A stretch of 59,348 nt of DNA from Deltaproteobacteria bacterium (GCA_024276465.1 JAJRXD010000079.1:1-59348), one strand, 5' to 3'; positions 1 to 59,348 are shown, counted from the first letter of the stretch. A program made the numbers and translations. Notes: generated by a model from the letters alone, not told the origin.

Positions 1-1
1 A

Positions 2-724
2 AAATATAAAAGAATTACTGATTCAAAGAGATGGTTCTTCAGGGCATATGGAGATTACCGGCAGGGTGTTAAACTTATAGGTCAGAAAACCGACCTGCAA
101 GAACCCTTCTCCGGTGCTGTTCACAGGCTTGAATGGAAGCAGGGAAAGCTTCTGACACGGGATGAGGTCATTCTGCCGGGCGGGCTTGGTATCTACAGTT
201 TTAATGAAGGGGACATTGACAGCGACGGGAGCAGAGAATATGTTGTATTCAGCAGGGGCAAGTTCAGCTCAGGATATAATCTTTCCATCCTGTCATATAC
301 CGGCAGGGTTGAGTGGACGGACCCTGACAAGCTTGGCGGCTCCCCAAACTCTTTTGTCATAAACAGGTTTGGGGATGACCTGGAGCAGACAAAAATTGTC
401 CCACTCAGGATCTTATGTGAAGACATTAACAATGATGGAAGGCTTGATGTTATTGTTGCCAGGAATTCAAAAGAGGGAAAGAATTTAATTAAAAAAATTA
501 TTTTTTATGATCAGGGTGAAGTATTATGCCTTCAGTGGGACGGGTCAGACCTTGTGTCCAACTGGAAAAGCGGGCTGCTGCATGACTATGTGACTGATTA
601 TATGTTGGAGGATTTTGATAATGATGGCAGAAAGGAGCTCTATATTTTATCGGTTTCAGAGGAGGGGTTCTTCGGCAAAACAAAAAACAGGATAACCGGG
701 TTTAAAACCCCTGTTTATCAGTAG
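2..724 (+). CDS. FG-GAP/VCBS-type repeat protein, C-terminal part
   Basis: This frame is open from the window edge to a TAG at 722-724, so the start lies outside the window. The visible 240 residues contain three Asp-rich calcium-loop-like motifs: DIDSDGSREYV, DINNDGRLDVIV and DFDNDGRKELYIL. Each is followed by a short hydrophobic strand, the pattern of FG-GAP/VCBS beta-propeller blades. Such proteins are usually exported or surface-exposed; the signal peptide would be upstream and cannot be seen. A 9-bp inverted repeat follows the stop (734-742 and 756-764) but has no T-run. The family call rests on the repeated motif; the specific function is unknown. Confidence 0.7.
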   Translation, partial: KYKRITDSKRWFFRAYGDYRQGVKLIGQKTDLQEPFSGAVHRLEWKQGKLLTRDEVILPGGLGIYSFNEGDIDSDGSREYVVFSRGKFSSGYNLSILSYTGRVEWTDPDKLGGSPNSFVINRFGDDLEQTKIVPLRILCEDINNDGRLDVIVARNSKEGKNLIKKIIFYDQGEVLCLQWDGSDLVSNWKSGLLHDYVTDYMLEDFDNDGRKELYILSVSEEGFFGKTKNRITGFKTPVYQ

Positions 725-1053
725 AGGTCTTTCTTGATTTCAAACACAACCATACTGAAATCAAATACTTGCAATCCATCAATAATAAAAATTCTGCTGA
801 GACCTGTCTGCCATTATTTCTGAATGGCAAACTAAATGAATATGGTTGGCAAAATTGTCTTGCGATTATCGCAAGGATAAGAATTTTTAAGCTTGAAATA
901 CATTTTTATTGGTATTACGGGCTGTCAATCAATTTAATATACTGAAAAAACTTTTGATTACTAAAAAAACACTAAAGTTCTTAATAATTAATGTCGAAAG
1001 CTCTCCTAAATCAGTTAAAGGTAAGAAAATCACAATTAGAGAAAGGAGAAATC
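725..1053. other. Intergenic region with two short inverted repeats
   Basis: No coding frame is convincing here. A 9-bp perfect inverted repeat at 734-742/756-764 follows the upstream stop codon, and a 7-bp one (CTTGCGA-TTA-TCGCAAG) lies at 859-875. Neither has a proper poly-T tail, so terminator function is uncertain; the second could equally be an operator. The AT-rich stretch before 1054 presumably carries the promoter of the small gene. Confidence 0.4.
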
Positions 1054-1164
1054 ATGGTTAAATCAAAGAAAGTAAGGTGTTGCGCAAAAACAAAAATAGG
1101 AAAAAGATGTAAAAACAGCGCGGCCGGAAGGTCAAAATTCTGTTCTTCTCACAGGGGAAAATAG
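1054..1164 (+). CDS. 36-residue Cys/His-rich basic protein
   Basis: A short gene with a strong ribosome-binding site (GAAAGGAG, 5 nt before the ATG) and a good terminator 30 bp after its TAG. The protein is very basic and has the spacing CC-x8-CK-x9-C-x2-H, as in RCCAKTKIGKRCKN followed by KFCSSH. This resembles the small zinc-binding-looking domain seen as 'C-TK-G-RCKN...FC--H' in many short bacterial and phage proteins (DUF5763-like). I infer metal binding, perhaps with nucleic acid, from the residues alone. The RBS, tight terminator and conserved-looking motif make a real gene likely despite its size. Confidence 0.65.
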   Translation: MVKSKKVRCCAKTKIGKRCKNSAAGRSKFCSSHRGK

Positions 1165-1193
1165 CATATAGAAGTTTCCTGTTGTGACAAGTT

Positions 1194-1225
1194 AAAAGGG
1201 GCTTGGATTCATTCAGCCCCTTTTT
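1194..1225. terminator. Bidirectional rho-independent terminator
   Basis: A perfect 10-bp stem, AAAAGGGGCT (1194-1203) and AGCCCCTTTT (1215-1224), with an 11-nt loop. A-rich and T-rich arms make it usable in both directions. It sits between the convergent small gene ending at 1164 and the membrane-protein gene ending at 1235. Confidence 0.85.
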
Positions 1226-1234
1226 AATTGCCTG

Positions 1235-1483
1235 TTATCTGGCTGATGTAGTTGCTTTCGCCTTTTCTTTTTCCATGTTTTTATGATGCTTTTCCAGCTT
1301 ATATTGAAGAAGTTCTTTTTTTGCTTTTTCGTCCTCTTTCATCTTCTTTTCAAGTTTTTCAATCCAAAATATGCAGAACAGACACGTAAGTGGAACCATA
1401 TATTGTGATGCCCCTGGAAATTTATAAATACTATAAAAGGCTACTGTCAGGAGAAATAATTCGAAAAGGGTTAAAAAGTTCAT
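1235..1483 (-). CDS. Small membrane protein with charged C-terminal helix
   Basis: An 82-residue protein of no recognised family. The N-terminal half has two hydrophobic segments (about residues 3-20 and 28-42). The second half is a Lys/Glu-rich helix (KLEKKMKEDEKAKKEL onward) that looks like a coiled coil or a cytoplasmic basic tail. It ends right at the shared terminator. The ATG at 1483 is preceded by a weak GTGGGG-type ribosome-binding site. Function unknown. Confidence 0.5.
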   Translation of the reverse strand: MNFLTLFELFLLTVAFYSIYKFPGASQYMVPLTCLFCIFWIEKLEKKMKEDEKAKKELLQYKLEKHHKNMEKEKAKATTSAR

Positions 1484-1971
1484 TTTAAGACCCCACTTGT
1501 TATAATTTTTTGTTTGTTTTAAGAGAAGAAAGAGATTTTTTTATGTACGAAGTGATAATCGGCAAGGGGAGAGCATATCTTTAAGGTGATTATATACATA
1601 ACAACTTAACAGGGACAGCGGGGCTGTTGAAAAAGACCCCACTTCCCCTGTTAAGTTGCTTTCACGGAGACTTTAGCTCAAGCTTCTTTATGACCCCTCG
1701 CTACCCAATGGGCGCCCACTTGGAGTGGCCTGCAGTACCAGGAGATCATAATGGTTAATAATGGACTGGGGGATGATAATGAATTGTCATCAATAAAAAT
1801 GTCAAGTCGTTTGTTTTTAACGTATTGTTATTTCAACTGGTTATGCAAATTTGCACTTCGGACAATAAATCCGTTGATCCAATGCTCAATATTAATGATA
1901 GGTAATTTCAGCAGGCGTGTAAAAAATCAACAAGGGACAAAGAGATATAATTCTTGCGAGGAACAACAGCA
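1484..1971. other. Intergenic region with 12-bp inverted repeat, possible insertion remnant
   Basis: No gene is supported. A perfect 12-bp inverted repeat, AACTTAACAGGG (1603-1614) and CCCTGTTAAGTT (1646-1657), encloses a 31-nt loop. The loop contains AAGACCCCACTT, which also occurs just before the gene starting at 1483. The stretch near 1690-1712, read in reverse, shares short words (GGGTAGCGA, GTCATA) with the edge of the transposase relic near 3840-3860. I infer a decayed small mobile element. Confidence 0.4.
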
Positions 1972-2628
1972 TTACAGGGCAATCTTCTCTCGTAAAAAAC
2001 TGAATCTACTTGCAACGTAATATTTTCGGATATCGCTTTCTAAGATAGACCCCAGCTTTACTTTAAAATCCTTTGCTTTAAATCCATCCAGTCTTTCTGT
2101 TAATTTGGAAAGCTGTTCTGGCTTCAGTTTTGGGAAGTCAATCCCCTTTCTTAACAGAAATTCCATATCAAAACAGTCCCTTATTTCCCCCCTATCCATC
2201 AGCGCTGCAATTTTGTTTTTCATGGTCTGTTCCAATGTGTGTGTTCTTAGGATCACTTGTTTGTTGCTGTACTTTGAATAAGCGATCCTTTCCATAAAAT
2301 CACAGTCTTTAAGCTCTTTTCTTATCTCGATTTTAAGTCGTTTTGGATAAGCGTGTGAACGAATCTCAAATAAAATGGTATAGTGTTTTAACCAGGCATC
2401 TGTAACTTCATACTCCAGCTTTAAAATCTTTCTGAAATTTTTAAAGTAGTTTTGAACCGGAATTTTTTTTATGAACCAAAAGTCAAGGTCAACCGAATAT
2501 CTTTTTAATTCATAACATAATCTCAGCATTGTTCCCCCGCCAAAAACCAGAGGGGCAAGGAGATTGTTGTTCTTTAACTTCTCTAACACCTCTATTTCAA
2601 ATATTTCATGTTTTGCGAAAGTATCCAT
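1972..2628 (-). CDS. AbiEii-type nucleotidyltransferase toxin
   Basis: This 218-residue protein has the minimal nucleotidyltransferase signature near its N-terminus: VFGGGTMLRLCYELKRYS followed by VDLDFWF, i.e. GG...R-S-x-DLDF. This is the hallmark of AbiEii/AbiGii (DUF1814) toxins of type IV abortive-infection systems, which modify tRNA or other targets with NTPs. It is shorter than typical AbiEii proteins (about 300 residues). The ATG lies 23 bp inside the upstream antitoxin gene, so the two are probably translationally coupled. Expected role: phage defence or a stability module, in the cytoplasm. Confidence 0.8.
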   Translation of the reverse strand: MDTFAKHEIFEIEVLEKLKNNNLLAPLVFGGGTMLRLCYELKRYSVDLDFWFIKKIPVQNYFKNFRKILKLEYEVTDAWLKHYTILFEIRSHAYPKRLKIEIRKELKDCDFMERIAYSKYSNKQVILRTHTLEQTMKNKIAALMDRGEIRDCFDMEFLLRKGIDFPKLKPEQLSKLTERLDGFKAKDFKVKLGSILESDIRKYYVASRFSFLREKIAL

Positions 2629-3199
2629 TTTCTTTAAATAATTTTATTGTTTTTGAAGGGTATTTATTCATCATCACTCTGATCTCAGCTCTATTAAACT
2701 TACTGAAATCTATAGAATCAATGTCGAGGCTGTAGCGTCCAAGTGACATCAGGTAAAGCGCATCAAGAAAAGCTTTTTCCGGAGTGGCAATAAAGAAGTC
2801 TTTTTCTTTTCTAAACCCAAAATATAAGTTTGGACTTATCTTCGTATAACTAAAGACTGCATTTTCTATTTCTATCTCTTTGGTCCTTTTTACAACAACC
2901 GATTCAATGAAATCCCTTTGCATTTGAGTTGTAATTCCATAATAATCCAGTGCGGTAATTAAAGATATGTATGAGGGCACCTGGATAATATTTGCCAAAA
3001 TGAATTGCTCAGTTCCTTCGAGTCGATTCCATTTTTCTTTTAGGACATAAATATTTCTTTTAATTCTGATTAACAAACCCTGTTTAATATACCTATTGGC
3101 AGAAACTTTAGAAGACTGGAGCGAGATTCCGAGACCCCTGGAAATTTCCTCATGTCCAAAATAGAATTTCTTTATTTTGTTTAATTCTAGAATTTTCAT
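2606..3199 (-). CDS. AbiEi-type antitoxin / transcriptional regulator
   Basis: About 197 residues. The N-terminal winged-helix part (HEEISRGLGISLQSSKVSAN, then IKQGLLIRIKRNIYVL) is followed by a domain containing ITALDYYG and ATPEKAFLDALYL, as in AbiEi antitoxins (FIATPEKALLDLLY pattern). In AbiE systems this protein represses the operon and neutralises AbiEii. I start at the ATG at 3199; a TTG one codon upstream is possible. A palindrome immediately upstream (3211-3230) fits autoregulation. The gene overlaps its toxin by 23 bp. Confidence 0.8.
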   Translation of the reverse strand: MKILELNKIKKFYFGHEEISRGLGISLQSSKVSANRYIKQGLLIRIKRNIYVLKEKWNRLEGTEQFILANIIQVPSYISLITALDYYGITTQMQRDFIESVVVKRTKEIEIENAVFSYTKISPNLYFGFRKEKDFFIATPEKAFLDALYLMSLGRYSLDIDSIDFSKFNRAEIRVMMNKYPSKTIKLFKENGYFRKT

Positions 3200-3530
3200 C
3201 AAACATACTCAATTAACATTACTGTTAATTTAATGTATCTGACAAAATTGACTTTGTCAAAATGATAAACTTAAGGGGTTCCATTAATACACTGGCAATA
3301 TCCGGCAACTTTTTGATATAAAAAAAGTTTTTAGAAATAAATGTAATGTAATTACCGCTCGGGGTGACAGCAAAAAATATTATTGTAACAAACAAAGACT
3401 TTTTGCATGCATTTTCCCGTTCAGCATTGATTCTATGTTTTTCTCTTTTCAAACAACATGGCAACCATCGGACTTATATCGCGCAGTTTATCAGTAGCAG
3501 AGAGGGGACGCCCTTAAATATCTAAATAAC
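3200..3530. other. Intergenic region between TA operon and transposase relic
   Basis: Apart from the palindrome at 3211-3230 no gene or strong signal is seen. An open frame on the minus strand (3225-3464) has no ribosome-binding site and no recognisable domain, and I do not count it as a gene. Confidence 0.4.
3211..3230. promoter_or_regulatory. Putative AbiEi operator
   Basis: A perfect 7-bp inverted repeat, AATTAAC-ATTACT-GTTAATT, lies 12 bp upstream of the antitoxin ATG. AbiEi proteins are known to repress their own operon by binding inverted repeats at the promoter; the assignment here is inferred from position. Confidence 0.5.
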
Positions 3531-3833
3531 TCAATCTATCAACTGATAGTTGTTTTGCCCGGCGATCTCTTCACCCCTTTTAACGGCATAGCTGACTGCA
3601 GGGATTGTTAAGGAGAATATTTTTGCCAATTCCGTTATCGACACCTTCAGCTCTCTAACCGCCCAGTAACAATACAAGCTAAATTTCTTCCTGGCATATA
3701 ATCGATTTATACCGGTTCTGAAACAGAACCCCGTGGCGCTTGTACTTGCGGTTGAAGTAAACTGCATATCCTGTCAGCAAACGCATCATCAATTTTGAGA
3801 TCGGAACACTTCCCGTGCGAAATAGAAAATGGG
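3531..3833 (-). pseudogene. Relic of REP-associated (Y1) transposase
   Basis: Two pieces of an IS200/REP-type tyrosine transposase lie in different frames. Upstream piece (about 3725-3833): HFLFRTGSVPISKLMMRLL, then YAVYFNRKYKRHGVLFQNRY, the classic Y1-transposase core. Downstream piece (3531 to about 3700): CYWAVRELKVSITELAKIF followed by PAVSYAVKRGEEIA, the DnaA-like C-terminal helix-turn-helix of this family. The N-terminus, the HUH region and the middle are missing, so there is both a large internal deletion and a frame change. It cannot encode an active enzyme. Confidence 0.75.
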
Positions 3834-3866
3834 CGTAGCGAAAAAGGAGTCATAAGGATTGAAAAG

Positions 3867-4205
3867 TTAGTCCGCTATGATTTCATTTAATCCTTCAATA
3901 ACAAGAGACAGTTGCTCTGCAGATACTGTAGTGATTTTCTTGCCTATACGGTTAACAGAAAGAGTGCGTATTTGACTAATTTTTACCCAGGATTTTTTAG
4001 GCAGTTTTGAACCAGTTAGTTCAAGCGTCAAAGGAAATCCTGCACGTTGAGGCTGACTTGTAATGGCGATAACTATTACTGTTCCGGAACGTTCATTAAA
4101 AACATTATGGCTTAAAATGAGAACAGGGCGTAAACCGCCCTGTTCACTTCCAATAATTGGATTTAAATCTGCCCAGTAAACATTTCCTCTTAATATTCCG
4201 GCCAT
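3867..4205 (-). CDS. mazF: MazF/PemK-family mRNA interferase toxin
   Basis: 112 residues matching MazF/PemK throughout: RGNVYWADLNPIIGSEQGG at the N-terminus, RPVLILS, then VIVIAITSQ and the C-terminal VSAEQLSLVIEGLNEII. The family cleaves mRNA at short motifs. The gene starts inside the end of the antitoxin gene (16-bp overlap), the normal antitoxin-first order. Length and motifs are complete, so it should be active. Confidence 0.9.
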   Translation of the reverse strand: MAGILRGNVYWADLNPIIGSEQGGLRPVLILSHNVFNERSGTVIVIAITSQPQRAGFPLTLELTGSKLPKKSWVKISQIRTLSVNRIGKKITTVSAEQLSLVIEGLNEIIAD

Positions 4206-4432
4206 TCTTCTAACTCAATTGAGAATCCTTCTTCGGCTATCGCCTGCTCATAATCGGGATCCAGCTTAGCGCACTCCCGAGCAAGGCGACTTTTTTCAAG
4301 CCGAGATATCTTTTCTTCGACAGCTGATTGAATTGCTTTGCTTCTGTTTGGAAAAATATTAGACTCTACAAGGTAATCCAAACGCCTCAAAAGACTTCTT
4401 TCAATTGTTATAGCGATTTTCGATGCTGCCAT
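4190..4432 (-). CDS. MazE-like ribbon-helix-helix antitoxin
   Basis: An 80-residue protein beginning MAASKIAITIERSLLRRLD, a ribbon-helix-helix DNA-binding N-terminus, with a C-terminal acidic tail (EEGFSIELEEWPEY) of the kind that blocks MazF. I chose the ATG at 4432 because GGAGG lies 7 nt upstream; a longer frame to 4468 would run through the operator. It binds the toxin encoded directly downstream and probably represses the operon through the palindrome at 4452-4470. Confidence 0.85.
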   Translation of the reverse strand: MAASKIAITIERSLLRRLDYLVESNIFPNRSKAIQSAVEEKISRLEKSRLARECAKLDPDYEQAIAEEGFSIELEEWPEY

Positions 4433-4451
4433 ATCATCACCTCCAGTATGA

Positions 4452-4470
4452 GTATGATAATATATCATAC
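4452..4470. promoter_or_regulatory. Putative MazE operator / promoter
   Basis: Perfect 8-bp inverted repeat GTATGATA-ATA-TATCATAC, 20 bp before the antitoxin ATG. It contains TATGAT and TATTAT words usable as a -10 element on the minus strand. The position is typical for autoregulation by a ribbon-helix-helix antitoxin. Confidence 0.6.
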
Positions 4471-4646
4471 TTTTAAGAAAATTTCAAGCAGTAAAATTAT
4501 TTTATGGTGTCCCCGGTTCCGAATAATTTCTGTTCATTTAGTTCTGAGTTTGTTATTTAATATTTCAACTTTATTAAGAATGAGCCAAAATTTGTATGCT
4601 TTGCGGAAGTATTATAAAATAAAAATCGCCATGGAATTGAAACATC

Positions 4647-6182
4647 ATGAATCTTGGAAATTTTCCTGATAATGCTGCGGAAAAATATCCGGATAAAACT
4701 GCTGTAATTTGTGGCAACAAAAAAGCAATTTACCATGAGCTTAAATCAAGAGTTGAGAAACTTGCTGCCGCACTTTATTCTCTCGGTATAATCAAAGGAT
4801 CAAAAGCAGGCATAATAGCCTTTAACTCTATTGAGTATATAGAAGCCATTTTTGCACTTATGAAACTTGGCGCAGTCTGTGTGCCTTTAAACCACAGGTT
4901 AACTCAAGGTGAGATTAAAGAGCTTGCGGAACATGCTGAGATTGGTACGCTTTTTTTTGAAAATGCCCTGGCGGGAAAAGTCCCTTTTGACCTGCCAAAA
5001 ATTAAAAACTTCATAAGTTTTGATGCTGGTAGCGGCTATGTCGGGTATGAATCCCTTGTTTCGGATTCGTTTTTTCCATCTCATTCTATAAACATCAATG
5101 AACAGGATGAAGCCTTCATAATCTATACTTCCGGTACAACAGGAAAACCCAGAGGGGTTATGCTGACACATGGAAATCTAATATCAAATGCCGGAAATTA
5201 TTCCGAAGCCTATGGAATGACACATGATGATATAGAGCTTGCACCGACACCTCTTTTCCATGCCTCAACCCTGGGCCGTGTTTTTACGTATGTTTCCAAC
5301 TGTACTGCATTTATTCTGTGCAGGAGGTTCAGCCCTGAGAGCTGCCTTGATTTAATTGAGAAAGAGAGGGTTACTTCCATAACACAGGCTCCGACCATGT
5401 ATCAGATGATGCTTAATGTTTCAATGTCCGGGGATTGGGACAGGAGTTCTGTCAGACGGGTGGTAACAGGGGCTTCCCCAATGTCTGTAAAAGCAAAAAG
5501 GCAGTTAAGGCAGCTGTTTCCAAAGGCAGAATTTTTTGATCTGTACGGCCTTACAGAGGCCTCTCCTGGTGTAACAATTCTTAAACCCCCTGACTTTAAT
5601 CAGAAGATTGAGAGTGTTGGGAAACCCATGAAAGGTGTGGAAGTGTCAATCAGAGACGAAAATGGCAAAACTGTTCCAGCAGGGAATGTGGGGGAAATTT
5701 ATTGCAGGGGCCAGAATGTTATGAAAGGCTATTACAAAGAGCCTGGGGCAACTGCTGAAACCCTGAGGGATGGGTGGCTTTGTACAGGAGACATGGGCAG
5801 GATGGATGATGAAGGGTTTGTCTACATGGCTGGGAGGAAGAAAGAGATAATCATAAGCGGGGGAGAAAACATATATCCCGGGGAGATTGAAAAGATTATA
5901 CTTGAACATCCCTGTGTGGAAGAAACAGCGGTTACCGGTATTCCGGATGAGGTGTGGGGGGAAAGAGTAACAGCAGTTGTTGTGTTAAAAAAAGGCATAA
6001 AATGTACTGAAGAGTCTATTCTGGAATTTTGCAGAAAACATCTTGCAGGATTTAAATGTCCACGCGCTGTATTTTTTACAGATATCCTCTCAAAAAATGC
6101 TTCCAATAAGGTCTCAAAAAAAGAACTGCAAAAGTTGTGTGAAAAACAGGCAACAGGTTGCAGAATCAGCCAGCCCGGATGA
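4647..6182 (+). CDS. Acyl-CoA synthetase (AMP-forming)
   Basis: A 511-residue class I adenylate-forming enzyme activating a carboxylic acid with ATP and CoA. Core motifs are in order: P-loop YTSGTTGKPRGVMLTHGN (about residue 158), YGLTEASP (about 299), TGDMGRMDDEGF (about 380), then GRKKEIIISGGENIYP and a C-terminal lysine in NKVSKKEL (about 488). Length fits medium/long-chain or aryl-CoA ligases; the substrate cannot be told from sequence. The start ATG has a weak GGAAT upstream. It precedes larC by 92 bp on the same strand. Confidence 0.88.
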   Translation: MNLGNFPDNAAEKYPDKTAVICGNKKAIYHELKSRVEKLAAALYSLGIIKGSKAGIIAFNSIEYIEAIFALMKLGAVCVPLNHRLTQGEIKELAEHAEIGTLFFENALAGKVPFDLPKIKNFISFDAGSGYVGYESLVSDSFFPSHSININEQDEAFIIYTSGTTGKPRGVMLTHGNLISNAGNYSEAYGMTHDDIELAPTPLFHASTLGRVFTYVSNCTAFILCRRFSPESCLDLIEKERVTSITQAPTMYQMMLNVSMSGDWDRSSVRRVVTGASPMSVKAKRQLRQLFPKAEFFDLYGLTEASPGVTILKPPDFNQKIESVGKPMKGVEVSIRDENGKTVPAGNVGEIYCRGQNVMKGYYKEPGATAETLRDGWLCTGDMGRMDDEGFVYMAGRKKEIIISGGENIYPGEIEKIILEHPCVEETAVTGIPDEVWGERVTAVVVLKKGIKCTEESILEFCRKHLAGFKCPRAVFFTDILSKNASNKVSKKELQKLCEKQATGCRISQPG

Positions 6183-6274
6183 ATCGTTCATATGAAATAT
6201 GTAATTAAGTTTTCTGTCTGTCTGTGATATATAAATAAATTATATCACCAAGCCATATGAGAGAGTAAATTATA

Positions 6275-7465
6275 ATGAAATGCTTGTATTTTGACTGTTT
6301 TTCCGGCATAAGCGGGGACATGATTCTCGGGGCTCTTATTGACCTGGGGATGTCTCAAAAGTACCTTAAAGATGCGCTTGGCAAACTCAGCGTCCCTGGT
6401 TACAGCATTAAAGTTTCCCGTGCCGTGAGGATGGGAGTTTCTGCAAGACTGGTGAGTGTTAAGAAAGGTGCCGGCAAAACCCGGCATCATCACAGGTCTT
6501 ATAAAGACATTGAAACAATTATTAATAAAAGTTCTCTGAAAAGCCACATCAAGGACAGAAGCATTGACATATTCCATCGCATTGCAAAGGCCGAGTCGAA
6601 AATTCACAACAAAAAGGTTTCAGATGTCCATTTTCACGAGGTGGGAGCCGTAGACTCCATTGTTGACATAGTCGGATCTGTAATCGGGATTGACTGTCTT
6701 GGGGTTGACCTGTTTTGCGCATCCCGTGTGCCACTTGGACATGGCTTTGTTCAATGCCAGCACGGCACAATCCCTGTTCCAGCACCTGCCACACTGCTTC
6801 TGCTGAAGGGGGTTCCTGTTTATGCACCGGGTATAAATTTTGAGCTTGTCACACCTACAGGGGCTGCGATTCTTACAAGCTTTGTCAAAAAATTCGGATC
6901 CATGCCCTCAATGTCAATACTGAAAACAGGCTATGGAGCAGGCACAAGGCAGTTGAAAAGTATTCCGAACATGTTAAGGCTGATCGTGGGAGAGAAAAAG
7001 CTTGCAGCAGGTAAAGATTGTGTTGTTGTTCTTGAGGCAAACATAGATGATATGAATCCGGAATGGACAGGCTATTTGACAGAGAAGCTTTTTGCAGAAG
7101 GTGCCCTGGATGTAACGCTCATACCTGTTCAGATGAAGAAAAACCGGCCCGGAACCCTGATTCAGGTTATATGTTCAGAGGAAAATTGCCAGAAAATTAC
7201 AGATCTGATTTTCCTGGAGTCAACAACAGCCGGGGTTCGATCTTATTGTGCAGAAAGGACTGTGCTTGAAAGGCGCGAGAAAAAGATAAAAACAAAGTTC
7301 GGAATGCTGAAAGTAAAAGTTTTTAAAGACGGATATGGAGAAAGGGTGGCTCCTGAGTTTGAAGAATGCAGGAAGGTTGCATTAAGAAGGAAGGTGGCGT
7401 TAAGAAAGGTTTATGAGGAGGTGATTATAGCTGTCAGGCAGGAAAACAGGCTGGCAGGCGATTAA
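6275..7465 (+). CDS. larC: LarC, nickel-pincer cofactor cyclometallase
   Basis: 396 residues, the full length for LarC (DUF111). LarC uses CTP to insert nickel into the pyridinium bis-thiocarboxylate precursor, giving the NPN cofactor of lactate racemase and related enzymes. Diagnostic motifs: YFDCFSGISGDMILGALIDL at the N-terminus, DVHFHEVGAVDSIVDIVG near residue 119, then TPTGAAIL and EANIDDMNPEW. It is a single frame, unlike the frameshift-fused larC of some lactobacilli. larB and larE are not in the window. Its TAA overlaps the stop codon of the convergent gene at 7462. Confidence 0.92.
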   Translation: MKCLYFDCFSGISGDMILGALIDLGMSQKYLKDALGKLSVPGYSIKVSRAVRMGVSARLVSVKKGAGKTRHHHRSYKDIETIINKSSLKSHIKDRSIDIFHRIAKAESKIHNKKVSDVHFHEVGAVDSIVDIVGSVIGIDCLGVDLFCASRVPLGHGFVQCQHGTIPVPAPATLLLLKGVPVYAPGINFELVTPTGAAILTSFVKKFGSMPSMSILKTGYGAGTRQLKSIPNMLRLIVGEKKLAAGKDCVVVLEANIDDMNPEWTGYLTEKLFAEGALDVTLIPVQMKKNRPGTLIQVICSEENCQKITDLIFLESTTAGVRSYCAERTVLERREKKIKTKFGMLKVKVFKDGYGERVAPEFEECRKVALRRKVALRKVYEEVIIAVRQENRLAGD

Positions 7466-8499
7466 AAAACAAAATCATTGATCCTGCCTATAAGTTTATC
7501 AAGGCTGTGGTTTTCAACCGCATATTTCCTGAATTTCTTTTCATGTTGCTTTTTTCTATTCCCGGGCAGTTTTAAAGCAGCGCAGAGTTTATCTGCCAGG
7601 TCTTTTGGATTGTCCTCAGTAAAAATAAATTCCTCCGGCAGAATTTCTCTGAAAGACTTGTTGGACACTAAAACCAGGGTTTCACAGGCCATTGCTTCAA
7701 GAACAGTTTTGTCAAAAGAACCTGTTGGCGTCAGGTTAACAACAATGTCGCTTTTGTTGAAATAAGCAGGTGCATCTGAATTAACAATTTTTGGAGAAAA
7801 TTTAACTTTCTGCTTTTTTATAAGTTCACGGGCAGCAGTTTTTAATTTTTTTTCATATTCAATGTCCTCTTCAAGCATGGGGGATCCGATAATACGCAGG
7901 GTGAAGTCCATATTTTTCTCATCAAGAATTTTTGCAGATTCAATCAGACATTCTATCTTTTTTATTTTAGAAATCCTCCCTATATACAGGATCGCCCCCT
8001 TTGTTTTTTCTGTTTTTTTGTCTTTCTGAAAAACAGATGTGTCAATTCCTGCCGGCATTAAACAGGTTTTTTTGTACTGGTTGGCAAACGCAAAAGGGGA
8101 TGTGCAGAAAACAGCGTCAGCCATCCTGACAGCCATCCGTGCAGTCGGACTGCCCATTGGGTGGTTAAACCACAGAAAAATTTTTTTGTGCCACAACCTC
8201 CAGGCAAGCCCGCCCAAAACAGCATAAACTGGATTCATGTGAATGAAAACTGCATCATAACTGCCCCTCTCCCGGAAAATAAACCTGTAAAACCTGGATA
8301 TATATTTTATTCGCGACCTGTCCTTTTCTTTGCCAAGGGTTAATACCCTCACGTTTTCCGGCAGGTAGTACTCTCCTTTTTGCAGACAAATGACCAGTAT
8401 TGAGGAATATTTTTCAGCAAGCTTTTTTATCCACGCATGAAAGAAGCCAAGCACATCATCTTTAATATCAATTTTTTGAGTTAATATCAGTAAATTCAT
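7462..8499 (-). CDS. Glycosyltransferase, GT4-like
   Basis: About 345 residues with a GT-B fold: N-terminal MNLLILTQK strand, the middle ILYIGRISKIKKIECLIESA (start of the donor-binding domain), and the EX7E-type FDKTVLEAMACE near residue 265. It should transfer a sugar from a nucleotide donor onto a cytoplasmic acceptor of the surface glycan. I start at the ATG at 8499; the frame opens five codons earlier with a TTG. It is the last gene of the minus-strand locus, stop-to-stop with larC, and lies 11 bp after the vapC stop. Confidence 0.82.
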   Translation of the reverse strand: MNLLILTQKIDIKDDVLGFFHAWIKKLAEKYSSILVICLQKGEYYLPENVRVLTLGKEKDRSRIKYISRFYRFIFRERGSYDAVFIHMNPVYAVLGGLAWRLWHKKIFLWFNHPMGSPTARMAVRMADAVFCTSPFAFANQYKKTCLMPAGIDTSVFQKDKKTEKTKGAILYIGRISKIKKIECLIESAKILDEKNMDFTLRIIGSPMLEEDIEYEKKLKTAARELIKKQKVKFSPKIVNSDAPAYFNKSDIVVNLTPTGSFDKTVLEAMACETLVLVSNKSFREILPEEFIFTEDNPKDLADKLCAALKLPGNRKKQHEKKFRKYAVENHSLDKLIGRINDFVF

Positions 8500-8510
8500 A
8501 GGTAAACTAT

Positions 8511-8915
8511 TCAAAAACAGAAATATTCAGCAACCAACGGTCTGATTCTTGATATTTTTTCAAAATCCTTGTCACAATGTAAAAGCAAGACACTGTATTC
8601 AATGGCTATCTGAGCTATACAACAATCAACTGGACTGTTTATAGTTATACCCTTTCTGCGCATCTCGAAATATACTCTTGCAGATTCCCTCCAGGTATTG
8701 CTGGTAGCTTCCAGATAAATCTGTGTTGAAAGGTATTCATCAAGCCTTTGCCATTCCAGTTCATCTCTGGCTCCTTGAAGAAGTTCAAGCTGAGTGAACC
8801 TGCTAATGACACAGACGTCAGAGCCTGTTCTTTTCCTGAATGCCCTAACTACTTTTCCGCTCTTATCTTTAAGGACATTAATCCATACCGAGGTATCAAC
8901 GAAAATCATACTCAA
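8511..8915 (-). CDS. vapC: VapC-family PIN-domain toxin
   Basis: 134 residues with the four acidic positions of PIN ribonucleases: FVDTSVWINVL (N-terminus), TQLELLQGA, SPVDCCIAQIA and HCDKDFEKIS. VapC proteins cut tRNA or rRNA. The start overlaps the VapB stop by 4 bp, which indicates translational coupling. The module lies between two glycosyltransferase genes, so it is an insertion in the glycan locus. All expected residues are present. Confidence 0.88.
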   Translation of the reverse strand: MSMIFVDTSVWINVLKDKSGKVVRAFRKRTGSDVCVISRFTQLELLQGARDELEWQRLDEYLSTQIYLEATSNTWRESARVYFEMRRKGITINSPVDCCIAQIAIEYSVLLLHCDKDFEKISRIRPLVAEYFCF

Positions 8916-9109
8916 ATCCGTCTTAGCTTTTTATGATCAAACCCCTTGTAAAAATTGATAGTTCCGGCTATCTCAGTAAGATCCTTCTGTTTTCTAAGGC
9001 GAATGAAATCTTTTAATGCTTCATGGATAAGCTTCTTTTTGGTCCTGTAATGACTTATAGAAAAAGCCTCTTCCAGTAAATTATCGTCAATCACAATATT
9101 TGTTCTCAT
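8912..9109 (-). CDS. vapB: VapB-type antitoxin
   Basis: 65 residues starting MRTNIVIDDNLLEEA, followed by KKKLIHEALKDFI, the ribbon-helix-helix pattern of VapB antitoxins that partner PIN toxins. The C-terminal part (FYKGFDHKKLRRI) would cover the toxin active site. AAGGAGG lies 5-6 nt before the ATG. An 8-bp palindrome sits just upstream. Confidence 0.88.
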   Translation of the reverse strand: MRTNIVIDDNLLEEAFSISHYRTKKKLIHEALKDFIRLRKQKDLTEIAGTINFYKGFDHKKLRRI

Positions 9110-9121
9110 GATGCCTCCTTT

Positions 9122-9140
9122 ATGTGTATTGTATACACAT
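9122..9140. promoter_or_regulatory. Putative VapB operator
   Basis: Perfect 8-bp inverted repeat ATGTGTAT-TGT-ATACACAT located 12 bp upstream of the vapB ATG, the usual place for autoregulation of vapBC by the toxin-antitoxin complex. Confidence 0.65.
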
Positions 9141-9210
9141 TAGACATATTATGGGTGTATTTGCAATAATTTTTTTCATTAGCATCCACCCTACCAAGCA
9201 CAACATCTGT

Positions 9211-10338
9211 TCAGGACTTATTATCTAATGAAAGCACATTCTCCCATTTTTTCAGGACCTTTGAAATTTCACAATCAGCCAGGCACGCTATCGCTTTCCT
9301 GCCCAGGCGCGAGCGAAGCTCTTTATCTGTAATCAATCGTTGGATGGCGGCAGAAAGAGCCTCAACATTGTTAGCGGGAACAACCAGCCCGCTGGTCTCA
9401 TGCACAACATATTCCAGAGGGCCTGGAGAAGCATCACTTACTATAACCGGAAGACCGCAGCTCATGGCTTCAAGTAATACGTTCGGCATTCCTTCAAATC
9501 GTGAAGGAAGGACAAAGATGTCAGCTGCGCGGTAATAGGGGAAAGGGTCACCAACCTGACCGTGCCAGTCAACATGGTCAGCGATGCCTAATTGCCTTGC
9601 CATAGTCTTGAGTTTGTTTTTCAGATGACCGTCACCAACTATAGCCAGGCGCCACTCCGGTTTTATTTTTACTATTCTTGCAAAAGCGTAAAGCAAAATA
9701 TCATGGGCTTTCTGAGGAGTCAGGCTGCCAACAGTAAGAATCAAAGGCCCTGTCTTTTTTATGGCATCATTTGAAGGGGAAACAGTTAGAGGGTTTGGCA
9801 CAAAAAAAAGTTTTTTCTCCGGCACATATTTTTTCAGGGTATTAACAGCGCCATGGCTGTTTGCTGTCACAGTATCAGCATAGCGGTAAAAAAGGCGCCG
9901 GAGGCTGTTCCAGGGAAACTTCAGAACCTGGAGTGAGGGATCATTACGTTCGCATATTACAGTACTTGCATTCAGGCCAAATGTGGCCAGGATCGTCAAT
10001 ATATTAGGGACAGGCAAAAAGGATATGACCACAGACGCACCTGCTTCTTTAAAAATACAGCGGAGAAAAAACAATCTTTTGGTGGAGTTGAAAAATCCTG
10101 AAAGCCTTGTTTTTGATCTCTGTGCCATCCCGATCGCAATACGCCTGATACTGGTTTCGAGGCTGTAGAAGTCAGTCTGCAGATCAGAAAGTGTGATTAC
10201 AGTAACTTTTCTGCCTTTTCCGGACCAGGCATTGGCAAGGGTTGTGAGTACCCGCTCTGTTCCCCCTGAGCCCAGGTCGTTGGTAACAAGGACTATATCT
10301 GCAGGCATTTTATCAGTGTTGTTTTTCTGTTTTTTCAT
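9211..10338 (-). CDS. Glycosyltransferase, GT4 family
   Basis: 375 residues, GT-B fold. N-terminal domain begins ADIVLVTNDLGSGGTERVLT, the glycine-rich acceptor-side loop of GT4 enzymes. The C-terminal donor domain has LILTVGSLTPQKAHDILLYA, VDWHGQV and the EX7E motif SRFEGMPNVLLEAMSCGLPV. It probably adds a hexose or N-acetylhexosamine to the lipid-linked glycan. A canonical, full-length member; the specific donor and acceptor are unknown. The next gene upstream encodes a flippase-like membrane protein, 36 bp away. Confidence 0.88.
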   Translation of the reverse strand: MKKQKNNTDKMPADIVLVTNDLGSGGTERVLTTLANAWSGKGRKVTVITLSDLQTDFYSLETSIRRIAIGMAQRSKTRLSGFFNSTKRLFFLRCIFKEAGASVVISFLPVPNILTILATFGLNASTVICERNDPSLQVLKFPWNSLRRLFYRYADTVTANSHGAVNTLKKYVPEKKLFFVPNPLTVSPSNDAIKKTGPLILTVGSLTPQKAHDILLYAFARIVKIKPEWRLAIVGDGHLKNKLKTMARQLGIADHVDWHGQVGDPFPYYRAADIFVLPSRFEGMPNVLLEAMSCGLPVIVSDASPGPLEYVVHETSGLVVPANNVEALSAAIQRLITDKELRSRLGRKAIACLADCEISKVLKKWENVLSLDNKS

Positions 10339-10374
10339 GTTCCTGATATGGTGACAAGCAGGTGCGGGGCAGAG

Positions 10375-11379
10375 TTAGATCTGCTCGTTCTTTGCATTGA
10401 GCAGAGCTTTTTTAAGATCTTTTTTGTTGCTGAGATAAACAAAGACAAATAATGAATTTACTGAAATAATAATAAGTTGATAAACAGTAATAATAGTAGC
10501 CCCTATTGCGCCTGTACCTGCACCGAACCACAGGAATATATTATAAAAAGCTCCCTGGCCGATCCCTATTCCGGCAGGGGCTATGGGAAGTGACAGGGCA
10601 ATGAGTCCGGCAGGAACAGCGGTAAAATAGGAAGTTAATGTCACAAGCGATTCCCCCATTTCCCTGCCGATAGTGTAGAACATTAAAATAGTTAATATGT
10701 GTGAAAGTATTGAAATGGCTAATACTTTCACAAGTCTTGTCTTCTGGTCGGAGTAAATGTGAAGGGCAGCATATATTTTTTTGAGTATTTCTTTTTTAGG
10801 CAGAAAATCCAGGAGCTTTTCAGCGCCAATTGCAATAAAGAAATGCTTAATCCTTCTGGAAAACACAGCAGCAGCAGCAACCATGGAACAGAGAATATAA
10901 AATCCTATTGCCAGTGCAAGGGCCTTTAACTGGGGATTGGATGAAATTATTTTGTAGTTTGCAATGAATGCGGCAAAGGCCACAAGCATTAGAGCCTCAA
11001 GGCCTAAAATACGGTCGATGATGATAGTCATGAAAGCCCGTGTTCTGAGCCCTTTATTGTCTTTTACAACATAAAAAGCTTTAACCAGATCACCTCCAAT
11101 TGATCCGGGCATAAAGCTGTTAAAAAAGAAGCCTATGCAGGTTATCCTGGTGACGGCATTAAAGCTGACAGAGATACCCTGCCAGATCAACAGATAATAC
11201 CATCTGATGTTGATGAGAAAATATGATGTCAGAATGGTTAAAACAACCTTAACTATCATCATTTTTTTCCCGGCAACATGGGCAATTTCATGCAGGTTGA
11301 GTTTGCCTGTTCCAACCATATAATAAATTATGGCAGCAGCAAACAAAAGCTTTAAAATTACAGGGAGGTGTTTTTTCAT
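10375..11379 (-). CDS. Flippase-like / LPG-synthase-TM family membrane protein
   Basis: 334 residues with about eight hydrophobic segments and the family's conserved core: INIRWYYLLIWQGI, then FFFNSFMPGSIGGDLVKAFY and IIIDRILGLEALMLVAF. This matches the YbhN/UPF0104 'lysylphosphatidylglycerol synthase TM region' family, commonly found next to glycosyltransferases and annotated as flippase-like. The late motif PAGIGIGQGAFYNIF also fits. Proposed role: lipid or lipid-linked sugar movement in the inner membrane; biochemical activity of such isolated TM proteins is mostly unproven. Confidence 0.82.
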   Translation of the reverse strand: MKKHLPVILKLLFAAAIIYYMVGTGKLNLHEIAHVAGKKMMIVKVVLTILTSYFLINIRWYYLLIWQGISVSFNAVTRITCIGFFFNSFMPGSIGGDLVKAFYVVKDNKGLRTRAFMTIIIDRILGLEALMLVAFAAFIANYKIISSNPQLKALALAIGFYILCSMVAAAAVFSRRIKHFFIAIGAEKLLDFLPKKEILKKIYAALHIYSDQKTRLVKVLAISILSHILTILMFYTIGREMGESLVTLTSYFTAVPAGLIALSLPIAPAGIGIGQGAFYNIFLWFGAGTGAIGATIITVYQLIIISVNSLFVFVYLSNKKDLKKALLNAKNEQI

Positions 11380-11446
11380 TTTTTTGGTTTATTATATTTT
11401 ATGCAGCTAAATATGCTTTAATCTTCAAACAACTGTTACGTTCGGA

Positions 11447-12571
11447 TCAACCAAGACCTTTAAACTGGTCGATCAACTCACAAACATAGTCGGTTTCACC
11501 CAGGGTTAGCCCAGGGAAAATCGGGAGCGTAATAATGGACTTTGAAACCTTCCGGGTCACCTCCAGCGTTGATCCCTGCTTGATGTTCTGATACAATTTT
11601 TGTTCATGTACAGGTGGATCAAAGTGAACTGATGCTCCTACACCCCGTGATCGCAAGTAAACAAGCAGTTCGTCACGAAAATGGTGTGGAACCAAAATTG
11701 TGAACATCTGCCACGAATTTACAAAGTCCTCAGGCACAAACTGCGGCTGGACGGATGGGATGTGGCTTAAATTTGCCAAATATCTGTCTGCAAGTTCCTG
11801 CCGTTGAGCATTAAGTTTGTCAATTTTTTTCATTTGCTCCACACCAATTGCCGCAAGCAGATTACTCATTCGAAAATTATATCCGTATTGTGATGCGATC
11901 CTGAGCCAGGGCTGTTTTTCCTTTTCGCGCCTGTATGTGGTTGAGTCAATGCCATGGGCACACATGATTCTAACCCTGGCAGCAATCTGTTCTTCATTTG
12001 TAGTCAGAATGCCCCCTTCGCCTGTAGTAATATTTTTTGTTGGGAAAAAGGAAAAACAGCCTGTGTCATAGCTTCCTGCCTTGACTCCATTGTAGCTTCC
12101 CCCGAGGCATTCTGCCGAGTCTTCAATAATTCTAAGATGGTATTTTTTTGCAATACGGATTATTGCCGGCATGTCAGCAGGAAGCCCTGCATAATGGACA
12201 ACCATTATTGCTTCTGTACTGTCTGTGACAGCCTCAACAATTCGTTCAGGTGAAATGTTTCGTGTGTTTTCTTCAATGTCTGCAAAAACAGGTTTTGCCC
12301 CGGCAAGAATAATAGCATTGACGCTTGCCACAAAGGTAAAGGATGGTACGATAATCTCACCCTTTATGTTCAAAGCCTTTATGGCAAGATACAAAGCTGA
12401 AGTACACGAATTCATCGAAACAGCGTGGTTAACTGCCAGAAACCTGCTGAACTGATTTTCGAACTCATGATTTTTCTGGCCATGAGCAATCCATCCGCTT
12501 TTTAATACCTCAACAGCAGCCGCTATCTCTTCTTCATCTATTGCCGGTTTACATAATGGAATATTTTTCAT
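11447..12571 (-). CDS. DegT/DnrJ/EryC1/StrS aminotransferase
   Basis: 374 residues, complete. It has the PLP-binding lysine in FFPTKNITTGEGG (about residue 184), the SGWIAHGQKNHEFEN N-terminus and IIEDSAECLGG. Family members transaminate keto-sugar nucleotides with glutamate, giving amino sugars such as 4-amino-4,6-dideoxyhexoses or perosamine. It sits between the flippase-like gene and the interrupted asparagine synthetase. The exact keto-sugar substrate is not readable. A small proportion of the family are regulators, but the lysine argues for catalysis. Confidence 0.87.
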   Translation of the reverse strand: MKNIPLCKPAIDEEEIAAAVEVLKSGWIAHGQKNHEFENQFSRFLAVNHAVSMNSCTSALYLAIKALNIKGEIIVPSFTFVASVNAIILAGAKPVFADIEENTRNISPERIVEAVTDSTEAIMVVHYAGLPADMPAIIRIAKKYHLRIIEDSAECLGGSYNGVKAGSYDTGCFSFFPTKNITTGEGGILTTNEEQIAARVRIMCAHGIDSTTYRREKEKQPWLRIASQYGYNFRMSNLLAAIGVEQMKKIDKLNAQRQELADRYLANLSHIPSVQPQFVPEDFVNSWQMFTILVPHHFRDELLVYLRSRGVGASVHFDPPVHEQKLYQNIKQGSTLEVTRKVSKSIITLPIFPGLTLGETDYVCELIDQFKGLG

Positions 12572-12626
12572 TGTCTATCACCACCCAAGAATTCAACTGT
12601 TGAATTATTTTCAAACCAGCTACTGC

Positions 12627-14567
12627 TTAACCATTCACAGCTTTCCAATTGGACCGAACCGTATGCAGCCAGTGCTGAAATACAATTATTGTCCAAAGCT
12701 GCTTTGCGTGATTTGCTTTTCTCTTTTGATGCTCGTTCCATAATTTACGTATCTCTCTTGCGTTAAAAAAGCCATCCTTTTCTATCTGGGCCGGGTCCAA
12801 AATATCGTTTGCCCATGCTTTTAAAGCAGAGGTCAGCCATGATGCAATGGGGATTGTAAAGCCAATTTTTGGTCTTGTAGATATGCCGGCAGGTGAGTTC
12901 TGTTCATGATATTTTCTCAAGAGGTATTTTGTCTTTCCCTTGCGGTATTTCATATGAGTTGGCAACTGGTTTGCGAACTGCATCAGGTCAGTGTCCAGAA
13001 AAGGGCTTCTTAGTTCCTGTGAAACTCTCATGCTGGCTTTGTCAGAATGATTGCAGATACAGACAGGAAGATAGAATTGCTGAAAGGTGTGGAGCAGCGC
13101 TGAAACCATGTCAGGATGGTTCAACCGGTTATGCTCCTGGTACAGGCTGCTGTAGATCTGTGGAGGAGTACTTTTGTTGTTCTGGACAAACAGGCTTTTT
13201 GAATAATCTTTGCTCAAAATCTTTTGAAGTTCGAGATGGTTGAATGATCCAATCCATTGCATGAGAACTTCAGGGGCTGGAGCGCATACTCCGCGCAAAA
13301 ATCTCTGGGCCCTGAATGGAAGATTCATGTACTGGTGGGAAGCCTTTGGTAAACCTGTCAAACAGCTGAGAAATTTTGCCAGAAAGGGTGGTAGTAATTT
13401 ATGAACTGTGCTGTAAGCAGCTAAAGCCTTAAAAGGCACATAGCCTGCATAGAACTAATCTCCGCCATTACCACTGAGAATCACCTTTACATGCTCCCTT
13501 GAAAATTTTGCAACCTGGTATATGGCCAGAAATCCAGGGTCAGCAATAGGCTCATCATTGCCCCTGAGCAACGGGTCAATGTCAGTTAAGAACTCCTCTC
13601 TGGAAAGCAGTTTTTCATGGTGTCTGGTGCCGAAGTAAAGGGCAGTTTCTTTGGCGTCAGATGCCTCGTCAAAACTGTCAAGCTCATGTTTGATTGTGAA
13701 TGTTTTAACAGACTGGCTGCCAAGAATGTTTACAGCAGCTTTTACAAGGGAGGGGGAGTCAAGTCCGCCTGAAAGGAAAATCCCTACTTCAACATCAGCC
13801 CTGAGATTCAGTTTTACTGCCCGCGTAAATTTTTTCTCAAACTCCTTAAGGTACCACTCGTCATTTTTTGAATTGCCGGCATGTGGGTCGGGAATGCTGT
13901 TCCAGTATCTTTCTTTCTGCAATGTCCATTTTTTCAGATCAAGCACGATAAATTGGCCGGGAGAAAGTTTGCTTACACCCTTAAGTGGGGTGTAAGGATG
14001 CGGGTATCCTTCAAACAGCAGATAGGATGCCAATGAACCCCTGTCAATTTCTTTTGGCACGTCTGGATGACATGCAAGGCTCGAAAGCTCAGAGGCAAAC
14101 ACAAAAGACTGTGTTCCGAAGTAATAAAACAGGGGTTTTTGTCCGGCCGGGTCACGGCAAAGGATAACCTTGTGGTTTTGTATGTCCCAGTAGGCAAAAG
14201 CAAACATGCCGTTCAGGAGTGAAATTGCAGCAAGTCCCTTTCTGTGGAGAATATTCAGGAGCACTTCTGTATCACTTGAACCCTGAAAAGTCAGGTCTGC
14301 CAAACAGTTTTTTTTCAGTTCCAGGTAATTGTAAATTTCTCCGTTTGTCACAAGGGCTGCCTGCTTTGACGGCAGCATCATTGGCTGCCGGCCACCCGCA
14401 GGGTCGATTATGGTTAGCCTTCTGTGGCCTAATGCCCCGCCCCTGCCGTGGTAGATACCACGGTCATCAGGTCCGCGGTGAACCATTGTGTCAACCATTA
14501 CATTCAGGCAGTTAACAGAGATGGGCCTGTCCTGGTTTTTATAAAAAAAACCACAAATTCCACACAT
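12627..14567 (-). pseudogene. Asparagine synthetase (AsnB-type), interrupted by in-frame TAG
   Basis: Reads as a complete 646-residue glutamine-hydrolysing asparagine synthetase if one TAG (13455-13457, codon 371) is passed. N-terminal amidotransferase: MCGICGFFYKNQD with the nucleophilic Cys2. Synthetase domain: SGGLDSPSLVKA and VKVILSGNGGD, then the stop, then FYAGYVPFKALAAY. The family motif is GGDE-x-F-x-GY, so the stop replaces the conserved Glu (GAG to TAG). No frameshift exists, and the C-terminal half continues normally to 12627. Such enzymes in glycan loci amidate uronic acids. Without readthrough the enzyme lacks part of its ATP site and would be dead. Confidence 0.85.
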
Positions 14568-14570
14568 AGT

Positions 14571-15566
14571 TTACTGGCGCAAGTTTGAATAGTATTTTCT
14601 GGCAAAGTCCACATACTCAGCAACACCTTTTTTTAAATCATAATCAGGCTCAAAGCAGAGAAGCCTTTTGGCCTTTTCTATGGACAATGTCCCTCTCTTT
14701 GGTCTGAATTCATCCCGGCGTGTAATTTCATATTCTATCCAGGGAAAGTGTTCCTTAAGAACCATAACAAAGTCAAGCAGCGTGTGGGCTTTGCCAAAAG
14801 TAATGTTAAAGGTCTCGCCTATAGCAGCCTCATGTGTTGATGCCAGCACAAAGCCTTTTGCAATATCTTTAATATAAGTAAAGTCCAGTGATTCATCAGC
14901 GCCATGGATTGTGATTTTTTTGTGCTGAATGGCTTTTTCCAGAAAGATCTGTGAAACGCGACGGTTCATGTCTGTGGGTCCGTAAACTGCTGAGGGCCTT
15001 ACAATAGAGTATTTTATCCCAAAGTATTTTGCCAGCCCGTTGGTAATGTGCTCGCCTGCAAGCTTCATGGTTCCGTAGATTTCTTTCGGGCTTGTCGGGT
15101 GCAATTCATTTGCAGGACTTGCATGAAAATCACCATAGACCATACTTGATGAGGCATAGACAAAACGCTCCGGTGCATAACCGGTATTTTGTTTTATCAT
15201 ACCCAAAGCTTCCATGAAATTGCTTGTTGAAACAACGCTTCCTTCAAGTGCTTCCTGGGTATTAAGGTTCTGAAGCTTTGCTAAAGGGAGTGCTGCAAGG
15301 TGATAGATATACTTTGGTTGATAGTTGTTCAGCAGATTGTATAAAACACTGAAATATTTAGCCTCTCCCCGTTCAATAACAATTTGTTCCTCAAGTCCTT
15401 TGATTCGGAGGCTCCGGAAGTCCACGAAACCTTCACGGGTAGAAGAAATATATCTGCCATAGTGATCAAGCAGAATAACTTTATCCACAAGATTGTCCTC
15501 GATCAGTTTTCTTGTGATAAATGACCCGATAAAGCCCAGCCCTCCTGTTACCATTGCAGTACTCAT
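14571..15566 (-). CDS. NAD-dependent sugar epimerase/dehydratase (extended SDR)
   Basis: 331 residues. The Rossmann motif TGGLGFIGSFITRKL is at the N-terminus, followed by SSSMVYGD and the catalytic Tyr/Lys in EIYGTMKLAGEH. This is an extended SDR acting on nucleotide sugars (4-epimerase, dehydratase or reductase). It overlaps the upstream glycosyltransferase 2 gene by 4 bp and is followed 3 bp later by the asparagine synthetase gene, so the three are co-translated. The exact substrate cannot be read. Confidence 0.86.
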   Translation of the reverse strand: MSTAMVTGGLGFIGSFITRKLIEDNLVDKVILLDHYGRYISSTREGFVDFRSLRIKGLEEQIVIERGEAKYFSVLYNLLNNYQPKYIYHLAALPLAKLQNLNTQEALEGSVVSTSNFMEALGMIKQNTGYAPERFVYASSSMVYGDFHASPANELHPTSPKEIYGTMKLAGEHITNGLAKYFGIKYSIVRPSAVYGPTDMNRRVSQIFLEKAIQHKKITIHGADESLDFTYIKDIAKGFVLASTHEAAIGETFNITFGKAHTLLDFVMVLKEHFPWIEYEITRRDEFRPKRGTLSIEKAKRLLCFEPDYDLKKGVAEYVDFARKYYSNLRQ

Positions 15567-16285
15567 TGCTGTCCCCCGTTTGTTTTTGGAAAGTCATAGA
15601 AACCTGTTTTGATTCTTATCAGGAAGCGAATCACCTCAGGTATTCCCAAAATCAGTTTTTTATAATTTTTATACTTGGAAGCACCATATATTCTGTCACG
15701 GTTTACAACTGTAACTTCACTTATTTTAGTAGCGCCACGGTGCATTGCAATAACAGTTAAATAGCGATGGTCATTTTTTTTAAAATTCAGCCCCTTGATG
15801 TATTTTGCCTTGAATGCAATAAAACTGCTGGTATTTGTATGAAGTGGAGAATCAAACATCAGAACAACAAGGCTGTCAAACAGAATTGATGCGAACCTCA
15901 ATATCCTGCGGTGTCGCCGAAGAAGTCTTAAACCCATAATTATGTCAACATCCTGTTCAATCAGGGGGAAAAACTTATTCAAGTCACGTGGATCATCCTG
16001 GAGGTCCGCGTCAAGGCGGATAAAATATTTTCCTTTTGCTTCCTTAAATGCCGCCTGATAGCAGCCTGTTTGCCCCCCTCTTTTTGACAGGTGAATGACC
16101 CGAACATAGGAATGTTTTTTTCTGAAATTTTCAAGTATTTCGGCAGTCCTGTCCGTGGATACATCGTTTACAAAAATCACCTCAATACTTTTTGACTGCT
16201 GTTTTATAACGCAGTCAAGTTCTTCCATAAGCTGAGGTAATGACTCATCTTCATTGTGTGCTGGTATGATTATTGATATTAACAT
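15563..16285 (-). CDS. Glycosyltransferase family 2 (polyprenyl-P-sugar synthase type)
   Basis: 240 residues, the length of dolichol/undecaprenyl-phosphate sugar synthases without C-terminal membrane helices. GT-A motifs: ISIIIPAHNEDESLP, VIFVNDVSTDRTAEIL and the metal-binding RLDADLQDDPRDL. Such enzymes load a sugar onto undecaprenyl phosphate for use by a membrane GT-C enzyme; the GT39-like protein encoded at 17432 would be a natural partner. The stop overlaps the next start by 4 bp. Confidence 0.84.
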   Translation of the reverse strand: MLISIIIPAHNEDESLPQLMEELDCVIKQQSKSIEVIFVNDVSTDRTAEILENFRKKHSYVRVIHLSKRGGQTGCYQAAFKEAKGKYFIRLDADLQDDPRDLNKFFPLIEQDVDIIMGLRLLRRHRRILRFASILFDSLVVLMFDSPLHTNTSSFIAFKAKYIKGLNFKKNDHRYLTVIAMHRGATKISEVTVVNRDRIYGASKYKNYKKLILGIPEVIRFLIRIKTGFYDFPKTNGGQQ

Positions 16286-16292
16286 TCAATTC

Positions 16293-17198
16293 TCAGAATA
16301 AAATATTCGGGTTGCTATTCAGGTTGTCGCCCAGTTTAAAGGTGCTGAGGGGACAATTTCCGGTTTCTGTTGAGATATGTGTAAGCAGTATCCCGTGATC
16401 CTTTGCAATGACTACTGTTCCCTCTTTCCGGCGCAGGGCAATCCGTCCTGGAACGCCCATTATTTTTTCCTCAAGCAGTTTTGAGCCAAGGATATAATAT
16501 TTTTTACCATTGTAATAGCAGAAAGCAGGGGGGTAGGGGCCAGTAAGTGCACGTATCATGTTGTGTGACTGCCCGGCTGACATTGTTTTCCAGCTTATCA
16601 GTCCGTCCCCAGGATAACGCCTGGTGAAATATGCCCCTTCAAGGGGGTTCTGTTTGATGCCTTTGATTTGTCCTGTTTCTATTTTTTGCACAACCTTTCT
16701 TAACATAGAGGGGAAAAGATCGAGCTGTTTGTTAACAATTGTCTGGGCAGTGTCGTTAATTCCTATTTCATAAAACTCTTGAATAAGTATGTCACCGGTA
16801 TCAATACCTTCATCAAGGGATATAATGCAGCAGCCCCCCTCCTTTTCACCCCTTATAATCTGCCAGTTAATGGGTGCAACCCCTCGGTAGTCAGGGAGCT
16901 TTCCTCCATGCAGGTTAATAGAGCCAAACCGAGGGATGGAGATGATCTCTTTTTTAAGAATTTTATTGTACCCGGCTAAAACAAACAGGTCCGGCTGGTA
17001 TTTGCTGAGCTGATCAAGGAACAGAGGATCGTTAACTTTTTCAGGACAGAGGACAGGGAGTGCCATGTTCCCGGCAAATAAAATAAGATCACAATTATCG
17101 TGGTGGCCAATGACAGCCTGAATTTTGCAATCCATATTTAATAATTCTTCAAGACATCGTATGCCTCGTGTTCCATTTCCAAAGTATATTATTTTCAT
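16293..17198 (-). CDS. Sugar N-formyltransferase-like (Fmt-fold) protein
   Basis: 301 residues with the 10-formyltetrahydrofolate hydrolase/transferase fold: MKIIYFGNGTRGIRCLEELL, the folate-site loop INLHGGKLPDYRGVAPINW, and ISLDEGIDTGDILIQ. The Asn-x-His...Asp catalytic arrangement is visible. A second domain (about 205-300) resembles the C-terminal part of methionyl-tRNA formyltransferase. In this setting it more likely formylates an amino sugar nucleotide than initiator tRNA. It is 7 bp upstream of the GT2 gene. Confidence 0.78.
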   Translation of the reverse strand: MKIIYFGNGTRGIRCLEELLNMDCKIQAVIGHHDNCDLILFAGNMALPVLCPEKVNDPLFLDQLSKYQPDLFVLAGYNKILKKEIISIPRFGSINLHGGKLPDYRGVAPINWQIIRGEKEGGCCIISLDEGIDTGDILIQEFYEIGINDTAQTIVNKQLDLFPSMLRKVVQKIETGQIKGIKQNPLEGAYFTRRYPGDGLISWKTMSAGQSHNMIRALTGPYPPAFCYYNGKKYYILGSKLLEEKIMGVPGRIALRRKEGTVVIAKDHGILLTHISTETGNCPLSTFKLGDNLNSNPNILF

Positions 17199-17368
17199 GT
17201 GAAAAATCAGAACCCGCCTGTTTGTTTTTATCTAAATTCTGTGGTAATTACAGCGAAATCAATTTAATGTCAATGAAAAACAGGATATGCGCCCGCTTTT
17301 CCATTGACCCGCATGTGACTATATTTTATACTTATTCATTTTATACGTGTAAAGTATTTATCCTTGCG

Positions 17369-17418
17369 CTTTAACCCGGAATTTGCTACGACCTCTACCA
17401 CAAAATCTGGGTTTAAGG
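17369..17418. repeat. Short imperfect palindrome, family shared with 34416-34616
   Basis: CTTTAACCCGGAATTTGC, 14 bases, then CAAAATCTGGGTTTAAGG: the two arms are imperfect inverted repeats. Closely similar arms bound a longer element at 34416-34616. It lies just before the + strand GT39-like gene and may be the minimal form of a small mobile repeat. Confidence 0.5.
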
Positions 17419-17431
17419 AATCTGAAATATT

Positions 17432-19039
17432 ATGCAAAAATATGTTTCGTATCTTATCATTCCCATCACTTTTACAGTCTTTCTAATTAGCCTTGACTGG
17501 GGACTGCCCACCCAGGACCGCTTTAAGCAGGTCTTTGGAACGGAGAACAATTTTGAGAACAGAAAAAAAGAGTACCAGCTAAAAGAAAGTACCGGAACAC
17601 TGACCCCGTATGATCAGATTATTTACGGCAGGTCAAATCTGGCAGTTTCTTTTCCCTATGCAGGTGATGAGCACTATGTTCTGGATGGTCTGAGAAAACT
17701 GAACCCTTACAAGCTTAAATTTGACCCCGGGTATTACATGTATGGAGGTGGCTTTATGTATACTGAAGCTGCATTTCTTCAGCTTGCTTCATGGGTTAAG
17801 TTCTTAAAGATTGTCCGCGATTTTGACTATTACAAAAAACACCCTGAAGAGGTTGGGAAGGCATACTTTGTTATGCGATTTGCAGTAGTGGTGTTTGCAG
17901 CCACAGGCATTTTTCTTGTCTTCTGCCTTGCCAGGAAGTTTTTCGGGTATCCGGTTGCTTTTTTGTCATGGTTTATATTGTTTGTTATGCCCATGACCCA
18001 CCAGGCAACCCACACAGCAGAACCCCATATTTTTGTTCTGCCCTTTTTTATACTTTCCTTCTATTTTTGTCTTAACTCAATGGCAGGTAACCAGAAAAAA
18101 AACTGTCTGCTGGCAGCTGTCTTTTCTGGCCTGACAATCGGGACCCAGGCAACTTCCCTGTACATAGTCTGTCCTTTTGGAATGTCCCTGTACGTCAATT
18201 ACAGAAACAAACGCATGGACAAAAATGGTCTGCTTAAATCCATCCTACTGTACTCAGGTGTTTCTATTGCAGTATTTTTTCTGATTAATCCTTTTTACCT
18301 GATTAACTATAAAGGAATGATAGCGGATTTAACCCGTGGTTCAGGCAACCAGCTTGTTATTAATTTCAAATCATGGGCAAGTTCTCAGCTTTCATGGTTC
18401 CTTATGTTTTTGTTTCCTGTAACAGCAGGATATGGCGTTTTTAAAGCCAGGAAGAATAAAGTTTTTGCCGTGTTTATGTCCTGTATTGTTCCCGGCATTG
18501 CAGTCTATTTTCTGACAAACTATCATATGCCCTATGTTTACTCAACAGCAGCTCTTTTGTCTGTCCTGACAGCTTTTATGCTATGCGAGATATTTAAAAA
18601 CATGAAAAAAAGCTTAAGAGCTGTGTTTGCAGGTGTGGTCCTTCTGCTGCTGGTTGTTTTTCCCCTAGGGCGGTCTGTATATTATTATCTTAACTTTACT
18701 TCTGAAAACAGCGATGCAGCCGGCAGATGGATCAATCAAAATGTTATTCCCGGCACTGTAATCGGGGTGTTTTACCCCCCCTCCCTCTGGGACTGTGTTC
18801 CCTTTAATTATCACAATTATAAACTGGTGGATTACAGGCAGTTAGACACTGTTGATTCTGATCTGCCAAAATTCATTATAACCTCAGCCCAGCCACCATC
18901 ATTGCCACCAGAAATCATCTCATTGTATGAGGTTGAAAAGATGTATAAGCCACGGAGCCTGTTTGGACATCACTATAAATTAAAAGGCGAGTTGCAGGCG
19001 CTCATAGCAAAAACAACAATTATTTACAGCTGCAAATGA
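17432..19039 (+). CDS. GT39/PMT-like integral membrane glycosyltransferase
   Basis: 535 residues, about ten hydrophobic segments starting at residue 5 (YLIIPITFTVFLISL). The first large loop contains YAGDEHYVLDGL, an Asp-Glu typical of the catalytic loop of GT-C enzymes (PMT/ArnT/GT39 superfamily), and then AFLSWFILFVMPMTHQATH. These enzymes use polyprenyl-phosphate sugars on the outer face of the inner membrane. It is the only + strand gene inside the glycan locus, oriented divergently from the formyltransferase, and ends 20 bp before the convergent methyltransferase. Family call moderate; acceptor unknown. Confidence 0.72.
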   Translation: MQKYVSYLIIPITFTVFLISLDWGLPTQDRFKQVFGTENNFENRKKEYQLKESTGTLTPYDQIIYGRSNLAVSFPYAGDEHYVLDGLRKLNPYKLKFDPGYYMYGGGFMYTEAAFLQLASWVKFLKIVRDFDYYKKHPEEVGKAYFVMRFAVVVFAATGIFLVFCLARKFFGYPVAFLSWFILFVMPMTHQATHTAEPHIFVLPFFILSFYFCLNSMAGNQKKNCLLAAVFSGLTIGTQATSLYIVCPFGMSLYVNYRNKRMDKNGLLKSILLYSGVSIAVFFLINPFYLINYKGMIADLTRGSGNQLVINFKSWASSQLSWFLMFLFPVTAGYGVFKARKNKVFAVFMSCIVPGIAVYFLTNYHMPYVYSTAALLSVLTAFMLCEIFKNMKKSLRAVFAGVVLLLLVVFPLGRSVYYYLNFTSENSDAAGRWINQNVIPGTVIGVFYPPSLWDCVPFNYHNYKLVDYRQLDTVDSDLPKFIITSAQPPSLPPEIISLYEVEKMYKPRSLFGHHYKLKGELQALIAKTTIIYSCK

Positions 19040-19058
19040 ATATTGGCATCAATGAGAA

Positions 19059-19901
19059 TCAACTGGAATCCTCGCCTTCAATCTGGGCCAGAAGTTCCTG
19101 GATATTATCTATATTGTGGCCATGCCGGAGTCCCGTTTTGTGAGGTTTCGTTTTGTAACAACGCTGCTTTGCTGGTTGTTCCACTTTGTCCTGACCACTA
19201 TTTTTAACAGCAAGTACTACCCACCCCCTGGCATCCAGTGGACTGAAACGATCAAAAAGACAGACAGTCAGGAGTGCTGTTAGTTGATATGGGATTAGCA
19301 TAAGTGTGGCCAGTTTTTTTCTGATGGCAAGGTTGCGTGTGCCAATAATTTTCAGCGGGCAGAAAATGTACTTATAAAGTATTTTATGAAAAAATTCACT
19401 TAAGCGAAGGCATAAAAACATGGTGAAGCCGCCAGACCTTTCAATTGACACCACGTCAAACCCCGCTTTTTTACAGAGGTATTGAATACCATACCTGGTG
19501 AAACGATAAAAATCATTGGGTTCATAATGAAGGTACCAGGTCATGGGAACCGTAATATACAAAACAGCACCGGATTTCATCACACGAAAGCATTCTGTCA
19601 GAACATGTGATGGCTCAGGAACATGCTCAAGAACTTCAGTACATAATACAGTTTCAAAGCTTTTATCACAAAAAGGCAGGTGCTCAGCAGGAGCGCAAAC
19701 ATCAGGCTGCCTGTCAGGTGTTACTTCAACACCAATGTACTGTTTGTCAGCAAGGAACCGCCTGAATGGTTTCCCCCCGCATCCGATGTCAAGTATTTTC
19801 CCCTGAAAGCATGACAGGTGCTGCAGGAACAGTTTGCGAAATTCTCTTTTGCTCAGATACAGAGGGTTTAAAAGAAGTAAATCTGTATAAATTGGCAGCA
19901 T
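19059..19901 (-). CDS. SAM-dependent methyltransferase (class I)
   Basis: 280 residues. SAM-binding motif GKILDIGCGGKPFRRFLA (about residue 34), acidic second strand YIGVEVTPD, then FETVLCTEVLEHVPEP and the post-motif VMKSGAVLYITVPMTWY. It is a Methyltransf_11-type enzyme with an extra C-terminal extension of about 80 residues rich in basic residues. Its start overlaps the upstream radical SAM stop by one base (TAATG), which ties the pair translationally. Probably methylates a sugar or lipid carrier product; the acceptor is unknown. Confidence 0.83.
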   Translation of the reverse strand: MLPIYTDLLLLNPLYLSKREFRKLFLQHLSCFQGKILDIGCGGKPFRRFLADKQYIGVEVTPDRQPDVCAPAEHLPFCDKSFETVLCTEVLEHVPEPSHVLTECFRVMKSGAVLYITVPMTWYLHYEPNDFYRFTRYGIQYLCKKAGFDVVSIERSGGFTMFLCLRLSEFFHKILYKYIFCPLKIIGTRNLAIRKKLATLMLIPYQLTALLTVCLFDRFSPLDARGWVVLAVKNSGQDKVEQPAKQRCYKTKPHKTGLRHGHNIDNIQELLAQIEGEDSS

Positions 19902-21373
19902 TAGTTCCCGAGTTTTTCAGCAATCTTTTTCACCCCTGCTACAGGGTGTTTTAAATAGTAGCCTGACCTTGCAGCAATCTTTTTCACAGTTATCCTTTCA
20001 CAGGTTGAATCAGCAAGGCCCATCATCATTTCTACAAGCTCTTCGTAGCGTTTCTGCGGGACATCCCGGCAGAAATAGTTGGATTTATTATGATGTCCCG
20101 TGTCTTCATAAAGAGACACATCATGTACAGAAGGGAGCATGCCTTTGTCAACACATACCTTGTACAGCTCAGTGCCATAGTAAGGGGTAAAGGTGCAAAG
20201 ATTTACTGAATCAGGTTTCAGCTCCTTAATGAAGTTATATGTTGCAGTAATATCCTGCTCCTTTTCAAAAGGAGATCCGATCATAAAATAAAGATGCAGC
20301 CTTAATCTTGATTTTTTTACCAGTTTAACCTTCTCACGCACAAGCTCTTTTGTAATATCTTTTTTTAATGTTTTCAGGATACGGTCACTTCCTGACTCAA
20401 CCCCCAGGGCTATGGATCTGCAGTTTGCCCGCTCAAGGGTGTTTAAAAGTTTTTTGCTGATAGAATTAACACGGGACAGACAGCCCCAGGACAGTTTTTT
20501 ATGCAGGCCCCGTTCAATAAACATATTACAGAATTCTGTTGTTTTGACAACATTGCTTATAAAGGTGTCATCAAGAAAACGGAAGCTCCTGCCTCCGTAC
20601 TTAATATAATTTTTCTCTATTTCATCAACAAGGGATGTGGCTGATCTGAACACAACCTTTCTGCCCCATATTGGAACACTGGCACAAAATGCACATTGGT
20701 GGGGACAGCCCCTGCTTGCAACAATTGTTGTCCATTCAGAGCCGGTAGAGCTTTTGTTTATCAAAAGATCATGATTAATAAAAGGCAGAGCATCAAGGTC
20801 TGCTATACGATCCCGCCCGGGTGTTGTAATGTACTCGCTTCCTGACTTGAAAGTCAGACCGGCGATTTTATTCAGATCACCCCTGTTCTTCAAAAGAAAA
20901 TCGGAAAGCTCAAGCATTGTATATTCACCCTCACCGCATACAGCAAAGTCTATATGTTCGTGCCGGCAGCTTTCCTGAGGCAGCAGTGTTGGATATGGTC
21001 CTCCAACAACCACATGGCAGCTGCATGTTTCTTTAGCAATCTGTGCTATTTTCATTACACATGCACTGGTGGAAACATAGGAGGTTATCCCCACTATTTT
21101 TGGTCTGTGCTGTTCAATAACAGATTTTATTTCCTGCCAGACCTCATTGCTGTCATCGTGAAGATTTTTTTTAAAATTTGTAAAAGCATTTGCCCTCTGT
21201 TCAGGAAGATATTTATATCTGCTCGATTCCATACCAACTTCGGCATTGTAAATGCCAACATCACAGTTGTTTTCATGAAGCAGAGTGGCTATGCTGCCAA
21301 GCCCAACAGGGAAGGTTTTTACCTTGATTCCCATCAGCCTTTCATAAGGAGGGAAAATAAACAGAGTATCCAT
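19901..21373 (-). CDS. B12-binding radical SAM protein
   Basis: 490 residues. An N-terminal cobalamin-binding-type domain (TLFIFPPYERLMG..., VGITSYVSTSACVM, VVVGGPYPTLLP) is followed by the radical SAM cluster motif RGCPHQCAFCASVPIWG, i.e. C-x3-C-x2-C (about residue 220). The C-terminal region contains ALGVESGSDRILKTLKK. Members do methyl transfer to unactivated carbons or rearrangements with cobalamin. Tight coupling to a methyltransferase and a glycan enzyme suggests carbon methylation of a sugar or lipid, but the substrate is unknown. Confidence 0.87.
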   Translation of the reverse strand: MDTLFIFPPYERLMGIKVKTFPVGLGSIATLLHENNCDVGIYNAEVGMESSRYKYLPEQRANAFTNFKKNLHDDSNEVWQEIKSVIEQHRPKIVGITSYVSTSACVMKIAQIAKETCSCHVVVGGPYPTLLPQESCRHEHIDFAVCGEGEYTMLELSDFLLKNRGDLNKIAGLTFKSGSEYITTPGRDRIADLDALPFINHDLLINKSSTGSEWTTIVASRGCPHQCAFCASVPIWGRKVVFRSATSLVDEIEKNYIKYGGRSFRFLDDTFISNVVKTTEFCNMFIERGLHKKLSWGCLSRVNSISKKLLNTLERANCRSIALGVESGSDRILKTLKKDITKELVREKVKLVKKSRLRLHLYFMIGSPFEKEQDITATYNFIKELKPDSVNLCTFTPYYGTELYKVCVDKGMLPSVHDVSLYEDTGHHNKSNYFCRDVPQKRYEELVEMMMGLADSTCERITVKKIAARSGYYLKHPVAGVKKIAEKLGN

Positions 21374-21388
21374 AATTAAATAGAATTT

Positions 21389-22465
21389 TTATTTTTCAAT
21401 CTGTTGAACAAACCAGCTGCAAAAAGCATCCATGCCTTTCTGTGATATTGTTCTGCGATAGGTTTCCTGTCCGTTTGACGCAAGTGCTGTTCTGGTTTTC
21501 TTGTCATCTATCAATTCGTTTATGCCGGATTCCAGGTTGTCAAAACCCCACTTGATCGGGAAGTAGGTTTTGCCGGGTATGAAAACATCAGGCCATGTTT
21601 CCATGTGTGACATGTCGGGCTTCATCAGTGCAGCCCCGTAAATCCATGCTTCAAAATCACGAACCCCTATCTCTCCTGCACCAAACGGGCTTATTACAAG
21701 CTTTGTGCGGCTCATCTCCCGCTTGTATTCTGAAATGGAGACACGGGACAGCAGAGCTGCTTTCCGGCAAGTAATGGTGCTGAGTATCTCACTCATGCGC
21801 TGTCTGTGAAAGGAGAGGGTGTTGCGGCTGTATTTTTTTGTTCCCCTGAACATGAAATCAATGGGCCTTGGCTGGTCCGGGGAAACAAATTTGACATTAT
21901 ATGAAGGCGGAAGATAGCGTTTTATCTTCCTTAGACGTGGTGGCAGAATATCACCTGCCATATCACCAAGGCCAAGGTGCCACAGCAGATTAACCTTGTG
22001 GGAAAGAGCCAGGTCAAGGGGTTGTGACTGAAGAGTGCTGGGCTCATCGCATATTCCGAATTCACGGTGATAGAAATCCGTAAAAATTCTGTCACCGTAA
22101 AAAGATTTTGTGTAAAGTGTTTTATCTTTAAACAACTGCTTTTTTAAATACAGGTCCACATGCGGGAGCAGTTGAAAATGAGTAACAGATGTGCTGTCAA
22201 ACTCATCAAAATAGATGAACTTATTACAGAATTTTTTCAGGTAATCAATAAATTCAAAAACCCTGTCAGGCTCTTTCCACCATTTTCTGATAATTACAGA
22301 GCTGAGGCATAAAATATCTGAAGTAATTGTCTGCTCATCAGGTTTGTAACAGATGTTTATGTCATAACCACTTTCTCTCAGGGCTTTTTTGTTTTTCCTT
22401 ACAGGGTACAGCGTGAAGTCAGCAATTCGTGACCTGTGAGACAGAATAGTTACTTTTTTCATCAT
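21389..22465 (-). CDS. Putative glycosyltransferase (GT-B / exostosin-like C-terminus)
   Basis: 358 residues, no clear family in the N-terminal half. The C-terminal half has VISPFGAGEIGVRDFEAWIYGAALMKP (quoted in part: SPFGAGEIGVRDFEAW), resembling the donor-side segment of GT1/GT47-like transferases where a Glu in 'E-x-x-x' follows a Gly-rich loop. It overlaps the ABC transporter start downstream by 4 bp. I infer glycan transfer from context and this one segment, so the call is modest. Confidence 0.5.
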   Translation of the reverse strand: MMKKVTILSHRSRIADFTLYPVRKNKKALRESGYDINICYKPDEQTITSDILCLSSVIIRKWWKEPDRVFEFIDYLKKFCNKFIYFDEFDSTSVTHFQLLPHVDLYLKKQLFKDKTLYTKSFYGDRIFTDFYHREFGICDEPSTLQSQPLDLALSHKVNLLWHLGLGDMAGDILPPRLRKIKRYLPPSYNVKFVSPDQPRPIDFMFRGTKKYSRNTLSFHRQRMSEILSTITCRKAALLSRVSISEYKREMSRTKLVISPFGAGEIGVRDFEAWIYGAALMKPDMSHMETWPDVFIPGKTYFPIKWGFDNLESGINELIDDKKTRTALASNGQETYRRTISQKGMDAFCSWFVQQIEK

Positions 22466-24228
22466 TGGTTCTGCTGATCAACCATTCTTTTAAATTCTTT
22501 GTTTGCATTGTACAGCTCTTCATATGTGCCTTGTTCAATAATTCTCCCATTTTTCAGACAGAAAATTATATCAGCATTTCTCACCGTGGAAAGACGGTGG
22601 GCAATCAGTATAATTGTTTTTTTTCCTCTGAATTCATCAATATTTTTCTGAATCTCCTTTTCTGTTTTTGTGTCAAGTGAACTGGTAGCCTCATCAAATA
22701 TTAAAATTTTTGCATCCTTGTAAATTTCCCTGGCAATACACAACCTCTGGCGCTGTCCGCCGGAGATGTTTATGCCGCTTTCTCCGAGCATGGTATCATA
22801 GCCTTTCTCCAACCCATGAATAAACGTATCTATATCTGCTTTTGAAGCAGCTGACTTCACCTTTTCATCATTGTCCCCACATGTATTGTTCCAAAGCGTA
22901 ATATTGTTGTAAATTGTGTCATGAAATACTACGCTTTCCTGGGTAATGTAGCCTATTTTTTTTCTTAATGAGTCAATGTCAAGCTCGCTGTATGCCCTGT
23001 CTCCTATATATATTGAACCCTCTGTGGGTCGGAGCAGTCCTACCAGCATATTTATAAGAGTAGTCTTTCCTGAACCGGATTCACCTACAACAGCAACTGT
23101 TTTATTTGCAGGAATTTTTATGCTTACATTACTTAAAACTTTTTTCCCGTTGTCAAAATTAAAGCTGACATTTTTAAACAGAATGGGCTTTTCAAAGGAT
23201 ATTTTCTGAGATTTGTTTTTTGTCTCTTTTTTTTCTTTAAATTTTTCCAGATCTGATTCAAGGTTGTTTAGAACTTTGATGCTTCCCCATGAGTTAAGAA
23301 GCTTTCTGAACCTGGTCTGTATGATTAATATTCTCACCATAGCGCTGTAAAGCAGATAAAGCAAAAAGAGATATTTCAGGATGTCTTCACCTTTAAACTC
23401 AACATAATAGAAAATGATACAGGCAATTATCAGTATCATAAAAGGCTGAAATCCGTCCTGGCTTATGGCTCCCAGAAACCCCTGCCTGAACTGCAGTTTC
23501 CCTAAAATTTTGCTCTGGCTGAATATATGCTTCAGTATGTTCGGATATTCTGAGGTGGCTTTCAGGTATTTGTAGTTTCGCAAAGACTGAATAAGAATTT
23601 TCTGCAATCCTGCTGAATGATGAGATGTTCTGATTGAGTATTTTTTTGTAATTTGGTTAATTTTTTTTATTGCAAAAAATGCCGGGATACCTGTTGCTGT
23701 TAAGATTAAAATAAGGGTGGGATTTAAAACCAGTGGAACAGTAAGGTACAGGGCGGCAAAAAGAGTAGAGACCATTACACTTGCAAATATCTTGAAAGAA
23801 AAAACAACATTCTGGAACTCAACAATTATTGCATTGTTTAAATACCCGGATGTTTTTTTCTGAAAAAACTGATAGTCCAGTTCAAATATTTTTTTTGCAA
23901 TATTCCATCGCAGAGTTACCAGGAGGTCAGCCATTATTTTGCTTACAAGCGCAGACTGTGCAATAAGGGAAACTGACCGGGCAGAATAAAAAAATACAAA
24001 AAAAAGCAGGATATAATGGAGGCGGTATTCAATTCCCATAGAATTAAATGCTTCTCTTAAAAGAAGTGATATTTTGCTTTTGCTGTTTTCTCCTTCAAAG
24101 ATTGGCAGGAAAAGGCCTAACCCAAAACCTTCAAAGCCAACAGCAACAGTCGTAATTACAAAAACATATATTAGCTTGGCGCCTGCAAGCCTGTAATAAA
24201 ACATAAAAAGACTGTAAAATGATTTCAT
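22462..24228 (-). CDS. ABC exporter, fused membrane and ATPase domains (MsbA/PglK type)
   Basis: About 588 residues. Six N-terminal membrane segments (first about residue 15), then a complete ATPase: Walker A GESGSGKTTLINMLVG, signature NISGGQRQRLCIAREIY and Walker B ILIFDEATSSLDTKTE, then the His switch LIAHRLSTV. This half-transporter would act as a homodimer to flip lipid-linked glycan across the inner membrane. I start at the ATG at 24228, which lies just after the upstream stop; a TTG-initiated longer frame (to 24303) would overlap the preceding gene. Confidence 0.9.
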   Translation of the reverse strand: MKSFYSLFMFYYRLAGAKLIYVFVITTVAVGFEGFGLGLFLPIFEGENSKSKISLLLREAFNSMGIEYRLHYILLFFVFFYSARSVSLIAQSALVSKIMADLLVTLRWNIAKKIFELDYQFFQKKTSGYLNNAIIVEFQNVVFSFKIFASVMVSTLFAALYLTVPLVLNPTLILILTATGIPAFFAIKKINQITKKYSIRTSHHSAGLQKILIQSLRNYKYLKATSEYPNILKHIFSQSKILGKLQFRQGFLGAISQDGFQPFMILIIACIIFYYVEFKGEDILKYLFLLYLLYSAMVRILIIQTRFRKLLNSWGSIKVLNNLESDLEKFKEKKETKNKSQKISFEKPILFKNVSFNFDNGKKVLSNVSIKIPANKTVAVVGESGSGKTTLINMLVGLLRPTEGSIYIGDRAYSELDIDSLRKKIGYITQESVVFHDTIYNNITLWNNTCGDNDEKVKSAASKADIDTFIHGLEKGYDTMLGESGINISGGQRQRLCIAREIYKDAKILIFDEATSSLDTKTEKEIQKNIDEFRGKKTIILIAHRLSTVRNADIIFCLKNGRIIEQGTYEELYNANKEFKRMVDQQNQ

Positions 24229-24241
24229 GGGCAGATATTTT

Positions 24242-26134
24242 TTATATGATTTCCGCCAGTTTGCTGACAGCCTTTTCCCCTGTTGAATCAATAAGCTGTT
24301 CACCGGCCTGTTTGCATGTTCTGCTGTATTCCTGACGAAAAGTCAAATCACTGTGAAGGCGTTCTATCCAGGCTTTTACTTCAGAGGGCGATCCGCTTGA
24401 CAGAATTTTCTGGTTGTCAATGGCAGTAAGAGGGCTGTAATCCGGCAGCCAGTTGGAAAGAATTATTATTAAAGGCCATCCCGACATTGACAGGTCAACC
24501 GCTGCACCGGTGCAGCCTGCAAGTATGCATGCCGGAGATTTGATTCGGAGTTCATTCTCCAGTGTAACGCCCCTGGCACTTATGCAGGCATGGGTTTTAA
24601 TTTTTTCAGGCACGGCTTCAAGCCACGCAACGGTACGCTCATAGGTTGATGGATGCGGGCGGAGAATCAGCGAATACCCCATGTCTGCCAATCCCTTAAG
24701 TGCCCACCTGAAAAGCGTATAGGGGCGGTGCATATCACCTAAAATCAGGATATTGTGCCCCGGATTATTCAAGCAGGGAGATGTTATTTTTTTTGTTAAA
24801 CGCGGTGCACCGCATACTTTTATATGGCCCTCAGAATAACCGCTTTCAGAGAACCATCCTGCGGACAAAGATCCCTCCACGGCAGTTATATCAGGGGTGC
24901 TGCCCGAGTTTTTCCCAGCCATTATTGCGGCAGGTGTCATTATCCTCCACCTGTGCGCAAGACCGGCTGACCCGTGCTGCAGGCCGATGGTTTTCACCTG
25001 TTCTTTTTTCCCTGCTCTTACAACAGCACGGCCCTCAACAAGTTCAAAAACAGGTACTATTAAACTTTTTACATGGTAAAGCTTTAAAGCATTTGTCGTG
25101 CATTTTTCCAGGTACAGGGTGGAAGGCCAGTCCAAAAAAAGGGTAGAGAATATTTGATTGATAAAAAGAAATTTAATATCAACATTTCTCCACGTCATTT
25201 TTTCGGATTTAAAAAATGCTTTCCACCACCCCAGCCATTTCAGGGTATTTCTCAGGCAGCAATAACTTGCTAACAGGTTCATAAAACTTCCAAAGCCTTC
25301 AGCAGGCACAGCAGGCATATCAGAAGGAAAACTTCTTAAAGCCTTCCAGTCAGAAAGCACTGTTTTTATGTTTTTAAGTGATGAAGAATTTCTTCGGGAA
25401 ACAGAGACAAGATAAGCGCCTTTTTTTTGGGAGGTTTCCAGTGCATCTGAAAAAAGCCCTGTGAACCTGTAATGATTAGTCTGTGCTGCTTTTGACCAGT
25501 TGCCGGGAAAGCGGGCATATACCAGCAGATCAGCTTTCTGCTCCTTTGAAAAATTTTTTGTAATAAGCCAGGCAATAAAATCCGAACGAAAATTCCTGAA
25601 CCAGCAGCGAAGTAAAAAAATAAGCCTGTTTGAAACAGACCGGGGTGCGCTTATCTCGTGGGCATAAAACTCAATTTTCAGCAATTGGCATAATTTTGAA
25701 ACTAACCTGTGAATAACAGAGCTGCTAACTGCCAGGCATCCTGTATAACTGCCCATGCGAAGCTCTGATTCTATCACATTGAACCTGACAAGGTCAAACC
25801 ATGGTGCATCCGAGAAATTTGGTTCAGTAATTCGGGAAAGCCACAAGTCAGGAATATCTTTGAAATATTCAGCCAGATTCTTCAGCCATTTTTCAACCTC
25901 ATGGTGAAAAGTGCACATCTCTTGCTGGAGCAGGGGGGCAGCTTCAACAACGGTTGTCAGGATTTTTTTTTCAGAAAAAAGACTCAGCAGAGAATCGTAT
26001 GGCTCATCCGTCATCCACAACAGCGTTGCCTCCTGAAAGCCTTTTACATCAGGCAGCAGGGATTCCCAGTCAATTTCGGGCAGGTTTATGCCTGAACCTT
26101 CTACAATAATAAGACATCTGTTCTGGATGGGCAT
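24242..26134 (-). CDS. Surface carbohydrate biosynthesis protein, large (TIGR04326-like)
   Basis: 630 residues. The C-terminal part has a GT-B like layout resembling capsule/CDP-glycerol transferase-type proteins: IGLQHGSAGLAHRW, SEGHIKVCGAPRLTK, ILILGDMHRPYTLF, YSLILRPHPSTYERT and ILAGCTGAAVDLSMSGWPL. These match the pattern of a poorly characterised surface-carbohydrate family (I recall TIGR04326). Its N-terminal 250 residues show no known motif. Role: probably glycan polymer or linker synthesis; unproven. The neighbour downstream is the ABC exporter. Confidence 0.6.
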   Translation of the reverse strand: MPIQNRCLIIVEGSGINLPEIDWESLLPDVKGFQEATLLWMTDEPYDSLLSLFSEKKILTTVVEAAPLLQQEMCTFHHEVEKWLKNLAEYFKDIPDLWLSRITEPNFSDAPWFDLVRFNVIESELRMGSYTGCLAVSSSVIHRLVSKLCQLLKIEFYAHEISAPRSVSNRLIFLLRCWFRNFRSDFIAWLITKNFSKEQKADLLVYARFPGNWSKAAQTNHYRFTGLFSDALETSQKKGAYLVSVSRRNSSSLKNIKTVLSDWKALRSFPSDMPAVPAEGFGSFMNLLASYCCLRNTLKWLGWWKAFFKSEKMTWRNVDIKFLFINQIFSTLFLDWPSTLYLEKCTTNALKLYHVKSLIVPVFELVEGRAVVRAGKKEQVKTIGLQHGSAGLAHRWRIMTPAAIMAGKNSGSTPDITAVEGSLSAGWFSESGYSEGHIKVCGAPRLTKKITSPCLNNPGHNILILGDMHRPYTLFRWALKGLADMGYSLILRPHPSTYERTVAWLEAVPEKIKTHACISARGVTLENELRIKSPACILAGCTGAAVDLSMSGWPLIIILSNWLPDYSPLTAIDNQKILSSGSPSEVKAWIERLHSDLTFRQEYSRTCKQAGEQLIDSTGEKAVSKLAEII

Positions 26135-26189
26135 ATTTCTTTTTTGTTTTTAGCGACAAAAAACTTGATTTTATATTTAAAATCATTAG

Positions 26190-26340
26190 TGTCCAAAATA
26201 CAGTATTATATGTATTGTTTTTTCATCTGTTTTAATGTTGAGATTGCTTCGTCGCCTGCGCTCATCGCAATGACAGTAACCGCTTGATTTTGCTTTGTAT
26301 TGTCATTGCGAGCAAAGCGCGGCAAGCTCGTTTTTGGACA
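26190..26340. repeat. MITE-like palindromic repeat, copy 1
   Basis: About 151 bp bounded by TGTCCAAAA (26190-26198) and TTTTGGACA (26332-26340). Inside are the paired words GAGATTGCTTCGTCGCCTG and GCGAGCAAAGCGCGGCAAGC. It is nearly identical to 48004-48153, and both copies are preceded by AAAATCATTAG. Word composition resembles the GCTTCGTCGC...TCGCAATGAC repeats scattered through many environmental bacterial genomes. No transposase is encoded. Confidence 0.8.
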
Positions 26341-26412
26341 ACTGTAATTTAAAATATTTATCATATGTACATGTATATATGATAACATGTACATGCTCTG
26401 AAAGGAGGAGAT

Positions 26413-26640
26413 ATGATCATCGTTTCTGCTACCAAACTGAGGAAAAACCTGTTTGAATATCTTGATAAAATTGCAAAAGGCGAGACAATTATCGTGCGCC
26501 GCAACAAACGTGACGTAGCCCAGTTGGTTCCCTTCCATAAGATTGACTGGCGTGATAAAATGAAAGTCCAGCCAACACTGCTTGCTGACCCTGAAAAAAT
26601 CATTGAGCCCCTTGATGATGTTTGGGAGGAATATCTTTGA
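26413..26640 (+). CDS. Phd/YefM-family antitoxin
   Basis: 75 residues: MIIVSATKLRKNLFEYLDKI, GETIIVRRNKRDVAQLVPF and a C-terminal tail ending DDVWEEYL. Matches Phd/YefM antitoxins that pair with PIN, Doc or RelE toxins. GAAAGGAGGAG precedes the ATG by a few bases. Its natural partner, a PIN toxin, survives only as a fragment directly downstream, so this is an orphan antitoxin. Confidence 0.82.
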   Translation: MIIVSATKLRKNLFEYLDKIAKGETIIVRRNKRDVAQLVPFHKIDWRDKMKVQPTLLADPEKIIEPLDDVWEEYL

Positions 26641-26745
26641 AAAAAAATATCTTTTTGATACCCACGCGTTGATTTTCTGGAGTACAAAAGAATGGGTGAA
26701 TGAGAAATTTATAAATTTTTTTGATGATCAGGCATGCCTAAGCTG
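26637..26745 (+). pseudogene. PIN-domain toxin fragment (VapC-like)
   Basis: After the antitoxin stop the text reads KKYLFDTHALIFW, the start of a VapC-type PIN domain (first catalytic Asp present). The A-run after the TTG (8 A) puts the start codon out of frame, consistent with 6 A in an intact gene. Only about 35 residues remain before the sequence runs into the end of the convergent RelE-like gene. The rest of the toxin is lost. Confidence 0.6.
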
Positions 26746-27006
26746 TTTCAATATTTCATCGTAATCTGAATGTGAACCAATCCAGAACCAGATTATTTCC
26801 CTGTCCTGCAGTATGCCCACAGCACGATAATTTTTTGAAATGCGAACTGCATAAATTGGACGTTTTGAATGTATTCGCTTGAAGCGTAACCCCGGATGAT
26901 AAGGGTCTTTTTTGAATTGGGCATAGGCCTCTCTCGCCTGTCTTTGGGTTTTCTTCGGCATATCTGCCAATAAATTACGAAAACTCTCAGTTGTTTGTGA
27001 TATCAC
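26728..27006 (-). CDS. RelE/ParE-superfamily toxin
   Basis: 92 residues: a RelE-like small fold with a helical start (TTESFRNLLADMPKKTQRQA), then FKKDPYHPGLRFKRIH, IYAVRISKNYRAVG and the C-terminal IIWFWIGSHSDYDEIL. Matches type II RelE/ParE-family toxins, which cleave mRNA at the ribosome or act on gyrase. The GTG start overlaps the antitoxin stop by 4 bp (GTGA). The toxin frame is intact while its antitoxin gene carries an in-frame TAA. Confidence 0.83.
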   Translation of the reverse strand: MISQTTESFRNLLADMPKKTQRQAREAYAQFKKDPYHPGLRFKRIHSKRPIYAVRISKNYRAVGILQDREIIWFWIGSHSDYDEILKQLRHA

Positions 27007-27221
27007 GGTTGCTCAATATCTAAAGGCTTTGTCTTGCCTTTTGTATGTTCCGCAAGTGCCTCGTCTGCCAGTAGATCTAATATGTTTTCCGACTCAGCAA
27101 ATGTTTTCTCCCATTTTTTCTCGGATATGATTTAATCAATCAACCATTGGGCTAGAGCATTTTGCTCCAGTTTTGGCAACATTGACGCCTCTTTAAATGC
27201 TTTCTCAAGAAGTTTTGTCAT
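27003..27221 (-). pseudogene. Antitoxin of the RelE-like toxin, with in-frame TAA
   Basis: A 72-residue frame from ATG 27221 to TGA 27003, containing one TAA at 27132-27134 (codon 30): ...NALAQWLID-[TAA]-IISEKKWEKTFAESEN... then LLADEALAEHTKGK. This is the usual helical antitoxin encoded before RelE/ParE-like toxins, where 'ID-E-I' or similar is expected; a GAA would restore it. No frameshift is seen and the 4-bp GTGA overlap with the toxin is kept. An acidic C-terminal part needed for neutralising the toxin lies after the stop. Confidence 0.75.
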
Positions 27222-27562
27222 GGTAACCCCCAAGTGTTTTCATATTAGATAATTTATTAAGCAAAAAAATATGCGCATCTATTTAATACAATCCAGCATA
27301 GAGGCTGTGTTGCAATTAGTGCAAAAATAAAAATTCAAATGTTTGTTCTGAACACGACTTTTTATTCAGAACAGATCTATTAAATAGTGGATTAAGATAT
27401 CATTATTGTCAAGAATATTATAGGGATGGGGAGTTTTTCTGAAAATCTGTATTCATGTGCGTTTTAAAGTTTGGGAGGAATATAAATTGATAAAAATACA
27501 AGGTTGATACATTCTGGATTTAATGCTGCCCTCCCGCAGCAAAACTACGATAAGATTCACTG
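27222..27562. other. Intergenic region with 9-bp inverted repeat
   Basis: A perfect 9-bp inverted repeat, TGTTCTGAA (27344-27352) and TTCAGAACA (27365-27373), stands alone. Near 27472 the bases GTTTGGGAGGAATAT recall the tail of Phd-type antitoxin genes (compare 26621-26635), perhaps a relic. No supported gene. Confidence 0.35.
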
Positions 27563-28612
27563 TCAAGCCTTTTGGAGCTTTTTCAATTGTTCCCTTAATA
27601 ATTGCCTGTATCCAAGCCTTTTCAGAATACCGTATGCCTTTTTTTTCCATCCGGCACCTGGATCAATTTGAAGGGGGGTCCTGATTCTTAACAGATCGAT
27701 TAACATCAGAATTTCAAAGCTCAAGTTGTCAAAGGATTTTTTTGCAGAGTAACCCTCCAAAAATTTTTTTTCCAGATCAAAAATTATCTGGCTTATCGTT
27801 GTATTAAATAATCGTGCAGATAAAAGCCGCAGCTTTGAACAGCAACGCACAACGTCAAAAAGCTGGTACCCCATGCAGGCATCCTCAAAATCAACAATAC
27901 AGGAACGTTTTTCCTTCAGGGATAATAAAATATTCTGATAGCAAAAATCGCCATGTACAGGGCCTCTGTCGCTCACAAGATTTCTGCTGGTAATAATATC
28001 TTTTAAAAAATGCTCTATTTTTTTTCGGAAATTATTACCGATGTACTGCCCGCCATATATTTTCATATATTCATTAAAGCACTCCCGGGCATATGATCCA
28101 AGCTGTCTGTCTTCAGGGTTCTCAGGGAAAACCTTTGCAAGGTTTGAATTGTTATGGAATGTTGCCAGCCAGCCACCGATGTTTTTAAACAGAAGATTTA
28201 AAATTTCAGTCTGTTGATTTAGCTGCCCCCTCATCCCAACAGTCAGTTCTTTCAGCAATTCCAGAAGAGGGGTTCCTCTGAAACCTTCTGTTATCAGGAT
28301 TCCATTTGAGAGAAGTAAAGGGGAAGGGACTATTGTAGTGCTGTTTTCTGAATTGCTGCTAAGAAGATCTGTAACCCTGAACTCTTTTGAAACGGTTAAT
28401 ACGTCCTCGCTTTTTTTTGCATAAACAAGATATTCTGTACCGTTTTTTTCAAGACTGAATTTATAAACAGACCTTTTATTGCCGGATCGGTGATTATGGT
28501 TTTCCCGAACAGTGTCTTTTGAAATAACACGTATTTTAAAATCTGTCTGGCCAAGATACTGCCCAAGGGCACTATCAACTGGATCAGCTGTTTCAGATAA
28601 ACCTTGCAGCAT
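27563..28612 (-). CDS. Aminoglycoside-phosphotransferase-fold kinase
   Basis: 349 residues with the APH catalytic motif GPVHGDFCYQNILLS (HGDxxxxN) and the metal-binding SCIVDFEDACMGY. The family phosphorylates small molecules or sugars, for example homoserine, choline, methylthioribose and lipid-linked sugars. The gene begins 2 bp after the stop of the interrupted methyltransferase. In this locus a sugar or lipid-carrier kinase role is likely; an antibiotic-resistance role is not suggested. Substrate unknown. Confidence 0.78.
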   Translation of the reverse strand: MLQGLSETADPVDSALGQYLGQTDFKIRVISKDTVRENHNHRSGNKRSVYKFSLEKNGTEYLVYAKKSEDVLTVSKEFRVTDLLSSNSENSTTIVPSPLLLSNGILITEGFRGTPLLELLKELTVGMRGQLNQQTEILNLLFKNIGGWLATFHNNSNLAKVFPENPEDRQLGSYARECFNEYMKIYGGQYIGNNFRKKIEHFLKDIITSRNLVSDRGPVHGDFCYQNILLSLKEKRSCIVDFEDACMGYQLFDVVRCCSKLRLLSARLFNTTISQIIFDLEKKFLEGYSAKKSFDNLSFEILMLIDLLRIRTPLQIDPGAGWKKKAYGILKRLGYRQLLREQLKKLQKA

Positions 28613-28614
28613 GG

Positions 28615-29409
28615 TTATCGCCTTGCGACAAATATATACCGGGTGTTTCTGGAGTTTTTTACAATGGCTCTGTGCAAAAGATATACTAATAATTTTCGGG
28701 TGGTTAATCTGGGGCTTAAAGTATAGGCCCTGTATTTTTCAGATATCCATTTTGTAAGCCTGCCCTTTGGGCCCTGAGTAAATGCCGGGGGCTCAAGAAC
28801 CTGAATGTCAGTAAACGAACTGTCCTCAAAAAAATTTTCCAGAATCCATGCAGCCGGTTCAGTACCCATTACTCCCAGTTTCCGGCTCCACCGGAATGGT
28901 TCACCGGATTGGCCGGTTTCAAAAAAAAGAAGATTACACTTTCTGCTGAGAATATTTATAATTTTCCGGCAATGCTCAAGAGGATGTTTTGAGGTATGGT
29001 TAAATATATGCTGAAGCACAGAGAAAAAAATGATTACATCATAATTATCCAGACTCTCAAAGAAGTTTAAATCAAAAAAAGCTTCCCTGAAGCAGATATC
29101 CCAGGCATAATATTCAGCTATACTGTTATTGAGGGATATTACTTCACTGTTTTTATCAACACCTGTGACCAGGGCGCCTTTCCTGGCCAGTTCGTAGCAA
29201 AAATATCCATTGCTGCAGCCCAGGTCCAGCACTTTTTTCCCTGAAAAATCGCTGTTTTAAAAAATTATTTCCTTTCGTGCTTCCAGCTCCCCACGCTGAC
29301 CATGCAGCTTAAAGTCAGGCAGGTCGATTGATTGATAAATCTGCATTCTGTCAATTTGCTCCTGTATTTTTTTGCGGAGCATTTGACGATTGCCATTAAC
29401 TGTTTTCAT
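28615..29409 (-). pseudogene. SAM methyltransferase with in-frame TAA
   Basis: A 264-codon frame from ATG 29409 (AGGA 9 nt upstream) has a single TAA at 29257-29259 (codon 51): RKEIIF-[TAA]-NSDFSGKKVLDLGCSNGYF. The SAM motif LDLGCSNGYF and later FFSVLQHIFNHT are normal class I methyltransferase features. The N-terminal 50 codons are clearly coding (MKTVNGNRQMLRKKIQ...). The missing residue is probably Lys, Glu or Gln. An internal restart after the stop would have no good start codon and would lose the lead-in helices. Confidence 0.72.
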
Positions 29410-29471
29410 CAGTGAATATCCTGTGATTTCTATGTTTAACCTGATTTGAGCTATTCTAAAAAAAACATGAT

Positions 29472-30677
29472 TTAACTTGATTGGTTTTTACAGCATTCTT
29501 TATAAGCCTGAAGGTATTTTTCTGCAATATTATCCCAGTCCTGGTTTTCAGCCTTTTTCAGGCCGTTTCTGACTATGGTGGCCTTCAGTGCCTGGTTTTC
29601 TTCTAAAAGCAATATTTTGTCTGCAATTTTATCAGAAGCATTTACAGGAACAATTAAACCATCTTTTTCATCAACGACAGTATCAATACACCCGGGAGCA
29701 TCTGTAACAATAACGGGAATGCCAGCTGCCATGGCTTCCAGCGCAACATTGGCATATGTTTCAATATATGACGGCAGAACAAAATAATCAGAGGCTTTAT
29801 AAAGCTCAATCAGTTCGCGGGAAGGAAAAGTTCCCACATCTTCAGACATACTTATAATCTGTTTTATGGGTATAAAATTGTCCTGCACACCTATCTTTTC
29901 TGCATGAGGTAAAAGCTCGTCGGTTCCCTTCCCGACAATTACAGCAACGAACCTGTTCCCTGCCTGGTTAAGGCGGGGCAGACAACTCAGCAGATCCTCA
30001 AAACCCTTTTTGGGATGGTTTCGCCCCACGGAAATAATAACCTTTTTATCTAAAGGAATTCCCCATTGTTGTCTTATTTTATCTTTGTTGATCTGGCAAT
30101 TCCGGAAAGCTTCAAAATCAACCCCCGGAGGTATTTCAATAATCCTGTTCTGAGGAATGCCTGCTTTAATATACTCTGTAGTTACCGTGGCACTGATGGC
30201 AATTCCTTTATCTATTGCAGAAAATCCCCTTGAAAGAAGCTCCTCAGTTTTCAGATCCCTTCGCACACCGTACCCGATGGAATCATCAATCTGAATGTCA
30301 TCACCTGCACACCTTATAACTACAGGGACTTTTGTTTTTTTTTTTACTTCTTTAACAGCAGACAGCCATGGCAAAGCAAATACTATCTGTATCACATCCA
30401 GCCTGTCTTTAAAAACCTTTGAAGACATAACAGTTTTTAAGATCCATGACCTGAACAGGGGGAGCAGGCGTATTATGCGGAAGGGCCATTTGTTTATTCC
30501 TGTCAAATTATATGGAAAATGCCAGTTGCGTGACTCACAGTCTTTCACCAGCCTTTCATCAGCATAAACAGTCACCGTGTGCCCCATTTTAGACAGGCTG
30601 TGTGCAAGGCAATGGGCGCAAATCTGTGCCCCCCCCACTTTCGGTAGATATTCATGCATAAATATTCCAATGTTCAT
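29472..30677 (-). CDS. Glycosyltransferase, GT4 family
   Basis: 401 residues. N-terminal acceptor loop MNIGIFMHEYLPKVGGAQIC; donor domain VIISVGRNHPKKGFEDLLSC; EX7E in YIETYANVALEAMAAGIPVIV and TDAPGCIDTV. A complete retaining GT4 enzyme acting on the cytoplasmic face. It is followed by the interrupted methyltransferase and preceded by the interrupted DegT aminotransferase. Donor and acceptor unknown. Confidence 0.88.
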   Translation of the reverse strand: MNIGIFMHEYLPKVGGAQICAHCLAHSLSKMGHTVTVYADERLVKDCESRNWHFPYNLTGINKWPFRIIRLLPLFRSWILKTVMSSKVFKDRLDVIQIVFALPWLSAVKEVKKKTKVPVVIRCAGDDIQIDDSIGYGVRRDLKTEELLSRGFSAIDKGIAISATVTTEYIKAGIPQNRIIEIPPGVDFEAFRNCQINKDKIRQQWGIPLDKKVIISVGRNHPKKGFEDLLSCLPRLNQAGNRFVAVIVGKGTDELLPHAEKIGVQDNFIPIKQIISMSEDVGTFPSRELIELYKASDYFVLPSYIETYANVALEAMAAGIPVIVTDAPGCIDTVVDEKDGLIVPVNASDKIADKILLLEENQALKATIVRNGLKKAENQDWDNIAEKYLQAYKECCKNQSS

Positions 30678-30704
30678 ATTCTTTTTTTCGATCAGTCAGG
30701 AGAT

Positions 30705-31811
30705 TTAACAGAAAAATGATTTCACACCATCGATAATATAATCAACTTCATTTTCTGTCAGCTCAGGATATATGGGCAGGGACAGAACTTCGTGTGCTGC
30801 CTGATCCACAACAGGAAGATCTGTTTGCGCTGTCTTGTAGACGCTAAAACACTGTTGCCTGTGCAGGGGAATCGCATAGTGTATGGACGTTGCAATACCG
30901 CTGTTTTTTAAATGTGCGGCAAGCTCATTCCTTTGTTTTTTTACTCTTATAACATATTTATGAAATATGTGCTCATTGCCGGGAAGGGTTTCAGGGAGCT
31001 TGATCTGTTCAATATTACCCAGCTGTTTTGAATAAATACCGGCTATTTTAATTCTCCTTTTTTGCCATGCTTCAAGGTGATTTAATTTAACCGAAATGAT
31101 TGCTGCCTGAATACTGGCCATCTGACTGTTAAAGCCGATTTCTGCAAACACACGATTGCCGATATTGCCATGATTGCGCAGCCGGACAATACGCTCCTTC
31201 AGGTGCGTGTTGTCTGTTAACACAGCTCCCCCGCTTCCATAAGCCCCAATGGGCTTGGTTGGATCAAAACTTATGCATGCTGCATCACTCAGCTTCCCTG
31301 GCATTGCTCCGTTTTTTCGGGCGCCTATGCACTGAGCAATATCTTCAATAACAAATATCCCCCTTTTTTGTGCCTCAGAGTAAATTTCTTCAAGATCCAT
31401 CATCTGGCCGTAAAGGTGAACAGCAATAATTCCAGCAATTTAATTCTGTTTTATCAATGATAGCAGGGTGTCCCTGTTTGCAAGAAATGTGTTGTCAATA
31501 TCTACAAAAACAGGAACGCCACCAGCATGAACTATGCATGAGGCAGAGGCCACAAAGGAAAAAGATGTTACTGCAACCTTTCCCCCGGATTTCAAATCAA
31601 GGGCTTTAAGGGATAATATCAGGGCGTCAGTTCCTGAGCCTACTGTTGTGGCGTGGGACAACCCGAAAATATCTGACAGCTGTTCTTCAAGCTTACTGAT
31701 CTCAGGTCCCTGAAGAACTTTTCCATGTCTTAAAACAGATTCAATAACCTCCATCGTCTCTGTTTTTAAACCGGCAAACTGCCTGTCTACTCTCATAAAC
31801 GGAATATTCAT
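30705..31811 (-). pseudogene. DegT/DnrJ/EryC1/StrS aminotransferase with in-frame TAA
   Basis: Full-length DegT-type enzyme (369 codons) broken only by TAA at 31440-31442 (codon 124): DTLLSLIKQN-[TAA]-IAGIIAVHLYGQMMDL. Before the stop: LRHGKVLQGPEISKLEEQL and VGSGTDALILSLKAL. After it: FVIEDIAQCIG and the PLP lysine in SFDPTKPIGAYGSGG. The usual family text is '(K/T)KAIIPVHLYGQ', so a Lys, Glu or similar codon one base from TAA is expected. Sequence after the stop contains the essential lysine, so an untranslated second half would be inactive. Confidence 0.82.
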
Positions 31812-31854
31812 AAACTTTACTTTCTATACATTTTAAAGTTGATTGCCAGAATTT

Positions 31855-32679
31855 TTATTGATCGGGACAATAAAGTATGAAGTTTTGCACTCCCCTTTTT
31901 TTATCAACAGTTCTTTTAAACTCAAAACCATTACAGTGAAAAAATTTGCGGTACTGCCCCAGTCCATAGTGATGGTTGCCTTTAACCGGGCTGTAAGGAA
32001 GCAGCTCTGAAAAAGGTACGAGCAATGCTTTGTTCTTTCTTAAGTTCCTGTAGTTTAAAACCCATTTTACCGCATGCCTGGCAGCAGGCACAAAAGCAGA
32101 TATTACCGGGTGATAATGTTCTGCAAGCATTATTATAATGCCGTCTCTTTTTAAAACACGTTTTATTTATTCCAGCAGCCTGTCAGGATAGTCTGCCATG
32201 TAAAAAGCCTGGCATAAAATAACAAAATCAAGTGTGTTTGATTCTATTTTCAGTTCATAAAAGCTGCCAAGACACAATTTTATCCGCTCTGGTGGAACAT
32301 TATAATGCGCTAAAACCTTTGGTGCGAGGTGAAAAATACGGTGTCTGGAAAATTCGATACAGTCAATATGTGTTATGCTGTTATCTGTTTTAATTAATTC
32401 CGCTTCCAGCCAGCAGGTGCCGCAGCCAAGGCTTGCCCCCTTGCCTTCAAGCGCGCGGTTCATGGATGCAAGCTGCTTGCAGGCATCCTGGAGCTGGTTG
32501 AGCAGCCCGCTTTTTTCAAGTCCTTCCTCAAGCTTTTTAAAATTGCCATCGCTTATGTCCCAGAATTTCTTCTTCTCTTTTTTTGTATCATTCCAGTATT
32601 CATTATATGGCAGGGCCTTCAGCTGGTCATCTGACAACCATGTTTCCCTGTGATATGCCTGTTTGTCTGGTTCTTGCAT
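31855..32679 (-). pseudogene. SAM methyltransferase with in-frame TAA
   Basis: A 274-codon frame from ATG 32679 to 31855 with one TAA at 32167-32169 (codon 171): MADYPDRLLE-[TAA]-IKRVLKRDGIIIM. Family text is 'LLxEIxRVLKPGG', so Glu (GAA) is expected. N-terminal SAM motif GASLGCGTCWLEAEL and the later region fit a class I methyltransferase. The half after the stop (LAEHYHPVISAFVPAAR) is fully open. No frameshift. Confidence 0.8.
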
Positions 32680-32703
32680 TGCAGCTGCAATATGCTAATT
32701 ATT

Positions 32704-34332
32704 TTAAACTTCTTTTGCCTCGGAAACAGGAAACATTTTCTTTTTCACAAACTCCATGTCAGGCTCCTCAGGCGGCAGTGTCAAAACCCGCAGCAGCTCA
32801 GAGTCGTCGAATAAAAGCCTGTTTCTTTCATCTGTCCGGGTTTTCAGGCAATAGCAGCGTTTTTTTATCATTGTCTCAGTGCTTTTATCAAGGAACCGGA
32901 AACCATAATCAAAATATACTATGCGTTTATTGGTGGGCAGAGAAAATCCAAAACAGGTACCTGGGAAATATCCAAAAACAAAAGCATCAGCTGCATCATA
33001 ATTATTTTCAAATCTATCGCAGATAATCTCATCAACATATTGTCTGTATATCTGACCCTGATCACTGTTTTGAAGAGCATCCGGATGGACAGATACCATA
33101 ACATGAAAATGGCCTGAAAGGCACTTCAGTACCCTGACAGCCAGGTCAAGCAGTATCGGCTGGAACCCAAAAGGAATATCATGATCGTGTCCATAAATCG
33201 TAGGATGTTCTATAAACATGACTTTTCGTATTTTTGAGGGCAGCCTGCTTTTCTGTTCTTTCTGACAGAGTTTGTAGTATTGATCATGCTCCATAGAGAT
33301 TATTTCAGGACGATTGCCCCCAACCGGAGGATACAGTTGCAGGATACGCTCATAGTTCTTTTTTGCAAATTGTGTTTGAACTAAATAAGAGTCCACCAGT
33401 GAAAGTTCGATGTCAGATAATCTTGACTGGGCAACCATCCCCATCGTGTTTCCATGTGTAGCAGCAACAACCTTTACCCCTGATTTTCTGGCAGCCAGGG
33501 CAATAAGCCTGTGATATTGATTGCCCAATCCGTTTAAAAGATAAGATCTGCCTGTAAGCCATTTTCTGTTACGGATGAAGTTTATTAATGATTCATGTAT
33601 AACCGCAGATCTTTTAAGCCGGCCTTCTATGAACACTTTCCAGGTGGTAAAGAACTGTTCAGGGAGATCTATATCAAGAGAATGCCCAACTTCACTGGTC
33701 ATGCACATAATGTCATAGCTGGCTTTTCCGGCATCAAAACAGAGTTCGGTATCTTTTTTACAATCAGCCACAGCCTTAGAAAACAGATATGAAAAATCCA
33801 CCGATGTTTTATTTGCTCTGGTCAAAAATTTTCTTTTAAGTTCAGTCATCTTTCCAATATTAATCATATAGCTGCCTGTCAATAGTGAACAGATTGATCC
33901 ACGATTTAACAGATGCCTTAAAATAAGATAACGAAGCCTGAGCTTATCAACCGGGCGGTCCCATATTTTTTGGTCGAATGTTCTAATGACAGCCATATCT
34001 TTGTTGCCTTTCAGACCGGAAAGGATCAAATCAAAGAAGGCTATTCCCCCGGAATAAACAATTTTGCAGCCTTGTAATTTACAGGCCTGCTGTAAACGCA
34101 GTGCACACAGAGCCTCAGACAGTACGTAAACCAGCTTAAACTCTGCTGTCAGTAAATCTGACAGGGGGCTTTGAGAAGCCGCCACTAATGAATGATAGGC
34201 TTTTCGCATTGCATGATAAATTTCAACAAAGGCATCTCCAGAAAGAGGCCAGAAAAAATCTTCATGCCATCTCTCCAGGCCAATCTTTTTGATATCGTTT
34301 ATGTGAAAATATACACAATGCTGGTTGTTCAA
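32704..34332 (-). CDS. Large surface-carbohydrate protein, capsule-transferase-like
   Basis: 542 residues of uncertain family. The middle part has YLLNGLGNQYHRLIALAAR and AATHGNTMGM, and further on FIEHPTIYGHDHDIPFGF and VSVHPDALQNSDQG, with AADAFVFGYFPGTCFGFSL towards the C-terminus. This layout (His-Gly loop, then P-rich donor loop, then a Ser/Thr-Gly acceptor-like segment) resembles capsule polysaccharide and CDP-glycerol-transferase-like proteins and also the protein encoded at 24242. I infer a glycan polymer/linker role; no catalytic proof. Confidence 0.5.
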   Translation of the reverse strand: MNNQHCVYFHINDIKKIGLERWHEDFFWPLSGDAFVEIYHAMRKAYHSLVAASQSPLSDLLTAEFKLVYVLSEALCALRLQQACKLQGCKIVYSGGIAFFDLILSGLKGNKDMAVIRTFDQKIWDRPVDKLRLRYLILRHLLNRGSICSLLTGSYMINIGKMTELKRKFLTRANKTSVDFSYLFSKAVADCKKDTELCFDAGKASYDIMCMTSEVGHSLDIDLPEQFFTTWKVFIEGRLKRSAVIHESLINFIRNRKWLTGRSYLLNGLGNQYHRLIALAARKSGVKVVAATHGNTMGMVAQSRLSDIELSLVDSYLVQTQFAKKNYERILQLYPPVGGNRPEIISMEHDQYYKLCQKEQKSRLPSKIRKVMFIEHPTIYGHDHDIPFGFQPILLDLAVRVLKCLSGHFHVMVSVHPDALQNSDQGQIYRQYVDEIICDRFENNYDAADAFVFGYFPGTCFGFSLPTNKRIVYFDYGFRFLDKSTETMIKKRCYCLKTRTDERNRLLFDDSELLRVLTLPPEEPDMEFVKKKMFPVSEAKEV

Positions 34333-34697
34333 TCTATACTCCCTGTTGTCCTTCAGTGGCTTTGATTTCGTAAACCTTAATGCTGTCGGCTTGGTATACT
34401 TAACCTGGATGTTAATTTTAAACCCGGAATTTGCAATTCCGTTGAAATCGGGACTGCGGCTTGAAAACCCTTGCTATCCCGCATGGCGGGATTTCACGAT
34501 TTTGCTTCTCAACATATCTATTGATATGCCCGCGTTGCAAAATCGCTCCAATCAGGCGTTTCGCTGCAGTTTTCTGCGCCTCCCTGCGAAGCCTGCTGCA
34601 AAATCTGGATTTAAGGTTGAATGGTGTGTTGCGATTTTTGCATGAAACATCGATATGTTATATGACATATGCGGTTGTTTGTTCCGGGGATGATGAG
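34333..34697. other. Intergenic region occupied mainly by a 200-bp repeat
   Basis: Most of this gap is the palindromic repeat at 34416-34616. Around it no coding frame is convincing. It separates the large protein ending at 32704 from the Gfo/Idh oxidoreductase gene, so the operon's transcription may be modulated here. Confidence 0.4.
34416..34616. repeat. About 200-bp MITE-like element
   Basis: Bounded by TTTTAAACCCGGAATTTGC (left) and GCAAAATCTGGATTTAAGG (right), which are imperfect inverted repeats of each other. A solo pair of similar arms is found at 17369-17418. The interior is G/C-patterned with repeated GCAAAATCG words. No coding frame. Probably a small non-autonomous repeat. Confidence 0.5.
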
Positions 34698-35675
34698 TCA
34701 ATCAGAAAAGTAAATGTTTTTTCTAATGCCAACTGCTACTTCAAGAGCATTGATAGCATCTTTTACTGATACGTCATATTGTCCAGAGTTTTTTATGGCT
34801 TCTATAAAATCATCGAACTGTTTCTCAAACATCTCATCAAATGTTTCAATACGTTTATTCCAGATTTGTTGAGCATCCTGCCTGCCAGATGAAAATAAAT
34901 TAATTAAAGCAAGCTCCGGGTTTTTACCAGAACTACGCCATTCCAGAGTTCCATTTTCTCCGATAACCTCTATGCCGCGGCTTTTATCCCTTCTCAAAAA
35001 ATCCATATGTATTTCAGAAAAACAACCGTTTGTATGCAACAGGCAGATATGTGCCACATCCTCTGCATCCATATCTAATGTTTTGCTCCTGACGGCCATT
35101 CCAATTGTTTTCTTAACAGGACCTGCAAACCAGAGGGCAAGGTCAATATCATGAATATCATCCAGAATTACACCGCCCCCCTGATCAGCGTGTGCACTAT
35201 ATGTCTTCCGATAATCATATTGTGGCCGCATATTAGGCAAGTAATGGGAAAAATGTATACGGAAAATCAGTGGGTTTCCTATAATGCCTGCTTCGATTGT
35301 TTTTTTTATTTCTGTTACGCCAGGATGATAGCGCATATTGCGCCCTGTCCATATCAATCTTTTTTCTTTGATTGACAGCCATGTATCATGGATTTTTTTT
35401 GCTGCTTTAAGCGAATCCGCAATTGGTTTTTCCACAAACACATGGCATCCTCGTCTCAGAGCTTCAATAGTATATTCAGCATGCAAACAGGTCGGTGTGC
35501 ATATCCAAACCACATCAGGATTTAGATCCCATGCAGGATCCAGAATATCAAAGCAATAAAACCCCGGGTCATTTTTTACTGCAGGATCAAACCCGAAAAC
35601 CTGATGCCCCTTACCCAAAATGATCTTAGCGTGCCGCAGGCCGATTGATCCGAGGCCTATGATGAGATGCCTCAC
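34698..35675 (-). CDS. Gfo/Idh/MocA-family oxidoreductase
   Basis: 325 residues. N-terminal Rossmann IIGLGSIGLRHAKIIL, the nucleotide-ribose-binding CTPTCLHAEYTIEAL and the catalytic lysine motif HVFVEKPIADSL. Family members oxidise, epimerise or reduce sugar hydroxyls and nucleotide sugars with NAD(P). The start overlaps the cytidylyltransferase stop by 4 bp, so it probably acts on the same nonulosonate or precursor. Substrate unknown. Confidence 0.85.
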   Translation of the reverse strand: MRHLIIGLGSIGLRHAKIILGKGHQVFGFDPAVKNDPGFYCFDILDPAWDLNPDVVWICTPTCLHAEYTIEALRRGCHVFVEKPIADSLKAAKKIHDTWLSIKEKRLIWTGRNMRYHPGVTEIKKTIEAGIIGNPLIFRIHFSHYLPNMRPQYDYRKTYSAHADQGGGVILDDIHDIDLALWFAGPVKKTIGMAVRSKTLDMDAEDVAHICLLHTNGCFSEIHMDFLRRDKSRGIEVIGENGTLEWRSSGKNPELALINLFSSGRQDAQQIWNKRIETFDEMFEKQFDDFIEAIKNSGQYDVSVKDAINALEVAVGIRKNIYFSD

Positions 35676-36376
35676 TTCAGCCCCTTTTTGTGTGCTGTTT
35701 TGGCAAAATATTCGGCTAAAGCAAAATCTTCTTCTGTATCGATATCAACTGATTTTTCTCTTGGCATTTTATATCCAACAGTATTGTGGCCGGTCATTGT
35801 TCCGGTTTTCAGAAATATATCGACCTTCATCCAGTACAGTGACCCATTATCCACAACCACTGGTGGTTTTTCCCAATGAGGTAGTGCTGCCTGGTCTGGC
35901 CAGCGCCTTTCAATCATGCTATTGTGATTAATATTAAATGCAAAAAAGGGGGAATGTTCATATTCAGTAACACCGATCGCGTAATCAGCTTTTCTTGATA
36001 CAAGTAATTTGTAGGATTCCTTTATATCCCCGGCATCACGTAAAGGGGCGGTGGGATACAAACAGCACAAACAATCAAAATGCTTGTTTTTTCTGGCACA
36101 CCAATCTAATACATCCCTTATAACATCAACTACTCTGGCTGTATCTGAGGCAAGGTTTGCTGCCCGTCTGTGAATGTTGCACCCCAGATTGCTTATACAT
36201 GCTATTACTTCTTCATCTTCACTTGAAACAACAACTTCATCAAAGAGTCCACTTTCCATGGCAGCATCTATGGTGTAATAAATAGTGGGTCTTCCTAAAA
36301 ACGGCAATATGTTTTTTTTAGGTAACCGTTTTGAAGAGCCTTTTGCAGGTATAATAGCTATATTTTTACTGTCCAT
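35672..36376 (-). CDS. Acylneuraminate-type cytidylyltransferase (PseF/LegF-like)
   Basis: 234 residues, the usual length of CMP-nonulosonate synthases. N-terminal CTP-binding AIIPAKGSSKRLPKKNILPF, followed by DEVVVSSEDEEVIA, CLYPTAPLRDAGDI and a C-terminal VDIDTEEDFALAEY, the signature of NeuA/PseF/PtmB enzymes (CTP + nonulosonate -> CMP-nonulosonate + PPi). Likely activates pseudaminate or the second nonulosonate made in this locus. PseF versus LegF-like cannot be decided by eye. Confidence 0.85.
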   Translation of the reverse strand: MDSKNIAIIPAKGSSKRLPKKNILPFLGRPTIYYTIDAAMESGLFDEVVVSSEDEEVIACISNLGCNIHRRAANLASDTARVVDVIRDVLDWCARKNKHFDCLCCLYPTAPLRDAGDIKESYKLLVSRKADYAIGVTEYEHSPFFAFNINHNSMIERRWPDQAALPHWEKPPVVVDNGSLYWMKVDIFLKTGTMTGHNTVGYKMPREKSVDIDTEEDFALAEYFAKTAHKKGLK

Positions 36377-36389
36377 ACTTTTTGTCTGT

Positions 36390-37676
36390 TTAATTGCGTT
36401 TAAAAACAGGTCTTATCTTGTTGCCTTTCAGAAACAGATCCGGTGAGCCTTGTTGTTTAGCTAAGGCAACCCTGGTCAGGCCTGCATTGACTCCCTCAAT
36501 ATATTTTTCCAGGTCATTTTCGGTATGCATTAAACAGAAATTATTTATCCCTAAGGTCAAAACTCCTTTTAAAATGCACTCCTGCTGAAACAGGGAAAGC
36601 CAGTCTGAGGAGTCAATACCGTTGATGTTTTTAAAAACAATACCAGAATGTGGAGCAAGTCCCGCTGTTCGTACATCAGAAGACAAATTTTTTTCTGCAA
36701 TGAGGTTGTTTACAGAGTGAATCCATTTTTGTCCCAGCGTCCATATATGCTGAAAACTTTCCTTTTGTTCAAAAAGGCTTATCGTTGCCAGGGCACTTGC
36801 AATAGACAGGGTTTCTCCGCCAAATGTCATGGAAATGAAGGCCCCCTCATCAATAAGTTTCATGATATCACTTGCCCCTGTGACTAAAGACAGAGGCATG
36901 CCATTGGCAATACCCTTGCCGAAAGTTGCCAGATCCGGGGTGACATTATAATATTCCTGCGCTCCACCCAGAGACAAACGAAAGCCTGTAACTATTTCAT
37001 CAAAAATTATGAGGGCACCATTTTTGTGTGCCAAATCCTTAACTTTTTGTAAAAAATTATCCTTTGGGGGTTCCAGACCAATAGGTTCCATTATAACAGC
37101 TGCAATCTGTTGAGGGTATCTATCAAACAGAGTCAGTAAAGAATTTATGTTGTTATATTTGAATTTTTTAGTAAGCTTCCCTATTGCTTTTGGAACCCCC
37201 CTGTTTCTGTTTGTAGATGCAATGTACCAATCCTGATACCCATGATATCCACAGCAGGCAATAATTTCACGGCCGGTGTAGGCCCTGGACAGGCGTACTG
37301 CAGCAGATGTTGCATCCGAACCGTTTTTTACAAAACGAACCATTTCTGCACATGGAATAATCCTGATTATTTTTTCAGCCAGTTCCAGCTCGAGTCTATG
37401 AGAAAGTGAAAAAGAGATACCACTTTCCATCTGCTTTATTATTGATTTATTAACTCCAGGGTGGTTATATCCCACAGTAACAGCCCCAAGAGATAATACA
37501 AAGTCAACGAATTCATTGTCATCAACGTCCCAGACGTGCGATCCTATGCCCCTGCTCAGAAATGCAGGTGCGGCGCCTTCACAAAAGTATTTATAGCTTT
37601 TGCTATAAGTCTGGGCTGCTGAAGGGATTAACTTCTTTGCCTGTTTCAATAACCGTAATGAGTTGTCAAATTTCAC
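36390..37676 (-). CDS. Class-III aminotransferase (GSA-like)
   Basis: 428 residues, fold type I PLP enzyme of the glutamate-1-semialdehyde aminotransferase-like group. Key motifs: YNHPGVNKSIIKQ, NGSDATSAAVRLSRAYTGR, LIIFDEIVTGFR and the PLP lysine in ATFGKGIANGMPLS. True HemL acts in tetrapyrrole synthesis; position between APS reductase and CMP-sugar synthetase instead suggests transamination of a sugar or linker. Complete length, no defect seen. Confidence 0.82.
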   Translation of the reverse strand: MKFDNSLRLLKQAKKLIPSAAQTYSKSYKYFCEGAAPAFLSRGIGSHVWDVDDNEFVDFVLSLGAVTVGYNHPGVNKSIIKQMESGISFSLSHRLELELAEKIIRIIPCAEMVRFVKNGSDATSAAVRLSRAYTGREIIACCGYHGYQDWYIASTNRNRGVPKAIGKLTKKFKYNNINSLLTLFDRYPQQIAAVIMEPIGLEPPKDNFLQKVKDLAHKNGALIIFDEIVTGFRLSLGGAQEYYNVTPDLATFGKGIANGMPLSLVTGASDIMKLIDEGAFISMTFGGETLSIASALATISLFEQKESFQHIWTLGQKWIHSVNNLIAEKNLSSDVRTAGLAPHSGIVFKNINGIDSSDWLSLFQQECILKGVLTLGINNFCLMHTENDLEKYIEGVNAGLTRVALAKQQGSPDLFLKGNKIRPVFKRN

Positions 37677-37694
37677 AATAATTCAATCAGTCTC

Positions 37695-38366
37695 CTATAA
37701 TTTTGTATGCAAGCCACATTCCTGTCTGTCGCATCCCTGCCATCGACCGGCCCTGGTGTGTTCTCCTGGTTTTACAGGCATTGTACACGGTTGACACCCT
37801 ATACTTCTGTAACCACGGTCATATAATCTGTTATACTTAAGTTCCCTGTGTTTAATGTAATACCAGATATCAACTTCTCTCCATGCGATCATTGGATTAA
37901 GCTTGAACAGTTCAAAATTTGTCGGTTGCAAAAAGGGAATTTGTTTTCTGGTGTCTGACTGACCACGGCTGAGAGCCGTAATCCAGAGATGCTTCTCCTT
38001 GCCTGCTAACAGGTTCTGCATTGGTTCCACTTTGTTGATTTGGCAACATATATCATGTCCCATTGTGTATAATTGCTGGTTTTTATCCTCTGTTTGAGAT
38101 GTCAGTGTCTTTATACAATAACCATTTTTTTCATAATATTCCTTAATCTCCAGAGTTTCCTGAAAATGATAGTCCGTATCAATGAAGTATATCTGTACAT
38201 CTGGTATTATTTTCTTGATGATGTCTAATAAAACTGTTCCATTGCTTCCAAAAGAACTGGTCATAAATATCTTATCTGCAAAATTTTCCCTGCTCCAACA
38301 GAGAAGTGTTTTTATTTGTGAAAGCAAAAAATCAACATTTTGTTTCTGGATATCACTTGTTTTCAT
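37695..38366 (-). CDS. cysH: Assimilatory APS reductase (CysH family)
   Basis: 223 residues. Reads as a bona fide reductase: FIDTDYHFQETLEI, paired cysteines C107-C108 (DICCQ), C191/C194 in SIGCQPCT and the catalytic C217 in ECGLH. The two cysteine pairs bind the [4Fe-4S] cluster of adenylylsulfate reductases; the enzyme reduces APS to sulfite using thioredoxin. Unusually it sits between a class-III aminotransferase and a kinase in a nonulosonate block, with no cysD/N or sulfite reductase nearby. Its role here is open. Confidence 0.85.
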   Translation of the reverse strand: MKTSDIQKQNVDFLLSQIKTLLCWSRENFADKIFMTSSFGSNGTVLLDIIKKIIPDVQIYFIDTDYHFQETLEIKEYYEKNGYCIKTLTSQTEDKNQQLYTMGHDICCQINKVEPMQNLLAGKEKHLWITALSRGQSDTRKQIPFLQPTNFELFKLNPMIAWREVDIWYYIKHRELKYNRLYDRGYRSIGCQPCTMPVKPGEHTRAGRWQGCDRQECGLHTKL

Positions 38367-38382
38367 GGCATGACCAACAAAA

Positions 38383-39354
38383 TCAACTTGCTAAGCTAAT
38401 GAATTTTTTTTCTATCCGTTGTGCTTTATTGATAATATTAACATGTTTTTCAAAGTCAAAATTCCAGTTGCTGTTCTTCTCGAAAAAACGGGTTCTCAGT
38501 ATATAATTAAGCCTGCACAGGGCTTCCCACTTTATCAGATCAGGGATATCTTTCACTTCTTCCCTGCCTAAAGTCTGGTCTGTTTTCTGATATGCTTTTA
38601 TGAACCCGATCATTTCCTGAGAATTTTCAGAAAATCTGTCACAGGCAAAAGCCACAGAAAGATTCCGGGGGAGCGAACAGATACTGTCAAAATCCAGGAT
38701 TGCAGCAACATTGCCTTCCTGAAAAACGATATTTTCAGGGTGAAAATCACAATGTTCCAACCTGTGTAAAAACCTTGTTGAACTGAACTTCTCAGACAGT
38801 GTTGGAGACAGGGACTGAATCATGTCAAGATTAGCCAGGACAGTATGCTCAAATTCATGCCCCTCTTTACAGCTTTTTTTTATTCTGGTGATTTCATCTT
38901 CATTTAACGGTTTGTATAAGTCACTTCGTGGGATTATCTGGTTTATCTTAGACAGCACTTTGTTTAGTTTGCCCAGTTGCCTTGCAGCAGATTGTTTTTG
39001 TTTATCTGTTGCATTATACGGTTCTGCTTCATAGTAAGAAAAGCACACTGCTATACCCTGTTCGTGTTCAACATGATATTTTCCTGTTTTTGTTGGAACT
39101 ATTCGGGCAGTTTTTACACCGGAACTGCTGCAATTGAAAAATATGGACAGCTTATCTGAAAAAGACCTGCAAGTACCTGGAATTATTTTGAGGTGAAGGG
39201 GCTTTTTGTCCCTGTTAGAAAATACAATTTTGTAATTGATAGAATTAATCTCATGGCCACCCATATTCCGGATTGAGGAGATTATATCCCCATTCTCCAG
39301 ATAATGCCTGAGAAGGAGGTCACAATATGGGAAATTATTATTATTCAAAATCAC
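38383..39354 (-). CDS. Aminoglycoside-phosphotransferase-fold kinase, second copy
   Basis: 323 residues with HRLEHCDFHPENIVFQEG (HxDFHPxN) and the metal site AAILDFDSICSLP, APH/homoserine-kinase-II like. Weakly similar in layout to the kinase at 27563 but not a close copy. It overlaps the NeuB-like gene upstream by 14 bp and precedes the APS reductase, so it is probably in the same pathway. A small-molecule or sugar kinase; phosphorylated substrate unknown. Confidence 0.75.
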   Translation of the reverse strand: MILNNNNFPYCDLLLRHYLENGDIISSIRNMGGHEINSINYKIVFSNRDKKPLHLKIIPGTCRSFSDKLSIFFNCSSSGVKTARIVPTKTGKYHVEHEQGIAVCFSYYEAEPYNATDKQKQSAARQLGKLNKVLSKINQIIPRSDLYKPLNEDEITRIKKSCKEGHEFEHTVLANLDMIQSLSPTLSEKFSSTRFLHRLEHCDFHPENIVFQEGNVAAILDFDSICSLPRNLSVAFACDRFSENSQEMIGFIKAYQKTDQTLGREEVKDIPDLIKWEALCRLNYILRTRFFEKNSNWNFDFEKHVNIINKAQRIEKKFISLAS

Positions 39355-40375
39355 ATTCCTTAAGGAACACCCCTTCTTCCAGATCCAGAGCAGCTTTTCT
39401 GCCTACTATATTCTCATAACGGTCAACAGAGATATGCGTACCGGGGCGCTTAAAGGACAGAGACTCAACAGTGATAGTTTCACCCTTCTTTATTTTTCTG
39501 GAAGTCATTATGCTTCTGCGATGCAGTGCATTTACTCTGGAATTAAATATTATACGTGGATTACCAAAAGCCTCCTCAATTTTTCGAACAGTGTCTATGA
39601 ACTGGCCTAATTCCTGGGGCTCCAGTGACATATAATGCTCCACGGCATCTGTGGTTTTATCCAGCGTGATGGTCTTTTCAATAAAATTTGCTCCAATACC
39701 CAGGGCAGCATAATTCATGTGCTCCCCAACTGAATGATCAGAATATGCAACCGGATATCCAAATATATTTTTAATATGTGGAATAGCTTTAAGATGGATG
39801 CCGGCATATTCTGCAGGATAACCTGACGGGCAATGCATGATCACTATATCCTTAATTCCAGCCTGTTCACAGATTATTATTCCAACCTCTACGTCTTCAA
39901 ATTTTTCTCTTGCATCCATTATAACGGGCAGGCCTTTTTCGGCTATCAATCTGATAAGATACCTGTTGTTAACATCGGATTTTGCAACTTTTATTGCTGC
40001 AACATTCATTTCAGCCAGCAGATCAACTGTTTTAGGGCCGCTTGGTGTTGAAATGAACAGGATTCCCAACTCATCACAGTAAGACTTAAGTGCACGCCAT
40101 TCATCAAATGACAACTCCCTGCGCTTTAGGGCTGTATATACGCTTTCGGATTTTTTTTCCTCTGCTGTTTCATAATCGATCATAATTTTTTCAAAGCTCA
40201 TGAGTTCATCGGTATCAATGGTCTGAAATTTAACAGCATCAGCTCCAGCGTCAGCAGCAGCCTTGGCAAGCATCCTGGCGCTTTCAAGTCCGGTATGTGT
40301 TGCGCCAGGTTCTAATGATATGAAACATGGATAACCATCCCCTACAATTTTGTTGCCTATCTTTACACAATTCAT
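39341..40375 (-). CDS. NeuB-family synthase paralogue with altered metal site
   Basis: 344 residues from the ATG at 40375, chosen because AGGAGG lies 5 nt upstream (a longer frame to 40435 lacks this). A NeuB TIM barrel (LAKAAADAGADAVKFQT, AIKVAKSDVNN, VAYSDHSVGEH) is followed by a C-terminal SAF/antifreeze-like domain (RPGTHISVDRYENIVGR). In NeuB/PseI enzymes the metal is held by His in SDH and EKH; here the first is kept (H214) but the second is EKT (T235). PEP-condensing activity is therefore uncertain; it may use a different substrate or be a divergent subgroup. Confidence 0.82.
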   Translation of the reverse strand: MNCVKIGNKIVGDGYPCFISLEPGATHTGLESARMLAKAAADAGADAVKFQTIDTDELMSFEKIMIDYETAEEKKSESVYTALKRRELSFDEWRALKSYCDELGILFISTPSGPKTVDLLAEMNVAAIKVAKSDVNNRYLIRLIAEKGLPVIMDAREKFEDVEVGIIICEQAGIKDIVIMHCPSGYPAEYAGIHLKAIPHIKNIFGYPVAYSDHSVGEHMNYAALGIGANFIEKTITLDKTTDAVEHYMSLEPQELGQFIDTVRKIEEAFGNPRIIFNSRVNALHRRSIMTSRKIKKGETITVESLSFKRPGTHISVDRYENIVGRKAALDLEEGVFLKECDFE

Positions 40376-40400
40376 AAATTCCTCCTGACATACATGCTTT

Positions 40401-41486
40401 TTATGAGTGCTTATGTAAGTGCTTACTCTTGTCATTAATTAAATCCCAGCAGAAAGGGGTGCCAGCCTTTACATCCCTGTTGAACAGGCTACCCAGAACC
40501 TCTGGTAAATATCTTGGATGTAACCCATACCCCGGCCTGATCGAACGTACATTTTCAGAGGTTATAACATGCCCTGCTTCCACATCTTTTACTACAAATA
40601 ATGAACGACGAAAAATTTTATTTTTCTTCTCTCTTTCTGTTGATTTGTACTTCACCTCCCCCAATGCCTTTTCAGTTCTCCTCACAGCACGGACAAGCGC
40701 TTTGAACTCATCCACTTCCATGGAAAATTCAGCGTCCGGGCCACCATCACAACGGGAAAGTGTAATGTGCTTCTCAATAACAGCTGCACCCAAAGCAACA
40801 GCAGCAATGGCTGCTTCATGACCAAGTGTATGGTCAGACAAGCCTGCGGGCAGCCCAAAAGTTTCGGACAGATCTGGAATAGTTCGCAGATTCATATCTT
40901 CAATATCGGCAGGATAGTCACTTACACATTTGAGCAAAACCAGTTGATTATTCCCAAGCTTGCGAACAGTTGCTACCGCTTCTTCAATTTCTACTAATGT
41001 GGCCATTCCAGTGGACATAATAATGGGCCTGTTTTTTTTTGCAATGTATTCGATCAGGGGAATATCTACCAGTTCAAAGGAGGCAATTTTGTATGCAGGA
41101 ATGTCCATTTTAGACAGGAAATCGGCAGCACTCTTGTCATAAGGAGTAGAAAACAGCAAAAGGCCTAATTTCTCAGCTTCTTTTTTCAACTTTGGCTGCC
41201 AATCCCATGGCATACAGGCTTTCTGATACAATTCGTAAAGTGTTTGGCCAGACCATGTATTGCCCGCAGGTATTTTGAAATAATCATTATCACAATTAAA
41301 AGTCAGGGTGTCAGGGGTATAGGTCTGAAGTTTGACAGCATCTGCACCAGCTTCTTTTGCTGCATTTACCAGTTCGAGGGCCTTATGATAACTTTGATTA
41401 TGGTTAGCTGATATTTCAGCAATAATATAGCAGGGATGGCCTTCACCAATAATTCTATTATTAATGCTAATGTTTTCGTAAGCCAT
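40401..41486 (-). CDS. pseI: Pseudaminic acid synthase PseI
   Basis: 361 residues from the ATG at 41486 (GGGGGTGAGT just upstream). Condenses PEP with 2,4-diacylamido-2,4,6-trideoxy-L-altrose to give a pseudaminate. Motifs: YIIAEISANHNQSYHKAL, VKLQTYTPDTLT, metal histidines H219 (LSDHTLG) and H240 (VIEKHITL), then GGPDAEFSMEVDEF, specific to PseI against NeuB. C-terminal SAF domain present. It lies 2 bp after the formyltransferase stop. Confidence 0.9.
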   Translation of the reverse strand: MAYENISINNRIIGEGHPCYIIAEISANHNQSYHKALELVNAAKEAGADAVKLQTYTPDTLTFNCDNDYFKIPAGNTWSGQTLYELYQKACMPWDWQPKLKKEAEKLGLLLFSTPYDKSAADFLSKMDIPAYKIASFELVDIPLIEYIAKKNRPIIMSTGMATLVEIEEAVATVRKLGNNQLVLLKCVSDYPADIEDMNLRTIPDLSETFGLPAGLSDHTLGHEAAIAAVALGAAVIEKHITLSRCDGGPDAEFSMEVDEFKALVRAVRRTEKALGEVKYKSTEREKKNKIFRRSLFVVKDVEAGHVITSENVRSIRPGYGLHPRYLPEVLGSLFNRDVKAGTPFCWDLINDKSKHLHKHS

Positions 41487-41488
41487 AC

Positions 41489-42085
41489 TCACCCCCAAGT
41501 TTTTTCAGATGTTTTAATTGCCCTGCCCATTATATCTATTATTGGTGTGTCCCAGCCTTTGACAAGAAGATGTTCATACTTTTTTTTGTCTGAAGTTTTG
41601 TGATATGAACCAGCAATGTTCTGTCTTTTTCGAGGATTTGTCCCATTTACAATTTCAGGCCAAATTTGTTCAAATAAAAGCACAATTTCATTTTGCAGCT
41701 TATGATAGCTTGTTGCAAGTGTTTCTGCTTTCAGATTAAAGAACACTTTTTTTTGTACAATGATATCACCAGTGTCAATACCCTCGTCAATGTAGTGTAT
41801 TGAAACGCCCTTTGGGGTGTTTTCCAGGAAGCTCCACAAATTTGGATCAGCCCCTCTGTTCCATGGGAGATATGAAATATGAAGGTTAATGATTTGATCT
41901 GGAAGAAACTTCAAAACAGGTGTGCGGAGAAGATATCTGTACCCATAACTGACAATGAAATCAATGGCATTTTTTTTCAGGAAATCGACATCAACAGGTT
42001 CTGTTATATTTACAGTTTCGTTCCCATGCTTTCTGATAATTGAAGTGAAGGGGGAATCAGTTGGCCCTAAAATTAATATTCTCAT
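41489..42085 (-). CDS. Formyltransferase-fold sugar N-formyltransferase
   Basis: 198 residues. Has the 10-formyl-THF site: NLHISYLPWNRGADPN, and SIHYIDEGIDTGDIIVQ, resembling sugar N-formyltransferases. It stands exactly where the acetyltransferase PseH is expected (between PseG and PseI). I infer that the free 4-amino group of UDP-4-amino-AltNAc is formylated, which would become the 7-N-formyl of pseudaminate. No GNAT acetyltransferase is present in the window. Confidence 0.75.
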   Translation of the reverse strand: MRILILGPTDSPFTSIIRKHGNETVNITEPVDVDFLKKNAIDFIVSYGYRYLLRTPVLKFLPDQIINLHISYLPWNRGADPNLWSFLENTPKGVSIHYIDEGIDTGDIIVQKKVFFNLKAETLATSYHKLQNEIVLLFEQIWPEIVNGTNPRKRQNIAGSYHKTSDKKKYEHLLVKGWDTPIIDIMGRAIKTSEKTWG

Positions 42086-43133
42086 TTTTTGTGTATGTAA
42101 TCAGATTGATAACTCTCCGGCCACCAGAACCGTCCACTGTTTTTTTTGCTTTATGGGCCATGTTTTTACGCATGGACAGATCAAGCAGCAAAGCATTAAC
42201 AGTATTTGCTATGTGATCGACGGATACTTTGTTAAACAAGCCAAGGTTCACAACTGCTCCCTTTTCATGCAGGCCCTCAGCAATTCTATGCTGGTTTTCA
42301 GCAATTACCAGAACAACTGCCGGCAGGCCCATGTATGCCAGCTCCCAGCATGTGCTTCCGCCTGCAGATATTGCCAAATCAGCCCACGCCATCAGTTCAG
42401 GCATGTTTTTGGCAAAAGTTAAAAGGCAGGATTTAAATGCAGAGGCTGATAAGATGTTCCGGAGACTTTTAAGATGCGGATTAAGAGGCCCTGCAACAAT
42501 CTTTACATCAAGCTCCGGAGATTCAAGCATGTTCAGGGCGTTAATTACTTTCAATGTTGTGTTGTCAGGATCACTTCCGCCCATGGTAACAAGAATTTTT
42601 CGAGTATTGCCCGGAATGATGCGACTGGAATTTCTGAAGTGTAAAAACTCCTGCCGCAGCATAACATATTTTGATCCAAGAAGACGAATTGTATTTTTGT
42701 CGCACGAATAGTTGAGCTCCGAAGCATTAATGTTCTGATTGAGCAGGATATCACAATGGTATTCCGGAAGATGGTTTGTATCATCAATTACAAGAAGGTG
42801 GCAGCCTGAATCGAGTAATTGCAGCTGGTATTCAGAAACAAAGTGGTATCCGTCAAGTATCAGCCAGGAGCCATTAGAATCTGATAAAATTTTTAAAGTT
42901 TTTTTCAAATCAGATGGCTCGGGATGTGGCATGGGAATTGTCAGGAGTTCAAACCCTTCTTTTAAAATGCGCTGCTTAAGAGCTTTGTCATGACAGGATG
43001 TTATGAATGTTACCCCTGCAGCCCCATGGGCCCTGCATGCTTGGGCAAGGGCAATACAGCGCATAATATGGCCGCTTCCCATGCTGGGGCTTGCATCAGC
43101 CCGGAAAAATATTTTCATTTTTTTCAGCATCAT
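42057..43133 (-). CDS. pseG: PseG, UDP-sugar hydrolase of pseudaminate pathway
   Basis: 358 residues. Removes UDP from UDP-2,4-diacylamido-2,4,6-trideoxy-L-altrose. N-terminal GT-B like motif MKIFFRADASPSMGSGHIMRC with the catalytic His in MGSGH, then LLVIDDTNHLPEYHCD, VTMGGSDPDNTTLKV and SAGGSTCWELAYMGLP. It overlaps the formyltransferase start by 29 bp. ATG at 43133 has AAGG 7 nt upstream; M at 43118 is also possible. Confidence 0.9.
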   Translation of the reverse strand: MMLKKMKIFFRADASPSMGSGHIMRCIALAQACRAHGAAGVTFITSCHDKALKQRILKEGFELLTIPMPHPEPSDLKKTLKILSDSNGSWLILDGYHFVSEYQLQLLDSGCHLLVIDDTNHLPEYHCDILLNQNINASELNYSCDKNTIRLLGSKYVMLRQEFLHFRNSSRIIPGNTRKILVTMGGSDPDNTTLKVINALNMLESPELDVKIVAGPLNPHLKSLRNILSASAFKSCLLTFAKNMPELMAWADLAISAGGSTCWELAYMGLPAVVLVIAENQHRIAEGLHEKGAVVNLGLFNKVSVDHIANTVNALLLDLSMRKNMAHKAKKTVDGSGGRRVINLITYTKNENINFRAN

Positions 43134-43327
43134 ATAAGCCTTTTAAAACCTGAAACAGCAGGCTGACCTTTAAGCATTTCTTTTGTGGTGCCGGTTTTTT
43201 CAGAGTGTGCCAAGACTTTAAACTCTTTGTCTGCTGGCTGACTGCCTGTATTAGCAATTCCATACTCCATCCCCAGCTGGGCTGTTCCGAGAACCAACTG
43301 AGAAATAGTCTCATTTTTCCATGTCAA
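43130..43327 (-). pseudogene. Aldo/keto reductase remnant
   Basis: A 65-codon frame: SQLVLGTAQLGMEYGIANTG and DKEFKVL are the start of an aldo/keto reductase (Lxx-LGTAQLG-YGIAN), but the barrel's remaining 250 residues are missing and the tail text is unfamiliar. The start would be a TTG. Reductases of this kind occur beside pseB/pseC in other bacteria. I interpret it as a gene reduced by internal deletion. Confidence 0.6.
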
Positions 43328-43366
43328 GTGGTTTACTTTGGTTATATGGGAAAAATTAGAAGATAA

Positions 43367-44512
43367 TCATGCGAAAAGTTTTCTGATCTCATGCTGCAGC
43401 GTGGAAACTACATGCATGATGTCTTCGTCCTGCATTCCGGGAAACATGGGTAGAGAAATTATTTCGTTATATGCTCTCTCTGCATTAGGACAAAGTCCTT
43501 TTGATGTTTTAAAATGTTTTCTGTAGTAAGGGTGCAGATGGACAGGGATGTAGTGTATGTTAACGTTAATTCCAGCATTGCGAAATGCTGCAAAAAGTTC
43601 TGACCTGTGGGTTTGTAATCGAATTACATACAGGTGATATGCATGGCAAACATGGGTAGCTACGGATAGCGGCATTACAGCAGGGAACTTGCTGAGCTCC
43701 AGGTCATACCGTAAAGCGATCTCCTGCCGACGTTTAATCCAGGCAGGCAGTTTTTTTAACTGGCTGACTCCCAGCGCACACTGGAAGTCAGTAATGCGAT
43801 AGTTATATCCAAGGTCAACCATCTCATAAAACCATGTGCCTTTTTCAGCGCGCTGCATATGGTCAACATCGATGCAATGATTTCGAAATATTCGCATGCG
43901 TTTTGCAAATTCGTGATTGTCTGTTGTAACCATTCCCCCTTCACCGGTTGTGATATGCTTTACAGGGTGAAAGCTGAAAATGTTCAAATCTGCAAGGGTT
44001 CCAGCTCTTCGCCCCTTGTATTCGGCACCAAGGGAGTGGCATGCATCCGCAACCAGTGTCAGGTTGTAGTGGTCTGCAATTTTTCTCAGCAGGTCATAAT
44101 CACAGGGCTGACCCGCATAATCAACAGCTATAATTGCTTTTGTTTGAGGTGTGATTTTTTTTTCAATAAGGGCTGGATCGATCAGGAGGCTGTTTGAATC
44201 TACATCTGAAAAAACAGGCTTGCCCTGCTGGAATACCACAGCATTTGCTGTTGCAGCAAACGTCATTGGCGGAACAATTACTTCATCACCCGGGCCGATT
44301 CCAATTGCATACATGGCAGCGTGAAGAGCTGCTGTTCCGCTTGAAACAGCAACAGCTTCTTTTGCGCCCACAAAATCTCCCACTGCATTTTCAAATGCCT
44401 CAACAGCAGGGCCGGTAGTAAGCCAGTCGGATTTCAGAACATCCACAACAGCCTGGATGTCGGATTCATCTATTGACTGGCGACCGTATGGAATTGTTTT
44501 TTTCAATCCCAT
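43367..44512 (-). CDS. pseC: PseC, UDP-4-amino-4,6-dideoxy-AltNAc transaminase
   Basis: 381 residues of the DegT family. Transfers amino from glutamate to the 4-keto sugar made by PseB. Motifs: IPYGRQSIDESDIQAV, VSSGTAALHAAMYAIG, LVADACHSLGAEY and the PLP lysine in FSFHPVKHITTGEGG, the typical PseC form. It overlaps PseB by 10 bp. Complete and consistent with a pseudaminate pathway. Confidence 0.92.
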   Translation of the reverse strand: MGLKKTIPYGRQSIDESDIQAVVDVLKSDWLTTGPAVEAFENAVGDFVGAKEAVAVSSGTAALHAAMYAIGIGPGDEVIVPPMTFAATANAVVFQQGKPVFSDVDSNSLLIDPALIEKKITPQTKAIIAVDYAGQPCDYDLLRKIADHYNLTLVADACHSLGAEYKGRRAGTLADLNIFSFHPVKHITTGEGGMVTTDNHEFAKRMRIFRNHCIDVDHMQRAEKGTWFYEMVDLGYNYRITDFQCALGVSQLKKLPAWIKRRQEIALRYDLELSKFPAVMPLSVATHVCHAYHLYVIRLQTHRSELFAAFRNAGINVNIHYIPVHLHPYYRKHFKTSKGLCPNAERAYNEIISLPMFPGMQDEDIMHVVSTLQHEIRKLFA

Positions 44513-45498
44513 GCTCCTGATTCAATAAGATTTCTAATGTCTTTAATTGACAGCCATTCAGGGTTTGTATCACTCGAGTATGAAAAATTATCCGGACATT
44601 GTTTTCCACCCTTTTGTATTAAATTGCTTTTGCTTGCCCACCAGTCAAGTATTGGCTGAATAACAAAATGGTCTTTAAACTCCAGCGTATGACGTGCTTC
44701 ATCAGCTGGAACCATTGTCTCATGAAGTTTTTCGCCAGGCCTGATCCCGATATATTCTATCTTTGCCTCAGGTCCTATGGCTTTTGCAATATCAGTCATT
44801 TTACAGCTTGAAATTTTCGGAACAAACAGCTCTCCTCCATACATTGTTTCAAGACTGCGTATTACGAAATCAACTGCCTGCTGCAATGTTAAAAAAAAGC
44901 GGGTCATCCTCTCATCAGTAACAGGGATAACCCCCCCCTTTTTTTTTTCAAGGAAAAATGGAATAACTGATCCACGGCTCCCAACAACATTTCCGTAGCG
45001 TACAACTGAAAAGATGGATTTTGCTTCCCCGCTCATTGCATTGCCTGCTATAAATAATTTATCTGAGCACAGTTTTGATGCTCCATACAGGTTGATGGGG
45101 TTTGCGGCTTTGTCTGTGCTGAGGGCGATAACTTTCTTTACTTTCTGATTAATTGCAGCTCTGATGACATTCTGAGCTCCTAAAACATTTGTTTTTATTG
45201 CTTCAAAGGGGTTATACTCAGCAGTAGGGACCTGCTTGAGAGCAGCTGCATGGATGACGTAATCAACATTATGAAAGGCTTCGTACAAACGATCCTGTTC
45301 CCTGACATCTCCGATAAAGTAGCGCATACAGCCATATTTTTCAGGGGAATAAATCCTGGCCATCTCAAACTGCTTAAGCTCATCGCGTGAAAAAACAATG
45401 AGTTTGTTTGGCTTATACTGTTCAAGAATGGTTTTTACCATTCTTTTTCCAAATGATCCGGTGCCGCCTGTTATTAATATGTTTTTACTGTTAAACAT
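44503..45498 (-). CDS. pseB: PseB, UDP-GlcNAc 4,6-dehydratase (inverting)
   Basis: 331 residues. First step of CMP-pseudaminate synthesis: dehydrates UDP-GlcNAc with C5 inversion. NAD-binding ILITGGTGSFGKRMV, IHAAALKQVPTAEYNP, then ALSTDKAANPINLYGASK and IGIRPGEKLHETMV, all diagnostic of inverting dehydratases. Overlaps pseC by 10 bp. Full-length. Confidence 0.93.
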   Translation of the reverse strand: MFNSKNILITGGTGSFGKRMVKTILEQYKPNKLIVFSRDELKQFEMARIYSPEKYGCMRYFIGDVREQDRLYEAFHNVDYVIHAAALKQVPTAEYNPFEAIKTNVLGAQNVIRAAINQKVKKVIALSTDKAANPINLYGASKLCSDKLFIAGNAMSGEAKSIFSVVRYGNVVGSRGSVIPFFLEKKKGGVIPVTDERMTRFFLTLQQAVDFVIRSLETMYGGELFVPKISSCKMTDIAKAIGPEAKIEYIGIRPGEKLHETMVPADEARHTLEFKDHFVIQPILDWWASKSNLIQKGGKQCPDNFSYSSDTNPEWLSIKDIRNLIESGAWD

Positions 45499-45547
45499 TT
45501 TAGTGGAACCTCTCTGAAAAAGGTTGTCAAACCGAAATAATAATTAT

Positions 45548-45988
45548 TCAGTTTAATCTGTCCAGGTCTAATAAGTCCTTTTTTCTCCCGCTTGTTTTTT
45601 TAGCCTTTATTAAGTCTTTCTTGCCAATAAGGCTGATCTTTACGCCATCATACGTGCTGTCCTGTTTGTTTTTGAACGCATCCCTGAATTCAACACCGGC
45701 GATTCCCATCAAGAGATCAATTCTATTTGGCGCAATGCCTATTTGATAAATAATATCTTTGTCGGTAAAATCAGTAATGCTTATGTCCTTCAAAGGAGCA
45801 CCAAACCTTGATAAAGCCCCCCAAAGTTTTTTTGCATTTTCAGGTGTTGGGTTGACCCAGATATCCATATCTTTTGTGTATCGCGGTTCAGCATAAAAAA
45901 TTACGGCATGGGCGCCGACAATCAGATATTCAACGTTTTCTTCGTTTAATATTTTGAACAGTTCTTTGAAGTCTTGATTGGATGACAT
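45548..45988 (-). CDS. MNT-type nucleotidyltransferase (toxin-like)
   Basis: About 146 residues. Nucleotidyltransferase text EYLIVGAHAVIFYAEPRYTK followed by DMDIWV (DxD), then KDIIYQIGIAPNRIDLLM. This is the MNT/DUF6036 type, often paired with a small partner as a toxin-antitoxin or defence module. ATG at 45988 has GAGGTG 6 nt upstream; a GTG at 45997 also fits. It overlaps the partner gene, which is the signature of a two-gene unit. Confidence 0.7.
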   Translation of the reverse strand: MSSNQDFKELFKILNEENVEYLIVGAHAVIFYAEPRYTKDMDIWVNPTPENAKKLWGALSRFGAPLKDISITDFTDKDIIYQIGIAPNRIDLLMGIAGVEFRDAFKNKQDSTYDGVKISLIGKKDLIKAKKTSGRKKDLLDLDRLN

Positions 45989-46154
45989 TTCTTTCACCTC
46001 TTATTAATAAAACTTCATTGACCATTTCCCAGGTTGCGGCAAATTTTGCTTCATGCCCCAATTGGTCCCAGAAATTTTTGTCAAAATTATTGCTGTCTTC
46101 TGATGACCTTCGGATTTTTCGTGTCACCATATTTTTTTTTATTTTATTAACCAT
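45930..46154 (-). CDS. Small partner of the nucleotidyltransferase
   Basis: 74 residues, very basic C-terminus (IQSRLQRTVQNIKRRKR) and a central FWDQLGHEAKFAATWEMVNE segment. Similar short proteins are commonly encoded just before MNT-type nucleotidyltransferases in this phylum (from memory), so an antitoxin or regulator role is inferred. It overlaps its partner by about 59 bp. No characterised domain is recognised. Confidence 0.55.
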   Translation of the reverse strand: MVNKIKKNMVTRKIRRSSEDSNNFDKNFWDQLGHEAKFAATWEMVNEVLLIRGERNVIQSRLQRTVQNIKRRKR

Positions 46155-46357
46155 GAAAGTTTATTACCCTTAAAAAGCCGGTCCAGACAACGTCCCACGG
46201 TCATCTGCAATAATGTGCATGGCCATGTTAATGGCAGCATGGCAAGTCTTTCTTTATTAAGCATTGTATTCAGCATAATAGCGCTGGCCGGATCTCTTTT
46301 GCATGTTCTGCAATGTACTGTTTTACCTGTTGTCACGTCATGTTAATACTAACACCA

Positions 46358-47008
46358 TTATCCATCTGCAACAAGCTCATGCAGGCTGAAGAGATCAGTG
46401 ATACTGGTCTCGATGTTTATATCTCTGAAAATATTATCTTCAGGGTCCTTTATCCTTGCAACAAAGGGGACATGGTTTTCCAGGGCTGCATTATAGTCAC
46501 TCATGGCATCACCCACAAAAAGGGTTTTTTGCGGTGCTGTCTTTTTCTCCTGAAGGATCTTTTTTACCCATTCTCCCTTTGAGGTGGGAGAGCCAAATAC
46601 CCCCCTGAAGTAGTTGTCAATTTTTTTTGCCTTTACTATTTCGGCAATCTCTTCATGCGGGGTTCCCGAAACAACAAACAGGGGAACTTTGTGGCAGTAT
46701 TTGTCAAGGAATTCAAGGGCGCCAGGCACATAGTCACATTCCAGAACACGCTGGAACACAAGCCGGGAAAAATCATTGCAAAGCCTGTTAAACTGTTTTT
46801 CTGTAAGTTGCTGCTTCAAAATTTCTTTGTAAATATATCTGATTTTTTCAAAACGTGACACACCGCCATTTGCATGGTGGTATGCAACTATTTCATCCAC
46901 ATGCTCAGGGTATTGGTTAAACAGCCTGCCAAAAACCAGCCCTTTGATGTCAACTGACTCAATAATGACACCGTCAAAATCTAAAAAAACCGCCTGTATA
47001 GATCTCAT
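46358..47008 (-). CDS. HAD-superfamily phosphatase
   Basis: 216 residues. HAD motif I VFLDFDGVIIES (D10, D12), motif II VVSGTPHEEI, and the C-terminal FVGDAMSDYNAALEN with the metal-binding Asp pair. Phosphoglycolate-phosphatase-like group. Position after the SDR and before the nucleotidyltransferase suggests it dephosphorylates a sugar-phosphate intermediate, analogous to KdsC or the 9-phosphate phosphatase of nonulosonate routes. Substrate unknown. Confidence 0.83.
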   Translation of the reverse strand: MRSIQAVFLDFDGVIIESVDIKGLVFGRLFNQYPEHVDEIVAYHHANGGVSRFEKIRYIYKEILKQQLTEKQFNRLCNDFSRLVFQRVLECDYVPGALEFLDKYCHKVPLFVVSGTPHEEIAEIVKAKKIDNYFRGVFGSPTSKGEWVKKILQEKKTAPQKTLFVGDAMSDYNAALENHVPFVARIKDPEDNIFRDINIETSITDLFSLHELVADG

Positions 47009-47017
47009 TTTCTGAGT

Positions 47018-47983
47018 TCAGGGTGAAGGGTCAATAAGTTTTTCAATATGCCGAAGGTTTTTATTTTTTTTATCTGACATTGAATATACTTCATAAATAA
47101 CATCCAGAATTCCCTGTCCAAGATCATAATAACTGCCTGCCACAAGCTTTTTTGCTACTCTTGGTCTGAAAGAATAAGGCGTTATCTCGTAGTGTCCTGT
47201 TTCAGGTTCTGTGCTGTATTCAATAGTGATTTTATCCTGAAATATTTCTTTTATCATGTTTAAAAGATTTTTTACTTTGGTGGACTGGGTGCCTGTAAGT
47301 ATTACATTTTGATTTTTAAAATCTTCCGAAAGGATATCAACACTGCACCTTGCTGCATCAGCAACATGAATATAATCTCTTATCTCCTCCCCGTCTCCCT
47401 TTCTTGTAATCCTGCCCTCCTCGATTGCCTGCTTTACGATTTTGTATATGAAGTTAAAGCTGTTTGCTCTTCGGCCATACAGTGAGCCGTATCTCAGAAT
47501 AGTGTAGTCAAGGCAGAAGGCCTTTTGGTAGTCTTCAATTATCAGCTCGCAGGCCTGTTTGCTGCTCCTGTAGAAAGGCGCTAAGTCGCTGTAAACATAT
47601 ATTGTGCTGGCAAAGACAAAGCGCTTTATCCGGTTTAACCTGCATGCTTCTAAAATATTTGTGTTGCCAAGGACGTTTGTTTCAATTGCCTTTAAAGGAT
47701 CCTGGCATGCTTCATCAAGCCCTGCAATACCTGCAAAATTGTACACATAATCAGATCCTTTCAGAGCAGAAACAACTTTTCCCCTGTCAAGAATATCACC
47801 TTCAATCATATTCTGATTTTTTCGAAGATAGGGGGACTTTTTATGGTCATAGATGGTTACGCAGTAGCCCCTTTCAGACAGCTCATCTGCAACATAACTT
47901 CCGAGGAAGCCTGCTCCTCCGAAAACAATCACCCTGTCTTTAGGATTAAGGGGTGAAGGATTACCTGTAGATGATTTTTTCAT
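47018..47983 (-). CDS. NAD-dependent epimerase/dehydratase (extended SDR)
   Basis: 321 residues from the ATG at 47983. NAD-binding VIVFGGAGFLGSYVAD, DYVYNFAGIAGLDEA, and the catalytic Tyr/Lys in YRSSKQACE. Nucleotide-sugar-modifying SDR. A longer frame to 48010 would start inside the MITE repeat, so the ATG downstream of it is preferred. It is the next gene after the dehydrogenase of the aldolase module. Confidence 0.84.
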   Translation of the reverse strand: MKKSSTGNPSPLNPKDRVIVFGGAGFLGSYVADELSERGYCVTIYDHKKSPYLRKNQNMIEGDILDRGKVVSALKGSDYVYNFAGIAGLDEACQDPLKAIETNVLGNTNILEACRLNRIKRFVFASTIYVYSDLAPFYRSSKQACELIIEDYQKAFCLDYTILRYGSLYGRRANSFNFIYKIVKQAIEEGRITRKGDGEEIRDYIHVADAARCSVDILSEDFKNQNVILTGTQSTKVKNLLNMIKEIFQDKITIEYSTEPETGHYEITPYSFRPRVAKKLVAGSYYDLGQGILDVIYEVYSMSDKKNKNLRHIEKLIDPSP

Positions 47984-48003
47984 GAATGCACCAAAATCAT
48001 TAG

Positions 48004-48153
48004 TGTCCAAAATACAGTATTAATGTATTGTTTTTGCATCTGTTTTAATGTTGAGATTGCTTCGTCGCCTGTGCTCCTCGCAATGACAGTAACCTCTTGA
48101 TTTTGATTTGTATTGTCATTGCGAGCGAAGCGCGGCAATCTCGTTTTTGGACA
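48004..48153. repeat. MITE-like palindromic repeat, copy 2
   Basis: 150 bp bounded by TGTCCAAAA and TTTTGGACA, near-identical to 26190-26340 apart from a few substitutions and one or two single-base length differences. Sits between the SDR gene start (21 bp away) and the next gene. Preceded, as copy 1, by AAAATCATTAG. Could affect transcription or mRNA stability in the operon through its strong hairpin. Confidence 0.82.
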
Positions 48154-48230
48154 ACTATACACCAAAATAATGTTAATGCCATTGAAGTTCTAAAACTGCT
48201 TTTTACGAGTACATCAGGATTAAGAGATAA

Positions 48231-48305
48231 TCATTTTTTAAGATTATAAACTTCCAGAACTGAATTATGAGCTTTTTGCCAAACCTTTAAATCCTTCCAA
48301 TGCAT
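48231..48305 (-). pseudogene. Four-helix-bundle (IVS-type) protein fragment
   Basis: A 24-codon frame, KDLKVWQKAHNSVLEVYNL, is the N-terminus of the four-helix-bundle proteins originally seen in 23S rRNA intervening sequences (D-L-x-VWQKAH-x-L). It ends at a TGA after KK, and the remaining 90 or so residues are absent. It lies directly beside the MITE copy. A relic. Confidence 0.5.
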
Positions 48306-48324
48306 AAAACTAACCCTTCAATCC

Positions 48325-49269
48325 TTAATCCTGTCTTTCCTCTAATCCTTTACTCCTTTTAATCCTTAATCCTCTTAAAAGATTTTCAACAGCCTGCATC
48401 TCCATCTCAATCCGTGCCTCCTTTGCATATGAACCGATGTGAGGTGTAAGAATAACATTGGGCAGATGTCTTAAAGGGCCGCAGTATGGCTCCTGGTCAA
48501 AGACATCAAGAGCTGCACCTGCAATGTGCCCTTTTTCCAGACAGTGGTAAAGGGCTTCTTCATCAACAACTCCGCCCCGGGAAATGTTTACAAGCCAGCT
48601 GCCTTTTTTCATCTCCGACAGTTCTTTTTCTCCTATTACCGGCTTGCAGTTAACAGATGGAGAGAGGTGCAGGGAAATAATATCAGCCCACCCTAAAATC
48701 TCCTCAAATTTTTTCCTGCTGCATCTGATCGAACATGACTTTGGCTCTAAATCACAGTACACAAGCTCTACCCCAAAGGGGTGCAGCAGTTCGGCAACTT
48801 TTCTGCCTATGCGCCCGAAGCCTATAATCCCTATCTTTTTGCAGCTCAGAAGACTGCCCATCTGTTTCTGCCAGATCCCATCTTTCATCTGCCTGCTCAT
48901 CCAGGTTATTTTCCGAAGAAGGCCAAGAATAAGCGCAACTGTTACTTCAGCTACAGCCAGGGTTGGTCCGTCCGGTGTATTAAACACTTTTATCCCAAGA
49001 TTTTCAGCTGCTTTCATGTCCACGTTTTCCATGCCCACACCACACCGTGAAACAGCTTTAAGTCCGGGGAGATGATTGAGAACCCTGCTGTTTAACGGTT
49101 CTGTACCGGCTATTATGCCATCAACCCCCTGTGCAAGTTCTATAATCTCTTCTTCAGTAACTTTTCTGCCGTGTGGATTCAGGACATATTGAACTCCTGC
49201 ATCAATGAGGCGGTCCAGAGGTGCTGGATCGTATTTCCCAAACGAAGATGTAGTAATAGCAGCTTTCAT
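48325..49269 (-). CDS. D-2-hydroxyacid dehydrogenase (SerA-like)
   Basis: 314 residues. NAD motif IGIIGFGRIGRKVAELL, catalytic Arg in VNISRGGVVDEEA, Glu in VFDQEPY and His in ILTPHIGS: a complete catalytic triad. Phosphoglycerate-dehydrogenase type, but within an aldolase/cytidylyltransferase module, so it may act on a sugar-derived 2-hydroxy or 2-keto acid. ATGA overlap with the cytidylyltransferase stop indicates co-translation. Confidence 0.87.
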   Translation of the reverse strand: MKAAITTSSFGKYDPAPLDRLIDAGVQYVLNPHGRKVTEEEIIELAQGVDGIIAGTEPLNSRVLNHLPGLKAVSRCGVGMENVDMKAAENLGIKVFNTPDGPTLAVAEVTVALILGLLRKITWMSRQMKDGIWQKQMGSLLSCKKIGIIGFGRIGRKVAELLHPFGVELVYCDLEPKSCSIRCSRKKFEEILGWADIISLHLSPSVNCKPVIGEKELSEMKKGSWLVNISRGGVVDEEALYHCLEKGHIAGAALDVFDQEPYCGPLRHLPNVILTPHIGSYAKEARIEMEMQAVENLLRGLRIKRSKGLEERQD

Positions 49270-50045
49270 TGAAGACCGGGTTTATATTTTTTTATCAGCA
49301 CATCATCCTTCATCAGTTTTTCAACATGCTTCAGGTCACTGCCTGTATCAACGCTGTAGGTTTCACTGCCTGCCCGTATCATTTTAACCCTGAACCCGTG
49401 TTCCAAAACCCTTAACATGTCAACTGATTCAGCTATTTCAAGTGGGGTTTGTTCAAGATCATTAAACTTTATTAAAAAGTCACGGCGAAAAGGAATAATG
49501 CAGACCTGTTTCAGCATGGAAATATTTTCAGCGCCTTTTTTCCACGAGGGTATGGGCTCGCGGGAAAAATAAAGGGCAAATCCGGATCTGTCCACAACCA
49601 CTTTAACCTCATTTGGATCTTTCTGCTCCTTTTTTGTTTTGAGCGGAGCCATCAGATTTGAGACCTGAATGCTCTTATCCTCAATCAAAGGCCTGACAGC
49701 TTTATCAATCATCTCCGGGAAAAGCATGGGCTCGTCGCCCTGGATCATGACTGCAATGTCTGCTCTGCTGCCTGTTTTTGATTCAATCTTTTCCATGGCT
49801 TCTGCTGTCCGGTCAGAGGCTCGTTCGTGGGTATCTGCGGTCATGACAGGTTCTCCGCCTATTGATTCCACATAGTCTGCAATTTCCTGATCACAGGTTG
49901 CAACATAGACATCAGAAAGAGCAGAACTCATTTTGCTCCGGAAGTAAACATGTCCTATCATGGGGATGCCGCAGATTTGGGCAAGGGGCTTCCCGGGGAA
50001 ACGGCTTGAGGCCATGCGTGCTGGTATTATTCCAATAATATTCAT
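49266..50045 (-). CDS. KdsB-like cytidylyltransferase
   Basis: 259 residues. N-terminal GIIPARMASSRFPGKPLAQI, ALSDVYVATCDQEIADY, AVMIQGDEPMLFPEMI and YSVDTGSDLKHVEKL match 3-deoxy-D-manno-octulosonate cytidylyltransferase (CTP + Kdo -> CMP-Kdo + PPi). Because it is embedded with an aldolase and a dehydrogenase and not with kdsA/D, its true substrate may be another 3-deoxy-ulosonate. It abuts the aldolase stop and overlaps the dehydrogenase. Confidence 0.85.
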   Translation of the reverse strand: MNIIGIIPARMASSRFPGKPLAQICGIPMIGHVYFRSKMSSALSDVYVATCDQEIADYVESIGGEPVMTADTHERASDRTAEAMEKIESKTGSRADIAVMIQGDEPMLFPEMIDKAVRPLIEDKSIQVSNLMAPLKTKKEQKDPNEVKVVVDRSGFALYFSREPIPSWKKGAENISMLKQVCIIPFRRDFLIKFNDLEQTPLEIAESVDMLRVLEHGFRVKMIRAGSETYSVDTGSDLKHVEKLMKDDVLIKKYKPGLQ

Positions 50046-50813
50046 CTATTTCCCTTTCAAGGTTGACATTGCCTGACAGGCAGCATCACCCAGGAAAACA
50101 GCGTCAAGGCTGAATGCCAGCAGCTTAAAACCCTCGGTCTGTTTTTTTCTTGCTTCTTCAGGATCAGATGGAACGCAGTGAAATCCTGCAGGAATATTGT
50201 GACGGATACCAGCTGCCTTTACTTTTTCCAGGGCTCTTAAAAGCTCAGGGTCGTCAAATACACCAGGTTTGCCAAGAGAGCCTGAGAGGTCATAGGGGCC
50301 AACCATGAATGCATCTATGCCTGGTGCTGCAAGTATCTCATCAATGTTGCGGACTGCATCAATATGCTCGATCTGGACAACTACAACGCTCTCTTCGGAA
50401 AGCCATTGTCTGTATTCATCAAATTTTCTGCCGAATTTCTGTGCCCTGTACAGTCCGACCCCGCGGGTTCCGGCAGGGGGATACCTGACAGCGCTTACCG
50501 CAGCTTCAGCATCCTGTTTGCTGTTGACATTTGGCACTATAACTCCATAAGCGCCGGAGTCCATTACCCTCTTGATTAAATTGGGACTGTTTTCTCCGAT
50601 ACGGACAAGCGGAACAAGATTATTAGCTTCTATTGAGATGATAATTGACAGCAGATCATTTATCCCGATGGAGCTGTGCTCCATGTCAACAGCCAGCCAT
50701 TCAAACCCGGCCTGGGCTAATATTTCAGGGATTAAGGGATGGGCAATGGTTATCCATGAGCCATAGGTTTGTCTGTTTTCTGCCAATGCTTTTTTAAGAG
50801 GATTTTTTTTCAT
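50046..50813 (-). CDS. HpcH/HpaI-family aldolase
   Basis: About 255 residues. Catalytic-region motifs: WLAVDMEHSSIG, LVPLVRIGENSPN, YGVIVPNVNSKQDAEAA, TRGVGLYRAQKFG and QIEHIDAVRNIDEI, then MVGPYDLSGSLGKPG. Class II, metal-dependent pyruvate aldolases of the 2-dehydro-3-deoxyglucarate type. It would make or split a 3-deoxy-2-keto acid. I start at the ATG at 50813 (AAAGGA 9 nt upstream); 50819 is also possible. Confidence 0.85.
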   Translation of the reverse strand: MKKNPLKKALAENRQTYGSWITIAHPLIPEILAQAGFEWLAVDMEHSSIGINDLLSIIISIEANNLVPLVRIGENSPNLIKRVMDSGAYGVIVPNVNSKQDAEAAVSAVRYPPAGTRGVGLYRAQKFGRKFDEYRQWLSEESVVVVQIEHIDAVRNIDEILAAPGIDAFMVGPYDLSGSLGKPGVFDDPELLRALEKVKAAGIRHNIPAGFHCVPSDPEEARKKQTEGFKLLAFSLDAVFLGDAACQAMSTLKGK

Positions 50814-50927
50814 GTTCATGCATCCTTTGTTATAAATTTTATACAGCTCCGCCCTCTCAGTTACATGCTCCTTTTGCCGGAAAAGCAACCTGTGCCAAAA
50901 TTGTTCAAGCTGTTTAAACAATTGTTT

Positions 50928-51491
50928 TTATGCAGGCTCTACATCCAGTGCATCTATTTTTACTGATGCACCCTGCTGCAGTATATCAACAGAAAGCACA
51001 AGAATATGCTGCCCCTTGCGCTTTACCAGTATTCCTTCAACACCTGCCAGAGACCCGTTTTTTATTCGAACTCTTTGTCCTTCCCTGAGGTATGGATAGG
51101 GTTCAACAGGGGTTTTGCTTTCCATAAGGGTTTTCAGGGAGTTGATTTGTACATTTGGGACCTGTGCGGGTTTGCCGGGCTTTGCACTCAAAAATCGCAC
51201 AACCCCATGGGTTTTTAGCACAGCAAGCATATGGTCTTTTTGCTCAGGGATATGTACAAACATATAACCTGGAAAAAGAGGAAATATCACCAGTTTTTTT
51301 CTATCCTTCCACCTCCTGAGCATCTGGACTGCAGGCAGAAATGCCTCTATGCCTGTTTTTGTCAACAGTTCATGAACACGAAACTCATGGCGGGACTTGA
51401 CGTACACCGCATACCAGAAACAATCCTGGCTGCTGTTAACTGCCGTAAATCCAGTTTCAAAATTAAAGGGATCTGGTACAGTTGTATCCAT
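50928..51491 (-). CDS. NusG-like (UpxY/RfaH type) antiterminator
   Basis: 187 residues: an NGN domain beginning FWYAVYVKSRHEFRVHELL and running through LVIFPLFPGYMFVHI, followed by a KOW-like segment (REGQRVRIKNGSLAGVEGIL). Such specialised NusG paralogues bind RNA polymerase and promote transcription through long polysaccharide operons (UpxY, LoaP, RfaH). It is the second gene of the operon, directly after the winged-helix regulator, so it is produced early and can act on the 40 kb that follows. No clear ops-like element seen. Confidence 0.88.
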   Translation of the reverse strand: MDTTVPDPFNFETGFTAVNSSQDCFWYAVYVKSRHEFRVHELLTKTGIEAFLPAVQMLRRWKDRKKLVIFPLFPGYMFVHIPEQKDHMLAVLKTHGVVRFLSAKPGKPAQVPNVQINSLKTLMESKTPVEPYPYLREGQRVRIKNGSLAGVEGILVKRKGQHILVLSVDILQQGASVKIDALDVEPA

Positions 51492-51497
51492 TGGTTG

Positions 51498-52088
51498 CTA
51501 TTGCTCTAAGTAAAAGACTTTATCCGGGTTAACCCTGATATCCGTTAAAGTTTTAATTGCTTTTTCTTCAAGCGTTGAAACCAGGATGGCATCGAATTCA
51601 ATATTATGAATGTCCTGCACGGAATAAACATTATGCTTAAAAAACCCCCTCCTGATATTCTTTTTGCCAACAACACCGACTATTTCAAGGGGGAATCCCC
51701 GGGTTGATATATAACACAGCTCAGCCAGCTCTCCATCACCGAATAAAAGCACAGTCTTTATCCCGGATTTTGCCATCGCCTCATAGGTTCTCTCAATTTT
51801 TTTGCGGATTTCTTTGAAATATAATATAGAGTAATGCATGAACCTGTAGGTAAGTCTTGTTTTTTCAGCAAAACCCTGTGGTGTTATAATGTATTTTATC
51901 CTGTTTTTAGGAAGGGTTCTGATCTTAATGTGCCCCTTTTTATAAAGCCTTTTTATATATGCATTTACCAGTCCCAGAGCAATGCCGAGGCGATCGGCAA
52001 GGGCACGCTGAGAGACCGAAGACTCTTTGCTGAATTCGTCAAGAAGTTTGTAGGATATTTTGTCCGGCTGTATGTTTTTAGTGTTCAC
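51498..52088 (-). CDS. Winged-helix transcriptional regulator with Rossmann-like domain
   Basis: 196 residues. N-terminal MarR/Lrp-like winged helix (SSVSQRALADRLGIALGLVN, then RLYKKGHIKIRTL), C-terminal half resembling a nucleotide-binding fold (VLLFGDGELAELCY, IVGVVGKKNIRRGF). Regulators of this composition head many deltaproteobacterial exopolysaccharide loci (from memory). Starts with GTG at 52088 and has no Shine-Dalgarno; a strong promoter lies only about 10 bp upstream. Its ligand and targets are unknown. The NusG-like gene starts 6 bp after its stop. Confidence 0.8.
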   Translation of the reverse strand: MNTKNIQPDKISYKLLDEFSKESSVSQRALADRLGIALGLVNAYIKRLYKKGHIKIRTLPKNRIKYIITPQGFAEKTRLTYRFMHYSILYFKEIRKKIERTYEAMAKSGIKTVLLFGDGELAELCYISTRGFPLEIVGVVGKKNIRRGFFKHNVYSVQDIHNIEFDAILVSTLEEKAIKTLTDIRVNPDKVFYLEQ

Positions 52089-52097
52089 ATTATGAAC

Positions 52098-52125
52098 AAT
52101 ATAGTTAAAAAAAACATTGTGTCAA
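52098..52125 (-). promoter_or_regulatory. Strong sigma-70-type promoter of the glycan operon
   Basis: On the minus strand TTGACA (52120-52125), 16-bp spacer, TATATT (52098-52103). The expected start of transcription is about 52091, only a few bases before the GTG at 52088, so the first gene may be translated from a leaderless mRNA. A 5-bp inverted repeat (GTTCA-N5-TGAAC, 52083-52097) overlaps this start and could be an operator. Confidence 0.65.
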
Positions 52126-52204
52126 GGCTTAAATTTTTTTTCTAATGCTTAAGCTGAGGGATATTTACAGATAAAGACAGTAGCAGCATAGTACTCATTT
52201 CAGG

Positions 52205-52220
52205 CAGACATTCATGTCTG
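52205..52220. promoter_or_regulatory. Palindrome upstream of regulator gene, possible operator
   Basis: CAGACAT-TC-ATGTCTG, a 7-bp perfect inverted repeat with 2-nt spacer, between the glycan-operon promoter and the larger repeat at 52226-52380. Position and symmetry suggest a protein-binding site; no known consensus recognised. Confidence 0.35.
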
Positions 52221-52225
52221 ATAGA

Positions 52226-52380
52226 CTAAGTAGTGTCCGAACGGAAAGTCCTGATTTTATGTTGTAGGAGCGCCTTCAGGCGCGAAAAACAGAACTGATA
52301 TCGCGCCTGAAGGCGCTCCTACAGAAAATTATTTTTCGGGTTCCAACCTGAATCAGGGTTTTCGGTCAGGCACTACTTAG
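52226..52380. repeat. 155-bp palindromic MITE-like element
   Basis: Terminal perfect 10-bp inverted repeats CTAAGTAGTG and CACTACTTAG. A second, 23-bp perfect inverted repeat lies inside (52263-52285 and 52301-52323), starting TGTAGGAGCGCCTTCAGGCG, with a 15-nt loop. The outer TAGTGTCC resembles the ends of the 26190/48004 repeat. It is located between divergent genes and ends 3 bp before the + strand ATG at 52384. No coding capacity. Confidence 0.8.
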
Positions 52381-52383
52381 ATA

Positions 52384-53745
52384 ATGATTAACCCGGCGGG
52401 TGAAATGCAGAATCAAAAAAGATCAAGATGGGCATGGGCATTGTATGATGCTGGAAACAGTGCATTTGCTACAGTGATAATGGCAGGGTTTTTTCCTGTT
52501 TTTTTTAAAACCTACTGGAGCAGCGGATCTGATGTAACAGTTTCAACTTTTCGGCTTGGGGTGGCAAATTCTGTAGCAGGGCTTTTAATTGCAGTTTTTG
52601 CTCCTTTGCTTGGCGCTTTTGCTGACAAAGGCCTGGCAAAGAAACGGTTTCTTGGGGTTTTTGCCGGTTTGGGGATAGCAGCAAGTGCCGCTCTTTTTTT
52701 TGTTCAGGAAGGAAACTGGCCATATGCAGCAGCCATTTATGTTGCAGGAGTTGTCGGATTTTCAGGTGCAAACACTTTTTATGATTCACTGCTTCCATCA
52801 GTTGGTGATAAAAAAACAGTTGACCAGACCTCAGCACTGGGTTTTTCCCTCGGGTATCTTGGGGGTGGGATAATTTTTGCCTTTTTTGTCTGGATGGTGC
52901 TCAGCCCTGAAACCTTTGGTCATGTTCTGCAGAAAATGCAGAAACTTTTCTCATTACCTTTAACAGCTCATGTTTTTACTTCTCCCCCCCGGGTTGCTGT
53001 AATCAGGTGCTCCTTCCTTCTGACTGCTGTATGGTGGGCGCTGTTTACAATACCCCTTATGTTTTTTGTGCCGGAACCAAAGGCTGCTGAGACTGAAAGG
53101 TCAGGCAAAGATATGTCAGGGGGATTAAATCAGCTGTTCCAGACATTCCGTGAAACAGGACATTATAAATCTGTATGGATTTTTCTTCTTGCCTACTGGT
53201 TCTATATTGACGGGGTAAATACTGTTATTCGCATGGCAGTTGATTACGGAATGTCCCTTGGCCTTGAATACAGCCACCTGATTTGTGCCCTGCTGATTAC
53301 CCAGTTTGTTGGGTTCCCCTCTGCACTGCTGTTCGGAAGGCTTGGAAAATGCTGGGGGACAAAAAATGCGCTGTACGCTGCAATTGCAGGTTACCTTATA
53401 ATTGTCCTGTGGGCAATGGCAATGACAGATAAAGCTGAATTTTATCTCCTTGCAGTTATGGTAGGGCTTGTGCAGGGCGGGATCCAGGCGCTGAGCCGTT
53501 CCTGTTACTCACGCATGATTCCTCAGGATAAAGCAGCACAGTTTTTCGGGTTTTACAATATGGCTGGAAAAAGCTCGGTGATATTTGGACCTGCAATAAT
53601 GGGTATTACAGGATATCTGAGCCATAGTCCCAGGGCAGGTATTGGAATATTGGCACTTTTTTTCATAACAGGTGGGATTTTGCTATGTTTTGTTGATGAA
53701 AAAAGCCTGAAGTGTAAACAGGGGCTGAATGAAAACCCGGGTTAA
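52384..53745 (+). CDS. UMF1-family MFS transporter
   Basis: 453 residues, 11-12 membrane segments, Atg22/UMF1-type: WAWALYDAGNSAFATVIMAG near the N-terminus, FSGANTFYDSLLPSV, LGFSLGYLGGGIIF and SRSCYSRMIPQDKAAQFFGF. These proteins are inner-membrane permeases, proposed for amino acids or sugars, mostly uncharacterised. Start at 52384 or, more likely, the ATG at 52405, where the family's usual N-terminus begins. The repeat element abuts the gene. Confidence 0.85.
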   Translation: MINPAGEMQNQKRSRWAWALYDAGNSAFATVIMAGFFPVFFKTYWSSGSDVTVSTFRLGVANSVAGLLIAVFAPLLGAFADKGLAKKRFLGVFAGLGIAASAALFFVQEGNWPYAAAIYVAGVVGFSGANTFYDSLLPSVGDKKTVDQTSALGFSLGYLGGGIIFAFFVWMVLSPETFGHVLQKMQKLFSLPLTAHVFTSPPRVAVIRCSFLLTAVWWALFTIPLMFFVPEPKAAETERSGKDMSGGLNQLFQTFRETGHYKSVWIFLLAYWFYIDGVNTVIRMAVDYGMSLGLEYSHLICALLITQFVGFPSALLFGRLGKCWGTKNALYAAIAGYLIIVLWAMAMTDKAEFYLLAVMVGLVQGGIQALSRSCYSRMIPQDKAAQFFGFYNMAGKSSVIFGPAIMGITGYLSHSPRAGIGILALFFITGGILLCFVDEKSLKCKQGLNENPG

Positions 53746-53814
53746 CAATACCAGTCACACAGGTGGCTGCAGGGTTCAACTGAATTTGACCACAGTGTTT
53801 CCGGATGCAAAGTA

Positions 53815-54972
53815 TCACTGGCTGATATAGCCTTTTTGCTGCAGCTCCCTGTAATATTTTTTAGCCCTTTCTATTGAATTAAAAATAAGTGCAGAGCTCA
53901 TGGTGGCAAGTGAGACTGCATCAACTTCAGGATTAAAGCCTAAAGGTTTCAGAATAGATTTTCCGATCAGCTTTTTGCGGGTTCTGATAATTTCTGAAAT
54001 ATTCCATTCCATATTGCCATATTTCGTTATATGTACAGGATCAAAGTCCACAATGACTCCTCTGTCATCAAAGGTCAAAATAAAATGTATTGCATGGCAG
54101 ATATCACAGACTGAATTTCTGCTGATCATTTTTGAAAAAAATGTCTTTTCACCATCTTGTCCAATGGCTTTCCCTATAAAAACATACTCGTCATTACTGA
54201 GAGCCACTTTTTTCAGTTCTCTCAGTTTCAATCCCCGTGATTCCATGCTTAGAGATATTTTTTTCTTTATCTCCATATCAGAGCAATAAGGTTCCGGTCT
54301 TTCCATGGTTACTTTAATTAAACCTTTCTCCCTTGCTTTTTTTACAATAGTATGCAGGTCAGCCTGCAGAGCATCCCATACTTCCTGCACAAAGTAGAGG
54401 GGGCTGCTGATTTGACCTATGTGTGACCAGGTGATAATGCTCTGTTTTTCGGTTCTCCTGACCATGAGAATAAACGGGGTTCCGCACTGGCCGCCAACAG
54501 TCTCATAAATTTGAAAGTCAGGGTCAGGAATAAGAGGAAACTGAACAGCTTTTTCTTTTTTGAATTTTTTAATTTCACGAAAGTTATTGCCGGGACAGAT
54601 ACCAAGGATTTTAACTCTACCCCTGAGGTTATTATCCTTTTGAATTGACTCATAAACTCTGTTAAGAACAGGTGCCTGGGTCTGGCACGAAAAACAATAG
54701 ACATTTAAAAATTCTACGATTATCAGTTCGGTCTGAATGTCAAACAGAGTAAAAGAATAAAATTTGTTCAAATCCCCTGTTTCTCTGAGATTATCTGATA
54801 TCCCCAGGTATTGCTTTTCCATCGGGGTCAACATGGCCTGGAAAATGATTTCCGGAAAGTCATCCCCTGCGGAAAAAAGGCAGGTTGTCTGCATGCACCA
54901 TGCTTTGGGAAAGCACAAAAGTAAAAAGCCAAAAAAAACAATTGTTTTTGTCATTTTCTTAATCAGGGTCAT
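53815..54972 (-). CDS. Exported redoxin with FMN-bind-like C-terminal domain
   Basis: About 385 residues. N-terminal export signal (KTIVFFGFLLLCFPKAWC); thioredoxin-fold domain with the active-site CxxC in VYCFSCQTQAPVLN and GQCGTPFILMV (about residues 100-200). Then, at about residues 290-375, SVCDICHAIHFILTF and FNPEVDAVSLATMSSALIF, which recalls the FMN-bind motif (VDAxSGATxSS) but with SLAT in place of SGAT. Suggests a periplasmic electron-transfer or thiol-redox role. Start uncertain (54972 or 54954). Domain tandem inferred from motifs. Confidence 0.65.
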   Translation of the reverse strand: MTLIKKMTKTIVFFGFLLLCFPKAWCMQTTCLFSAGDDFPEIIFQAMLTPMEKQYLGISDNLRETGDLNKFYSFTLFDIQTELIIVEFLNVYCFSCQTQAPVLNRVYESIQKDNNLRGRVKILGICPGNNFREIKKFKKEKAVQFPLIPDPDFQIYETVGGQCGTPFILMVRRTEKQSIITWSHIGQISSPLYFVQEVWDALQADLHTIVKKAREKGLIKVTMERPEPYCSDMEIKKKISLSMESRGLKLRELKKVALSNDEYVFIGKAIGQDGEKTFFSKMISRNSVCDICHAIHFILTFDDRGVIVDFDPVHITKYGNMEWNISEIIRTRKKLIGKSILKPLGFNPEVDAVSLATMSSALIFNSIERAKKYYRELQQKGYISQ

Positions 54973-55216
54973 TATGATAGGCAACAAGTTGATTTATTAA
55001 GCTGTAGGGTTTAATTATGATCTGCTCAGATCAAAAATCAACCAGTTTTTTTGTCCGGGTTGTTCTTGCAGCCCAATCCCTGTTAGATAGAACGTGCTCA
55101 ACAAAAAGTGTATACCTGAATTTTGTACCCATCTTACAAATAAAAATCTTTTTTTTTCCTGTAATAAGCCGAAAACAGAAAAAACACATTAATAATAAAA
55201 AAAACCGGAATTTATT

Positions 55217-56380
55217 ATGGATGAAAACAATCACAAAGATAAAGATGAAACAGGTACCAATGACAGAGCTGGCTTGTCCGAACCGGACAGCAGTAAAATT
55301 GATGAGGCTGAAATTGAAAATATTTTCAGTGAAATCAGTGCTGAAACCAAAGGACAGGAGGAAACCCTGCAGGCAGAAGCAGGCAGTTCCGGGAAAGAAC
55401 AGGCAGAGGCAGAGGGGGCTCAGCCCTCAGAGGCAGAGGCAGTTCAGCCCTCAGAGGCAGAAGCAGGCAGTTCCGGGAAAGAACAGGCAGAGGCAGAGGG
55501 GGTTCAGCCCTCAGAGGCAGAAGCAGGCAGTTCCGGGAAAGATCAGGCTGACCAGGCACAAGAGGGTCAAACACAGCAGGCCACTGTTGCTAAGCGCGCA
55601 GAAGAAAAAAACAGCCCAGCTGAAACAAAAAAAAGATTCTGGATCACCTGGGCTGAACACATTTATAAAAAAACTTTAGATATGCCTGTCAAAAAGGTTA
55701 TTTTTATATGCACAGGCCTGGTTCTTGTTAGTATTGTTTTTGTGCTGGTCATAGTCATTACCCGGTCTCAAAAGCAGTCCAGGTTTCCTGAAGAATCTCA
55801 GGAACAACTCTCTGATGATGGTGTTACCGAATATCAGGATGAACTGAATGGGTCTAAAAATCAGAAGAATTTCCAGTCTCAAAAGCAGGATCTGGACAGG
55901 GAAATGCAGCAGCGTATTAATCAATATACCAGGCAATACTGGCAGAATATAAAACTGCAATATCTGAAATGCGGCAATATGTTAGACGATGCTCTGGACC
56001 GGAGGTGGACAGAACTGACGGCAAAATATCCGGATCTGCTGGACACCGTGGAATTATTAATATGGGAAGAGATAGAATATTTTGGCAGTGAAACAGATCA
56101 TGGGACCGGGTGCATTTTAGTATCTGACAGAACTGTTATTGAAGGGGTCAAAAGAAAAATAAGGGAAATAACCCGGGAAAACTGGGAGTCGTTAGATCTG
56201 GATAAAATAGCTGATATTCCGGATGAGGACTGGCTGTGTTTTCGCTGCAAAGTTTTTCGAGATCTGGTATCAACAAACCCTTTTAATGAGATGTTTAGCG
56301 ACCAAAATGAAGATCATAAAAAGCGCTTTCTTATCAAGCTCAACGCAGAAAATCCCGATACACGCAAACAGGGCATATGA
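55217..56380 (+). CDS. Acidic repeat-rich single-pass membrane protein
   Basis: 387 residues, no family recognised. N-terminal 130 residues are low-complexity and acidic, including three copies of a 20-residue unit (SEAEAGSSGKEQAEAEGxQP). Next comes a basic stretch, then a membrane segment at about residues 160-182 (KVIFICTGLVLVSIVFVLV), then a 200-residue helical C-terminal domain with GTGCILVSDRTVIEGV. Probably inner-membrane anchored with a cytoplasmic disordered tail. Followed by a strong terminator. Confidence 0.7.
   Translation: MDENNHKDKDETGTNDRAGLSEPDSSKIDEAEIENIFSEISAETKGQEETLQAEAGSSGKEQAEAEGAQPSEAEAVQPSEAEAGSSGKEQAEAEGVQPSEAEAGSSGKDQADQAQEGQTQQATVAKRAEEKNSPAETKKRFWITWAEHIYKKTLDMPVKKVIFICTGLVLVSIVFVLVIVITRSQKQSRFPEESQEQLSDDGVTEYQDELNGSKNQKNFQSQKQDLDREMQQRINQYTRQYWQNIKLQYLKCGNMLDDALDRRWTELTAKYPDLLDTVELLIWEEIEYFGSETDHGTGCILVSDRTVIEGVKRKIREITRENWESLDLDKIADIPDEDWLCFRCKVFRDLVSTNPFNEMFSDQNEDHKKRFLIKLNAENPDTRKQGI
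55375..55555 (+). repeat. Tandem repeat inside the membrane-protein gene
   Basis: About three near-identical 60-bp units (GCAGAAGCAGGCAGTTCCGG... ending CAGCCCTCAGAGGCAG), in frame with the gene, with shorter partial units between. Such in-frame tandem repeats often vary in copy number between strains. Confidence 0.75.
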
Positions 56381-56400
56381 TTCCAACAATGCCACAACAG

Positions 56401-56443
56401 AAAAGGGCCTGTGGCCGGGTGCAATCCAGCCACAGGCCCTTTT
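56401..56443. terminator. Rho-independent terminator, bidirectional
   Basis: Perfect 15-bp stem AAAAGGGCCTGTGGC (56401-56415) and GCCACAGGCCCTTTT (56429-56443), 13-nt loop, A-run on one side and T-run on the other. It separates the convergent repeat-protein gene and acs. Confidence 0.9.
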
Positions 56444-56471
56444 AAAAGCTTCTGTGAATTTTTTCTGTTAA

Positions 56472-58448
56472 CTACTGCCTGTTTTTAATCAGGTCATCTA
56501 CAACACCAGGGTCAGAAAGAGTGCTGGTGTCGCCAAGCTCACTGGTTTCCCCTGCTGCAATCTTTTTCAGGATTCTCCTCATGATTTTACCGCTCCTGGT
56601 TTTGGGAAGTCCTGATGCAAACTGAATCTTGTCAGGGGTTGCGATTGGACCAATCTCAGAACGTACGTGCTTCACAAGATCTTTTTTAAGGTCTTCGCTC
56701 TCTTCAACCCCTGCATTCAGCGTTACAAACGCATATATCCCCTGACCCTTAATCTCATGGGGCATACCCACAACTGCAGCTTCTGCCACCAGGTCATGTG
56801 ACACAAGGGCACTCTCAACTTCTGCTGTACCCATTCTGTGTCCTGACACGTTAATAACATCGTCAAGACGTCCCAACAGGATAAAGTCACCGTCAGAATC
56901 CTTCCTTGCACCATCGCCTGTATAGTATCTGCCGCTGAACTGACTGAAGTAGGTTTCTTTAAAACGTTCAGAGTCTCCATAAACAGTTCTCATTATCCCG
57001 GGCCATGGCTTTTTAATAGTAAGGTACCCGCCTTCATTAGCATCACAGGCAGTCCCATCCTCCCGGATTATTTCAGCATCTACTCCGAAAAACGGTCTGT
57101 TTGCCGAACCTGGTTTGATTTTCATGGCGCCTGGCAGCGGGGTGATAATAAACCCACCTGTTTCTGTCTGCCAGTATGTATCGACTATTGGACAGCGTGC
57201 CCCGCCAATTTTGTTATAATACCACATCCAGGCCTCAGGGTTAATCGGCTCACCCACAGTGCCTAAAATTCTGAGACTGGTTAAGTCCATGCCATCAACC
57301 CATTTATCTCCCTGGGCTGCAATGGCACGTATTGCAGTTGGCGCTGTGTAGAACTGGTTTACCTTGTATTTTTCAACAATCTTCCAGAATCTGGAATAAT
57401 CCGGATAGCTTGGAACCCCCTCAAACATCACGCTTGACGTGCCGTTTGAGAGAGGTCCGTACACAATATAACTGTGTCCCGTGACCCAGCCAATATCAGC
57501 GGTACACCAGAATGTATCTTCCTCTTTCAGGTCAAATACATACTTCAATGTAACATTTGTATAAAGAAGGTATCCGGCTGTTGTATGAAGCACACCCTTT
57601 GGCTTTCCTGTGCTCCCGCTTGTATAGAGGATAAAAAGAGGATCTTCAGCATCCATCTGCTCCGGCTCACAGTACGGCTTAATATCAGGCGCTGACATCT
57701 CTTCATGCCACCAGACATCACGGCCCTGCTTCATGGACACATCTGAGTTTGTTCTGTTAACAATAATGCTGGTTTCAATAGTAGGACAATCCTCAAGAGC
57801 TTTATCTGCATTTCCTTTAAGTGGAATATTTTTTCCATTTCTGAGTGAGCCGTCACTGGTAATAAGTATCTTTGCCCCGCAGTTCTGAATCCTGTCCCTG
57901 AGAGCCTCTGCGCTGAACCCTCCGAACACTATGCTGTGAACAGCACCAATCCTCGCGGATGCAAGCATGGCAATGGGAAGCTCAGGTATCATTGGCAGAT
58001 AAATTGCAACTCTGTCACCCTTTGAAACACCCTTTTTTTTCAGAACATTGGCAAACCTGTTTACTTCATAGTAGAGTTCCTGGTAGGTGTATGTCCTTGC
58101 CTCATCAGGTGGCTCCCCCTGCCATATAATAGCTGCCTTGTTTTTTCTTGCGGTTTTCAGATGTCTGTCAAGACAGTTATATGACACGTTTAGCTTTGCA
58201 CCCTTGAACCACTCTATCCGGATATCATTGAAATCATAATCAAGTACTTTGTCCCATTTTTTAAAAAAATCTAAATTTTTTTCTGCCATCTCACCCCAGA
58301 ACCCTTCCGGGTCTTCGATGGAGCGTTTATACATCTCCTCATATTGTTCCATGCTGTTAATATATGCTTTTTCCTGAAGTTCCTGTGGGACATCAAACAC
58401 ACGTCCTTCCATGCTGAGCGATGTCATTGTTTTTTTCTCTTCCGCCAT
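56472..58448 (-). CDS. acs: Acetyl-CoA synthetase Acs
   Basis: 658 residues from the ATG at 58448, chosen because AAGGAGG lies 7 nt upstream (an in-frame TTG upstream is not needed). Acetate + ATP + CoA -> acetyl-CoA + AMP + PPi. Motifs: [20 protein letters not shown] (P-loop), [25 protein letters not shown] and the C-terminal [13 protein letters not shown] containing the lysine acetylated in other bacteria. Full length, single gene with its own terminator. Confidence 0.93.
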
Positions 58449-58992
<544 letters not shown>

Positions 58993-59000
58993 GAGAATTC

Positions 59001-59046
59001 AGGCACTTGGTCCGCGGTATTCATCGGGACTGGGTGCCTTTTTTTT
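59001..59046 (+). terminator. Terminator of tRNA-Pro
   Basis: A 13-bp stem with G-U pairs, AGGCACTTGGTCC (59001-59013) and GGACTGGGTGCCT (59027-59039), followed by a run of 8 T (59039-59046). Classic intrinsic terminator 9 bp after the tRNA. Confidence 0.9.
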
Positions 59047-59097
59047 GTCCGGATGCAAACAGTAGACTTTTTATGCAGTAGATTTGCCATTGACAGG

Positions 59098-59220
59098 CTG
59101 TGTCGTAATTATGAATGAGAAGGGGCGCTGTCTCGCTTACAGGGCGTAACATATTGAAATTGCATGGGACAAAAAGCGTAAACTAAAGTTTGCGGCTACC
59201 AAAACCCTGTTGCGACACAG
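59098..59220. repeat. Inverted-repeat-bounded element, possible MITE
   Basis: CTGTGTCG (59098-59105) and CGACACAG (59213-59220) bound 107 bp with no coding frame and no known domain. The size and ends suggest a further small non-autonomous element. The last 128 bp of the window contain no gene or clear signal. Confidence 0.45.
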
Positions 59221-59348
59221 TCAGTGAGCGCTGAATCAGAGCATTTCGATCGCTTGAATTTTGAGGGAGGTGGCAAGTTGGACAACCCCCGACCCATTCT
59301 GTCAAAACTATTTTTGCAATCCGGGAGAATCCCCTATAAAAATGAGGT

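Follow-up and report, generated by a model that had tools for sequence, protein, structure and literature searches.

Within the window, by which we mean the whole 59,348-nucleotide stretch of deltaproteobacterial DNA that was analysed, five open reading frames occupy positions 46358-50813 of the minus strand and are transcribed in the order aldolase (ALD), cytidylyltransferase (CT), dehydrogenase (DH), short-chain dehydrogenase (SDR) and HAD-type hydrolase (HAD) (Table 1). All five were found where the first-pass annotation had placed them, and searches with Pfam and NCBIfam models returned the identities that it had given. For SDR, the ATG at 47983 was chosen over the TTG at 48010 that begins the frame in the ORF list. 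Overlaps or gaps of a few bases had been described between some of the genes, and this holds where the ALD stop codon abuts the CT ATG, where CT and DH overlap by 4 bp, and where SDR and HAD lie 9 bp apart, but 341 bp lie between DH and SDR. In this gap sits one of the six copies that the genome has of a dispersed repeat, counted at no more than 2 mismatches (control, 0), and we therefore do not regard the five genes here as one seamless operon. The repeat resembles an inverted-repeat element (GTCATTGCGAGGAGC...GCGACGAAGCAATCT), and another copy in the window lies at 26241-26274.

Table 1. Features of the locus (positions counted from the first letter of the window).
Feature	Position	Strand	Evidence
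ALD, HpcH/HpaI-type (class II) pyruvate aldolase	50046-50813	-	PF03328, E 3e-33; motifs EH, R, QIE, GPYDL
CT, KdsB-like cytidylyltransferase with switched sugar pocket	49266-50045	-	PF02348, 1.5e-48; NF009905, 1e-93
DH, D-2-hydroxyacid dehydrogenase, SerA-like	48325-49269	-	PF02826/PF00389; Arg/Glu/His catalytic motifs kept
Dispersed repeat copy, in the DH-SDR gap	48054-48087	-	six genome copies
SDR, extended short-chain dehydrogenase	47018-47983	-	PF01370, 2.9e-43; GGxGFLGS and YRxSK
HAD, HAD-IA phosphatase/mutase-like hydrolase, not KdsC	46358-47008	-	PF13419, 1.2e-13; DFDGV and GDAxxD kept
NusG-like antiterminator, RfaH/UpxY-like by position, immediately upstream of the module	50928-51491	-	PF02357, 1.6e-21
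Pseudaminic-acid type genes (PseB, PseC, PseG, formyltransferase-like, PseI, second NeuB-like), downstream	39341-45498	-	TIGR03589, TIGR03588, TIGR03590, TIGR03586 above cut-off

The NusG-like gene is shared with the nearest relative of the locus, L039 (69%). On the other side, the Pse-type locus (36390-45498) contains two NeuB homologues, a PseI (40401-41498) that scores above cut-off and a second (39341-40435) that falls below all cut-offs, as well as a glutamate-1-semialdehyde-aminomutase-like PLP protein (36390-37676) and a formyltransferase-like gene where the acetyltransferase PseH might be expected; the product of this locus is possibly a formylated or otherwise unusual nonulosonate. 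Between the five genes and PseB lies a small nucleotidyltransferase-like ORF (45548-45997), for which neither Pfam nor the other loci gave a match.

A search for the five genes in other genomes, which the first-pass annotation had proposed, showed that the set recurs across phyla and domains, often in a different order. When ALD was searched in 395 genomes of the phylum, its relatives formed a group at 47-75% identity, followed by a gap to the rest, and the neighbourhoods of the closer relatives contained mostly the same partners with the gene order changed. A second scan used an alignment of the module CTs alone, with one genome per species, and the best 80 of 293 loci were examined. By their record labels these 80 represented some 30 phyla, among them Omnitrophota, Bacteroidota, Nitrospirota, Campylobacterota, Bacillota and Chloroflexota, and six were archaeal contigs. 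ALD was present near CT in 74 of the 80, SDR in 59, DH in 57 and HAD in 55, with all five genes in 42, counts that cover the flanks only, many of the contigs ending close to CT. Roughly one CT copy in four had no DH nearby. Eleven loci, mostly Desulfovibrio-like, had ALD, SDR, CT and HAD only.

As an internal control, every ORF of the window was compared with those of 91 related loci, most of which had been picked by one of the five genes. The module genes recurred in 54-78 of these loci and the next-best window ORF in 24 at most, so that the grouping of the five goes far beyond chance. Pairwise protein distances were correlated in all ten gene pairs (r 0.34-0.82, least for DH), a level reached in 0 of 499 permutations and to which shared ancestry contributes. 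The notion that a catabolic aldolase, a serine-pathway dehydrogenase and a housekeeping KdsB are chance neighbours in a polysaccharide locus might appeal to the fact that each family is common and promiscuous, but it is refuted by the comparative data and keeps practically no weight: exactly these five genes recur across phyla and domains, and the housekeeping kdsB, kdsA and kdsC form a cluster of their own. On the sequence comparisons, the five genes form a mobile cassette that is widely conserved in bacteria and some archaea.

Other genes accompany the cassette less regularly. A PF04199 cyclase/arylformamidase-like hydrolase lies among the cassette genes in 30 loci (e.g., L085:13747-14412) and, like the methyltransferases found in some loci, appears to be an optional partner; it was not found in the genome studied here and is thus not essential to the core. 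Among 73 neighbours of about 490-680 amino acids, screened for a constant glycosyltransferase partner, the named families seen most often were TIGR04326 (13) and TIGR04331 (11); the two window proteins that were checked matched neither. Plasmid and phage searches returned KdsB relatives of only 29-41% identity, together with one full variant cassette on an Acuticoccus plasmid. Cultured carriers include Syntrophomonas wolfei subsp. methylbutyratica, Daejeonella sp. H1SJ63 and Acuticoccus sp. I52.16.1. Among named carriers none turned up whose polysaccharide has been solved, and the Acuticoccus cassette is likewise without a known glycan.

The first-pass annotation had stated that KdsA, KdsC and KdsD are missing. 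This is true only beside the module, as canonical kdsB (35767), kdsA (38445) and kdsC (40420-40878) lie together on contig C143 of the same genome. With that canonical KdsB the module CT shares 39-40% identity. It matches the KdsB structure 1gq9 (E 1.6e-45) and exceeds the cut-off of the subfamily model NF009905 (313, cut-off 255), and among the curated KdsB models it scores 156.5 with TIGR00466 (cut-off 155.2) and 189.9 with the equivalog NF003948 (cut-off 281). To compare residues, 87 module CTs were aligned with 7 intermediates and 33 canonical KdsBs, including KdsB and KpsU of E. coli. The catalytic nucleotide and metal residues R10, K19, R78, Q98, D100 and R157 (E. coli numbers) are kept in all 87 module CTs. 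In the sugar half of the enzyme, H181 is replaced by Q, Y185 by I or M, E210 by D and Q211 by M, each in 87 of 87, as is S/T74 by R outside this set of four, while the canonical enzymes keep Y185, E210 and Q211 in 33 of 33 and H181 in 30 of 33; in the window CT the corresponding residues are Q180, I184, D209 and M210. We take H181, Y185, E210 and Q211 to be Kdo contacts, as in the ternary structure of E. coli KdsB with CTP and 2-deoxy-Kdo. Where the first-pass annotation had weighed a Kdo-specific CT served by a kdsA elsewhere in the genome, we find that kdsA does lie elsewhere, with a canonical kdsB of its own, and that the module CT is devoid of these presumed contact residues.

In a phylogenetic tree, the module CTs formed a clan of their own, distinct from canonical KdsB, with a support of 0.89, or of 0.93 when the seven intermediates are counted in. 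The module CTs are a sister clade of KdsB with an invariantly altered sugar half. In Aquifex KdsB, it is the C-terminal domain that binds Kdo (PMC3149649). The exchanges of Tyr for Ile and Gln for Met make the pocket more hydrophobic, and one might guess at a sugar tail that is shorter or less hydroxylated than that of Kdo. An AlphaFold model of CT, built with nine sequences, had a mean pLDDT of 64.7, with values below 50 across most of the sugar-binding half (127-225), and was set aside as too poor there. A further KdsB-like group, mostly 48-50% identical to the module CT (L045:6926-7687, L083:12999, L091:16435, L108:18115, L124:15406, L048:3683 and L069:1510), shares D210 and mostly M211 and varies at 181 and 185; it stands beside the module CT in several loci and may perhaps serve a second CMP-sugar.

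These data bear on the possibility that the locus is an alternative supply of Kdo for a capsule, with ALD making Kdo from D-arabinose and pyruvate, as a Kdo aldolase run in reverse, and CT acting as a KpsU-like CMP-Kdo synthetase. KpsU is a precedent for a second synthetase (PMC3149649), and NCBI KdsB models do match CT, NF009905 above its cut-off and TIGR00466 at it. We consider this supply improbable, because KpsU keeps the H, Y, E and Q that are changed in every module CT, because DH, SDR and HAD would be left unexplained, and because the archaeal and Gram-positive carriers tested lack KdsA and canonical KdsB. Among these archaeal, Syntrophomonas-type and Peptococcaceae genomes, no KdsA was detected above cut-off, the weaker matches being probably relatives of DAHP synthase, and the module CT was the sole match to the KdsB family.

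Eight cassettes contain no KdsB-like gene (L040-L043, L046, L051, L057 and the Acuticoccus plasmid, L169), and all of them carry instead a NeuA/PseF-like CT, 48-62% identical to the L051 copy, that matches PseF weakly and well under cut-off. On the Acuticoccus plasmid ALD, CT, DH, HAD and SDR are consecutive, and L040 consists of ALD and the NeuA/PseF-like CT only, with no recognisable DH, HAD or cassette-type SDR. No locus had both types: the NeuA/PseF-like CT was found in 0 of the 87 KdsB-type loci, a sample that is biased, most of these loci having been selected by their KdsB-like CT, but informative. The KdsB and NeuA families both activate 2-keto-3-deoxy sugar acids with CMP, and the exchange of one for the other therefore supports a product of that class.

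The replacement of the KdsB-like CT by a NeuA/PseF-like one would also suit a nonulosonic acid, made or modified with the neighbouring Pse genes, whose C9 product CT would activate; Pse genes lie directly downstream both here and in L039, and NeuB/PseC-like genes are found near some other cassette copies. We think this unlikely. The Pse genes of the window recur in only 8-24 of the 91 cassette loci, many of them through cross-matches, and the window has a PseF-like CT of its own (35672-36376), which is only 27-28% like the NeuA/PseF-like cassette type. Moreover, the aldolase takes the place of a NeuB synthase and does not use one. The product of the cassette is most likely neither Kdo nor a nonulosonate made by NeuB.

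ALD matches its solved relatives GarL, YfaU and HpaI with E values of 1e-32 to 1e-41, and its His/Arg/Glu/Asp motifs are conserved among 86 module copies, of which 85 have the Tyr of GPYDLSGS. Aldolases of the HpcH/HpaI family are promiscuous, many of them serving catabolism. The best equivalog match of DH is 3-phosphoglycerate dehydrogenase (TIGR01327), at a score of 220 that is far under the cut-off of 454, and DH has Gly at the position of what is presumably the phosphate-site Arg of that enzyme. SDR copies from different phyla are 48-75% identical, and the catalytic motifs of DH, SDR and HAD are conserved among the module copies. HAD is not KdsC, the only TIGR01670 match in the genome being the kdsC gene of the Kdo cluster. 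In three loci (L080:12375-14153, L124:10777-12555 and L126:11674-13446) DH is fused to a divergent N-terminal CT-like domain from which the usual PARxGSxR start is absent, an arrangement that once more links DH with nucleotide activation.

Two linked pathways might instead feed the same glycan, ALD and CT yielding one CMP-sugar acid and DH, SDR and HAD, often with the PF04199 hydrolase, a different precursor. The fusion of DH to a second CT-like domain also speaks for this arrangement. ALD-CT and DH-SDR-HAD often stand apart as two blocks, in some cases on different strands (L104, L119, L129), and some short loci show ALD and CT only. However, cassettes without KdsB retain ALD beside DH, SDR and HAD, and the distances that correlate best are those of SDR, HAD and CT (r 0.78-0.82). 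We regard two pathways as rather doubtful and favour a single one.

We propose, with a probability of about 0.7, that the product of the cassette is a 3-deoxy-2-ulosonic acid distinct from Kdo, activated with CMP and destined for a surface polysaccharide or glycoconjugate. A pyruvate-aldolase route to such an acid, parallel to those of Kdo and the nonulosonates, had been suggested in the first-pass annotation, and it gains support from the occurrence of the set in both domains, the altered sugar pocket, the separate Kdo genes, the LPS-less carriers without Kdo genes and the exchange for a NeuA-type CT. SDR and DH would prepare or tailor the carbon chain, perhaps supplying the aldehyde, although their roles in making an ulosonate are not obvious. 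ALD, to judge by its family, would join pyruvate to a hydroxy-aldehyde, and HAD may remove a phosphate before or after this aldol step. CT, with CTP as donor, would then attach CMP to the product at the 2-hydroxyl, as the conserved catalytic residues of CT and its NeuA-like replacement suggest, and a locus-specific transferase would add the activated ulosonate to the glycan.

In chemical terms, what is proposed is a variant of CMP-ulosonate synthesis. With somewhat less assurance, we lean towards seeing in it a third general route to CMP-ulosonates beside the PEP-dependent Kdo and nonulosonate routes, namely a pyruvate-aldolase cassette of bacteria and archaea with a novel sugar acid and two exchangeable CTs. 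The open-access literature on aldolase with CMP-Kdo synthetase, on Leptospira O-antigen loci and on pentulosonic acids, outside which most subscription papers fall, yielded no description of the gene set. Standard annotation labels CT as KdsB and so hides what would be a separate activated sugar acid of many environmental phyla and of archaea without Kdo. If the proposal is true, glycobiology would gain a further CMP-sugar, made from pyruvate by a simple route, as well as a sequence signature by which the route can be found and KdsB annotations corrected.

Among known systems, the CMP-Kdo pathway (KdsD, KdsA, KdsC, KdsB) resembles the cassette in its KdsB-superfamily CT with the same catalytic residues, its HAD phosphatase and its surface-glycan context. 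The cassette differs in having a pyruvate aldolase instead of the PEP-dependent KdsA, a HAD-IA enzyme instead of KdsC, DH and SDR in addition, and invariantly changed sugar-site residues in CT, and it occurs without KdsA. The CMP-nonulosonate pathways (NeuB/PseI/LegI with NeuA/PseF/LegF) likewise activate a 2-keto-3-deoxy acid with CMP, and some cassettes use a NeuA/PseF-like CT; in contrast, the cassette follows an aldolase route, there being no NeuB-type synthase among the conserved five (the NeuB-like genes of the window occur in only 17 of the 91 loci), and its core set has neither an aminotransferase nor an acetyltransferase. HpaI, GarL and YfaU share the class II fold family and catalytic motifs of ALD, but GarL and its relatives have small residues where the module enzyme has the Tyr of GPYDLSGS, and ALD is found in glycan loci and not in catabolic operons. 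A cytidylyltransferase is also paired with a PF01370 oxidoreductase in a Campylobacter capsule locus, for the synthesis of CDP-6-D-glucitol (HS5.18/HS5.17; PMC10918830); that cytidylyltransferase belongs to PF01128 and acts on fructose-6-P, whereas the cassette CT belongs to PF02348 and is accompanied by an aldolase.
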